Assembly: GCA_024635555.1 (NCBI GenBank)
Contig: JAGXIO010000231.1
Span: 1 to 43,107, forward strand
Length of the DNA stretch: 43,107 nt
DNA from: Saccharicrinis sp.
GTDB taxonomy: Bacteria > Bacteroidota > Bacteroidia > Bacteroidales > Marinilabiliaceae
Direction: 5' to 3'
The notes under the pieces are model-generated. The model saw nothing but the letters and a program-made list of their open reading frames with translations. It was not told the DNA's origin and did not search any database. The position numbers were made by a program, and so were the translations under genes. Position 1 is the first letter of the stretch. Each line of letters starts with the position of its first letter. This document shows, piece after piece, positions 1 to 43,107 of this stretch.

Positions 1-154
1 GCCTTGGGGTAGAAATAGAGCGAGTAGATCCTGGGATAGTTCTGTTTTCAATTTTGATATATTTATTTTGACTGTCTATATTTAACAGCAAAATAAACCA
101 ATTTTTCCCTCAGACCCAAATATTGTACGTGATCCGAAATCACAGACTTAAGAG
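1..154. other. Left edge, possible tail of an upstream gene
   Basis: A short open frame enters from the left edge and stops at TAA 83-85 (27 codons, reading frame beginning at base 2). It is too short to recognise, and the +3 frame is also open to about base 71, so neither is secure. The rest, up to the hairpin at 155, shows nothing I can name. Confidence 0.2.
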
Positions 155-200
155 CAACAAAAAAAGCTTGAAACAGAAATGTTTCAAGCTTTTTTTGTTG
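155..200 (-). terminator. Perfect inverted repeat terminator after tRNA-Gln
   Basis: Bases 155-174 and 181-200 form a perfect 20-bp inverted repeat around a 6-base loop. The stem contains a run of seven A on one side and seven T on the other, so it can act as an intrinsic terminator in both directions. Its right arm runs into the 3' end of the tRNA (198-200), so it is the natural end of that transcript. It could also end a gene entering from the left. Confidence 0.8.
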
Positions 201-270
201 TCCCATTAGGGCTCGAACCTAAACTCTTCTGGACCAAAACCAGACGTGTTGCCAATTACACCATGGGACA
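198..270 (-). tRNA. tRNA-Gln (anticodon UUG)
   Basis: The reverse strand folds as a 73-base cloverleaf. The acceptor arm pairs TGTCCCA with TGGGACA (7 bp) with discriminator A. The anticodon stem TCTGG/CCAGA encloses loop TTTTGGT, giving anticodon TTG. The T-loop has the usual GGTTCGAGCC-like sequence. No CCA is encoded, so it is added after transcription. The gene reads CAA, and CAG by wobble, codons. The terminator hairpin starts at its very end. Confidence 0.95.
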
Positions 271-543
271 ATCCTTGTATCTTTCGTTTTGAAAGCGATG
301 CAAAAGTACATCTTTTTTTAATACGTGCAAATTTATTTTTCAAAATTTTTAATCATTATGTAAGCCCTACCTAATACCCCCCTTAAAAGTGCCTATGTAT
401 TGCATTGCAAGCCTTTGTTTTAGGCATTTTTTATAATGATAACGACGAATGAAATATTTCCGTTAGTATGAATAATAGCCATTAATATGCCATACTATTT
501 CCACTTAATTTAGGTATTATTGTGGTTTAAGACCTCATTTTTT

Positions 544-3438
544 ATGAAGCCATCTATTTTATTTAAGATTACAACCCAGCATGCTGTTGGTTTTTTAATT
601 TTTGCTTTAAGCGGGATGCTTTATCTCATTACCTTATCGCCTACCATAAACTTTTGGGATAGCGGCGAATTTATAGCCTGTGCCAATGGTTTAGAAGTAG
701 GACATGCACCAGGTGCACCACTATATTTAATGTTGGCTAGAATTTTTGGGGCCTTTGTTCCCGCCGTGTATGTAGCCGTTTGCATAAATTTATTATCGGC
801 TCTTGCCTCGGCGTCTACTATTTGGCTTTTGTATTCCACGCTGTTGCTCATCTTAAAAAGAATGCAGCAAAACACGCCAGATAGTCTTTCCATTTTGTCG
901 GCAGCAATAGCTTCGCTCACCTTTGCTTTTACCGACACTTTTTGGTTTTCGGCGGTTGAGGCCGAGGTTTATGCCCTGTCGCTATTTTTTACAGCTTTTA
1001 CCGTTTGGGCTGTCTTAAAGTGGGAAAACGAGTTACCAAATGGCAATGCGCATCGGTGGCTTTTGCTCATTGCCTTTACCATGGGCTTGTCGGTGGGTGT
1101 GCATTTACTCAATTTGTTGTGTATTCCGGTAGTATTTTATTGGGTATATATACATTTAAATACAATCAAAAAAAGCAAACATGCATTGGGATTGCTGTTG
1201 GGTATGGCTGTTTTAATAACCGTACAGTTTTTTGTGGTACAAAACGGATTGTTCATTGCCAAAAAAATGGAACTATTATTGGTTAATTCCTTTCATCTGC
1301 CCATCCATTCCGGCTTAATATTGTTTGTAATATTGCTGTTTACTTTTTTCGTAGCTGGAATATTTTTCTTTAGAAGGAAAAATCAGGTGCTTCACTTTCT
1401 TTTTATGGCTTCAACTCTATTTGTGATGGGTCTTTCATCGTATGCCATGGTCATTATCAGGGCCAATGCAGAAACGGCCATAAATTTGAACAGCCCTAAG
1501 GATGTTTTTTCGTTAGAATCGTTTATAAATCGGGAACAATACGGTGAGCGTCCGCTAATTACGGGGCCTTGGTTTGGAGCGGAACACAGCATAGCAAAGC
1601 CTGTTTTTAATTATCGATTAAATAAAGAGGGAAGATATGAACTTTACGAAAAAGGGCAACAGCTAAAATATGATAAGAGTGACATGGGTTTTATGCAACG
1701 GATGTACAGTCATCAGCCGTTGCATATAGACGGTTACCGTTGTTGGAGCGGACTGCAGGATGGCGAAAAACCCACCTTGATGCACCAATTGGAATTTATG
1801 TTTAAATACCAACTTGGGCATATGTACTTCCGGTATTTTATGTGGAACTTCTCAGGACGTCAAAATCATTACCAGGGACACGGCGATTTTTTAAACGGTA
1901 ATTTCACCACCGGCTTTTCGTTTATCGACAAACATAGTTTGGGGAGCAGGCATTATTTGCATACCAAGGAGCTGACCAGCAAGGCGCGCAACCATTATTT
2001 TATGCTACCGCTGTTGTTTGGTTTGGTAGGTATATTTTTACTGATAAAAAAGAAAAAATGGGATACGCTGCTTTTTTTGGGCATGTTATTTTTACTTACC
2101 GGGGCGGCCATTGCATTATACCTGAACCAACCACCTTATGAGCCGCGCGAAAGGGATTATGTTTTTGTGGGCAGCTTTTACACCTATGCCATATTTATCG
2201 GTTTGGGCGTTTGGGCACTCTTGCAAAAAATAGGGCAGCTGTCACCTTCTCGATTTACCCTCTGGACGGCATCTATAGCTTTATTGCTTGCGCTACCGGG
2301 GCTAATGATTTCAAATAATTTTGACGACCATAACCGTTCGGATCGCACTCTGGCGCGCGATTTGGCCTTATCCTATCTTCAAAGCTGTGAGCCCAACGGC
2401 ATCCTTTTTACCTATGGCGATAACGACACTTATCCACTGTGGTATTTACAGGAAGTGGAAGGCATACGCCGCGACGTTAGTGTAGTAAATATGGGACTTC
2501 TATCGGCCGATTGGTATGTACAGCAACAAACTGTGCGGCAACAGGGAAGAGAGCCCCTGCTGTTTACCATACCCTTGGACAGATATAAAACCGGCGATCT
2601 GGATTATGCGGGTGTCATCAACAGATCAGACACACCTATGGAACTTATTGCTGCATTAAATTTTGCTGGCGACACCGCTGCAGCTACCCAACTGGCTATG
2701 AGCGGTGGAAGGAACTTGGATTATTTACCCTCTGATCAATTCCAGTTAGGCACAAATCCCACTTTTATTTTAAAAATAGACAAAAGTTATTTGGTGAAGG
2801 GTGAGATAGCCCTGTTGGATATTATTGCCTCCAATGGCTTAAACCGTCCCATTTATTTTGGTGTTGGGACACCGCCATCGGCCATGATTGGATTAGATGC
2901 GTTTGTGCAGCCATACGGCATTGTGGGTAAACTATCGCTGGATAAAAACCATCCAGATACGGAAGAATTATATCACGTGCTGAATGAAAAGGTGCAGATT
3001 TCCACTCCCACAAAAAGTTGGTGGGATCAAACTTGTACCGATGCCATCCGCCTGTCTGGTTTGCAGAAAGCTGTGCAAGCTTTGGCCAATGATTTATTGC
3101 AAAAAGGCAAAAAAGCCGAAGCCCAACACATATTGCAAAAATATGATGCCATGCTTTCTTTAGCGCCAAGCAATTCTATCAAACTAAACATTCCCTGGAT
3201 TCAGGCACTGTATAAAGCCGACTTAAAAGATACAGCTTTGTACTACTTGCAAAAAACTACTTATTCCACATTTCAAAACATTGGATTTTATCAGGCTTCC
3301 GAACCATATTTGGGCGAGAATATGCTTTACTATGCCAAGGAAGAAGAGGCAAACCTAAAACAACTTCGTGCGGTTGCCATGGAACATGAGGCAATAGAAC
3401 TTGTGCAGCAGATGGATGAGGTTTTGGGGCTTAACTGA
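544..3438 (+). CDS. DUF2723 / GT117-family membrane glycosyltransferase
   Basis: This 964-residue polytopic membrane protein carries the DUF2723 signature near its start (SPTINFWDSGEFIACANGL, then GHAPGAPLY). About ten hydrophobic segments occupy the first 600 residues and a soluble C-terminal part of roughly 350 residues follows, which is the usual arrangement in Bacteroidota. DUF2723 proteins are classed with GT117, whose animal member TMEM260 is a protein O-mannosyltransferase. Use of a lipid-linked sugar to modify exported proteins is therefore a family-based inference; acceptor and sugar are unknown. An upstream TTG at 520 is in frame, but the ATG at 544 gives a normal positively charged N-terminus before the first membrane helix. 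It has no obvious operon partner. Confidence 0.85.
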   Translation: MKPSILFKITTQHAVGFLIFALSGMLYLITLSPTINFWDSGEFIACANGLEVGHAPGAPLYLMLARIFGAFVPAVYVAVCINLLSALASASTIWLLYSTLLLILKRMQQNTPDSLSILSAAIASLTFAFTDTFWFSAVEAEVYALSLFFTAFTVWAVLKWENELPNGNAHRWLLLIAFTMGLSVGVHLLNLLCIPVVFYWVYIHLNTIKKSKHALGLLLGMAVLITVQFFVVQNGLFIAKKMELLLVNSFHLPIHSGLILFVILLFTFFVAGIFFFRRKNQVLHFLFMASTLFVMGLSSYAMVIIRANAETAINLNSPKDVFSLESFINREQYGERPLITGPWFGAEHSIAKPVFNYRLNKEGRYELYEKGQQLKYDKSDMGFMQRMYSHQPLHIDGYRCWSGLQDGEKPTLMHQLEFMFKYQLGHMYFRYFMWNFSGRQNHYQGHGDFLNGNFTTGFSFIDKHSLGSRHYLHTKELTSKARNHYFMLPLLFGLVGIFLLIKKKKWDTLLFLGMLFLLTGAAIALYLNQPPYEPRERDYVFVGSFYTYAIFIGLGVWALLQKIGQLSPSRFTLWTASIALLLALPGLMISNNFDDHNRSDRTLARDLALSYLQSCEPNGILFTYGDNDTYPLWYLQEVEGIRRDVSVVNMGLLSADWYVQQQTVRQQGREPLLFTIPLDRYKTGDLDYAGVINRSDTPMELIAALNFAGDTAAATQLAMSGGRNLDYLPSDQFQLGTNPTFILKIDKSYLVKGEIALLDIIASNGLNRPIYFGVGTPPSAMIGLDAFVQPYGIVGKLSLDKNHPDTEELYHVLNEKVQISTPTKSWWDQTCTDAIRLSGLQKAVQALANDLLQKGKKAEAQHILQKYDAMLSLAPSNSIKLNIPWIQALYKADLKDTALYYLQKTTYSTFQNIGFYQASEPYLGENMLYYAKEEEANLKQLRAVAMEHEAIELVQQMDEVLGLN

Positions 3439-3633
3439 AAATTTGAGAAATAAGAATGTTGGAACCGCCTCATGGCATACGCTGTGGCCAGTACCACAAG
3501 ATGTAAGTGCAGAATATTGGCTAAAGCAGTATTCCTGAAGAGATCTTTGCTTCTTCCTTCTTCTTTTACTTGCTGGTTTAATATTTTCTCCCTATATTTT
3601 GAACATAAAAATTAACCGCAAAATCAAGACCAA

Positions 3634-4332
3634 ATGGAAAATGTATTTTTGAAATATATGCGCCAAAGATTGGGTAAAGGCGAAGAGAACGTAAGTGAGA
3701 TTCACGAAGGTCCGGTAATAACCATTTCTAGAGAATACGGTTGTCATGGAAAACAAATAGCTAAACACTTAACCGAATTGCTTAATAAAAAGCTTAAGCA
3801 TGAAGGTAAAGAGGTACAGTGGAGATGGTTGAGTAAGGAAATAATTGAAGAATCAGCCAGAGAACTCAAGCTTACCCCTACGTTAATCCAGAATCTTTCG
3901 GATTATAAAAACCGAAGCTTTTTTGAAAGCCTCGCCCTGTTTTTTTCGGATGCTTATTACCCCAGCGATGCAAAAATAAACAATACCATTGCCAACTTTA
4001 TACATACCGCTGCCGCTCAGGGTAACGTTGTAATTGTTGGTAGAGCCGCAGAGGCCATCACCAAAAATTTTACAAAGTCATTTCACGCAAAGCTTATTGC
4101 ACCGCTTGATTGGAGAGCCGAAGTTATTAGCACTACGGAGGGTAAGCCCTTGTCCGAAGCTAAAAAAGAATGTATCGAGATGGATAGACGTAGATTTATG
4201 TTTAGATCTTATTTCGAAAAAGGAGCGCCCGATGTTGATTTTTACGATGCCAGCTTTAACTGCAAGGAAATGACGGATGATGAAATTGTGGAAGTGATCA
4301 TTATTATGGCTGAAGCAAGAGGTTTTATATAA
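3634..4332 (+). CDS. Cytidylate kinase-like family protein
   Basis: This 232-residue soluble protein begins its kinase fold with GPVITISREYGCHGKQIA, a variant P-loop typical of the cytidylate kinase-like family rather than of true Cmk, which keeps a GxxxxGKS loop. Later motifs include VIVGRAAE (residues about 134-141) and the basic segment MDRRRFMFRSYF, which would form the lid and phosphate-binding arginines. The family is assumed to be a nucleoside monophosphate kinase, but its substrate is not established, so I do not use the name cmk. The gene stands alone, about 195 bases after the GT117 gene, and is followed by a strong hairpin terminator at 4403-4446. Confidence 0.85.
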   Translation: MENVFLKYMRQRLGKGEENVSEIHEGPVITISREYGCHGKQIAKHLTELLNKKLKHEGKEVQWRWLSKEIIEESARELKLTPTLIQNLSDYKNRSFFESLALFFSDAYYPSDAKINNTIANFIHTAAAQGNVVIVGRAAEAITKNFTKSFHAKLIAPLDWRAEVISTTEGKPLSEAKKECIEMDRRRFMFRSYFEKGAPDVDFYDASFNCKEMTDDEIVEVIIIMAEARGFI

Positions 4333-4402
4333 GTCTTTTGTAGAGACCTATGCAAAAGATAAAAGCAAGCTTCAATAAATTCAAGATTTAACCTTGTTGT
4401 TA

Positions 4403-4446
4403 TAAATGTCCGATTGTTTATTCAAATAATCGGACATTTATTTTTT
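4403..4446 (+). terminator. Convergent-gene terminator
   Basis: A perfect 13-bp stem (4403-4415 with 4428-4440) has a 12-base loop and is followed by six T at 4441-4446. It closes the kinase-like gene. It lies between convergent genes and touches the stop codon of the leftward helicase gene, so it can serve both. Confidence 0.85.
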
Positions 4447-6673
4447 AACCTTTCTGTGCAATCATATGTGCCACGGCAAGTCTTAGCTCTCCGTATGTGT
4501 AATCGCTGCCCAACTCATTTTTTAACGGGGTTAGGGCAAAGGTATCCAGTTTATGGATGGTTTTTTCGATGAGAGCCAGCTTGCCTTTACCTATAAAATC
4601 CAGCACGTCCAGCTCGCCCATCTGAACGTAATGTGCCAGGTGTCCTTCCACCGTTCCTTCGGTTATGGATCTATCTTTGGCTATGGTTTTTACGTTTTTT
4701 CCTTTTTTGTACATTTCCAACGATATATGCCTGGTGTCTTCTTTTGGCTTTATCTCACTAGAATTTTTTCGTTTTCTGGATGTAGCAAGATTTTCTCTGG
4801 ATTCGGCAAAAGCAGGTTTTTTGATGGCTCCTTTATCAAAAGCCGTTCCTTCAATGGAAGACTTCAGAAGGCTTTGTGCCTTGTAAACCATCTGCAACTG
4901 ACCGTAATAAAGGTTAGATAGATCAATTAATTCGGTATGGTAGGTTTTAGCTCCTTTAACGCCTTTTAGCTCATTGCATTGTTCTCTGATTGCATCGTGA
5001 ATATTTTTAATCAGTGGCTCAAAATAGGCAGTTGCCTTATTTATCCTTTCCAGTAAATGGGGCAAATAGTTTTGATGTTCTGAATTAACAATGCGGTACA
5101 CCTCCCCCCTAAAACTATCTCCCACGGAGCGCAATGGCTCTGTTTGTTTGAGCCATTCCAGTGCCTTACTTTTATATTGCTGCTTTGCCGATTTATTCGC
5201 ATCCTTGGTATAGGTTGAGATATGATAGCTCAGTTCCTGCAACAAACCCGTAAAATCGAAGGCAGCCATTACAAAGCTTTGGAAATATTTACGGGATTCC
5301 TCTTCTAATATAGGTTCCAGCTCCTCTTTTTGTTTTTTTATTGTAGCAAAAGAGCTAAGCGATGGATCTACTTGTAAACCTTCTGTGGGAACACGCGAGG
5401 TAAGTATCAGACCTTCGAGCGAGCGCAATCGCGACAAAGCCACATATATCTGCCCCGGGGCAAAGGCGTTTTGTACATCTATAATGGCCTTGTCGAAGGT
5501 GAGGCCCTGGCTTTTGTGCACCGTAATGGCCCAGGCCAGTTTTATGGGGTATTGCTTAAACGTGCCCACTATGCTTTCATCTATCTCGTTGGAATCTTTA
5601 TCCACCGTATATTTTTTATTTTCCCACAGATAGGGCTCGGCCAAAGCAGGTTCCGAACCATCGGTAAAACTAACTTCTATTTGGTCTTTGCTAAGTTTGG
5701 TGATGGTGCCAATTTTGCCGTTAAAATACTTTTGCTCGCCGGAGTAATCATTTTTGGTGAACATAACCTGCGCACCCATTTTAAACTCTAACCTATCCTC
5801 CGTGGGATAACTGAACTCCTTAAAATCGCCGGTCACTTCGGCCTTAAAAAAAACTGATTTTTGTTGGATGCTTTCCAGTGCTTTCAGGTTTTTATCGTTG
5901 GCAATACGGTTGTGCGTAGTGAGCAGAATAACACCCTCATCACTTTTTTGAGCGTAATCTGGTTTGTAATATTTATTAAGCAACAGCGCATCCGCCTCCG
6001 TCATCCTATTGTTGCGCAGGTTATTTAAGAGATTAATAAAAGTATTGTCGCTTTGGCGATAAATCTTTTCAAGCTCCACATATAAAGGAGGCGTTTGACG
6101 AAGAACCTGCGCACTAAAAAAGAAAATAGTGGGATAATAGGCACCCACAATTCTCCATTCATCATCCTTAACTACGGGCGGCAGCTGCAATAAATCACCA
6201 ATAAATAATACCTGAACACCACCAAAAGGTAAATCCTTTTCGCGGCGCACACTCCTTAAAATAAGGTCGATGGCATCCAGTAGATCGGCGCGCAACATAC
6301 TCACCTCATCAATAATCAAAAGCTCCATTTTTTTAAGCATGTTGCGCTTTGTTTTGTGCATCTGAAAGGAGGCAAGCAAGGTTCGGGGTGTATTAACCTG
6401 TGTACTGAGGTATTGATTATTGAGCCCGTTGTTATCAGGAATAAAAGCTCCAAAAGGGAGTTGAAACAAGGAGTGAAGCGTTACGCCACCTGCATTGATG
6501 GCCGCAATACCAGTTGGGGCAGCTACAATAACACTTTTATGGGTGTGATGCCTGATATTGCGTAAAAAAGTAGTTTTACCCGTACCCGCCTTTCCCGTGA
6601 GGAAAATATTTTGATTGGTATTATTGATAAATTTGGCCACTAATTGTGGCATAGAATCGAGTTGCTGGTCCAT
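4445..6673 (-). CDS. PIF1-like DNA helicase with C-terminal helix-turn-helix region
   Basis: This 742-residue superfamily 1B helicase resembles PIF1/RecD2. Visible motifs are Walker A (GKAGTGKTTFL), VAAPTGIAAINAGG, Walker B (LLIIDEVSML), WAITVHKSQGLTFDKAIID and VALSRLRSLEGLIL. After a helical middle section, the last 130 residues hold a winged-helix/HTH_40-like domain (SLEMYKKGKNVKTIAKDRSI, TEGTVEGHLAHYV) as found at the C-terminus of some RecQ proteins. It probably unwinds DNA with 5'-to-3' polarity during repair or replication restart; this is family knowledge. The frame extends to a TTG at 6721, but the ATG at 6673 (MDQQLDSMPQ) starts right before the helicase core and fits better. It is transcribed alone. 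Confidence 0.88.
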   Translation of the reverse strand: MDQQLDSMPQLVAKFINNTNQNIFLTGKAGTGKTTFLRNIRHHTHKSVIVAAPTGIAAINAGGVTLHSLFQLPFGAFIPDNNGLNNQYLSTQVNTPRTLLASFQMHKTKRNMLKKMELLIIDEVSMLRADLLDAIDLILRSVRREKDLPFGGVQVLFIGDLLQLPPVVKDDEWRIVGAYYPTIFFFSAQVLRQTPPLYVELEKIYRQSDNTFINLLNNLRNNRMTEADALLLNKYYKPDYAQKSDEGVILLTTHNRIANDKNLKALESIQQKSVFFKAEVTGDFKEFSYPTEDRLEFKMGAQVMFTKNDYSGEQKYFNGKIGTITKLSKDQIEVSFTDGSEPALAEPYLWENKKYTVDKDSNEIDESIVGTFKQYPIKLAWAITVHKSQGLTFDKAIIDVQNAFAPGQIYVALSRLRSLEGLILTSRVPTEGLQVDPSLSSFATIKKQKEELEPILEEESRKYFQSFVMAAFDFTGLLQELSYHISTYTKDANKSAKQQYKSKALEWLKQTEPLRSVGDSFRGEVYRIVNSEHQNYLPHLLERINKATAYFEPLIKNIHDAIREQCNELKGVKGAKTYHTELIDLSNLYYGQLQMVYKAQSLLKSSIEGTAFDKGAIKKPAFAESRENLATSRKRKNSSEIKPKEDTRHISLEMYKKGKNVKTIAKDRSITEGTVEGHLAHYVQMGELDVLDFIGKGKLALIEKTIHKLDTFALTPLKNELGSDYTYGELRLAVAHMIAQKG

Positions 6674-6967
6674 CGTTGATTGTAATTGAATAATTTGCAA
6701 AATAACGAAAACCAACCACAATTGCCCACTACTTTTTTAAGAATGTATCCAGGCCAAAGAAAATTATCGGTAAATAAAATGGGCTCCTCATGGATTTGCA
6801 AACAAACAAGTTCCAAAGGGAATTATTAGAGAGATATTCATAAATTAATTTTAGTAGGGAGTATATAATCTTACAATTAAAAACTAGACTGCATAAACTA
6901 ATAAACGATTAAGCTACTGTAGCGCGTAAAAATGTCAAGTGTCTTTCATCTATTAATCTAACCTTTA

Positions 6968-7888
6968 TTATTTTTTCACAAATATCGATTTAATAATATG
7001 TTGTGCCATTTTAGGGTTTTCCTTTAGTCTGCGGGTTGAATAACCAAACCAGTCCTCACCATAGGGCACGTACACCCTCATGGTATTTCCATCTGCTACT
7101 ATGCTAGCCCTCAGTTTGGGCGATACGCCATACAACATCTGGAACTCGTACATATCCTTAGGCACCTGATATTTATTAATTAACGCGTAGGCACCTTTTA
7201 TCAATAACTCGTCGTGGGTTGCAATACCCACGTAAACACCTTCGTAGAGCAAGCGATCTAGTATATTCAGATAATTTTGGTTAATTTTTTCACCATCTTT
7301 AAAGGCGATATCCTCCGATTCGTTGTAAATACCTTTACACAACCTAAAGTTTAATGGAGAGTCTGCCGTGTGTTCCTTTAATAGCTCCTCAACATCCGAT
7401 TCGGTTCGTTTAAGATAAGCCTGCAAAACCAATCCAACACGATTGGGAAACTCCTGTTTTAACCTGCGGTAAAGATCCAATTCCTGGTCGACACGTTGGG
7501 CATCTTCCATATCTATACGTACAAAATTGTTGTGCTCACTGGCTAATGCTACGATGTTACGAATGTTTTGGTAACATTTTTCAGGGTCAATAAGCAAACC
7601 GAAGCTTGTAGGCTTCAGCGAGTAATTACCTTTGATTTGAGCACCTTCAAAAGTCTTGATAATATTCAAATATTCTTGAAGATGATCCTCGGCCTGTTGT
7701 ATGTTTGTAACAAACTCGCCCAATAAATCAACGGTAACGCTTACTCCAAGTTCGTTGAGGCCTCGTGAAACGCTAATGGCATCCTGAACGGTAACACCGG
7801 CAATATATTTTTTTGAAAACACCCAGATAAACTTTTTGGGACAATACGGAATCACCGATGCTATCGCTTTGTTGATAATACTTGCCAT
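6968..7888 (-). CDS. Proline dehydrogenase (monofunctional)
   Basis: This 306-residue FAD enzyme of the PRODH family oxidises L-proline to pyrroline-5-carboxylate and passes electrons to the quinone pool. Recognisable family signatures are IDMEDAQRVDQELDLYRRL, FRLCKGIYNE (normally RLVKGAY), YEFQMLYGVSPKLR and VYVPYGEDWFGYSTRRLKEN, which together line the FAD and proline sites in the beta8-alpha8 barrel. The length matches the single-domain enzymes rather than bifunctional PutA. No pyrroline-5-carboxylate dehydrogenase gene is adjacent. The ATG at 7888 is the first in frame and begins MASIINKAIA. Confidence 0.92.
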   Translation of the reverse strand: MASIINKAIASVIPYCPKKFIWVFSKKYIAGVTVQDAISVSRGLNELGVSVTVDLLGEFVTNIQQAEDHLQEYLNIIKTFEGAQIKGNYSLKPTSFGLLIDPEKCYQNIRNIVALASEHNNFVRIDMEDAQRVDQELDLYRRLKQEFPNRVGLVLQAYLKRTESDVEELLKEHTADSPLNFRLCKGIYNESEDIAFKDGEKINQNYLNILDRLLYEGVYVGIATHDELLIKGAYALINKYQVPKDMYEFQMLYGVSPKLRASIVADGNTMRVYVPYGEDWFGYSTRRLKENPKMAQHIIKSIFVKK

Positions 7889-8106
7889 GATTTACCTATT
7901 AAATGTCTGGTACCAACCTTTCACCCCCTATCTAAAATTTCAGGTCTGTTTAATTTTGATGCCTAATGTAAAAGTGAGGTAATTTACTCACCGAAAAAAT
8001 GACTATTCTCACAAAATACTGCCAAACGGACTAATGCTAAATTGTTTTTCATATATTTAGTAACGATGTTAGGAATAAGGGTTTATAAAAATAAAATTGT
8101 CGACAA

Positions 8107-9225
8107 ATGAAAGAAAACTTAAAATACTTGCTTGGTTTTGTTGCCATAGTGGTTGGGATATTTTTGTTATGGTATTTTAAAGCCATTGTTATCTTCATTT
8201 TTATATCTGCCATTCTATCCTTGGTTACCCGTCCGCTGTACGATTTTTTTAGGGGAAACCGAAAGGGTAAAAAGCAACAACGCAAATTTTCCTTGTCGAA
8301 GAGTATGAGTGCTTTGGCTACCTTACTGTGCTTGTGGACTTTTTTGCTGGGCTTTGCAAGCTATGTTTTCCCTTTTTTATTCGAAGAGCTACAATATTTG
8401 TCTAAGGTCGATTTTGATACTATCCTTGTTAGCCTTGAGGGATTTATCCAGCCCATCTTGGCACCTTTGGAGCATACTATTTTTGCAGAGATGAATTTTC
8501 TGGCATTTAAAACCCAGATCAGTGAATTTTTAATGACCACTTTCGATTTTGGCAAATTTCAGGAGCTGTTGACTTCGGTAGGAGTTTTTGTGGGAAGTAC
8601 ATTCATAGCCTTGTTTTCCATCTCGTTTATAACTTTCTTTTTAATCAAGGACGAATGGTTGCTTTTAGAAAGTATTAAACTATTTGTGCCCGAAACCTAT
8701 TACGTAGGTGTCGATCACATGCTGTGGTCTATAAACCGTTTGTTACGGAGGTATTTTATCGGTATAATAATCCAGATATCGCTAATATCCATTTTATTGG
8801 TTCTGGGTCTTATGCTCATTGGTCTGGAATTTAGGCATGCTCTTCTCATCGGACTGTTCTCGGGTTTTGTAAATATAATTCCCTATCTAGGGCCATTGAT
8901 AGGCGGTTTGTTTGGTGTTTCGGTTTCGTTGGTAGTGTATTTGCAATTATACAGCCCTCCAGCATTTTTACTTTATTTGGGCGGCATAGTGCTGCTATAT
9001 GTTGTGGTACAATTGTTAGATAATTTGGTTTTTCAGCCGGTTATTTTTTCGACGAGCGTAAAGGCACATCCCCTCGAAATATTTTTAATTGTTATTATGG
9101 CCGGATATATGGCCGGGATGATAGGTATGTTTTTGGCTATTCCGGTTTACACCATTGTTAGGGTGGTAGCTAAGGAGTTTTTCTCGAAATATAATTTGGT
9201 GCGTAAGCTTACAGGTAAGTTGTAG
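8107..9225 (+). CDS. AI-2E family transporter (PerM-like)
   Basis: This 372-residue integral membrane protein has seven or eight hydrophobic segments and the family's typical C-terminal signature: GFVNIIPYLGPLIGG, then LLDNLVFQPVIFS and HPLEIFLIVIMAGYMAGMIG. The family is named after a proposed autoinducer-2 exporter, but members have varied roles such as ion antiport, so the substrate is open. The N-terminus has two helices followed by a basic loop. The last 190 bases of this gene are repeated in diverged form at 18601-18788, on the far side of the carotenoid operon, which makes this gene the left boundary of a likely insertion. This copy is complete. Confidence 0.88.
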   Translation: MKENLKYLLGFVAIVVGIFLLWYFKAIVIFIFISAILSLVTRPLYDFFRGNRKGKKQQRKFSLSKSMSALATLLCLWTFLLGFASYVFPFLFEELQYLSKVDFDTILVSLEGFIQPILAPLEHTIFAEMNFLAFKTQISEFLMTTFDFGKFQELLTSVGVFVGSTFIALFSISFITFFLIKDEWLLLESIKLFVPETYYVGVDHMLWSINRLLRRYFIGIIIQISLISILLVLGLMLIGLEFRHALLIGLFSGFVNIIPYLGPLIGGLFGVSVSLVVYLQLYSPPAFLLYLGGIVLLYVVVQLLDNLVFQPVIFSTSVKAHPLEIFLIVIMAGYMAGMIGMFLAIPVYTIVRVVAKEFFSKYNLVRKLTGKL

Positions 9226-9349
9226 TACAGTAGTATTCCAATCTACCCTTGGCATAGTGCCAGATTTTAGAAAAAACACATTTATAAAGACCCTGTTGAG
9301 TTTTCATGAATACGCACACCCCTTTTTATCTACTAAGAAAGATTTGTAT

Positions 9350-10435
9350 TTATTTGTTTTCTGAAAATGCAATTTGTTCCATAATTTGTATATCATTGGT
9401 GACTCTATTCAACAATACACCAAAACAATCTTGGTTAATGAGTCTACTTTCACAACCAATAAACATCTCTTCTACAGGGAATTTGTGATTAAGATCAATA
9501 GTGAATTGATAAAAATTGGTGAGTAACTCACCCTTGGTATTTAAAAGAGGAACGTGTAAAATAACTGGATCGCCCATGATATCTGTCGAGTTAGGAATTA
9601 TCCATGGGCGACTTGAGGTAAGAACATCGGCATCACGTTTTATCGTAACATTTATATTGGGTATTCGTTTTTTATTGGTGTACCATTTATTGTTAACGGC
9701 ATCATAAGCATCGTAGGTTTCTTTTGCAGTTTTAACAACCTCTAAACTATCTAATGTTGAGGATAAAACATTTGTTGCTGCCTGGTTAAAAGGGAGCTTG
9801 GAATGCAGCGTTTTCATACCTATGTGTATGCCAAGTAAGTTTGAATAAACATCCTCAACCGAGAAACTCGAAAACCTTTCTGACAGTATTGGAATTGTTG
9901 ATACACCAAACCAAGTAGAAAGCTCGTGCCATAAGGAAAGATCGAAGGCTATTTTTCCAGCCAATAAAATGCAATCACTACTATCGAGGTTCGCAGGTAT
10001 GTTGAAATATAAATTCTTTCGTCCACCTTCGTTACCTAAAGGCAGAATCACCTCATCTTTTCCTCTACAATTTAAAATTTTGGTGTATAAATAGCGCGTC
10101 CAATCCAATTGATCTCGTAAGTGTGCAATATCGATAAATCCACCTTTATTGGTGTAAATAGTTCCAATACCTTCACGCTTATTACCCATGTAGTGATGTT
10201 CACCTAAATCGTCAATGCTAATTACCTGATCTATGGTAATAAATGGCAATCCCCATAGTTTTAGATCGTAACCAAAAGCACAACATGCTCTAATAATACG
10301 AGGAGGAGTTTTGCTTAAATCAACATCGTCATCCTGGGTTCTGTTGACACCAATAGCCATGGAATTGGCAGCAAAAGCCATTAATATAAAAAGTTTTATG
10401 CCATTTATTGATGATTTACGAACGGATAAATTCAT
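9350..10435 (-). CDS. DUF4056 domain-containing exported protein
   Basis: This 361-residue protein has an N-terminal hydrophobic signal region (residues about 12-28) followed by a mature domain I recognise as DUF4056. The segments LWGLPFITIDQVIS, GGFIDIAHLRDQLDWTRYLY and FDLSLWHELSTWFG are its marks. The conserved His-Glu in SLWHE and the Asp-Ile-Ala-His segment could be catalytic or metal ligands, but no function is established. It is the last gene of the leftward carotenoid operon, 13 bases after the TPR gene, so it probably acts on the cell surface or in the periplasm with the other late products. It might handle the pigment or its lipid. It is not a normal member of carotenoid clusters as far as I know. 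Confidence 0.72.
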   Translation of the reverse strand: MNLSVRKSSINGIKLFILMAFAANSMAIGVNRTQDDDVDLSKTPPRIIRACCAFGYDLKLWGLPFITIDQVISIDDLGEHHYMGNKREGIGTIYTNKGGFIDIAHLRDQLDWTRYLYTKILNCRGKDEVILPLGNEGGRKNLYFNIPANLDSSDCILLAGKIAFDLSLWHELSTWFGVSTIPILSERFSSFSVEDVYSNLLGIHIGMKTLHSKLPFNQAATNVLSSTLDSLEVVKTAKETYDAYDAVNNKWYTNKKRIPNINVTIKRDADVLTSSRPWIIPNSTDIMGDPVILHVPLLNTKGELLTNFYQFTIDLNHKFPVEEMFIGCESRLINQDCFGVLLNRVTNDIQIMEQIAFSENK

Positions 10436-10448
10436 AAGGGAGATCGCG

Positions 10449-11210
10449 TCAATTATTTAGGTTGTGTCGCTTTAGCATGTCAGGATAGAGCTCCTCTTCT
10501 ACCCACATAAAATTGGGGAATATGCGTATTATTTTTTCATAGCATAATTTTGCCTGTTGTATTTGATCTGTAGCTTCATATGCTTGGCCTAAAGCAGTTA
10601 AGGTGTTAATGTACATCCAATTATTTACAACCAGCTTTTGTTTTTCAAAGCTTTTAACTGCCCTTATGTAATATTCAATAGCTTCATTTTTATCACCACC
10701 AAAAGCGGATGGACAGTAATACATTGAGTTCCCTTTTTCGATATTGCCTTGAATGTTATCAGGATCAATTTCGAGTGCCTTATCGATATATTTAATGCTG
10801 CTCTTACCTAAATAAATTGCTTTTAAATTTGAGATGCCTATGGTAAATGCAATGTATGCCCCTCTGTAAGCATTTAGTGTTGCGTTTGTAGGCCATTTAT
10901 CTAATAGTTTGTCAATAATCCCTTCCGATTTATCTATGTATTCTTCAGCGACATCATATTTTTTAGCACCAATTAACCATGCTGTATAGCCGTAGTAATA
11001 ACTGATAAGCTCCAATTGTTCCTCTAAAATATTGGGGTTTGCATTTTTTTCGCAAGTATGCATTAATTCATACCACACATCCATTTTACCCCGAGAATAA
11101 GCTTTGTAAATAGGGTCGCGGTAGGGACTTTGAGAAAAACCCAATTGCATTGAAATCAACAAAGTGCTGAGTACAATTACGAATCTTGTAATATATTTCG
11201 GCCTTTCCAT
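10449..11210 (-). CDS. Exported TPR-repeat protein
   Basis: This 253-residue protein begins with a signal peptide (IVLSTLLISMQLGFSQS) and then carries about five degenerate tetratricopeptide helix pairs. The clearest are SSIKYIDKALEIDPDNIQ, EAIEYYIRAVKSFEKQK and YINTLTALGQAYEATDQIQQAK. Such repeats form a protein-binding superhelix; no enzyme motif is present. The ATG at 11210 lies 34 bases inside the preceding glycosyltransferase gene, which implies coupled translation and a shared role. I infer a periplasmic scaffold acting with the DUF4056 protein encoded next. A specific partner cannot be read from sequence. Confidence 0.75.
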   Translation of the reverse strand: MERPKYITRFVIVLSTLLISMQLGFSQSPYRDPIYKAYSRGKMDVWYELMHTCEKNANPNILEEQLELISYYYGYTAWLIGAKKYDVAEEYIDKSEGIIDKLLDKWPTNATLNAYRGAYIAFTIGISNLKAIYLGKSSIKYIDKALEIDPDNIQGNIEKGNSMYYCPSAFGGDKNEAIEYYIRAVKSFEKQKLVVNNWMYINTLTALGQAYEATDQIQQAKLCYEKIIRIFPNFMWVEEELYPDMLKRHNLNN

Positions 11211-12280
11211 ATTAATTTCTTCTGTTTGTTATTTATTAGTCCTTTAATTATTATTAAAAGAAATACAATGTGTTGTGGCAGGACTAATATTAGATTTTGA
11301 ACTACTGATTGTTGGCTCGCCAAAGCTACAAAAAAATGAATTGATACTATGCCAGCAACATATGCAGTTAACCACCATAAACCCATGTAGAAATAAATTA
11401 CAAAAGGAGCGATGGAAGTTAGAATTCCAAAAGAAATAGTTACTAAAATGCTATTCCCAAAAAATTGAAATATGTTTTTTGTGAATCCCTCAATGGCATC
11501 ATTTAGTCCAACATACATTCGGCACGAAATATCGTCGTCTCCTAATAGCGTATCGCTTGCAAAGCCTTGTTGTTTAAATAGCCTTATAATAGCGATGTCT
11601 TCTACCTGATGAGACTTGCATTTTTCATGCGGCCATACTTCCTTATACGTATCCGCCTTAAACATCATAAATTGCCCATTGGCTGCTGAAAAGGCTTTGT
11701 TCTTCGAGTTTCGAATAAGCAACAGTGGAAGTAAACTCAACAAAATCCAGTTCATTAGGGGTACAGAAACTTTTTCGCCTAAAGACTTAAAAATTTGCTT
11801 TGGAAATATCGATAGTAAGTGAAGTTCATGTTTTTGAAGATGGCTAATACTACGTTCAAGTAAGTCATTTTTAACGCTTACGTCGGCATCTAAAAAGAGC
11901 AATATATTACCAGTAGCTGCTTGCGATAGTTGGTGGCATGCATAATTCTTCCCTAACCATCCCTGTGCAAGTGCATTGCCATTTATGAGTTTAATATTAG
12001 GTTTAAGTGTGGTCCATTGCTTGATGATGCTTTCGGTTTTATCCGTTGAATGGTCGTTGTAGACTATGATTTCAAGCTTACTGTATTCAAATTTTGCCAA
12101 TTGCTCCAGTAAAGATCCAATGTTTTCTTCCTCATTTCGAGCGGGTATTAAAATTGAAACATCTGGTTGTTTAACTAATGGAGACACCTTTGGTAAATAG
12201 GCAAACGAAAGGTAATTAACCAAAGCTATAAGCCATCGGATAAAAAGCAGGCATATTAAAAAATAACAGACATAAATCAT
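11177..12280 (-). CDS. GT2 glycosyltransferase, likely carotenoid glycosyltransferase (CruG/CrtQ-like)
   Basis: This 367-residue family 2 glycosyltransferase has an N-terminal membrane helix, the nucleotide-sugar site DVSILIPARNEEENIGSLL, the metal-binding motif LLFLDADVSV, the acceptor-side motif SHQVEDIAIIRLFK, and three or four C-terminal helices. Length and layout match CruG and staphylococcal CrtQ, which add a sugar to a carotenoid hydroxyl or carboxyl group. Its place directly after cruF and an acyltransferase supports that role; the sugar is unknown. The open frame starts earlier at 12304, but the ATG at 12280 overlaps the acyltransferase stop as ATGA and is the better start. Other lipid glycosylations remain possible. 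Confidence 0.78.
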   Translation of the reverse strand: MIYVCYFLICLLFIRWLIALVNYLSFAYLPKVSPLVKQPDVSILIPARNEEENIGSLLEQLAKFEYSKLEIIVYNDHSTDKTESIIKQWTTLKPNIKLINGNALAQGWLGKNYACHQLSQAATGNILLFLDADVSVKNDLLERSISHLQKHELHLLSIFPKQIFKSLGEKVSVPLMNWILLSLLPLLLIRNSKNKAFSAANGQFMMFKADTYKEVWPHEKCKSHQVEDIAIIRLFKQQGFASDTLLGDDDISCRMYVGLNDAIEGFTKNIFQFFGNSILVTISFGILTSIAPFVIYFYMGLWWLTAYVAGIVSIHFFVALASQQSVVQNLILVLPQHIVFLLIIIKGLINNKQKKLIWKGRNILQDS

Positions 12281-12897
12281 CTCACACCTTGTTTTGTAAA
12301 ACACTCTTTGGCAAAATTATTAAATTCTCTTTCTACATCGTCGGCATTTGTATCTGTGTTTATAGTCTGCGTTTCGTAATATGCACTTATCTCGGGCCTA
12401 AGTTTTGTTCCATAATCAATAAGATTAACATTAAATACCAATTGATAATCGGTTTTCATATTTTTCAAAATATGTGACAGTAAGCCTTTTTCAAAAGTAA
12501 ACTCTCGGGTGTAAATACTCTTGATTCTACCTTGTGGAAAAAACAGAAAAAGGTTCTCTTTATCTTGTAACAACTCAACCGCGTATTCAAGACTCTCCAA
12601 ACTAGAACGCTTACCTTTGCTAATTGAACTGGCCCCTATTTTAGTTAACACCATGTTTTTACTCAACTCATTTTCGAGCATCATAAAATTAAATCGTCGT
12701 TTAAATACCTGTAGGTTTAGTAAAATTTGAATAAAGCCATCGTAAAATGAGAAATGATTACTGATCAGAAGAATAGGAAGCTCCTTTTCTTCGTATTGGC
12801 CTATGTATTTAACATTACTAAAAAAAAAGCCTACCAAAAACTTAGTATAGTAGTGAGAAAATTTTATCCAGTATTTATTATAATTGGCACGTATCAT
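12277..12897 (-). CDS. PlsC-like acyltransferase, probably acting on the carotenoid glycoside
   Basis: This 206-residue protein belongs to the lysophosphatidate acyltransferase fold. It shows the catalytic HX4D motif in SNHFSFYDG, followed by the substrate motif FPQGR in place of the more usual FPEGT, and a short hydrophobic N-terminal part that would seat it at the membrane. At about 200 residues it is near the short end of the family. It lies between cruF and the glycosyltransferase and shares an ATGA overlap with the latter. By analogy with staphyloxanthin, where an acyltransferase esterifies the sugar, I infer that it adds a fatty acid to the sugar of the pigment. It could instead be a phospholipid enzyme carried along. 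Confidence 0.75.
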   Translation of the reverse strand: MIRANYNKYWIKFSHYYTKFLVGFFFSNVKYIGQYEEKELPILLISNHFSFYDGFIQILLNLQVFKRRFNFMMLENELSKNMVLTKIGASSISKGKRSSLESLEYAVELLQDKENLFLFFPQGRIKSIYTREFTFEKGLLSHILKNMKTDYQLVFNVNLIDYGTKLRPEISAYYETQTINTDTNADDVEREFNNFAKECFTKQGVR

Positions 12898-12898
12898 T

Positions 12899-13552
12899 TT
12901 AAAAAATTAGATGGTGAACTACAATAATTATAAAAAATCCTAATTGGCTAAAAAATAGCCATCGAGCATGTCTGTTACGCGTATTAATCTTAAATTTTTG
13001 CATAGTCCAGTTGAAAAACAAAGCCAATAAAAACCACACCACATAGTTATTTATGGGCGGCTCGTTTTTATGAAACACCCACATGTCCATTAAGGGAGCT
13101 GCTATTTCCAGTACAATATCATATAGTACCATCAGTGATGCGGCACCTACTATTATAAAAATGTTTTTTGAGGTGTATTCAGAAATAATACTATTTGAAG
13201 CATATACTAAAAAACACCAATTAAGACCAATGATAACTGGTACGCCAGCTATTTTAATGCCAAGGCCTTTTCCATACTCATATACACCAAATAATTTACC
13301 CGTTGCCACCCCAATAATTTCAGCAATAATACTCAGCACAAAAATACTTGCTAAAACCGCAATCGTTTTTGCATCCCACTTTTTATGATGCGAAAATATT
13401 GCCACAGCTACTACAACCAATGAGAAAGGTGTAATTAGTTTAAACAGATTTTGGGTGAGAGGAGCAAAATACAAAGCCAACCCCCCACAGTAAAAAACTA
13501 CGAAAGTTATTGGAAGTCCCTCATTAACTAAGTATTTAAGTGTCCGGCTCAT
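12899..13552 (-). CDS. cruF: Carotenoid 1',2'-hydratase (CruF family)
   Basis: This 217-residue membrane protein has six or seven helices and belongs to the Carot_biosynth (DUF422) family. The signature FGVYEYGKGLGIKIAGVP followed by IGLNWCFLVYAS is plain. CruF adds water across the terminal 1',2' double bond of an acyclic carotenoid end, creating the tertiary hydroxyl that CrtD substrates carry and that can later be glycosylated. The gene starts at the base after the crtD stop codon and ends one base before the acyltransferase ATG, so it is part of one message. The related bisanhydrobacterioruberin hydratases of C50 pathways share this family, but no C50 elongase gene is present. Confidence 0.85.
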   Translation of the reverse strand: MSRTLKYLVNEGLPITFVVFYCGGLALYFAPLTQNLFKLITPFSLVVVAVAIFSHHKKWDAKTIAVLASIFVLSIIAEIIGVATGKLFGVYEYGKGLGIKIAGVPVIIGLNWCFLVYASNSIISEYTSKNIFIIVGAASLMVLYDIVLEIAAPLMDMWVFHKNEPPINNYVVWFLLALFFNWTMQKFKINTRNRHARWLFFSQLGFFIIIVVHHLIF

Positions 13553-15013
13553 CTATTTTGCAGGTATTTCATTATCAACAATTTTAGCACTCGCTAAACA
13601 GAGTGGTATTCCACCACCAGGGTGAACACTTCCACCAACAAAATACAAGTTCTTTACGCTATTAAGAAAGTTTGGATGTCGTAAAAACGCAGAGAACATG
13701 GAGTTAGAAGAATTGCCATATAGCGCTCCCCCTTTACTAAGCGTATTTTGCTCAATAGTTAATGGTGAAGCAATCTTCTCGTGTTCAATATAGTCTTCAA
13801 TATTTGTATGAAGAGATTTATTAATTTTATTAATGATATTTTGTCGGGTAGTTCGTATCAGTTCATCCCAATTTTCCTTACTATTGGATGGTGCATTCAC
13901 CATTACAAACCAGTTTTCGCAATTTGCGGGAGCATCATTTTTTACCAATTTTGAACTCACGAAAATATAAACTGTAGGATCGTTAAAGATGGTTTTTTCT
14001 TGAAATAGCTTATTAAACTCTTCTTTGTAATCACCACCGAAAAGGATGTTATGTAAATCTAGTTCTGGAAACTCTTTGTTTACACCCCAATAAAATACCA
14101 ATGCCGATGATGAAGGTTCTAAACGATTGAATCGCTTTTTATGTGGGTGATCCATCAAGTTATTAACCACGTAGTTGATATCTGAGTCTGATATTATTTT
14201 ATCGAAAGCCAATGCCTTGTCTCCAACTTTTATCCCAACAGCCTTTTTGTTTTTAATATCGATGGATGTAACTAATGAATTGAAGTTAAAAGTGACCCCT
14301 TTTTTTAGCGCAAGCTCGTAAATGTTCTTTACTATGGAATACATTCCTTGCGCTGGGAAATAGGCTCCTAAATTATTTTCGAGATGTGCTATAACATTTA
14401 GCGTAGCAGGTGCTTTATATGGATTGGAGCCATTGTAAGTGGCATACCTATCAAACAATTGAATAAGTAATGGGCTTTTAAAATTGTCTATGTTATCACC
14501 ATGCATGGTTTTGTAAAAGCGAATCTTATTAACCTGCAATAGAGATTTTAAAACCGAAAACTTCAATAAATTCTTGGCTTTGTGCAAGGAGTTAAAGAGG
14601 AATATATCGGCAGTGATTTTATATATTAATGAAGCCTTCTTTAAATATTTGGAGATATTCGACGGATCTTCGCCCAGCTTTTGAACGCATTCGTTGGTAA
14701 ATTTTTTCTGATCCGACCAAGCCACAAGATTTTCTCCGCTGTTGTAGAAATACTTACAGAGTACTTCTAGCTTATGGTAAGCAAAAGCTGATGGAACAGT
14801 TTCACCCGATGCAGTATAAAGGTCTTCCACTAATTCTGGCAAGGTAAATAAGGAAGGGCCAGTATCAAATCGGTATCCTTCCAAATTTATTTCGCTCATC
14901 TTTCCACCAGGAGAGGCATTTTTTTCAAAAACAGTTACTTCATGTCCCTTGGCTGCTAATCTGCAAGCTGTAGCTATGCCACCAATTCCCGAACCAATCA
15001 CTGCAATCTTCAT
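13553..15013 (-). CDS. crtD: 1-hydroxycarotenoid 3,4-desaturase (CrtD-like)
   Basis: This 486-residue CrtI-family oxidoreductase has the N-terminal FAD site IGSGIGGIATACRL followed by VFEKNASPGGK, the substrate-side RFDTGPSLFTLPEL, and the C-terminal FAD site FVGGSVHPGGGIPLCLASAK. The wording GGSVHPGGGIPLCL is characteristic of CrtD rather than of phytoene desaturase, and the next gene is cruF, whose 1'-hydroxy product is the CrtD substrate. It would introduce the 3',4' double bond and lengthen the chromophore. It overlaps the lycopene cyclase gene by four bases (ATGA). Desaturase specificity is hard to fix from sequence, so the role rests partly on context. Confidence 0.8.
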   Translation of the reverse strand: MKIAVIGSGIGGIATACRLAAKGHEVTVFEKNASPGGKMSEINLEGYRFDTGPSLFTLPELVEDLYTASGETVPSAFAYHKLEVLCKYFYNSGENLVAWSDQKKFTNECVQKLGEDPSNISKYLKKASLIYKITADIFLFNSLHKAKNLLKFSVLKSLLQVNKIRFYKTMHGDNIDNFKSPLLIQLFDRYATYNGSNPYKAPATLNVIAHLENNLGAYFPAQGMYSIVKNIYELALKKGVTFNFNSLVTSIDIKNKKAVGIKVGDKALAFDKIISDSDINYVVNNLMDHPHKKRFNRLEPSSSALVFYWGVNKEFPELDLHNILFGGDYKEEFNKLFQEKTIFNDPTVYIFVSSKLVKNDAPANCENWFVMVNAPSNSKENWDELIRTTRQNIINKINKSLHTNIEDYIEHEKIASPLTIEQNTLSKGGALYGNSSNSMFSAFLRHPNFLNSVKNLYFVGGSVHPGGGIPLCLASAKIVDNEIPAK

Positions 15014-15708
15014 ACGATTTTATTTTTTTTTGACCTCTTTTCAAAAATATGAGTGAGTACCAAAGGTGATAAAAGCAAGGAGAAATTATAAAATATATCT
15101 TCAAGGGGAATTGAAAAAAAACGAATACCCATAAATTCTTTGGGGTTATAATCGAACACAGCTTGTTCTATTCCGGTACCAGTTAAAATCCCATTAATAA
15201 TAAAAAATGGGATGAGTAATATTGGATAGATAACTAAATAGTATTGTACTACTTCTCTTGCAAAATAATAACTGAATAAAAGTATTGCCGCCAACATAAG
15301 AAAGTTAACAAAAGTATAAGTAAGGTTGTAATTTAATAATGCAACAATAAGTGATACTACTACTATTATAAAAGTTAAAACCTTTGTCAATTGCTCATTT
15401 AGCTTGAATTTTGGGAAATGAAATTGAACTGCGTAAAACGAGAAGGCACAGGCATAGGGTATGACTATAAAAAACAGGTATTCTTCCAACGGAAGCTTGT
15501 TGATGTAGATGCCGGAATTATACATTGGGTTAAAGAACCAACAGCCCATATGGGTAAAGATGATATCCCAAACTACAAAAATAATCATCGTTATGAATAT
15601 TGCTGGAAGTAGGTATTTCCAACGCCTATATAACCTAAGATTTTTCTCGAAACTTAATGCAAGAGGGCCTGCTAGCGAAATAATAAGTATAATTAAATAG
15701 AGGGACAT
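15010..15708 (-). CDS. Fused CrtYcd-type lycopene cyclase
   Basis: This 232-residue membrane protein has about six helices and is built of two similar halves. Each half carries the lycopene cyclase domain motif: PLEEYLFF about residue 80 and PLEDIFYNF near the end. In some Gram-positive bacteria the halves are separate subunits (CrtYc and CrtYd); here they are fused, as in archaeal and other Bacteroidota enzymes. It would close a beta-ring on one or both ends of lycopene. With CruF acting on the other end, a monocyclic product is likely. An ATG at 15729 is also in frame, but the ATG at 15708 (MSLYLIILII) gives the usual family N-terminus. Confidence 0.82.
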   Translation of the reverse strand: MSLYLIILIISLAGPLALSFEKNLRLYRRWKYLLPAIFITMIIFVVWDIIFTHMGCWFFNPMYNSGIYINKLPLEEYLFFIVIPYACAFSFYAVQFHFPKFKLNEQLTKVLTFIIVVVSLIVALLNYNLTYTFVNFLMLAAILLFSYYFAREVVQYYLVIYPILLIPFFIINGILTGTGIEQAVFDYNPKEFMGIRFFSIPLEDIFYNFSLLLSPLVLTHIFEKRSKKNKIV

Positions 15709-15807
15709 AAATTGTGATTTGAATAGCATTTTAGCTGATACTAGGCCATATTGTCGTGAGTTTTATTCCACTACACCATAATTGACTTGGTAACTTCCTC
15801 TAATACA

Positions 15808-16644
15808 CTATGCCAGTTTAAGTTTATTGGTGATGAAAATAGAGATCAATGTCCAAATCTTGACCCTATTTTGGACGCGGATTCGCTCATTCAATAACCT
15901 CTTTACTGGGGTGCGCCCTATCTTGGTTGTTAATTTACTGTAATAAACATATGCTGCATAAACTCCGTTTTTCGAACTGTAAGGCAATTGTTTGATGCCC
16001 TTTAAAGCAACGCTGAAATCTTCGTTTATATCTTCGATAATTTTTTTCTTAATATCTTCGGTTAGTTCCTTACCTCTTAGTATTGGGAAATAAATACGCT
16101 GTAATTGATTGATGTCCTTATTAATATCGCGTAAAAAATTTACTTTCTGAAAAGCAGAACCTAAACGCATAGCGGCAGGTTTTAAAGCCTGATAACGTTC
16201 TTCATCTCCATTAACAAAAACCTTAAGGCACATAAGACCAACTACATCAGCCGATCCATAAATGTATGTTTTGATCTCCTCGTTGTTAAACTCTTTCTTT
16301 GATAAATCGCTGTGCATGCTTTTTAAGAAAGCTTGTATTAGTTCATCGTCAATGTTGTATTTATGAACCGTTAACTGAAAAGAGTTGAGTATCGGATTTA
16401 GACTTATGCCGTGATTATATGCCCGATAGTAATCTTCTTCAAAATTTGAAAATAAAACGGTTTTATCGTAATCGTGAAATGTGTCGACAATCTCATCAGC
16501 AAAACGCACAAAACCATAAATGCTAAAAATGCTATTTCTAATAGATTTATCAAATAGTTTAATACCCATTGAAAATGAAGTGCTATAATCTTGTGTAACA
16601 ATTTTACTGCACTTAAACGAAACATGATCAAATAATTCCTTCAT
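15808..16644 (-). CDS. crtB: Phytoene synthase
   Basis: This 278-residue enzyme of the squalene/phytoene synthase family joins two geranylgeranyl diphosphates head to head. Both aspartate-rich motifs are visible, DEIVD (residues 50-54) and DINKD (173-177), as are the conserved YGSADVVGLMCLKVF and RLGSAFQKVNFLRD segments. It starts immediately after the crtI stop codon (TAAATG), so the two are translated from one message. A 99-base gap then separates it from the lycopene cyclase start. No geranylgeranyl diphosphate synthase gene lies in the window, so its substrate must come from an enzyme encoded elsewhere. Confidence 0.93.
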   Translation of the reverse strand: MKELFDHVSFKCSKIVTQDYSTSFSMGIKLFDKSIRNSIFSIYGFVRFADEIVDTFHDYDKTVLFSNFEEDYYRAYNHGISLNPILNSFQLTVHKYNIDDELIQAFLKSMHSDLSKKEFNNEEIKTYIYGSADVVGLMCLKVFVNGDEERYQALKPAAMRLGSAFQKVNFLRDINKDINQLQRIYFPILRGKELTEDIKKKIIEDINEDFSVALKGIKQLPYSSKNGVYAAYVYYSKLTTKIGRTPVKRLLNERIRVQNRVKIWTLISIFITNKLKLA

Positions 16645-18111
16645 TTACTGCTTCTTTAACTTTTTAAGAGTAAGATTTGCAGCAATCTTACCGGATATAA
16701 TTGTTGTTGGAACTCCTGGGCCAGGCACAGTGAGTTGTCCAGTATATATTAAGTTTTTCACCTTTTTATTTTCCATTTTAGGTTTTAAAAAGGCCGTCTG
16801 CATTAGCGTATTAGCTAACCCATAGGCATTACCTTTGTAGGCGTTAAAACTAAATACAAAATCGCTAACGCAGAATGATTTTTTGAAAAGAATATCATCG
16901 CTCAAGCGCTGACCGGAGATTCTTTCCATACGCTTGATTATCTGATTGAAATAGTCTTCGCGAATAGCATCCGTATCTTCTAATCCGGGAGCCAATGGAA
17001 TTAAAAACACACCCGCTTCTTTTCCTTCGGGAGCCATTGTATCATCAGTTATACTAGGAAAGCTTGTGTAAAACAATGGATCTTTAGGCCATGAAGGTTC
17101 GCTATAGATGGTATTAATATGATTATCGAAATTAGTATCGAAAAACAATGTATGATGATTTACATTTTTCAACTTTTTATTGATCCCAACGAAAAACAAT
17201 AATGCAGAAGGGGCAAATGTTTTTTTCTCCCAATACTTTTCGTTGTAGTTTTTGTATTGAGGGTCTAATAATGTTTCAGTATGATGATAGTCAGCACCTG
17301 ATATAATAGAATCAAATGCTAAAAACTCTTTATTTATAATTAAACCTTTGGCCGTATTTTTATCAACTTCAATTTTTTCTACTGCTGCATTGGTTTGTAT
17401 TTTTACGCCTAATTCATTCGCCAGTTTACTAATGCCCTCAATAACCTTGTAGAAACCACCTTTTGGATGCCAAGTTCCCAAAATCATATCGGCATAATTC
17501 ATAAAACAATAGAACGTAGGAATGTTTTGTGGTTTTGCGCCTAAAAAGATTACCGGAAATTCGAGTATCTTAATTAAGCGCGGACTTTTAACATGCTTAC
17601 GTATCGTTTTACTAATCGATTTGGTGAACTCTCCCAAACGAGTCATTGTCGCAAAAGTAACTAACTCAAAAGGCGACTTGCCCGGGCGATAGATAACTTT
17701 ATCCATTGCAGCCTTGTAATTGAACTCTGCCATGGAAAGAAACTTTTTAAGGAACTTGCTACTGCCAGGTTCTTCATTCTCAAAAGCCTTAAATAGTTTA
17801 TCGAGGCTTACAGATATATCTAAAGAATCGTCTTTTTCGAAATAGACTTTATAGCCGGGGTCAAGCCTTGCGATTTCATAATAATCGGATGTCTTGCGAT
17901 CAAAATCAGCAAAGAAGCGATCAAATACATCAGGCATCCAATAAAATGTAGGGCCTGTATCAAAGGTGAATCCATCTTTTTTAAATTGGCTGGCCCTTCC
18001 TCCAATAGCCTCGTTTTTTTCGAATATTGTGACATCATTGCCTGCTTGTGCTAAATAACACGCGGCTGATAAACTCGAAAATCCAGAACCTATAATAGCA
18101 ATTTTTTTCAT
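16645..18111 (-). CDS. crtI: Phytoene desaturase
   Basis: This 488-residue FAD-dependent desaturase converts phytoene stepwise to lycopene. The N-terminal dinucleotide site reads IIGSGFSSLSAACYLAQAG with VTIFEK, followed by FDTGPTFYWMPDVF. The C-terminal signature is NLIYTGQLTVPGPGVPTTII, which is typical of CrtI and differs from the GGSVHPGGG form in the paralogue at 13553. It is the first gene of the nine-gene leftward operon, and its stop codon abuts crtB. In this operon it and the crtD-like protein are the only two CrtI-family members, which gives a clear division of labour. Confidence 0.92.
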   Translation of the reverse strand: MKKIAIIGSGFSSLSAACYLAQAGNDVTIFEKNEAIGGRASQFKKDGFTFDTGPTFYWMPDVFDRFFADFDRKTSDYYEIARLDPGYKVYFEKDDSLDISVSLDKLFKAFENEEPGSSKFLKKFLSMAEFNYKAAMDKVIYRPGKSPFELVTFATMTRLGEFTKSISKTIRKHVKSPRLIKILEFPVIFLGAKPQNIPTFYCFMNYADMILGTWHPKGGFYKVIEGISKLANELGVKIQTNAAVEKIEVDKNTAKGLIINKEFLAFDSIISGADYHHTETLLDPQYKNYNEKYWEKKTFAPSALLFFVGINKKLKNVNHHTLFFDTNFDNHINTIYSEPSWPKDPLFYTSFPSITDDTMAPEGKEAGVFLIPLAPGLEDTDAIREDYFNQIIKRMERISGQRLSDDILFKKSFCVSDFVFSFNAYKGNAYGLANTLMQTAFLKPKMENKKVKNLIYTGQLTVPGPGVPTTIISGKIAANLTLKKLKKQ

Positions 18112-18600
18112 TCAATTTTACGCTAATGCAATATAATTATTGTTACTCCCAAAAGAATAATTCATACATGATTTTTCTTTTCGAATCATTCTCCTAAATG
18201 CTCAATACCGTTTTGTTGCCAATAAAGCAGCGTGTAAACATAGCAATAATTGTAATAATTCAGATAAACCCTGCTTACGAAAATTCAGAGTAATCTGTTT
18301 AAATAGAAAAGGAGGTAAAAAAGATAAATGCTTCTTACTATCGACTGCATATACCGATACGTAAACAAATACAATTGGTTCGTTTTGTTTTTTTTCCTTG
18401 TATTATAATAGGCCCCCTACTTTTCTTTTACTAATCTCACATCGTTAAGATATGTGCGCACGATTCTCCTTTTATACGTATCTAATTGTTATAACTCAGG
18501 CTATTCAACGCACAAATATAGCTTGACAAATCTGTTCGCAGGGAAATATTTTTTCTACGTGCCCAATCCAGCTTCAAAGCTAAGGTTTTAAAATATGTCG
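18112..18600 (-). other. Upstream region of the carotenoid operon
   Basis: There is no convincing gene in these 489 bases. Two sequences match only the -7 half of a Bacteroidota promoter on the reverse strand: TATATTTG (18520 to 18513) and TAGCTTTG (18582 to 18575). Neither has a TTG at the expected distance, so I do not call a promoter. The operon start must lie here because crtI is the first gene and the region to the right reads the other way. I see no MerR/CarH-type regulator gene. Confidence 0.4.
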
Positions 18601-18788
18601 GCGGTTATTTTCCTAGGAGCGCAAAGGTACATCAACTCAAAATATTTTTAATTATTTTTATGGCCGGTTATATGGTTGAGATGATAGGTATGTTTTTGGC
18701 AATACCGATTTACACCATTGTTAGGGTGGTGGCTAAGGAGTTTTTTCCGAAATATAATTTGGTGCGCAAACTTACCGGGAAGTTGTAG
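18601..18788 (+). pseudogene. Truncated, diverged copy of the AI-2E transporter 3' end
   Basis: This stretch matches the last 190 bases of the AI-2E gene (about 9037-9225), and both copies end at TAG. From the ATG at 18660, 129 bases align without gaps with 14 mismatches. Of the 13 changed codons nine are synonymous and four change the residue. Upstream, a one-base deletion and weaker similarity break the frame, and nothing recognisable precedes base 18600. The mostly silent differences show that this copy evolved as a working gene before being truncated. It is therefore not a simple recent duplication of the copy at 8107-9225. It sits between the carotenoid operon and the alternative complex III operon. 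Confidence 0.9.
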
Positions 18789-19149
18789 TGTCACATAATG
18801 TACAGAGCGCACCCTTTATTTGGAAATTTACGACGTATATTATATCCTGCATCTTTTTTATACTATAATCCGCACGAAAATTAGGGGGAAGTCAAACGGA
18901 TTAAATACTTTGTTCCCCGTTAAAACCATCCATAAGCTATAGTATCAGGTTTTAGACCGTATACCAATACCCGCTCCTTATTTATCCTACTTCAACAGTA
19001 TCTTTAATTTTTGTTAATATTTGTTGAACATTATTCAAACTTTTGCCTTGTTTATTGTGACAACAAAATTTTAAGGTTCATTTTTTTTGTAAATTGTCGG
19101 TGATTATTTAACGTGCGTTAACAGATTATCTTTAAACCCTTGATTTAAC
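18789..19149 (+). other. Upstream region of the alternative complex III operon
   Basis: These 361 bases have no credible gene. They must hold the promoter for actA. Several near matches to TAnnTTTG occur around 19010-19050, in AT-rich sequence, but none has both promoter halves correctly spaced. I found no long inverted repeat. Confidence 0.35.
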
Positions 19150-20289
19150 ATGAAGATATTTTCTTGTATTACACCTCTAAATATCAGGTTTGTTTTAATA
19201 GCTGGCCTGTTGTGTTCTTTCTCCACACGTGCCGTTTCATCCGAAAACGGACATGCATTTAATGAATCTGATGAATATAATTTGATGATGGGCGAACGCC
19301 TTTTCAACGGATTAATTACCACAGGCGACAATACCCCTTCCTGTATTTCGTGCCATGCTAAATTCAGCGGTGATGAGATGAATTGGAATCCGGAGGCCAT
19401 GGTAATTGCAAATTCGGTCGACTCACTTGATTTTGATGAATTCAAAAGTATTGTGAATAGTCCCGCGGATGGCTTTATTGCCAAAGTACACAAGGGTTAT
19501 GATTTAAGCGACGATCAGATTGCGCAAATAAGAGTTTACTTAAAAACGTTGGGAACTGAGGGCGTTGGCGAAAAACCCAGAAACCATCCTCAGCTCATGT
19601 TGTTTTTGGTGGTAGGCCTGTTGATGGCAGCTGCACTTGTCGATTTGCTCTTCACAAAATTTGTACGCTATAAAATGGTGCACATCCTTATCATACTAAT
19701 TGGGGTCACCGTGCATTTAAAAATGGCTTATGTCGGTGCAGCCGGATTGGGCCGCAGCGAAGGCTACATGCCCGACCAGCCCATCAAGTTTTCGCACAAG
19801 GTACATGCCGGCGCCAACAAAATTGATTGTATGTACTGCCATTTTAATGCAGAAAAGGGGAAGTCGGCAGGAATACCAGGTCCTGGATTGTGTATGAACT
19901 GCCATATCATAGTACGTGAAGGAAGTCATTCGGGAAAATCCGAAATTGCCAAGCTTATAAAACACTACGAAGAAGGAACCGACATTGAATGGGTGCGCGT
20001 GCACAATTTGCCCGACCATGTATTTTTTAGCCATGCCCAGCACGTAAACGCGGGCAAAATCGATTGTAACCAATGCCACGGCGCTGTGGAGGAGATGGAT
20101 ATTCTGAAACAGGAAAACGACCTATCCATGGGTTGGTGCCTCGATTGCCATAAAAATACCAACGTACAATTTGGCAACGATTACTATTCGATATACGACA
20201 AATACCATAGCGAGCTGGCTCAAGGGGCACGCGATTCCATAAAGGCTGCCGACATAGGCGCCAACGATTGCATGAAGTGCCATTATTAA
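19150..20289 (+). CDS. actA: Alternative complex III subunit ActA, with an extra N-terminal haem domain
   Basis: This 379-residue multihaem cytochrome c has six CXXCH sites: CISCH (65-69), CMYCH (227-231), CMNCH (248-252), CNQCH (306-310), CLDCH (330-334) and CMKCH (374-378). The last five form the pentahaem core of ActA, which carries electrons from quinol oxidation in alternative complex III. The first belongs to a separate N-terminal domain after a signal peptide. Two membrane helices (about 149-168 and 176-195) separate it from the core, so both haem parts face the periplasm. His and Met residues in the N-terminal domain could give the sixth ligand. It is the first gene of the act operon, 54 bases before actB. 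Confidence 0.9.
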   Translation: MKIFSCITPLNIRFVLIAGLLCSFSTRAVSSENGHAFNESDEYNLMMGERLFNGLITTGDNTPSCISCHAKFSGDEMNWNPEAMVIANSVDSLDFDEFKSIVNSPADGFIAKVHKGYDLSDDQIAQIRVYLKTLGTEGVGEKPRNHPQLMLFLVVGLLMAAALVDLLFTKFVRYKMVHILIILIGVTVHLKMAYVGAAGLGRSEGYMPDQPIKFSHKVHAGANKIDCMYCHFNAEKGKSAGIPGPGLCMNCHIIVREGSHSGKSEIAKLIKHYEEGTDIEWVRVHNLPDHVFFSHAQHVNAGKIDCNQCHGAVEEMDILKQENDLSMGWCLDCHKNTNVQFGNDYYSIYDKYHSELAQGARDSIKAADIGANDCMKCHY

Positions 20290-20343
20290 TGGCTTGTGCA
20301 AACAATTTTAGTTCTTGAATGAATCACCATACACATTGTTCGA

Positions 20344-23331
20344 ATGAAAAAATATTGGAAAAGCATAGAAGAATATGAAGATGGGGTGAAGGACGACCAT
20401 GCTCACTTACCCAATAAAATACAAGCCAGCGAGGCTTTGAAAGCTTCAAGAAGAGATTTTTTGAAGTACTTTGGCTTTAGTGTAGCTTCTGCTGCCGTAC
20501 TGGCCAGTTGCGAGCGTCCAGTAAAAAAAGCAATCCCGCTTTTGATTCAACCCGAAGAGATACGTCCCGGCATTGCCAGCTATTATGCCTCAACCTTTTA
20601 TGTGGGCAGCGAGGCGGTACCCATCCTAGTTAAAGTGCGCGACGGACGCCCCATAAAAATTGAGGGTAACGAGTCAAGCGTGATGACGCGCGGAGGAACC
20701 TCAGCCCAGGTGCAGGCTTCGTTGTTGGGTTTGTACGATGAGTCCAGACCCAAAAATCCTAGTTTTAATAAGGAAGAAATAACCTGGGACAAAGCCAATG
20801 CTGATGTTAAGGAGGCATTGGATAATTTACCTGCCGATAAAACTATGGTACTATTAACCGCCACGGTTATCAGTCCCTCGCAAAAAGCCCTGATCCAAAA
20901 ACTAAAGACAAAATATCCCAATCTAAAACAAGTTACTTTAGATCCTTATTCCTATTCGGGATTGAGAGAAGCCTATAGCGATATAGTTGGTGAGGCCATC
21001 ATCCCAACTTTTCGGTTTGACAAGGCAGAGCTTATTGTTTCGTTTGGTGCCGACTTTTTGGGTACTTGGTTACTACCCACGGTGTTTACACATCAATATG
21101 TGCAAAACAGAAAATTGGACAACGGGCAAAAAAAGCTATCTAAACATATTCATTTCGAAGGTTTCATGTCGCTTACCGGCTCCAATGCAGATGAACGGTT
21201 TGTAATCAAACCATCAGAGGAGGGTAAATATGTTTTGTCGCTTTATAACGAAGTGGCCAAATCCCAGGGCTTACCAACTTTGGATAAAGGCGGTTTTGAA
21301 TCAGCGGTTAAAGAAGTTGCACAGCAATTACTTAACGCCAAATCCGCCTCTTTGGTGGTTTCGGGATCCAACGATAAAAACGTTCAGTTACTCGTTGCAG
21401 GTATTAACACCATGCTTGGTGCACATGGAAGCACCATCGATTTAAATCAAGATATTAATCTATATCAGGGCAATGATAGTGCACTGGAACAATTGCTGCA
21501 AAGCTGCAAGCAGGGCAGTGTAGGGGCTTTGATTTGTTTGGAATCGAACCCAGCCTACAATATGCCTGACGCCGGATCTTTTAAGGAGGCCATCGAAAAG
21601 GTGGGGCTTACCGTTAACATCACAGCGCAAAACGACGAAACCAGTTCCTTGTGCAAGTATGTGTTACCCGCCAGTCATTTCCTCGAATCGTGGGGCGATG
21701 CCGAAGCGGTTTCCGGCATGTTAAGCCTAACACAACCCGTCATCCGACCTATCTACAACACCAGAGATGTAAATCAAATATTGCTGAATTTGTTGGGTGA
21801 GGACATCAGTTCCTACGATTACTTGCATCAACATTGGCAAAAAAATATCATACCCCAATCAACCGACAGTAATCCGTTTATATCTGCTTGGAAAGTTACT
21901 TTAAGTGCCGGTTTGTTGTCTGTTACGATGGACAAAAAACCCAAATCAATTTTAAATACTAATCTTTCCTCGGCTGCATCAAAGGTGAGCTCAGATAAAA
22001 ATACGGACGGATTGGAGCTTATTGCCTACCAATCGGTTCCCGTGGGCGACGGCAAGATGGCCAACAACCCTTGGTTGCAGGAACTTCCCGACCCTGTATC
22101 GCGCGTTTGTTGGGATAATTATTTTTCGGTTTCGCCAACGTTAGCGGATGAGAAAGGATGGAAGCAGGGTGATGTCATTTCTATTTCGAACATAGAACTA
22201 CCTGTTTTTGTGCAACCAGGCAACCATCATCAGGTTATTAGTGTGGCACTGGGATACGGACGAACCATGGAAGGCCCCAAACCGGAAGTGATAGGTAAAG
22301 ATGTTAAACCACTTTTTGTGTCAAAAGGTACAGGCGTTAAATACCATACGGCCATTGCCGATATAAAAAATACTGGACGAACCTACGAACTGGCGACCAC
22401 CCAAAGCCATCATTCTATGGAGGGCAGAGCCATTGTAAGGGAGACTTCGCTAAGTGAATATTTGAAAGATCCTGCTTCGGGTAACGAAATGCACGCAGAA
22501 ATAGAAAAGCTGCATACTAGTTTATATGATAAGCACGAGTACAAAGGCCATCATTGGGCTATGTTTATCGACCTAAATTCGTGCACAGGCTGTAACGCTT
22601 GTGTAGTGGCTTGTAATGTCGAAAACAATGTGCCCGTTGTGGGTCGCAACGAAGTACGCCGCTCGCACGAGATGCACTGGTTGCGCATCGACCGTTATTA
22701 TACGCAAGCTCCTAACGACCCAAGCAGCCTTCGTGTGGTTCGTCAGCCCGTTATGTGCCAGCATTGCGACAACGCGCCCTGCGAAAATGTTTGCCCTGTG
22801 GCTGCCACCACCCATAGTTCGGAAGGGATAAACCAGATGGCCTATAACCGCTGTATCGGAACCCGTTATTGCAACAATAACTGCCCTTACAAAGTGCGTC
22901 GTTTTAACTGGTACGATTATAACGGTGCCGATTCTATTCCTTATAACCGAAAAGATCCTGCGGGCATGTCCACCGACCTCAAGCGTTTGGTGCTTAACCC
23001 GGATGTAACAGTACGTGCCAAGGGTGTTATCGAAAAATGCTCCTTCTGCATACAACGAATCCAGGAGAAAAAGTTAGATGCCAAAACTGCCGGCGAACCC
23101 CTGCGCGACGGAGCCATACAAACTGCCTGTCAGCAAGGCTGTCCTGCCAAGGCCATTACCTTTGGTGATATGAACGACGAAAAGAGTGTGGTAAGCAAAA
23201 TGATGAAAGACCCTCGCAGGTATCATCTGTTAGAAGAATTGCACACCCTGCCCAGTGTGGCCTATCTTACCAAAGTAAGAAATATTGAAGAAAAATTAAA
23301 TGCAGAACCCGAACATAAAACGCATAGCTAA
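20344..23331 (+). CDS. actB: Alternative complex III subunit ActB (iron-sulfur, molybdopterin-oxidoreductase-like)
   Basis: This 995-residue fusion joins a molybdopterin-oxidoreductase-like domain (about residues 60-700), which in this family lacks the metal cofactor, to a four-cluster ferredoxin domain. The ferredoxin part begins at Cys747 ([11 protein letters not shown]) and continues with [28 protein letters not shown] and CSFCIQRIQ; the family carries three 4Fe-4S and one 3Fe-4S cluster. The N-terminus has a variant Tat signal, [17 protein letters not shown], followed by the lipobox LASC at Cys56, so the mature protein is probably a periplasmic lipoprotein. It passes electrons between the quinol site in ActC and the haems of ActA. 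Its stop codon overlaps the actC start (TAATG). Confidence 0.93.
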
Positions 23332-24710
23332 TGTACATATCACCATTAAGGGAGCCTTTGGTTACCGGGGCAAAGAGTTATAAGCAGGTAACGGATGATA
23401 TTTTAAACCCAATGGAAGGCAAACCCGGCAAGTTTTGGTATGCCGGCATAACCTTGGCTTTAATTGCATTGGGTTTAGGCGGATTTGCCATGTATATTAC
23501 CGTATGGGAGGGAATTGGCTCCTGGAACCTGAACAAAACTGTAGGTTGGGGCTGGGATATCACCAACTTTGTATGGTGGGTAGGTATTGGTCATGCCGGT
23601 ACGTTTATCTCAGCCATTCTGCTGCTTTTTCGGCAAAAGTGGCGCACCAGCATCAACCGCAGTGCCGAGGCCATGACTATAATTGCTGTAATGTGTGCCG
23701 GATTATTTCCTATAATACATATGGGTAGACCGGCGTTGGCTTTCTTCGTTTTGCCTTACCCCAACACTCGCGAGCTTTGGGTCAACTTTAACTCTCCCCT
23801 GTTTTGGGACGTAATTGCTATCACTACCTATCTTACGGTTTCGGTGTTGTTCTGGTACATGGGGCTAATACCCGATATTGCAACGGTACGCGACAGGATG
23901 AAAAAGGGAATTGGAAAAAAAATATATGGTTTGCTAAGCTTCGGATGGACAGGCTCTGCCCGTCATTGGTCGCGCCACGAATCCATGAGCTTGATATTAG
24001 CCGGATTGGCAGCTCCCTTGGTATTATCGGTGCATACCATCGTTAGTATGGACTTTGCTACCTCTGTTATCCCGGGATGGCACACCACCATCTTCCCACC
24101 CTATTTTGTTGCGGGGGCAGTTTTCTCGGGCTTTGCCATGGTACTCACGCTTATGATTATCACACGGAAAGCCCTGAACCTGCAAAACTACATCACGGTG
24201 GGTCATGTGGAGTCGATGAATAAAGTGATTATTGCCACAGGATCTATTGTGGGCATCGCCTACATCACAGAATTCTTTATGGCCTGGTACTCCGGAAGCG
24301 TGTATGAGCAGTATGCTTTTGTTAATCGGGCTTTTGGGCCTTATTGGTGGGCCTATTGGATTATGATGACCTGTAATGTGATTACGCCTCAACTATTTTG
24401 GTTCAAGAAGATACGGCGTAATCTGGCAGCTACCTTTGTGATATCTATTTTTATAAACATAGGTATGTGGTTTGAGCGTTTTGTTATTATCGTTACCTCG
24501 TTGCACCGCGATTTCTTGCCATCTAGCTGGGTAATGTATGCTCCTTCATGGGTTGAAGTAAGTATTTTTATAGGCACTTTTGGTTTGTTCTTTACGCTGT
24601 TCTTTTTATTTATTCGATTCTTCCCAGTGATTGCAGTGGCTGAAATAAAAACGGTGTTAAAAAGTTCGGGAGAAAAATTTATCAAGAAAGGAGATCGTGA
24701 TGAAAAGTAA
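23331..24710 (+). CDS. actC: Alternative complex III subunit ActC (NrfD/PsrC-like quinol-binding subunit)
   Basis: This 459-residue integral membrane protein of the NrfD/PsrC family has about ten helices. Visible features include [20 protein letters not shown] near helix two, the conserved His of the quinol pocket region in that segment, and [33 protein letters not shown] later. ActC holds the quinol oxidation site next to the ActB iron-sulfur chain and has a proposed proton path. It overlaps actB by one base and is followed by actD, whose ATG at 24700 lies inside its last codons, so all are read from one message. Confidence 0.93.
24689..24693 (+). promoter_or_regulatory. Shine-Dalgarno site of actD
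   Basis: AGGAG lies six bases before the ATG at 24700, inside the end of actC. Most genes in this window have no such site, so this one is notable and helps choose the ATG over the GTG at 24697. Confidence 0.6.
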
Positions 24711-25239
24711 TAATTATATAACAGGCCTTTTTTGGGATGATACTGAACTCATTAAAGCCATTAAGGAAATACAGGATAAGGGCATAGCTATATTTGATGT
24801 GCGCACACCTTTTCCGGTGCATGGCTTGGATGATGTACTCAAATTAAAAAGATCGCGCTTGCCCCGCTTGGGATTTGTTGCTGGAGCTATAGGCGGCATA
24901 TTGGCATTTTGGTTTCAGTCATGGGTTTTTACCACAAGCTGGCCGCTAAACTTTGGTGGTAAACCTTTTTTCTCGGTGCCTTCATTTATTCCTGTAACCT
25001 TTGAAATGACCGTACTTTTTGCCGCCATTTCACTGGTAGTTGGTTTTCTGATTAAATCAGGCTTAGGGCCTGGCGCTGAAAATATAATTTTTGACGAGAG
25101 AACAACAGACGATGCCTTTTTAATAGTGGTGAAGATAACAGATAACAGTCAATCTGATAATATTTTTGAAGTATTAACAAGCGTTGGAGCTTCTGAAGTA
25201 AAGCATGTTGAACCTACTAAAACTGATACCCATGCATAA
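24700..25239 (+). CDS. actD: Alternative complex III subunit ActD (DUF3341)
   Basis: This 179-residue protein of the DUF3341 family is anchored by two helices. The N-terminal soluble part has [20 protein letters not shown] followed by the conserved [12 protein letters not shown], then helix one (about 66-86), a periplasmic loop and helix two (about 103-125). ActD is a peripheral cytoplasm-facing subunit of alternative complex III and binds no cofactor. The start at ATG 24700 is supported by the AGGAG six bases upstream. It ends eight bases inside the start of actF. Confidence 0.9.
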
Positions 25240-26428
25240 TGCGTCTATAAAGGAGTTTACAAAGGATTTTATCTTTCCTAAAAAAGGGACAACAGTGTTT
25301 ACCATAGCTTTGGTAATAGGTTTTTTAATGACTGTAGTAGGTTATTTTGTGGGAGGAATTGATGGACATCGCTTTTGGGCCAATATATTGCTCAATGGTT
25401 TTCTGATCATAGGCCTTTCTTTAGGTGCCGGTTTTTTCGTGGCCGTGCATTTAATTGCCGAATCGGGATGGCAAACATCCGTGCAACGCATTGGCGAAGC
25501 CATGGCCAGCCGCATTTGGCTGGGTGCCTTAATGATTATACCCATCATTTTGGGAGTTCACTCGCTATACCACTGGTCGCATACCGAGGAGCTGGACGCT
25601 TTGCTAAAAATGAAAGAGCCTTACCTGAACCTTCCTTTTTTTGTGATACGTATGTTGGTTTATTTGGGCGGATGGATTTTTCTATTGAGTAAAATTAGGC
25701 AAGTTTCGCTAATGAGCGATACCAACCCTGATATAAAACTATTTTATCGCCTACGTACCTATTCGGCTATTTTTGTTGTATTTTTTGCCATCACCAGTTC
25801 AACCGCTTCGTGGGATTGGCTCATGAGCATCGATGCACACTGGTTTAGTACTTTATATGGTTGGTACACCTTTTCGGGCCTTTTTGTAAATTCCATTGCC
25901 GTCATCATCATATTTTTGGTGGTGTTGCAAAAAATCGGTTACATGCAGCACGTAAATAACGAGCATATGCACGACTTGGGAAAATACTTGTTCGGTTTCA
26001 GTATATTTTGGGCCTACTTATGGATTTCGCAGTATCTCCTTATTTGGTATGCCAACATACCCGAAGAAACTACCTACTTTGTTACCCGTATTAAGGGCTT
26101 CGAAACGCTATTTTATGTGAATCTGATTATCTGTTTTGTGGCGCCATTCTTTGCGTTAATGTCGCGTGGAAATAAACGGAAGTCCGATTGGTTGCTTTAT
26201 GTTTCCATCGTAGTTTTTATGGGGCATTGGATCGATACTTATCTGGCTATTATGCCGGGTGCTGTTGGCGCAGAACATGCACATATCGGTTTATTTGAGA
26301 TAGGTATGACTGTTATGTATGTTTCCGTGTTTGCATGGTTGGTGTTTAAAGAGATAGCAAAGGCCAAGCTCGTTCCCGAAAATCATCCTTTTTATAAAGA
26401 AAGTTTCGACTATGAAAATATCAAATAA
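25232..26428 (+). CDS. actF: Alternative complex III subunit ActF
   Basis: This 398-residue membrane protein has about ten helices and is the second large membrane subunit of alternative complex III, homologous in fold to ActC. Recognisable segments are HRFWANILLNGF, WQTSVQRIGEAMASRIWLG, TASWDWLMSIDAHWFSTLYG and the late IMPGAVGAEHAHIGLFE. The open frame begins at ATG 25205, but the ATG at 25232 ([13 protein letters not shown]) overlaps the actD stop by eight bases and gives the family's normal N-terminus. It probably contributes to proton transfer or structure; no haem-binding pattern is seen. It overlaps actE by 17 bases. Confidence 0.9.
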   Translation: MHNASIKEFTKDFIFPKKGTTVFTIALVIGFLMTVVGYFVGGIDGHRFWANILLNGFLIIGLSLGAGFFVAVHLIAESGWQTSVQRIGEAMASRIWLGALMIIPIILGVHSLYHWSHTEELDALLKMKEPYLNLPFFVIRMLVYLGGWIFLLSKIRQVSLMSDTNPDIKLFYRLRTYSAIFVVFFAITSSTASWDWLMSIDAHWFSTLYGWYTFSGLFVNSIAVIIIFLVVLQKIGYMQHVNNEHMHDLGKYLFGFSIFWAYLWISQYLLIWYANIPEETTYFVTRIKGFETLFYVNLIICFVAPFFALMSRGNKRKSDWLLYVSIVVFMGHWIDTYLAIMPGAVGAEHAHIGLFEIGMTVMYVSVFAWLVFKEIAKAKLVPENHPFYKESFDYENIK

Positions 26429-26996
26429 ATACCACCTGACATTGCCAATCATATTGGCATTTACATTGTTTGTAGTTTCGTGCGATACCGACCGCAACAA
26501 ACCAGGCTACAGTTACTTTCCGGATATGGAGCAGAGTAGAGGTTACGAAACCTATAGTCAGAACCCGGTTTTGGATGGTGGTAAAACCAATATTATGCCG
26601 GTTGAAAATACCATACCGCGTGGTATAATTCCTTACGAATTTGAAAAAACGGACGAAAACCGCAAGTTGGCCGGTCAAGAGCTACTGAACCCCTACCTAG
26701 GGCAGCCCAACGAGGAGGAGATTTTAACTGAAGGGAAGCGTCTGTACAACATCTATTGCTGGCATTGTCATGGCGACCAAGGCGATGGTAAAGGCTTTTT
26801 ATTCACCAGTGGCAAATACCCTTTCCCCCCCGCCAGCCTCTTGTCCGACAGGGTAGCTCCCAATCCGGATGGCGAAATTTTTCATGTGATATCCGTTGGC
26901 TTTGGTGTAATGGGTGCCCATCAGGGTCAAATACAACCCGACGACAGATGGAAAATAGTAAGCTATATCCGAAAGGAATTGATAGAAAAAAAGTGA
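26412..26996 (+). CDS. actE: Alternative complex III subunit ActE (monohaem cytochrome c lipoprotein)
   Basis: This 194-residue lipoprotein has lipobox VVSC with Cys24 and one class I cytochrome c domain. The haem site is CWHCH (115-119), and a Met in GVMGAH (residue 166) is the likely sixth ligand. The stretch before it, including YSYFPDMEQSRGYE, is a conserved ActE feature that lies against the complex. It would hand electrons to a soluble carrier or directly to an oxidase. It closes the act operon. Unlike many genomes, no cytochrome oxidase genes follow; the next genes are a signalling unit with its own promoter. Confidence 0.92.
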   Translation: MKISNKYHLTLPIILAFTLFVVSCDTDRNKPGYSYFPDMEQSRGYETYSQNPVLDGGKTNIMPVENTIPRGIIPYEFEKTDENRKLAGQELLNPYLGQPNEEEILTEGKRLYNIYCWHCHGDQGDGKGFLFTSGKYPFPPASLLSDRVAPNPDGEIFHVISVGFGVMGAHQGQIQPDDRWKIVSYIRKELIEKK

Positions 26997-27206
26997 GAGT
27001 ACATGATACTATCCAGCTTTTAAAATTGGGGAACTGAAATTAAAATATATTGCACTTGCCGATACAGGAGCATAAAGCAAGCTCCCCTTCACCGAACTCC
27101 CCTTGAATTAATGCACAATGGCATCTCAAGATACTTATATTACTGGTTGCTAATGTTCTATTTTTTTCGCTTTATACGACAACACTTCGTTATTTTTTTG
27201 TAACTG

Positions 27207-27236
27207 TTTGAATATTAGATTGTTTACTTAGTTTTG
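27207..27236 (+). promoter_or_regulatory. Housekeeping-type Bacteroidota promoter of the signalling operon
   Basis: TTTG (27207-27210), an 18-base spacer, then TAGTTTTG (27229-27236) match the Bacteroidota consensus of TTTG near -33 and TAnnTTTG near -7. Transcription would begin near 27243 and read into the gene at 27459. In repeat copy 2 the same spacing is kept, but the -7 box reads TAGTTGTG with one mismatch. Confidence 0.75.
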
Positions 27237-27263
27237 TAATTTTCTCTAACACGCTGATAATAT

Positions 27264-27288
27264 GACGTTTGTAAATAAGTCTAACGTC
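27264..27288 (+). promoter_or_regulatory. Conserved leader hairpin
   Basis: GACGTT (27264-27269) pairs perfectly with AACGTC (27283-27288) around a 13-base loop, about 20 bases after the predicted start of transcription. In copy 2 the arms are GGCGTT (43078-43083) and AATGTC (43097-43102). The two changes both turn Watson-Crick pairs into G-U pairs, so an RNA stem would survive, while the loop is identical. This suggests a functional RNA element, but two copies alone cannot prove it. Confidence 0.5.
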
Positions 27289-27458
27289 TACTATCTAAAA
27301 TCTATCGGTCTATTGTAAGATTTACCCTTAAAAATATGAACCCTTTTTACAGTTCTATCGTATTGGGTTAATATCTCATGGGCATGGCTTGTAAAACTTA
27401 CAAAGTAACATAGCCTCGTCTGTGATTTTTTATATTGAACTATTTTAATACAATCGTT

Positions 27459-29333
27459 GTGAAAAAAATTCAATTATCGCGCATTATAGGAAGATATACC
27501 TTTGGAGGAATCCTGCTTGGACTGCTGATTTTGGTATTTGTGGTTTTAATTAATTTAAATTCGCAAGTGTTTGCGCAATCCAACAGAACCATCGCCGATA
27601 TGTTCTATTTGTTCCCCGGCATGTGGGTACTGATTTTGTTGCCCGTGTTAACAGGTACGATAGGATATTTTATGGCTCAGAGCTTTGCCGGCACTATACG
27701 CAATCAGCGCAAGTTTATCAAAACCGAAGCGGAAAAATCGAGTACGGTTTTAAAATTCATCAACAATTTAAGGCAGGACAATCTGGATACCCTTATCATT
27801 GATGTACATGAAAAAGATCCCCTGAGCAAATCGCTATATAAGTTGCGCGACTATCTGATCAAAAATAAAAATAATCAGGAACAAGCACGGGTTCTGGAAG
27901 AACAAAGAACCTGGGTTACTCAAGGATTAGCCCAATTTGCCGAGATACTGCGCAAAAACAATGATAATATAGAAGAACTGTCCTACAACATTATCAGCTA
28001 CATGGTTAATTATTTAAAAATTAACCAAGGTGGCTTTTTCTTGCTCAACACCCATAAAAACGAGAAGTACTTCGATTTGACGGCTAGTATTGCCTTCGAC
28101 AGAAAAAAATTTGCCGACAAACAAATTAAATCCGACGAAGGCCTTATTGGACGCTGTGCCATAGAAAAGCAAACGATTTATATCACCGACGTTCCCAACG
28201 AATATATAACCATTACCTCAGGACTGGGACAAGCAAATCCTAAGGCTATTCTAATAGTACCTTTAAAAGTAAACAACGAGATTTATGGCGTCATAGAATT
28301 GGCATCATTTAGCGAGTTTGAGCCTTATGAAATTGAATTTGTGGAAAAAACGGCCGAGAGTATTGCCACCACAATATCCACGGTTCAGATAAATATACAA
28401 ACTACAAAGCTGTTACACGAAACGCAGATACAGGCCGAAAAAATGTCGCAGCAGGAAGAGGAATTGCGTCAAAACTTGGAGGAAATGCAAGCCACACAAG
28501 AGGAATCGGATAGACGTGAGGTGGAACGCAAAGGTATTTTGGAGGCCATTGACAACTCAGCTATCAGTTGCGAGTTCGAAACCGACGGTACCCTTATTTC
28601 GGTTAATCAACTATTTTTAAAAGCCTTTAAATATCAGCCTGTCGAAATAGAAGGCCAAAATATTAAGATATTTTCCTTTCATGACGAAACAGAAGAGGTA
28701 AATAAAATATTGACGGACCTGCAAAAAGGACTAAGCTTTAAAGGTAGAGTACGACGAAGAACAAAACTTGGGGACGAGATATTTTTATTGTCGACTTATA
28801 CCCCGGTTATCGACAACCAAGGCAATATTATAAAGATATTGAGCATGGAGAACGATATTACCGATCAGGTTTTTATGGAAGAGCAGATGAAGAGCTCCAA
28901 AGACGAACTGGGTAAATTGCTGGAACAGGCACGTAACGAAATGAAAGAGCAGTTCAAGGAAATTGAGGCCGTTAAAATTAGGAACGAGAAAACCCTTGAA
29001 GGAGCGCTCGATGCCATTATTACCATCAACAAAGAAGGTGTGCTGGAATTTTTTAATGCAGCCGCCGAAGGGCTTTGGGGCTACGAACGCAGCGAAGTGT
29101 TGGGGCAGCACATATCTATGCTCTTTTCTGCTGAAACAGCAAAAAAGGACGCTTTTGTTAAATCCTATGTTACCAGCGGCGAAGCCAAAAAAGTGGGAGA
29201 AAGAAAAGAAGTGCCAATAAAAAATAAATTTGGCGATGATATATCCGTCCTCTTTTTGCTCTCCGAAGCACAGGTTGGCGAGGATAGATCCTATACAGCG
29301 TTTATACAAAATGTAGAAGTGGAGTTGTTTTGA
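27459..29333 (+). CDS. Membrane GAF-PAS-PAS sensor without an output domain
   Basis: This 624-residue protein has two N-terminal membrane helices (about 12-32 and 50-70). A GAF domain follows (about 150-310, with EGLIGRCAIEKQTIYITDVP and ILIVPLKVNNEIYGVIELAS), then a glutamate-rich coiled coil (SQQEEELRQNLEEMQATQEE) and two PAS domains (about 360-480 and 510-620). It ends straight after the second PAS with no kinase, cyclase, phosphatase or chemoreceptor domain. It must therefore signal through protein contacts, perhaps with the CheR, CheB or Sia proteins encoded next. Start choices are TTG 27435 or GTG 27459; I prefer GTG because it begins VKKIQLSR. It is the first gene of the operon, 39 bases before cheR. 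Confidence 0.82.
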   Translation: MKKIQLSRIIGRYTFGGILLGLLILVFVVLINLNSQVFAQSNRTIADMFYLFPGMWVLILLPVLTGTIGYFMAQSFAGTIRNQRKFIKTEAEKSSTVLKFINNLRQDNLDTLIIDVHEKDPLSKSLYKLRDYLIKNKNNQEQARVLEEQRTWVTQGLAQFAEILRKNNDNIEELSYNIISYMVNYLKINQGGFFLLNTHKNEKYFDLTASIAFDRKKFADKQIKSDEGLIGRCAIEKQTIYITDVPNEYITITSGLGQANPKAILIVPLKVNNEIYGVIELASFSEFEPYEIEFVEKTAESIATTISTVQINIQTTKLLHETQIQAEKMSQQEEELRQNLEEMQATQEESDRREVERKGILEAIDNSAISCEFETDGTLISVNQLFLKAFKYQPVEIEGQNIKIFSFHDETEEVNKILTDLQKGLSFKGRVRRRTKLGDEIFLLSTYTPVIDNQGNIIKILSMENDITDQVFMEEQMKSSKDELGKLLEQARNEMKEQFKEIEAVKIRNEKTLEGALDAIITINKEGVLEFFNAAAEGLWGYERSEVLGQHISMLFSAETAKKDAFVKSYVTSGEAKKVGERKEVPIKNKFGDDISVLFLLSEAQVGEDRSYTAFIQNVEVELF

Positions 29334-29372
29334 TGAGGCGCGAGTGCTACCATTTTTTAAAAAGCGAGATAA

Positions 29373-30215
29373 GTGATAAATATAACACATAAGGAATTCT
29401 TACAGGAGTTAAGTAAGCAGACCCCCTACGATTTTTGTGACTATTCGGATAACTCCATACAAAGGCGTATCCATAGAATAATCCAGGAAAGTGGGTTAAA
29501 CCTGAACGAATTATTGGCAAAGGCAACTGCCGATGCCGATTTTGTGGAACGCCTGGTGAACGATATCACGGTTAATACTACCGAACTGTTCCGTAACCAG
29601 GATGTTTGGGAATATTTGTATACCAATGTGATGCCAAAGCTAAAATCAAAAAAAAATATAAACGTTTGGCATGCAGGCTGTTCAACCGGTCAAGAGGTGT
29701 ATTCAAATCTTATTTTATTAAATGAGCTTGATATGCTTGATAAGGCAAACGTGGTGGCATCTGACATTAACAACTGGGTGGTAAAAACTGCTAAAGATGG
29801 TGAATATCCTTTCCGATTCAATGCCCAATACATTGATACGTATAATCAGTTGATGAGTAAAATAAAGCCAAATGCCAATCCATTTGAATATTATTTCGAT
29901 ATAGATAAGGAAAGCGATAAAATGAAGGCGAAAAACTTTTTAACAGATATACCTAAATTTGTAAAGCACGATTTGGTGGCCGAGGAAATGCCATTTTATC
30001 AAAAATTCGATATCATTTTTTGTCGTAACGTATTGATTTATTTTAATCCTGAATTACAAGTTAAAATTGTGCGCAAGTTTTTTGATAAATTATACGATAA
30101 CGGGGTACTCATCTTAGGTTCGCACGAGGGCTTGCACGGTTTCGTAAAAACACATTTTGTAAAAAATGGCATGGTGTACACTAAAAATAAGACCTTTCAT
30201 TTAACGTATAAGTAA
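29373..30215 (+). CDS. cheR: CheR-type protein-glutamate methyltransferase
   Basis: This 280-residue protein has the CheR N-terminal helical domain (RRIHRIIQESG, then DITVNTTELFRNQDVWEYL) and the SAM-binding Rossmann domain (WHAGCSTGQEVYS at about 99-111, ASDIN at 129-133, FDIIFCRNVLIYFNPE at 212-227). One motif position has Gln where most CheR proteins have Glu. CheR methylates glutamates in coiled-coil receptors. No chemoreceptor is encoded here, so the substrate may be one of the coiled coils of the GAF-PAS proteins in this operon, which is inference. It starts with GTG and is followed two bases later by a degenerate relative. Confidence 0.9.
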   Translation: MINITHKEFLQELSKQTPYDFCDYSDNSIQRRIHRIIQESGLNLNELLAKATADADFVERLVNDITVNTTELFRNQDVWEYLYTNVMPKLKSKKNINVWHAGCSTGQEVYSNLILLNELDMLDKANVVASDINNWVVKTAKDGEYPFRFNAQYIDTYNQLMSKIKPNANPFEYYFDIDKESDKMKAKNFLTDIPKFVKHDLVAEEMPFYQKFDIIFCRNVLIYFNPELQVKIVRKFFDKLYDNGVLILGSHEGLHGFVKTHFVKNGMVYTKNKTFHLTYK

Positions 30216-30217
30216 TC

Positions 30218-31024
30218 ATGGCTATTGGCCCAACTATAAACGATATAAAGGAAATTACCGCTGCTTTGTCGCTTAAGCTTAAATTGGACTACACCAATTA
30301 TGCGTTTTCATTTCTTAGGCGTAGATTGGCTCTAATTTACTGTACTCTAAAAATTAAAAAGACCGAAACTTTTTTGGAAGATATCCAAACCGGTAAGGTG
30401 ACTCAGGACTTTTGCTATTTTTTTCCAGTAGCCGAAGATGAATTATTTCGCGACCCTTCTTTCTGGCGCTCCTTACGTACAAAAATATTGCCTGCCTTAG
30501 GCGATAATCTTTCCTTTTGGTTTCCCGAATTAGTGTCCGCTGAGGAATTGTATTCCTTGCTTATTATTTTGGAAGAGGAGAAATTGACCCATAAAGCAAA
30601 AATATTCTGCAACATACAAAGTTGTCAACGGATAGAAGAATTAAAGCAGGGCAAAATAAGCCTTAAAAATATCGAAATCCACAAAAGTAATTTTAAGCGG
30701 CTCGAACTTCATAGCAAATTCGAAGACTTTTTTACTGAAGACAATGCATATGCTGTAATAGATGAAGGACTAATGCAAAACGTAGCCTTTTTAAATGATA
30801 ATTACTTCAATTGCATTCCTAACCAACAAATAGCATGTACCTTGTTCCGCAATAGAATGCTTTATTATAACGGTAAAATGCAATGCCAGTCCGAAAAATA
30901 TTTGCACCAGTGTCTGGGTAAAGGAGTCTTTATGGTGCTAGGTATAAAAGAACAGATAAGCAAAGAGAACGAACTTTTATTTGAGTTGTTTGATAACAGC
31001 GAACAAATTTATCAGGTATTATAA
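30218..31024 (+). CDS. Degenerate CheR-like protein (probable pseudoenzyme)
   Basis: This 268-residue protein follows cheR by two bases and lines up with it along its length. The N-terminal arginines (FLRRRLALIY) and AEDELFRDPSFWRSL match the CheR region RRIHRII and TTELFRNQDVWEYL. The SAM-binding loop WHAGCSTGQEVYS is replaced by WFPELVSAEELYS, losing both glycines. The later FDIIFCRNVLIYFNPE becomes IACTLFRNRMLYYNGK, losing the acidic residue. Methyl transfer therefore looks impossible, while the fold appears kept. The reading frame is intact, so it is not a decaying pseudogene. I infer a regulatory or binding partner of CheR, derived from an old duplication. Confidence 0.75.
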   Translation: MAIGPTINDIKEITAALSLKLKLDYTNYAFSFLRRRLALIYCTLKIKKTETFLEDIQTGKVTQDFCYFFPVAEDELFRDPSFWRSLRTKILPALGDNLSFWFPELVSAEELYSLLIILEEEKLTHKAKIFCNIQSCQRIEELKQGKISLKNIEIHKSNFKRLELHSKFEDFFTEDNAYAVIDEGLMQNVAFLNDNYFNCIPNQQIACTLFRNRMLYYNGKMQCQSEKYLHQCLGKGVFMVLGIKEQISKENELLFELFDNSEQIYQVL

Positions 31025-31032
31025 TTTTAGCG

Positions 31033-31608
31033 ATGCAACAAAATACAGCCGTAAAGTATAAAGCCATTGTAATGGGAGGTTCGGCCGGAAGCTTTTCGGT
31101 GGTATCCAAGATACTGTCGAATATTAATCCGGATTTTAAATACCCCATTGTTATTTGCATGCATAGGCTAAAGCACATTCGCTCGGGCTTGGTGGAGGGT
31201 TTGCGTTTAAAATCGAACTTACCTGTAATAGAACCTTTTGACAAAGAAAACATAGAAGGCGGCAAGGTGTATCTGGCTCCATCAAATTACCATATGTTTA
31301 TCGAAATAGATGCCACCATAAGTTTGTCAACCGAGGAAGTGTATAATCACTCGCGCCCCTCTATCGATCATACCTTCATGTCGGCAGCCACATCCTTCCG
31401 CGAAAAAATGGTGGGTATAATACTTACAGGTGCAAATAAAGATGGTGCTATGGGCATGAGGGAAGTACATGTTAGAAATGGTTATACCATAATACAGGAT
31501 CCCGCAACGTGCGATGTGCAAACCATGCCCAATGCTTCATTACAACTTTTTAAACCCAACAAACTATTGTCGCCACAGGGGATTACTGATTTTTTAAACA
31601 GCCTTTAG
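31033..31608 (+). CDS. cheB: Stand-alone CheB methylesterase domain
   Basis: This 191-residue protein is the catalytic domain of CheB without the receiver domain. The triad is visible: Ser17 in GGSAGS, His44 in ICMHRL and Asp137 in TGANKDG. Middle motifs such as GGKVYLAPSNYHMFI and SRPSIDHTF are typical. CheB removes methyl groups, or amide groups, from receptor glutamates and so opposes CheR. Without a receiver it cannot be switched by CheA phosphorylation, so activity may be set by interaction with the neighbouring sensors. It lies eight bases after the CheR-like gene and nine before the GAF gene. Confidence 0.9.
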   Translation: MQQNTAVKYKAIVMGGSAGSFSVVSKILSNINPDFKYPIVICMHRLKHIRSGLVEGLRLKSNLPVIEPFDKENIEGGKVYLAPSNYHMFIEIDATISLSTEEVYNHSRPSIDHTFMSAATSFREKMVGIILTGANKDGAMGMREVHVRNGYTIIQDPATCDVQTMPNASLQLFKPNKLLSPQGITDFLNSL

Positions 31609-31617
31609 TTTTTAGTC

Positions 31618-32385
31618 ATGAAAAAAAACGAGATATACCTATTATATAGCTTAGCCACCGGAGCCTTTTTACTGGCCCTAACAAAATATTTTTTTGTGGG
31701 CAATGTGGTGTTAGACTCTAAATATTTTGTCTTCGAATTTATCTCGTTTGGATTATTTTTAGCTATTGTATATGTTTTCGATCGATTTATCAGGGAAAGG
31801 AATAAGGAAAAATACGCATTACAGATGCAGCTTAGGAAGACGCAAGATGAAAGTAAGCAAGAAATTATGCGTCTACAAAAAACGATAACATTGCTTAGGG
31901 ATGAGCAAAATAAGGATGGCAACAAAGATGAGATAGATAAGGTGTCACAACAAATTCTGGCCGGACTAAAAGAAAGTGGCGACGATAAGAGCTTTGCCAA
32001 TAGGCTCTTAAAAAATTTATCCACTGTTTATGAGGTAGGATTGGCTGTTTGTTACTTTTATGACAAACCTTCTGAAAAATTTACCGTAAAAGCCACCTAC
32101 GGGTTAGCAGTAGATATATTTCCCGGCGATTTTGTTGCCGGCGAAGGATTGAATGGACAGGCTGCAGCCGATAAAAAATATAGGCTTCTAGCGGATGTGC
32201 CTGAAGATTATTTCAATATAGAATCGGCATCGGGACAATCAAAACCCAGCCATATCTATTTGTTACCCTTAGTTAAGGATGATAATTGCATCGGATTAAT
32301 TGAAATAGCTAGCTTTGCCCAAGTGGATATGCAAAATCATTGGAGCAAACTGAGCGAAAGCATTGTAAATGTTATGAATTTTTAA
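31618..32385 (+). CDS. Membrane-anchored GAF-domain protein
   Basis: This 255-residue protein has two membrane helices (about 7-27 and 38-60), a charged coiled coil (about 62-105) and one GAF domain (about 120-255, with GEGLNGQAAADKKYRLLADVPEDYF and IYLLPLVKDDNCIGLIEIAS). The GAF segments closely resemble those in the sensors at 27459 and 32465, so the three are paralogous sensory modules. It has no output domain. It may form mixed assemblies with the other membrane sensors through its coiled coil. The ligand is unknown. Confidence 0.78.
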   Translation: MKKNEIYLLYSLATGAFLLALTKYFFVGNVVLDSKYFVFEFISFGLFLAIVYVFDRFIRERNKEKYALQMQLRKTQDESKQEIMRLQKTITLLRDEQNKDGNKDEIDKVSQQILAGLKESGDDKSFANRLLKNLSTVYEVGLAVCYFYDKPSEKFTVKATYGLAVDIFPGDFVAGEGLNGQAAADKKYRLLADVPEDYFNIESASGQSKPSHIYLLPLVKDDNCIGLIEIASFAQVDMQNHWSKLSESIVNVMNF

Positions 32386-32464
32386 GATAAAGATAAGCTG
32401 CTTGTTATAAGAACAATAATATTCAATACAATTTAGGTTTAAACTGTCAAAGATAATAAACGCT

Positions 32465-35071
32465 ATGCCTGTAAAAAGGACGAAAAGATATATAAAGGAA
32501 TACCTCAACCTATCCTGGATAGGGGAGCAGGAACAGTTTTTTTTGGCGGTTTTTGTTATCCTTGTTTACCTGATGGCTTGGGCAGGATTTGCCGATTTTA
32601 AGGATTTACCCTTTTCCATGGCTACTATCCTGAAAATACATTCCAGTGTTTTGGTTTGGTTTGTGGATGTGCTCATTGCTAGCACTTGGGCCGGCAGCAT
32701 TGTGACGTTAAATTATGTGCGCAAAATTAAAAGCCGTGAAAACCAAAAAATCAATGAATTAAAAGAACAATTGCAGAGCAACGTACAGGTAGCCCAAATC
32801 ATACGCAACGGCGATTACGATAAGATAGAAAGCCTCCAACAAACCGATTCTCCTTTACTGCAACTTGCCCGTGATTTAGAAGGAATCAACAAAAAGGAAG
32901 AAGAATTGAAGTGGGCTACCCAAGGCAAAGAGCTTATTAACGATATACTACGTACCTACAGAAATCTCGACAAGCTTTCCATAGAAATTCTGAAGGCCAT
33001 CATAAATTACGTCGGAGGCGTTCAGGGCGCTTTTTATCTGTTGCAAAACGATAAACTAGTGAACAGGGCCAGTTACGCTTTTAACCGACAACGTTTTGTG
33101 AATCAAGAGTATCAAATTGGCCGTGGATTGGTGGGCCAGGTAGCCTTTGAAAAGGCCATGATTTACCGCACCGAAATACCCGACGATTATTTTACCGTCA
33201 CTTCGGGATTAATTAACGATGCCAAACCCAAAAGCTTAATTATATTGCCCTTGATGCAGGAGGATGAGTTGCAAGGCATTCTGGAGATAGCCTTTTTGCA
33301 CCCTAGTTTGCCGGCATATAAAATTAGCTTTGCACAAGAGCTTGGCTCCATGATTGGACGTACCATTTATGCCCAAAAAATTAATGCCCAAACCGAAGTG
33401 CTATTACGCGAGTCGCAACAAATGACTCAGGCACTTACACAAAATCAGGAAACACTAAAGCAAAATGCCCGCGAAATGATGATTGCCCAGGAGGAACTGG
33501 AGCAGTCGAACGAGCTTTTAGAAACAAAGGTGCAGGAAGTCGAAAACGGACATAAGCGCATGGTAGCCCTTCTAACAAATGCCTCGGAGTTCATTTCGAT
33601 TTATGATGCCAACCAGCGATTGGTCTTTGAAAGTCCATCGGTAAAACGCATTTTAGGATATAAGGATGGCGACGATATTATAGGTATGGATCCCGATTTG
33701 ATGACACCCAAGGGCTACAAAGCCATCGACACGCTGTTTAAATATCTACTTCAAACACCCGGTGGCGAAAGTGAGGCGCAATATGCCTATCTGAAAAAAT
33801 CTGGCGAAAGACTTTACCTCGAAACGAAGGGTAAAAATCTTTTGCATGATCCGGCCATAAAGGGTATAATTTTTAACACACAAGACATCACCGAGCGCTT
33901 CATGATGGAAAAAGAGCAGCGCATGAAAAGTAGGATGCAATCTCTTTCCGAAAATTCGCCCGATATGATATTGCGTATCAACACAACGGGTAAATTGGTG
34001 TATGCCAACCCTGTTGTATCTAAATTTATTGGGTTAAATGTAAGCGAAATAACCAAAAAAAGAATTAATGAATTGGAGATTGACGAGCGTTTTCTCGAAT
34101 TTGTTAACCAAGTGCTCCATAAAATTAAAGACGTTCAGGAACAGATTATCGATGAAGTTGTTATCAATACCCCACATGGCGAACGGGTAATGGAAATAAA
34201 GGCCATCCCAGAATTTGATGACAGCAAGCAACTGGAATCCATTCTTTTTGTAGCCCACGATATGACGGAGCTAAAAAAGATAGAACAAGAAATTAAAGAG
34301 AAAAATAAAAAGATTTCGGACAGCATCAACTATGCACAAAGGATACAAACTTCGATACTCCCCGATACTTCTTTTATTCAGCATCATTTTCCCCGTTCAT
34401 TCATATTTTATCGCCCAAAGGATGTGGTTAGTGGAGATTTTCCCTGGTTTGTTCAAAAAGATGAAACATTTTATGTGGCTGCCGTAGACTGCACAGGACA
34501 CGGAGTTCCGGGTGCATTGTTGTCGTTTATTGGATATTTTCTTTTAAATAACATTATAAACCTCGATAATAACTTTGGAGCTGCCAAAATACTGGATCTG
34601 TTGCACGAAGGTGTGCGCACCACCCTAAAACAATACGAAGAAGGGAATAACGGGCGCGACGGAATGGATTTGGCACTTTGTAAAATAGATAAAGAAAAAA
34701 AGGTAATTCAGTTTGCAGGTGCGCATAACCCATTATATTTGCTCCGCAATGGCGAGCTGACAGAATATAAAGGAAGCCGCAAAGGTATTGGTGGAAAGCC
34801 TTTATTGAATAAAACGGAAAAAGATTTCGAAAATAACGTCATTCCGTATCAAAATGGCGATAAAATATTTATCTTTTCCGACGGACTGCCCGATCAAATC
34901 GGCGGCGAAAATCGACGTAAATACCAATCCAAACGAATAAGGGAAGTCCTTACCGAAAGAGAGGGGCTTACCATAGCACATTTCGAAAAATATTTTTCGG
35001 AAGATTTTTACCGATGGATGGGTAACGAAAAGCAAGTAGATGACGTATTGCTGATTGGAATAGAATTGTAA
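32465..35071 (+). CDS. Membrane GAF-PAS-PAS PP2C-type phosphatase (SiaA-like)
   Basis: This 868-residue protein has two membrane helices (about 25-45 and 55-80) and a GAF domain (about 165-310, with GRGLVGQVAFEKAMIYRTEIP). Two PAS domains (about 375-490 and 500-610) and a SpoIIE/PP2C phosphatase domain (about 640-868) follow. The phosphatase motifs are FYRPKDVVSGDF, AAVDCTGHGVPGALLS, FAGAHNPLYLLRNG and IFIFSDGLPDQIGG, with the metal-binding aspartates in place. It is followed by siaB and siaC homologues, so its substrate should be phosphorylated SiaC, as for SiaA of Pseudomonas. The sensor half differs from SiaA, which has a HAMP domain. The gene begins 79 bases after the GAF gene. Confidence 0.88.
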   Translation: MPVKRTKRYIKEYLNLSWIGEQEQFFLAVFVILVYLMAWAGFADFKDLPFSMATILKIHSSVLVWFVDVLIASTWAGSIVTLNYVRKIKSRENQKINELKEQLQSNVQVAQIIRNGDYDKIESLQQTDSPLLQLARDLEGINKKEEELKWATQGKELINDILRTYRNLDKLSIEILKAIINYVGGVQGAFYLLQNDKLVNRASYAFNRQRFVNQEYQIGRGLVGQVAFEKAMIYRTEIPDDYFTVTSGLINDAKPKSLIILPLMQEDELQGILEIAFLHPSLPAYKISFAQELGSMIGRTIYAQKINAQTEVLLRESQQMTQALTQNQETLKQNAREMMIAQEELEQSNELLETKVQEVENGHKRMVALLTNASEFISIYDANQRLVFESPSVKRILGYKDGDDIIGMDPDLMTPKGYKAIDTLFKYLLQTPGGESEAQYAYLKKSGERLYLETKGKNLLHDPAIKGIIFNTQDITERFMMEKEQRMKSRMQSLSENSPDMILRINTTGKLVYANPVVSKFIGLNVSEITKKRINELEIDERFLEFVNQVLHKIKDVQEQIIDEVVINTPHGERVMEIKAIPEFDDSKQLESILFVAHDMTELKKIEQEIKEKNKKISDSINYAQRIQTSILPDTSFIQHHFPRSFIFYRPKDVVSGDFPWFVQKDETFYVAAVDCTGHGVPGALLSFIGYFLLNNIINLDNNFGAAKILDLLHEGVRTTLKQYEEGNNGRDGMDLALCKIDKEKKVIQFAGAHNPLYLLRNGELTEYKGSRKGIGGKPLLNKTEKDFENNVIPYQNGDKIFIFSDGLPDQIGGENRRKYQSKRIREVLTEREGLTIAHFEKYFSEDFYRWMGNEKQVDDVLLIGIEL

Positions 35072-35092
35072 ATGATTTAAATAATTTTGAAA

Positions 35093-35665
35093 ATGGAGAA
35101 AACTATTGACAGCCATAGCTTCCTGGATTTTGCCTACCAGCTTTACCAGACTATGAAAACAAACGAGATAAGTTTGGTATATGAGGGTGAAGTAACCCAA
35201 GAAATAACAAAAACCTTTACCTCCCTTACCGAGAAAAACCTCGCTAAAAATGAAGAATCCAATGCAGTTCAACGCAAGGTATTTAATGTAATGGTAGAAT
35301 GTTTGCAAAACATTAGCAAACACGCCGATTCGATGATAGACGAAGAAGGCGAGGAACGAAGAGGAATTGTGATGGTGAGCAAAGGCGAGGAAAGCTACAA
35401 TATCATTACCGGCAACGTAATTAAAAACGATAAAGTAGAAGGCCTTACACGAAACCTGGAACAGGTTAACTCCTTAGATAAAAAAGGACTTTCTGATCTC
35501 TACAAAACCCAAATGCGCGAAGGAAAATTTTCCGACAAAGGCGGTGCTGGATTAGGACTTATCGATATTGCTAAAAAAACAGGTGCCGAACTTAGATACC
35601 AGTTTAAAGAATTGAACGATCAAGTTTCCTTCTTTATCTTAACATCTACAATAAAACGAAAATAA
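35093..35665 (+). CDS. siaB: SiaB-family protein kinase
   Basis: This 190-residue protein has a reduced GHKL ATPase fold. The N-box is visible as VMVECLQNISKHAD and the G2 box as KGGAGLGLIDIAKKTG. The preceding part (SFLDFAYQLYQTMKTNEISLVYEGEVTQ) matches SiaB proteins. SiaB phosphorylates the small switch protein SiaC, encoded 26 bases downstream, and the PP2C protein encoded just upstream reverses this. I start it at ATG 35093 (MEKTIDSHSF) rather than the TTG two codons earlier. Confidence 0.88.
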   Translation: MEKTIDSHSFLDFAYQLYQTMKTNEISLVYEGEVTQEITKTFTSLTEKNLAKNEESNAVQRKVFNVMVECLQNISKHADSMIDEEGEERRGIVMVSKGEESYNIITGNVIKNDKVEGLTRNLEQVNSLDKKGLSDLYKTQMREGKFSDKGGAGLGLIDIAKKTGAELRYQFKELNDQVSFFILTSTIKRK

Positions 35666-35691
35666 GTAATTAATATATTAAAATAATAGCC

Positions 35692-36072
35692 ATGGAAGTT
35701 ATTAATATTCAGGGAACAGACGATACTCCTAACGTAATCCTCGATAAAAGCAAGGGTAAATTTGAACTCTCTGGACGCTCCCTGCCCGAAGATGTAAATT
35801 TATTTTACCAGGCCATTTTGGATTGGATAGACGGATATGCCGAAGACCCAAACGAAAAAACAGAATTTGATTTTAAACTGGAATACTTTAATACCGCCTC
35901 CTCGAAAATTATTTTGGACATCCTTTTAAAATTCGAAGAAATTGTAGAAAGTGGAAAAAAAGTAAAAATTATTTGGCACTACCACGAGGAAGAGGAAGAT
36001 ATGCTTGAAGCCGGCGAAGAGTATGCCGATATTGTTGAAATACCTTTTGAATACGTACCTTATAGCGATTAA
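35692..36072 (+). CDS. siaC: SiaC-family regulatory phosphoprotein (DUF1987)
   Basis: This 126-residue DUF1987 protein has the hallmark segment LEYFNTASSKIILDILLKFE. The threonine falls at residue 68, the number I recall for the phosphorylated threonine of Pseudomonas SiaC, so it is the likely target of SiaB. The C-terminus is strongly acidic (HEEEEDMLEAGEEYADIVEIP). In Pseudomonas unphosphorylated SiaC binds and activates the diguanylate cyclase SiaD, but no such gene is present here. Its partner is therefore open, and the exporter encoded 72 bases downstream is the nearest candidate. Confidence 0.9.
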   Translation: MEVINIQGTDDTPNVILDKSKGKFELSGRSLPEDVNLFYQAILDWIDGYAEDPNEKTEFDFKLEYFNTASSKIILDILLKFEEIVESGKKVKIIWHYHEEEEDMLEAGEEYADIVEIPFEYVPYSD

Positions 36073-36144
36073 GTGCTAAATTCGGATAAATAAGCCTGTC
36101 TATAATCAAGCAGGTTGATTCTTACATCTTGATACTTATTATAA

Positions 36145-39100
36145 ATGAGTGAAGAAATATTAAAAGCCCTAATGCAACTGTTTGGCCTCATAGCCAAGCA
36201 AGATGGTGGCGTGCGGGACACGGAATTAGAGTATGTAAAAAGTTTTTTGAAAGCCCAGCTTAGTGCTGAAGCTGCAGAGGAATATTTTGCCCTGTTTCGG
36301 AATCACTCTGAAGATAAAAAAGGAAATGAGGATGCCGAAGATGGTAAGGTAAAACTTACCTCCATGAAGGATTCTGTGCGCATAATAGGAATCTGTAAAA
36401 AAATTAACAAACAGCTCAACAAGGAGCAAAAAGTGGTTGTGCTGGTAAGGATGTACGAGCTAATAAATGCCGACAGACGTTTTACCGACCAGCGCATGGC
36501 CATTATAAACACCGCAGCCGATGTGTTTCGCCTACCCCAAGACGAAAAAAAGAACATAGAAGCTTTTGTGGTCAACAATAACCTTGAACAACTCGATTTC
36601 GAGAGCCTCATGGTTATCGATTCAGATGAAAATGTAGGGCTTAAACGCGAACACATCACAACAGGCAAGTTGCAAGGCAGCGTGCTTATTTTAAGAGTAA
36701 AAAGTGCCGATTTATACTTTCTAAGATATACAGGAACACAAGAGATTTTTTTAAACGGACTGGCTTTAAACCAGCGGAGGATATACCTTTTCCCCAAAGG
36801 CAGTTTTCTTAAATTTCCGGTAGGCACACCCATCTATTACACCGATGTGGTTAGTCGCTTTATGAGCGATGAGTCAACGGCAAAAATATCCTATGTTGTC
36901 GATAAATTAGGCTTCACCTTTAAAAATGGGGGTATAGGACTCCGCGATGTCAACCTGGCCGAGGAGCATGGTCGCTTGGTGGGCATTATGGGAGCTAGCG
37001 GTGCAGGAAAAACTACCTTGCTCAATGTACTTTCGGGCACTGAGAAACCCAGCACCGGTCAAGTTCGTATCAACGGTATTGATCTTCATGCCGAAAATGA
37101 AAAGCTCGAGGGGGTTATCGGACTCATACCCCAGGACGATTTATTGATTGAAGAACTTACCGTTTTCGAAAACCTTTATTACAATGCCAAGCTTTGCTTT
37201 AAGGATAAAAGTGAAGAAGAAATCACTGTAATGGTGAACGATACGCTTCAAAGTTTGGGACTGTTTGAGCGCCGAAACCTAAAAGTGGGATCGCCTCTTA
37301 ATAAAATGATTAGCGGAGGACAGCGTAAGCGTTTAAATATTGCGCTGGAGCTTATCCGCGAACCCGCTATTTTGTTTGTCGATGAGCCTACTTCCGGCCT
37401 ATCCTCGCGCGACTCCGAAAATGTGATGAACCTACTCCGAGAGCTCACCCTAAAAGGCAAACTCATATTTGTGGTTATTCATCAACCATCATCCGACATC
37501 TACAAGATGTTCGATAAAATGTTTATTCTGGATACCGGCGGATATCCGGTTTACTATGGTAACCCCAGCGAATCGCTTATCTATTTTAAACAGCTCGACG
37601 AGCAAATTAATGCCGATCAGGGCGAATGTCCACAATGTGGTAACCTGAACCCCGAAATGGTATTTAATATTATTGATGCCAATGTATTGGATGAGTACGG
37701 CAATTATACCAATAGCCGTAAAACTAAACCCGAAATTTGGAATGATTATTACAACAAAAACATACAAATACCTGAGGTAACAGAAGTAAATACAGAACCA
37801 CCAAAATCATTGAATATCCCAAGGTGGATAAAGCAGTTTCAAATTTATACCCAGCGCGATTTTTTTGCTAAAGTAGCCAATAAGCAATACATACTGCTTA
37901 ACATACTCGAAGCCCCTGTTTTAGGTTTTATTTTGGCCTTTTTGATACGATATATTGTAGATCCAGATTCAAACACCTATATTTTTAGAGATAACGAAAA
38001 CATTGCGCCTTATATTTTTATGGGTATTGTAGTAGCCCTATTTTTTGGATTGATAGTGAGTGCCGAGGAAATATTTAAAGATGCAAAAATACTCAAGCGC
38101 GAATCGTTTCTTAATCTATCGCGCTCCAGTTATCTCATTTCCAAAATCCTTATCCTATTTACCATTTCGGCTTTACAAATGGCTCTTTTTGTGGGCGTTG
38201 CAAACTCAGTTTTGGGTATCAAGGGTATGTATTTCGATTTTTGGCTAGCCTTGTTCTCGGTAGCCGCATTTGCCAATATTTTAGGACTCATCCTGTCGGC
38301 TTCCTTTAATTCTATTGTTACCATATACATCCTCATACCTTTAGTAATGATACCTCAAATGGTATTAGGAGGAGCCATGTTTACCTTTGATAAGTTAAAC
38401 CGCGACGTAGCTAGTGCCGATAAAGTGCCTTGGATAGCCGAGCTGATGCCTTCGCGGTGGATATACGAAGGGCTTATTGTAGAGCAATACAAAAACAACA
38501 AGTTTAAAAAACTGTTTTTCGATGTAGAACAGCAGGAAAGTGCCAGTGATTTTAAAGCCGTATATTACTTTCAGGAGTTAGAAAGCATTTTGGATGAATC
38601 TATAGATTATGTTACAAGCAGCAATCCTAAACAGGACGAAAAAACTTACAAACAGGATTTAGCCTTGCTCAGGAATGAACTTTCAAAAGAAAGCAGAAGA
38701 GTTAGTGACATTCCTTTTGTCTCAATAGACAGTTTAAATACTGAGAATTTTAATACTTCGGTGGCTATTTCCGTGGCTCAGCATATCAATCAGCTAAAGG
38801 AACATTATAGCAATAGCTTTGTAGTAGCATCCGCCAAAAAGGAGCGGATGATAAACCTAGCTATGGATAAATACGGCAAAGAGCAATTCACCGAAGTAAA
38901 AAACAAACACTTCAACGAGAGTATAAACGATATTGTACGCAAGGTTTTCGAAAAAAATAAAATACTCCGCCAGGGCGATAAGCTTATTCAAAACGTGGAT
39001 CCTATTTACCAAATGCCCGAACCGGAATATGCGTTGCAATTCCGAACCCATTTTTTCGCACCTAAAAAACACTTTGCCGGTACCTATTTCGAAACCTTAT

Positions 39101-39216
39101 GGTTTAATATCTCAATGGTTTGGATTTTTACCCTTTTGCTATATGCTGTGCTGTATTTTGACCTTTTACGTAAGTCATTTAAATTTTTTGGAGAATTAAA
39201 ACCAACTAAAAAGTAA
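36145..39216 (+). CDS. ABCG-type exporter fused to TerB-like and FHA-like domains
   Basis: This 1023-residue protein starts with a TerB-like helical region (about 1-145, EILKALMQLFGLIAKQDGGV and LINADRRFTDQRMAI). A beta-rich FHA-like domain follows (about 165-240). The ATPase has Walker A GASGAGKT (283-290), Q-loop GLIPQDDLL, signature ISGGQRKR (389-396), Walker B ILFVDEPTSG and switch VVIHQPSSD. A CPQCGNLNPE segment and an ABC-2 membrane domain (about 590-760) come next. A long soluble insert of about 190 residues then precedes a last helix near 970-1000. One chain holds one half-transporter, so it should dimerise. FHA domains bind phosphothreonine, which could link it to the SiaC phospho-switch; that is inference. 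The cargo is unknown. Confidence 0.85.
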   Translation: MSEEILKALMQLFGLIAKQDGGVRDTELEYVKSFLKAQLSAEAAEEYFALFRNHSEDKKGNEDAEDGKVKLTSMKDSVRIIGICKKINKQLNKEQKVVVLVRMYELINADRRFTDQRMAIINTAADVFRLPQDEKKNIEAFVVNNNLEQLDFESLMVIDSDENVGLKREHITTGKLQGSVLILRVKSADLYFLRYTGTQEIFLNGLALNQRRIYLFPKGSFLKFPVGTPIYYTDVVSRFMSDESTAKISYVVDKLGFTFKNGGIGLRDVNLAEEHGRLVGIMGASGAGKTTLLNVLSGTEKPSTGQVRINGIDLHAENEKLEGVIGLIPQDDLLIEELTVFENLYYNAKLCFKDKSEEEITVMVNDTLQSLGLFERRNLKVGSPLNKMISGGQRKRLNIALELIREPAILFVDEPTSGLSSRDSENVMNLLRELTLKGKLIFVVIHQPSSDIYKMFDKMFILDTGGYPVYYGNPSESLIYFKQLDEQINADQGECPQCGNLNPEMVFNIIDANVLDEYGNYTNSRKTKPEIWNDYYNKNIQIPEVTEVNTEPPKSLNIPRWIKQFQIYTQRDFFAKVANKQYILLNILEAPVLGFILAFLIRYIVDPDSNTYIFRDNENIAPYIFMGIVVALFFGLIVSAEEIFKDAKILKRESFLNLSRSSYLISKILILFTISALQMALFVGVANSVLGIKGMYFDFWLALFSVAAFANILGLILSASFNSIVTIYILIPLVMIPQMVLGGAMFTFDKLNRDVASADKVPWIAELMPSRWIYEGLIVEQYKNNKFKKLFFDVEQQESASDFKAVYYFQELESILDESIDYVTSSNPKQDEKTYKQDLALLRNELSKESRRVSDIPFVSIDSLNTENFNTSVAISVAQHINQLKEHYSNSFVVASAKKERMINLAMDKYGKEQFTEVKNKHFNESINDIVRKVFEKNKILRQGDKLIQNVDPIYQMPEPEYALQFRTHFFAPKKHFAGTYFETLWFNISMVWIFTLLLYAVLYFDLLRKSFKFFGELKPTKK

Positions 39217-39273
39217 CCTTTTGTTCTGATTGTAGTATAAATCAACAGTTTCAACATTTAAACAACCTATAAT

Positions 39274-40194
39274 ATGTTAAGAAAATTATTTAATTGTACA
39301 GCTATACTAAGTGTAATATTACTATTTTCGGCGTGTGCCGGAAATTCTAGTAAAGATAAAACAGATGGCAGCGACTTTTCTTTGTCGGATTCGGCCATTA
39401 ACGAAAACGCACCACTGCAACTCTCCGAAGATATTATTGGTGAGGTAATTCAAAACATTTCCTCTCCGGTTGAAATGGCATCCCTCATTAAAAAATCGGG
39501 TGTGGATTTTTCACAAAAAATCCTCAACAATCCAGACAAGGTCGGTGATTATAATACGAGCTTTAAACGAGCCTTAAACCTCGGCGTTTTTAGTGCTGAT
39601 TTGGGATATATTAATACCTTCGACAAAAGTACTATTGTAGTTTCGTACCTATTGTCAGTAAAAGAACTGGCCGAAGGGATTAAAGTGGGACAATTCTTTG
39701 ACTTTGCCGCACTTAAAAGGATGGCCAGCAACAGCAGCAACCTCGATTCCTTGATGGAAGTATCCGTAAGTAGTTTTAATAAGATGGACGCCTACCTACG
39801 CAGCCAAAATCGTAGCCACGTGAGCACGCTAATTGTTACCGGTGCCTGGGTGGAAGGCCTTTACATTGCTAATAGTGTGATTAAGGAAACTAGGAATCCT
39901 GAGCTCATCAATCGTATTGGCGAGCAAAAAGATATCATCGACATATTGTTGATTATTTTGGGGAACTATAGCCACGATAAGAACTTTGCCGAAATGGTAA
40001 CACGCATGGAGCAGGTTAAACAAGCCTATGCCGGTGTAAAAATTACTACGGAATTTGGCGAGCCTAAGAGGATTGAACGCGATGGCACCCTAATAATAGT
40101 GCAAGACGAAATTAGCCACGTTGAAATTACCCCTGAACAAGTGGATAATATTATTGCAGAAATAAGTAGTTTAAGAGATTTCATTGTTTTATAA
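39274..40194 (+). CDS. Lipoprotein of unknown function
   Basis: This 306-residue protein has a signal peptide and lipobox FSAC at Cys21, followed by a Ser/Asp-rich linker and a mostly helical domain. I do not recognise a named family. Segments such as NLGVFSADLGYINTFDKST, VTGAWVEGLYIANSVIKETR and VDNIIAEISSLRDFIVL are well ordered and the frame is clean. It follows the exporter by 57 bases in the same direction, so it may be an envelope partner of the exporter or a sensor input for the upstream membrane proteins. Confidence 0.75.
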   Translation: MLRKLFNCTAILSVILLFSACAGNSSKDKTDGSDFSLSDSAINENAPLQLSEDIIGEVIQNISSPVEMASLIKKSGVDFSQKILNNPDKVGDYNTSFKRALNLGVFSADLGYINTFDKSTIVVSYLLSVKELAEGIKVGQFFDFAALKRMASNSSNLDSLMEVSVSSFNKMDAYLRSQNRSHVSTLIVTGAWVEGLYIANSVIKETRNPELINRIGEQKDIIDILLIILGNYSHDKNFAEMVTRMEQVKQAYAGVKITTEFGEPKRIERDGTLIIVQDEISHVEITPEQVDNIIAEISSLRDFIVL

Positions 40195-40351
40195 ATACAA
40201 TGATTGAAGGGATTAAAGCTCCTGTAGAAAAGAATTTTGAATATAAAATTAACACACATGAAACGAGACATGGGAGCTCTCGCTTCAATAGAACAGTGAT
40301 TTCAATGACGAGTTCCATCGAATACCAATAAGAACAAATAATTTTAATGAG

Positions 40352-40807
40352 ATGAAAAAAATATTAGCTATAGCTCTACTCCTGGTTTCGGTTGTTTATA
40401 CAACAATTGATGCACAGTGTGGCGACGATTTACTTAAGAAGGCTCTAAAAGAAATGGGCGATTCGCAATATATGAAGGATTTTAATGTAGATCTGACAAA
40501 TGTAAGTAAAGACACAAAAACAGGTTACATTAAGTTTAGCGTAATACTAAACAGCAGAACCCATTACAAATTTAATACTACCGATGGTTTAGGTAACTCC
40601 GAAAAAGTAATTATGCAACTTTACGACGGAGATAAAATGATGGCAAGTAATTATGATAGTGGTAAAATGTATCAATCCTTCGAGTTTGTTTGCCGTAAAT
40701 CAAAGGTATATAATCTGGTTTTCTCCTATCAGGGAGGTGCCGAAGGTTGCTCAAAAGCAGTAATGTCGATGGTAAAACAATATGCCGAAGGTGAAATGAA
40801 CTTTTAG
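40352..40807 (+). CDS. Small secreted protein, last gene of the signalling operon
   Basis: This 151-residue protein has a clear signal peptide (KKILAIALLLVSVVYTTIDA) and a mature part of about 130 residues beginning QCGDD, with three cysteines that might pair. The sequence alternates charged and aromatic residues (GYIKFSVILNSRTHYKFN, KVYNLVFSYQGGAEGC), suggesting a beta-sandwich. I do not recognise a family. A 157-base gap separates it from the lipoprotein, but no terminator lies between them, and a strong terminator follows 80 bases after its stop. It could be cargo or a periplasmic partner of the exporter. Confidence 0.72.
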   Translation: MKKILAIALLLVSVVYTTIDAQCGDDLLKKALKEMGDSQYMKDFNVDLTNVSKDTKTGYIKFSVILNSRTHYKFNTTDGLGNSEKVIMQLYDGDKMMASNYDSGKMYQSFEFVCRKSKVYNLVFSYQGGAEGCSKAVMSMVKQYAEGEMNF

Positions 40808-40887
40808 TACATCGCCATAAAATTCAACTGAAACTATTCAAAATAGCTTACACATATGGCAAGCTATATTTAATTATACGGAATATA

Positions 40888-40914
40888 AAAGCGTTGCCTC
40901 AGCAGCGCTTTTTT
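40888..40914 (+). terminator. Intrinsic terminator of the signalling operon
   Basis: A 10-bp stem (40888-40897 with 40902-40911, one G-U pair) with loop CTCA runs directly into a T tract ending at 40914. It is the only clear terminator after the promoter at 27207, so it marks the end of a transcript of about 13.6 kb. Confidence 0.9.
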
Positions 40915-41075
40915 GTTTTAAATAAAAAGTTATCTTTAAAGCTTTAATATAAGTCCATATGCGCTTGTCAAACCACCCCTGTTGTAATAAACGCTATTAA
41001 ACGGGGTACATTTACATAATAAAAATATAATTTTTATACCACGTATTGAAATAAGTGCCACAAAACGCATAATAA

Positions 41076-41297
41076 ATGATGTCAAGTCAAGCTATATTAA
41101 GACAAATCGAAACGCTTAAATCTGAGTTTATTCGTGTTCGTCAGATTGAACTTAATAACATTGCTTCTAATAAAAAAGTGGTTGATTACTTAAATAAAGG
41201 CTATTACGTAATTTTAACACATGATGATATCCTTTTGGATGTATGCCATAGTACAATTATTCACGATTTATTAAATGAAAAAGATGAAGTTATTTAA
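41076..41297 (+). CDS. Small hypothetical protein
   Basis: This 73-residue soluble protein has a helical first half (RQIETLKSEFIRVRQIELNN) and a short beta-like second half (GYYVILTHDDILLD). No signal peptide or known motif is visible. Its last 23 bases overlap the start of the next gene, suggesting coupled translation. A second ATG lies one codon further on. It is small, so the call rests mainly on the overlap and the clean frame. Confidence 0.5.
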   Translation: MMSSQAILRQIETLKSEFIRVRQIELNNIASNKKVVDYLNKGYYVILTHDDILLDVCHSTIIHDLLNEKDEVI

Positions 41298-42648
41298 CTA
41301 CCTACCCAAGAAACAATCCACAAATATCAAATCGGATACTTATTTCTATTACGGTTGGAGATTGTGTCTCAGTTTAATATTTTATAGTTCAATTATACTG
41401 TCTTGTTCAGTGGAGAAGAAGTCGAAGATCGATTCATTTGAATTAAAGATAGAACAGCTAACCACTGGTGCTAAGCATCATTTTTTTGGATATATCGGTC
41501 AATGTCAAACAATTCCTTGGAATGCTAGTGGGCAATATGTTTTAGGAATGGAAATAGATACAATTAGCCGTATGCCTTATGCTGATGAGGCAGCAACGGT
41601 GATACTTGTAGATACTTATAACAAAAATGAAATTATAAGAATTGATAAAACTTATGCTTGGAATCCACAGCAAGGAACTATGTTTTATTGGAACCCATTG
41701 GCACCTGAAACACAGTTCTTTTTTAATGATAAAGATATAGAAACAGGTAAAGTTTTTACTGTGCTTTATGATATAAAAGAGCAAAAGCGCATCAAAGAAT
41801 ATCGGTATGATAGTATAGCAATTGGAAATGGAGGTGTGGCTCCAGATGGTACTTCTTGGCTTGGGATTAACTACGGTCGTATGGCAAGACTCCGCTCCGT
41901 AACGGGGTATCCTGGTGCTTTAGATTGGTCTATTGATGAGGTTGCTCCAAAGAATGACGGTATTTTTATTGTTGATATAAAAACAGGGAATGAACGATTA
42001 TTGGTTTCCTATTTTCAAATTGAAGAAAAGATTAAAGAGCTTAATCCCGAATTAAATCATACTGGACTATTTATAAATCACACCCTTTGGAATAGAGATG
42101 CTAACAAGGTTTATTTCTTTGCCAGAGCCGGATGGGATGATAAGAATAACGAAAAAAATGATATAGTGAATGTTCCTTTTACAATAAATGCAGATGGCAC
42201 TGGGTTGACTTCGCATTCAACTTTTATTGGAGGACATCCAGAATGGGCTGAGGGTAATAATATGATTGGAAGTGCTATCGACTCAACGGGTAAAAATATA
42301 CAGGTATTATATGATGTTGAAGCCAAAAAAATCATAGGTCAATTAGGCAATCCAGAAATATTTCCACAACCTGAAGGTGATATTTCTCTTTCTCCTGATG
42401 GAAACTGGTTTGTAAATGGTTATAAAGGTGGTTTGGAAAACCATTTCTCAGTACTAAGACTAAGTGATGGGGTTTTTGCACGTAGTGAAGGGATTAAAAA
42501 AGGTAAGTACGTAGGGGATATTCGTATTGATCCATCTCCAAGATGGAATAGAACTAATGATGCTATTCTTGTTCCAGGAATTGCTGATAATGAAACGCGT
42601 CAGATGTTTATCATTAAAATTGTGAAGTCTGAAAAATCAAGTGATTAA
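41275..42648 (+). CDS. Lipoprotein with TolB-like beta-propeller repeats
   Basis: This 457-residue protein has a long N-terminal region before a hydrophobic helix and lipobox ILSC at Cys44, so it is probably an outer-membrane lipoprotein. The mature part looks like a beta-propeller with TolB/WD40-like blades: NRDANKVYFFARAGWDD, FIGGHPEWAEGNNMIGSAID, DISLSPDGNWFVNGYKGG and DPSPRWNRTNDAILVPG. Some polysaccharide-lyase relatives use this fold, for example oligogalacturonate lyase, and HPEW recalls them, but I cannot align catalytic residues and make no enzyme claim. It overlaps the small gene upstream and is followed nine bases later by a small exported protein. Confidence 0.72.
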   Translation: MKKMKLFNYLPKKQSTNIKSDTYFYYGWRLCLSLIFYSSIILSCSVEKKSKIDSFELKIEQLTTGAKHHFFGYIGQCQTIPWNASGQYVLGMEIDTISRMPYADEAATVILVDTYNKNEIIRIDKTYAWNPQQGTMFYWNPLAPETQFFFNDKDIETGKVFTVLYDIKEQKRIKEYRYDSIAIGNGGVAPDGTSWLGINYGRMARLRSVTGYPGALDWSIDEVAPKNDGIFIVDIKTGNERLLVSYFQIEEKIKELNPELNHTGLFINHTLWNRDANKVYFFARAGWDDKNNEKNDIVNVPFTINADGTGLTSHSTFIGGHPEWAEGNNMIGSAIDSTGKNIQVLYDVEAKKIIGQLGNPEIFPQPEGDISLSPDGNWFVNGYKGGLENHFSVLRLSDGVFARSEGIKKGKYVGDIRIDPSPRWNRTNDAILVPGIADNETRQMFIIKIVKSEKSSD

Positions 42649-42657
42649 AACCTTAAA

Positions 42658-42882
42658 ATGGCTCGTTCTTTAAGGTTAATTATTGTTCTAATCCTTTTTG
42701 TTAGTCCTTTTTCTCATAAAGCCCAAGAAGTTCATAACGATATTCTTGGCTATTCTGAAGCGGAAACGGATTCGACTCTATTTGACCTTCTTGAGTTTGA
42801 TGGAAGTGGAAGGGTAAATATAATGGGACTGTTAAATAATGAATTCTTCCGTCTTGATGATATGCTTATTCCTCAAACATAA
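42658..42882 (+). CDS. Small exported protein
   Basis: This 74-residue protein starts with a signal peptide (RSLRLIIVLILFVSPFSHKA) and has a mature part of about 50 residues rich in Asp, Glu and Leu (FDLLEFDGSGRVNIMGLL). It is not a family I recognise. It lies nine bases after the propeller lipoprotein, so the two are probably co-expressed. It could be a small binding partner of that lipoprotein. Confidence 0.6.
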   Translation: MARSLRLIIVLILFVSPFSHKAQEVHNDILGYSEAETDSTLFDLLEFDGSGRVNIMGLLNNEFFRLDDMLIPQT

Positions 42883-42899
42883 TAAAAATACATATTTAT

Positions 42900-42920
42900 A
42901 TATTGGTTTATCCAATATTT
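42900..42920 (+). terminator. Possible weak terminator
   Basis: ATATTGG (42900-42906) and CCAATAT (42912-42918) form a 7-bp stem with a 5-base loop, 18 bases after the stop of the small exported protein. Only three T follow, so it would be a weak terminator at best. Confidence 0.35.
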
Positions 42921-42993
42921 AAAAAGAGGTAGCATGTTCTGAACTAAAAATCCCATTGGCCATTTAAATCTTGATTTTTGACTTTATCTCGTT

Positions 42994-43107
42994 CAACACT
43001 TCGTTATTTTTTTGTAACTGTTTGAATATTAGATTGTTTACTTAGTTGTGTAATTTCCTATAACACGCTGATATTATGGCGTTTGTAAATAAGTCTAATG
43101 TCTATTA
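42994..43107 (+). repeat. 114-base interspersed repeat, copy 2 (cut by window edge)
   Basis: It is aligned without gaps to 27180-27293 with seven mismatches. The TTTG box (43021-43024) and 18-base spacing are kept, but the -7 box reads TAGTTGTG (43043-43050). The leader hairpin (43078-43083 with 43097-43102) is kept through G-U pairs. By analogy with copy 1 it should precede a rightward gene beyond the window. Confidence 0.9.

Follow-up and report, generated by a model that had tools for sequence, protein, structure and literature searches.

Several described systems resemble the locus presented here in part. Wsp is a chemosensory pathway of the alternative-cellular-function type, with a response-regulator cyclase as its output. 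Wsp-type pathways bring MCP, CheA, CheW, CheR and CheB together with a non-motility output in one cluster, as do relatives of the present locus, but the output here would be a phosphoswitch with an exporter, and a second CheR/CheB set is present. Rv1747 of Mycobacterium tuberculosis is an ABC exporter that carries FHA domains at its N-terminus and is modulated by PknF, a Ser/Thr kinase encoded by a neighbouring gene. Compared with that pair, the present exporter has a TerB domain and an FHA-fold domain without the binding residues, and would be addressed by a SiaB-type kinase via a small carrier protein. The likeness to SiaABCD of Pseudomonas aeruginosa consists of a sensor PP2C phosphatase, a SiaB kinase and a SiaC protein with Thr68 in an equivalent motif, and the genes for phosphatase, SiaB and SiaC are adjacent in both systems (PMC7647112; PMC8457831). 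In contrast to SiaABCD, the genome has neither SiaD nor any other GGDEF match, the target expected from that system, and an ABC exporter takes the place of the output. Moreover, SiaA bears GAF/PAS domains, CheR/CheB genes come before, and the NCBIfam equivalog cut-offs are not reached (SiaA 171.7 against 700 bits, SiaB 96.4 against 225, SiaC 89.8 against 150). Among the open-licence papers listed in literature searches, none was seen to join SiaC/DUF1987 or SpoIIE to an ABC exporter, and the diguanylate cyclase was the only studied SiaC target found.

The window, i.e., the 43,107-nucleotide stretch of Saccharicrinis sp. DNA analyzed here, contains a conserved cluster that appears to link chemosensory-type sensors and a phosphorylation switch to an export pump. 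With a probability of roughly 62%, it is a Sia-type partner switch, fed by chemosensory-type inputs, of which the output is an ABC exporter and not a diguanylate cyclase. An ORF survey of the window places eleven genes in one run on the + strand (27435/27459-40807), on which all window features given below lie. The intergenic gaps measure 39, 2, 8, 9, 79, 15, 26, 72, 57 and 157 bases, so that nine out of ten are below 80 bases. This agrees with the sequence-only reading, which had described eleven rightward genes with mostly such gaps, and its family assignments were confirmed by Pfam and NCBIfam profile searches. The strong promoter it had proposed is weakly supported: the candidate Bacteroidota-type promoter TTTG-N18-TAGTTTTG (27207-27236) is a pattern match to the consensus of this phylum, with four occurrences in the window against 2.64 expected from shuffles, and sigma-70-type sites are at chance level (61 found, 57.3 expected). 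The strong terminator is a candidate intrinsic terminator at 40887-40912, with 11 pairs and a T tract. It has the longest stem among the hairpins of its scan, although the number of hairpins in the window (15) equals that after shuffling (15.6).

The operon of eleven genes holds up as real, with a gene order that is conserved widely across Bacteroidota. Among 33 Bacteroidota loci with at least 9 kb of upstream sequence, SiaB and SiaC adjoin the exporter in all 33, and CheR1 and the short CheB are present in 28. These counts include SiaC in L034 (no called ORF) and L048 (exporter split) and the short CheB in L043 (no called ORF), which are present by tblastn; SiaA of L028 was counted as present although its frame is broken in three. 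Conservation in relatives had been set beforehand as a test, and because the operon is a conserved unit, the test was passed. The MAG bins L035, L061 and L065 are probably mislabelled. A rival explanation is a chance set of vertically inherited neighbours, functionally unlinked; in its favour, the surveyed family is one clade and its genomes are therefore not independent. However, the gene order is kept at exporter identities as low as approximately 50%, the core survives changes of geometry and the splitting of an operon, and SiaC and the exporter occur in exactly the same members of a 61-genome sample of the phylum. These counts already contradict the chance explanation, which is extremely improbable. 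The split operon is that of L033, where cheB-gaf-siaA is located approximately 10 kb off on the opposite strand, with siaB, siaC, the exporter, the lipoprotein and the secreted gene intact.

SiaA (32465-35071) is a membrane sensor phosphatase with GAF-PAS-PAS-SpoIIE organization, identified by Pfam/NCBIfam and by a phmmer match to 6k4e (5.8e-35). The five Asp residues of its active-site motifs, i.e., the metal-binding residues of PP2C/SpoIIE proteins, are present in 33/33 sequences. The SiaB-family protein kinase (35087-35665) scores 175.9 bits against NF038262 (cut-off 85) and matches chain A of 6kko by phmmer; Glu71 and Asn75, residues of its active-site motifs, occur in 45 of 45 sequences. 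SiaC (35692-36072; PF09345, 140 bits; profile matches to 6kko, 6kkp, 7e6g and 6k4f) is the phosphoswitch protein, with Thr68 in the motif YFNTASSK. This phosphorylatable residue is kept in at least 90% of 30 aligned sequences and is a Ser in the C150 paralogue. Tyr65 and Asn67 are conserved together with Thr68 in this alignment, and the equivalent three residues of Pseudomonas SiaC touch the SiaD stalk (PMC8457831).

Judging from homology and conserved active-site residues, SiaB would phosphorylate SiaC at Thr68, and the membrane phosphatase SiaA would take the phosphate off again. One form of SiaC, presumably the unphosphorylated one by analogy with Pseudomonas, may dock on the exporter at its cytoplasmic TerB/FHA-fold platform, setting the activity of the pump. 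Their pairing is seen at the level of the genomes. Inputs would be provided by the GAF/PAS sensors, by a dedicated CheR1/CheB pair and, in Marinilabiliales and related Bacteroidales, by an MCP-CheA-CheW system encoded directly upstream.

The exporter (36145-39216) was delineated using Pfam/NCBIfam, alignment, a predicted model and a fold search. TerB (residues ~8-137) and an FHA-fold domain (~150-240) precede the ABC ATPase and the ABC2 membrane domain, after which a long stretch and a last hydrophobic segment are seen by inspection. The protein is of ABCG/White type, with the PF00005 ATPase followed by the PF01061 membrane domain in one chain; its score against TIGR00955 is 249.8 bits, under the cut-off of 736. 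The FHA-fold domain was modelled with a pLDDT of 86.8 and has FHA domains as top PDB matches in the fold search (probability up to 1.0, best E 0.013), without a Pfam FHA match at E 0.01. Phosphothreonine-binding FHA domains are defined by the motifs GR, SxxH and NG-T. These binding residues are missing from the exporter alignment, and SLNGTYLNG of Mek1 aligns with the exporter region of TGTQEIFLNG at E 0.48. Since the fold is FHA-like by prediction but the binding residues are missing, the phosphothreonine-type domain of the sequence-only reading is unsupported, and a role as phosphothreonine reader was rejected.

The last two genes encode a predicted lipoprotein (39274-40194), with Cys21 invariant in the alignment, and a small secreted-like protein (40352-40807). 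The former is located 3′ of the exporter in 32/33 loci, the exception, L028, having a piece of it at the locus end, and the latter in 30/33. Neither product matches a Pfam family, and a search with the lipoprotein fold gave no persuasive counterpart in the PDB (best E 0.85). Weak relatives of the secreted-like protein (E 1e-7 to 0.006) adjoin other exporter paralogues. Based on linkage, both proteins are likely envelope partners of the exporter.

In the genomes compared, SiaC is tied by gene neighbourhood to the TerB-FHA-fold-ABC exporter and not to a diguanylate cyclase. In the genome of the window, all three full-length SiaC genes adjoin exporter paralogues, one in tandem, one convergent and one divergent. 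A fourth SiaC match (C12) is a short frame without an exporter on its 11 kb contig, and the C60 exporter of the same genome has no adjoining SiaC, nor do the exporters of L031 and L058. Among the matches listed for 60 family genomes, the N-terminus of a listed exporter lies at most 6 kb away for 96 of the 150 SiaC genes (56 tandem, 36 convergent, 4 divergent). Ninety-five of the 150 listed exporters are nearest to a listed SiaC and 55 are without one beside them. The remaining 54 listed SiaC genes have no listed exporter inside 6 kb. Upon inspection of 14 such stretches, an exporter was found adjacent in two and approximately 10 kb off in one; the other 11 have none inside the stretch, seven of them also being without siaB and four with siaB. 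A link between the absence of TerB from an exporter and the absence of SiaC was considered and dropped, because the exporter fragments on C11 and C258 merely reach contig ends.

These 11 stretches are in line with a different role, in which SiaC steers another effector, e.g., a coiled-coil protein or a transcription factor, and the exporter is merely co-expressed. Locus L100 has a LytTR response regulator after siaBC, and the target of SiaC in Pseudomonas is a coiled-coil stalk (PMC8457831). This explanation is nevertheless unlikely, considering that a single genome repeats the exporter adjacency at three paralogous loci, each in its own geometry, and considering the distribution in the phylum. 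In 61 phylum genomes, 37 of which have GGDEF, SiaC and the exporter are confined to the same three genomes, all without GGDEF. GGDEF is also missing in 41 of the 44 exporter-bearing genomes searched, which represent all 50 loci but L031, L045, L058, L062, L066 and L067; the exceptions are G017 (14 matches), G035 and G044 (one each). Comparative genomics thus supports the association of SiaC with the exporter that the sequence-only reading had proposed as output. As the switch persists without diguanylate cyclases, mostly beside the exporter, a specific new and testable effector class is predicted. The hosts are environmental and gut Bacteroidota, and these organisms are mostly without the enzymes that the switch controls elsewhere.

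Upstream of siaA, the operon starts with senA (27459-29333, with a possible longer start at TTG 27435), which encodes a membrane sensor with GAF-PAS-PAS organization and no kinase domain (Pfam GAF_2, PAS). Its orthologues are 56-79% identical in Bacteroidales loci with a nearly full-length gene. It is followed by the glutamate methyltransferase CheR1 (29373-30215; PF01739, 133 bits; phmmer match to 5ftw), the degenerate CheR-like protein CheR2 (30218-31024; PF01739, 30.7 bits), a CheB consisting of the methylesterase domain alone (31033-31608; PF01339, 155.5 bits; aligned to 3sft) and a membrane GAF protein (31618-32385; GAF_2 26.7 bits, slightly under the curated cut-off of 28.6). With the window counted in, the SAM motif HxGCS of CheR1 is found in 31/32 sequences (L029 has HAGSS) and Ser17, His44 and Asp137 of CheB in 32/32, so the pair carries the active-site residues of both enzymes. 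CheR2 lacks the SAM motif in 21/21 sequences, the window again included. CheB comprises 191 aa and has no receiver domain, as otherwise looked for in a CheR/CheB pair.

The CheR1/CheB pair probably tunes the coiled-coil sensors of the operon through glutamate methylation. An MCP substrate is not present within the operon, there being no MCP-domain match on contig C73. The helix EELRQNxEEMQATQEE, common to senA and SiaA between GAF and PAS, was weighed as CheR substrate. It is also present in L059, of which the 23 kb locus is without CheR/CheB, and a scan of che and MCP stretches of the window's genome did not detect it (8 of the 18 stretches with MCP matches, namely L005-L012, together with L013-L017, L071 and L072). 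A methyl-accepting site was not found.

In 8 of 11 relatives (8/10 in one set, 0/1 in the other), a che cluster of MCP, CheA, two CheW, CheR, CheD and REC-CheB lies directly 5′ of the operon and runs into it. It is missing from the upstream stretches of L108 (Cytophagales; approximately 15 kb), L111 and L118. REC-CheB precedes senA in 20/33 loci, in 15 as whole frames. In the genome of the window, the che cluster and the operon are on separate contigs, and there are 18 MCP-domain matches (including pieces and two under the cut-off) and five CheW-domain matches. The claim that MCP, CheA, CheW and SiaD are lacking is thus true of the window, and for GGDEF of the genome, but is incomplete for the chemosensory proteins. 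The adjoining cluster and the REC-CheB genes would suit an operon of chemosensory type that carries an additional adaptation pair, in which CheR1/CheB serves the MCPs of the neighbouring system and not the GAF/PAS sensors. We take this as a serious possibility for this part of the operon, at clearly less than even odds. Against it, the che cluster carries its own CheR, CheD and REC-CheB, Cytophagales loci, including L108, keep CheR/CheB with gaf-siaA-siaB-siaC, and the short CheB offers CheA no receiver domain as a target.

Tuning of the operon sensors by CheR1/CheB could be part of a fuller scheme, in which MCP-CheA and the second CheR/CheB, methylating non-MCP GAF/PAS sensor-phosphatases, jointly set SiaC phosphorylation and thereby gate the exporter via direct TerB/FHA-fold docking. 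This scheme as a whole is less likely than not; if true, exporters would have a new class of post-translational control, in bacteria without diguanylate cyclases. Through the operon, a transporter would be coupled to glutamate methylation and threonine phosphorylation and, among relatives, to a CheA system as well. Natural reduced versions occur, with the exporter accompanied by SiaBC only, by SiaABC, by CheR/CheB or by the che cluster, and this graded series provides ready-made genetic comparisons.

The operon is best read as a Sia-type partner switch in which an ABC exporter forms the output and which is linked to chemosensory inputs, in bacteria that lack diguanylate cyclases. In the sequence-only reading, sensors tuned by methylation control SiaC and the exporter is the output; its observations hold in their main points, its wiring only in part. 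The window contains eleven forward-strand genes (27459-40807), with nine of the ten intergenic gaps shorter than 80 bases, and a family-profile search recovered the gene families that had been named. The first gene, senA (27459-29333), encodes a membrane sensor with a GAF and two PAS domains and without a kinase domain. It is followed by a complete CheR (CheR1, 29373-30215), a second CheR scoring just 30.7 bits (CheR2, 30218-31024) and a CheB consisting of the methylesterase domain alone (31033-31608). The following genes encode a membrane protein with a GAF domain, a phosphatase of the SiaA type, SiaB, SiaC (35692-36072) and the TerB-ABC exporter of 1023 residues (36145-39216). The two genes 3′ of the exporter, encoding a predicted lipoprotein and a small secreted-like protein, gave no Pfam match. 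The terminator hairpin has the longest stem among the hairpins in its scan; the strong promoter proposed upstream of the operon is a weak claim according to promoter-pattern scans.

An exporter-based scan of genome contigs yielded 50 loci, with hosts including Plebeiobacterium, Labilibacter, Alkaliflexus, Marinilabilia, rumen Bacteroidales, Flexithrix, Splendidivirga and Agaribacillus. Of these, 33 have a long exporter frame plus 9 kb or more of upstream sequence and form the main comparison set; in all of them, SiaB and SiaC adjoin the exporter. The lipoprotein is present in 32, the secreted gene in 30, SiaA in 29 (with a broken frame in L028), and CheR1 and the short CheB in 28 of these loci (tblastn supplied the counts for SiaC in L034 and L048 and for CheB in L043). 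When 500 bases or more of upstream sequence suffice, 43 loci with a long exporter frame qualify, and SiaC is present in 41 of them, the exceptions being L031 and L058. Three gut loci (L036, L038, L044) are reduced to siaB and siaC, the exporter gene and the genes for the lipoprotein and the secreted protein, and L059 carries SiaABC and the exporter with CheR/CheB absent from the locus. This varying retention points to a SiaB-SiaC-exporter core, surrounded by SiaA, with CheR/CheB and further sensors outermost. In L033, the run from siaB to the secreted gene (siaB-siaC-exporter-lipoprotein-secreted gene) is intact, with cheB-gaf-siaA on the opposite strand at a distance of about 10 kb. Two copies of the lipoprotein gene follow the exporter in the three gut loci, and L036 also has a second copy of the small secreted gene. 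The Bacteroidota operon also turns up on MAG contigs assigned to Kosmotogales, Thalassobius and Thalassovita (L035, L061, L065), probably through binning errors.

The window's own genome has four SiaC matches. All three full-length ones adjoin an exporter paralogue, in tandem (C73, the contig of the window), convergently (C193) or divergently (C150, with a HAMP-SpoIIE SiaA-like gene directly 3′ of the exporter); the short fourth match (C12) is not beside an exporter. Across 60 genomes of the family, the exporter N-terminus is found in all and SiaC in 59. Among the matches listed, 96 of 150 SiaC genes lie no more than 6 kb from a listed exporter, the pairs taking three geometries; of the 150 exporters listed, 95 belong to such a pair. 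Fourteen stretches with unlinked SiaC comprised two with an adjacent exporter after all, one with an exporter about 10 kb off and 11 with none, seven of these without siaB by blastp and four with it. In an evenly drawn sample of 61 genomes of the phylum, SiaC and the exporter co-occur in the same three and are both absent from the same 58. Judged from gene content and neighborhood, SiaC belongs with the exporter.

GGDEF gave no match in the own genome, while the same search was positive in eight of 14 control genomes. A further GGDEF search took in 44 of the 50 exporter loci, and 41 of the 44 exporter-holding genomes have no GGDEF match; the exceptions are G017 (14 matches), G035 and G044 (one each). 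In the phylum sample, GGDEF occurs in 37 of the 61 genomes and in none of the three having SiaC and exporter. In searches of the open-licence literature, no description of a Sia switch with an ABC exporter output was found among the papers listed, which for some queries were part of the matches.

Other SiaC arrangements exist as well. Loci L087-L093 have siaC without siaB (blastp), with two tandem siaC in L091. A response-regulator-like gene follows siaBC in L100 (5135-6467; a LytTR regulator by Pfam) and L099 (4390-5664). On own contig C60 (L085, 7486-10449), a gene with an OmpA domain and another whose product may be an outer-membrane protein precede a more distantly related exporter paralogue, which has no SiaC beside it.

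The residues of the phosphoswitch are kept: five Asp of SiaA in 33/33 sequences, Glu and Asn of the SiaB VECLQN motif in 45/45, and, in the alignment, Tyr65, Asn67 and Thr68 of SiaC. The window SiaC can be aligned along its length with its P. aeruginosa counterpart of known structure. On these alignments, the SiaA-SiaB-SiaC switch should be functional. In Pseudomonas, both enzymes act on SiaC Thr68 (PMC7647112). SiaC there uses Tyr65, Asn67 and Thr68 to dock on the SiaD stalk, which is helical, and phosphorylation blocks this docking (PMC8457831). In the present system, the candidate docking site for SiaC would be a helical stretch of the exporter TerB region.

For exporter residues 1-262, a model from 36 sequences (pLDDT 86.8) predicts a TerB portion made of helices and a beta domain. 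FHA domains head the PDB fold matches of the latter (probabilities reaching 1.0, best E 0.013), with no match at E 0.001; P. gingivalis PG1108 (2h5n), of unassigned function, is among the weaker matches of the model. The domain had been read as phosphothreonine-type. In the alignments, it lacks the phosphothreonine-binding residues of FHA domains and is therefore not considered a phosphothreonine recogniser; it may serve for docking or oligomerisation. By sequence, the exporter matches PDB entries mostly via its ATPase, fungal CDR1 coming first, followed by ABCA3, ABCB1 and ABCG transporters.

The methylation enzymes differ in conservation. The SAM motif of CheR1 is kept in 31 of 32 sequences and the Ser, His and Asp of the short CheB in 32 of 32, the window included in both. 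CheR2 has lost its SAM motif in all 21 sequences (the window and 20 relatives) with the gene retained, which marks it as a conserved putative pseudo-methyltransferase. Between their GAF and PAS domains, senA and SiaA share a conserved helix that could be a methylation region; it also occurs where the locus is without CheR/CheB.

A REC-CheB gene lies directly 5′ of senA in 20 of 33 loci, 15 as whole frames and some truncated by the locus end. In L018, this gene shares 85.6% identity with the gene that ends a chemosensory cluster on own contig C205 (L071, 7023-16338); the order of that cluster is MCP, STAS, REC, Hpt, CheA, two CheW, CheR, an HATPase protein, CheD and REC-CheB (STAS and Hpt score just under the cut-offs, and the second CheW comes from a CheW search). 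In eight of ten genomes (L110, L112-L117, L119), such a cluster continues into senA in the same orientation, although Hpt is missing from L116 and a gap of about 0.4 kb intervenes in L114; in L111 and L118, senA and che genes were not found at the expected position. In the own genome, cluster and operon are on separate contigs, which is interpreted as an ancestral super-cluster having split. Since L108 (Cytophagales, upstream of L063) has the start of the CheR-to-exporter operon with the che cluster absent from the stretch, CheR1 and CheB seem to be part of the Sia operon itself. Gut locus L038 has an additional chemosensory neighbour, an MCP gene (HAMP and MCPsignal domains, 6547-8313) in the same orientation as siaB-siaC-exporter and about 0.6 kb 5′ of it.
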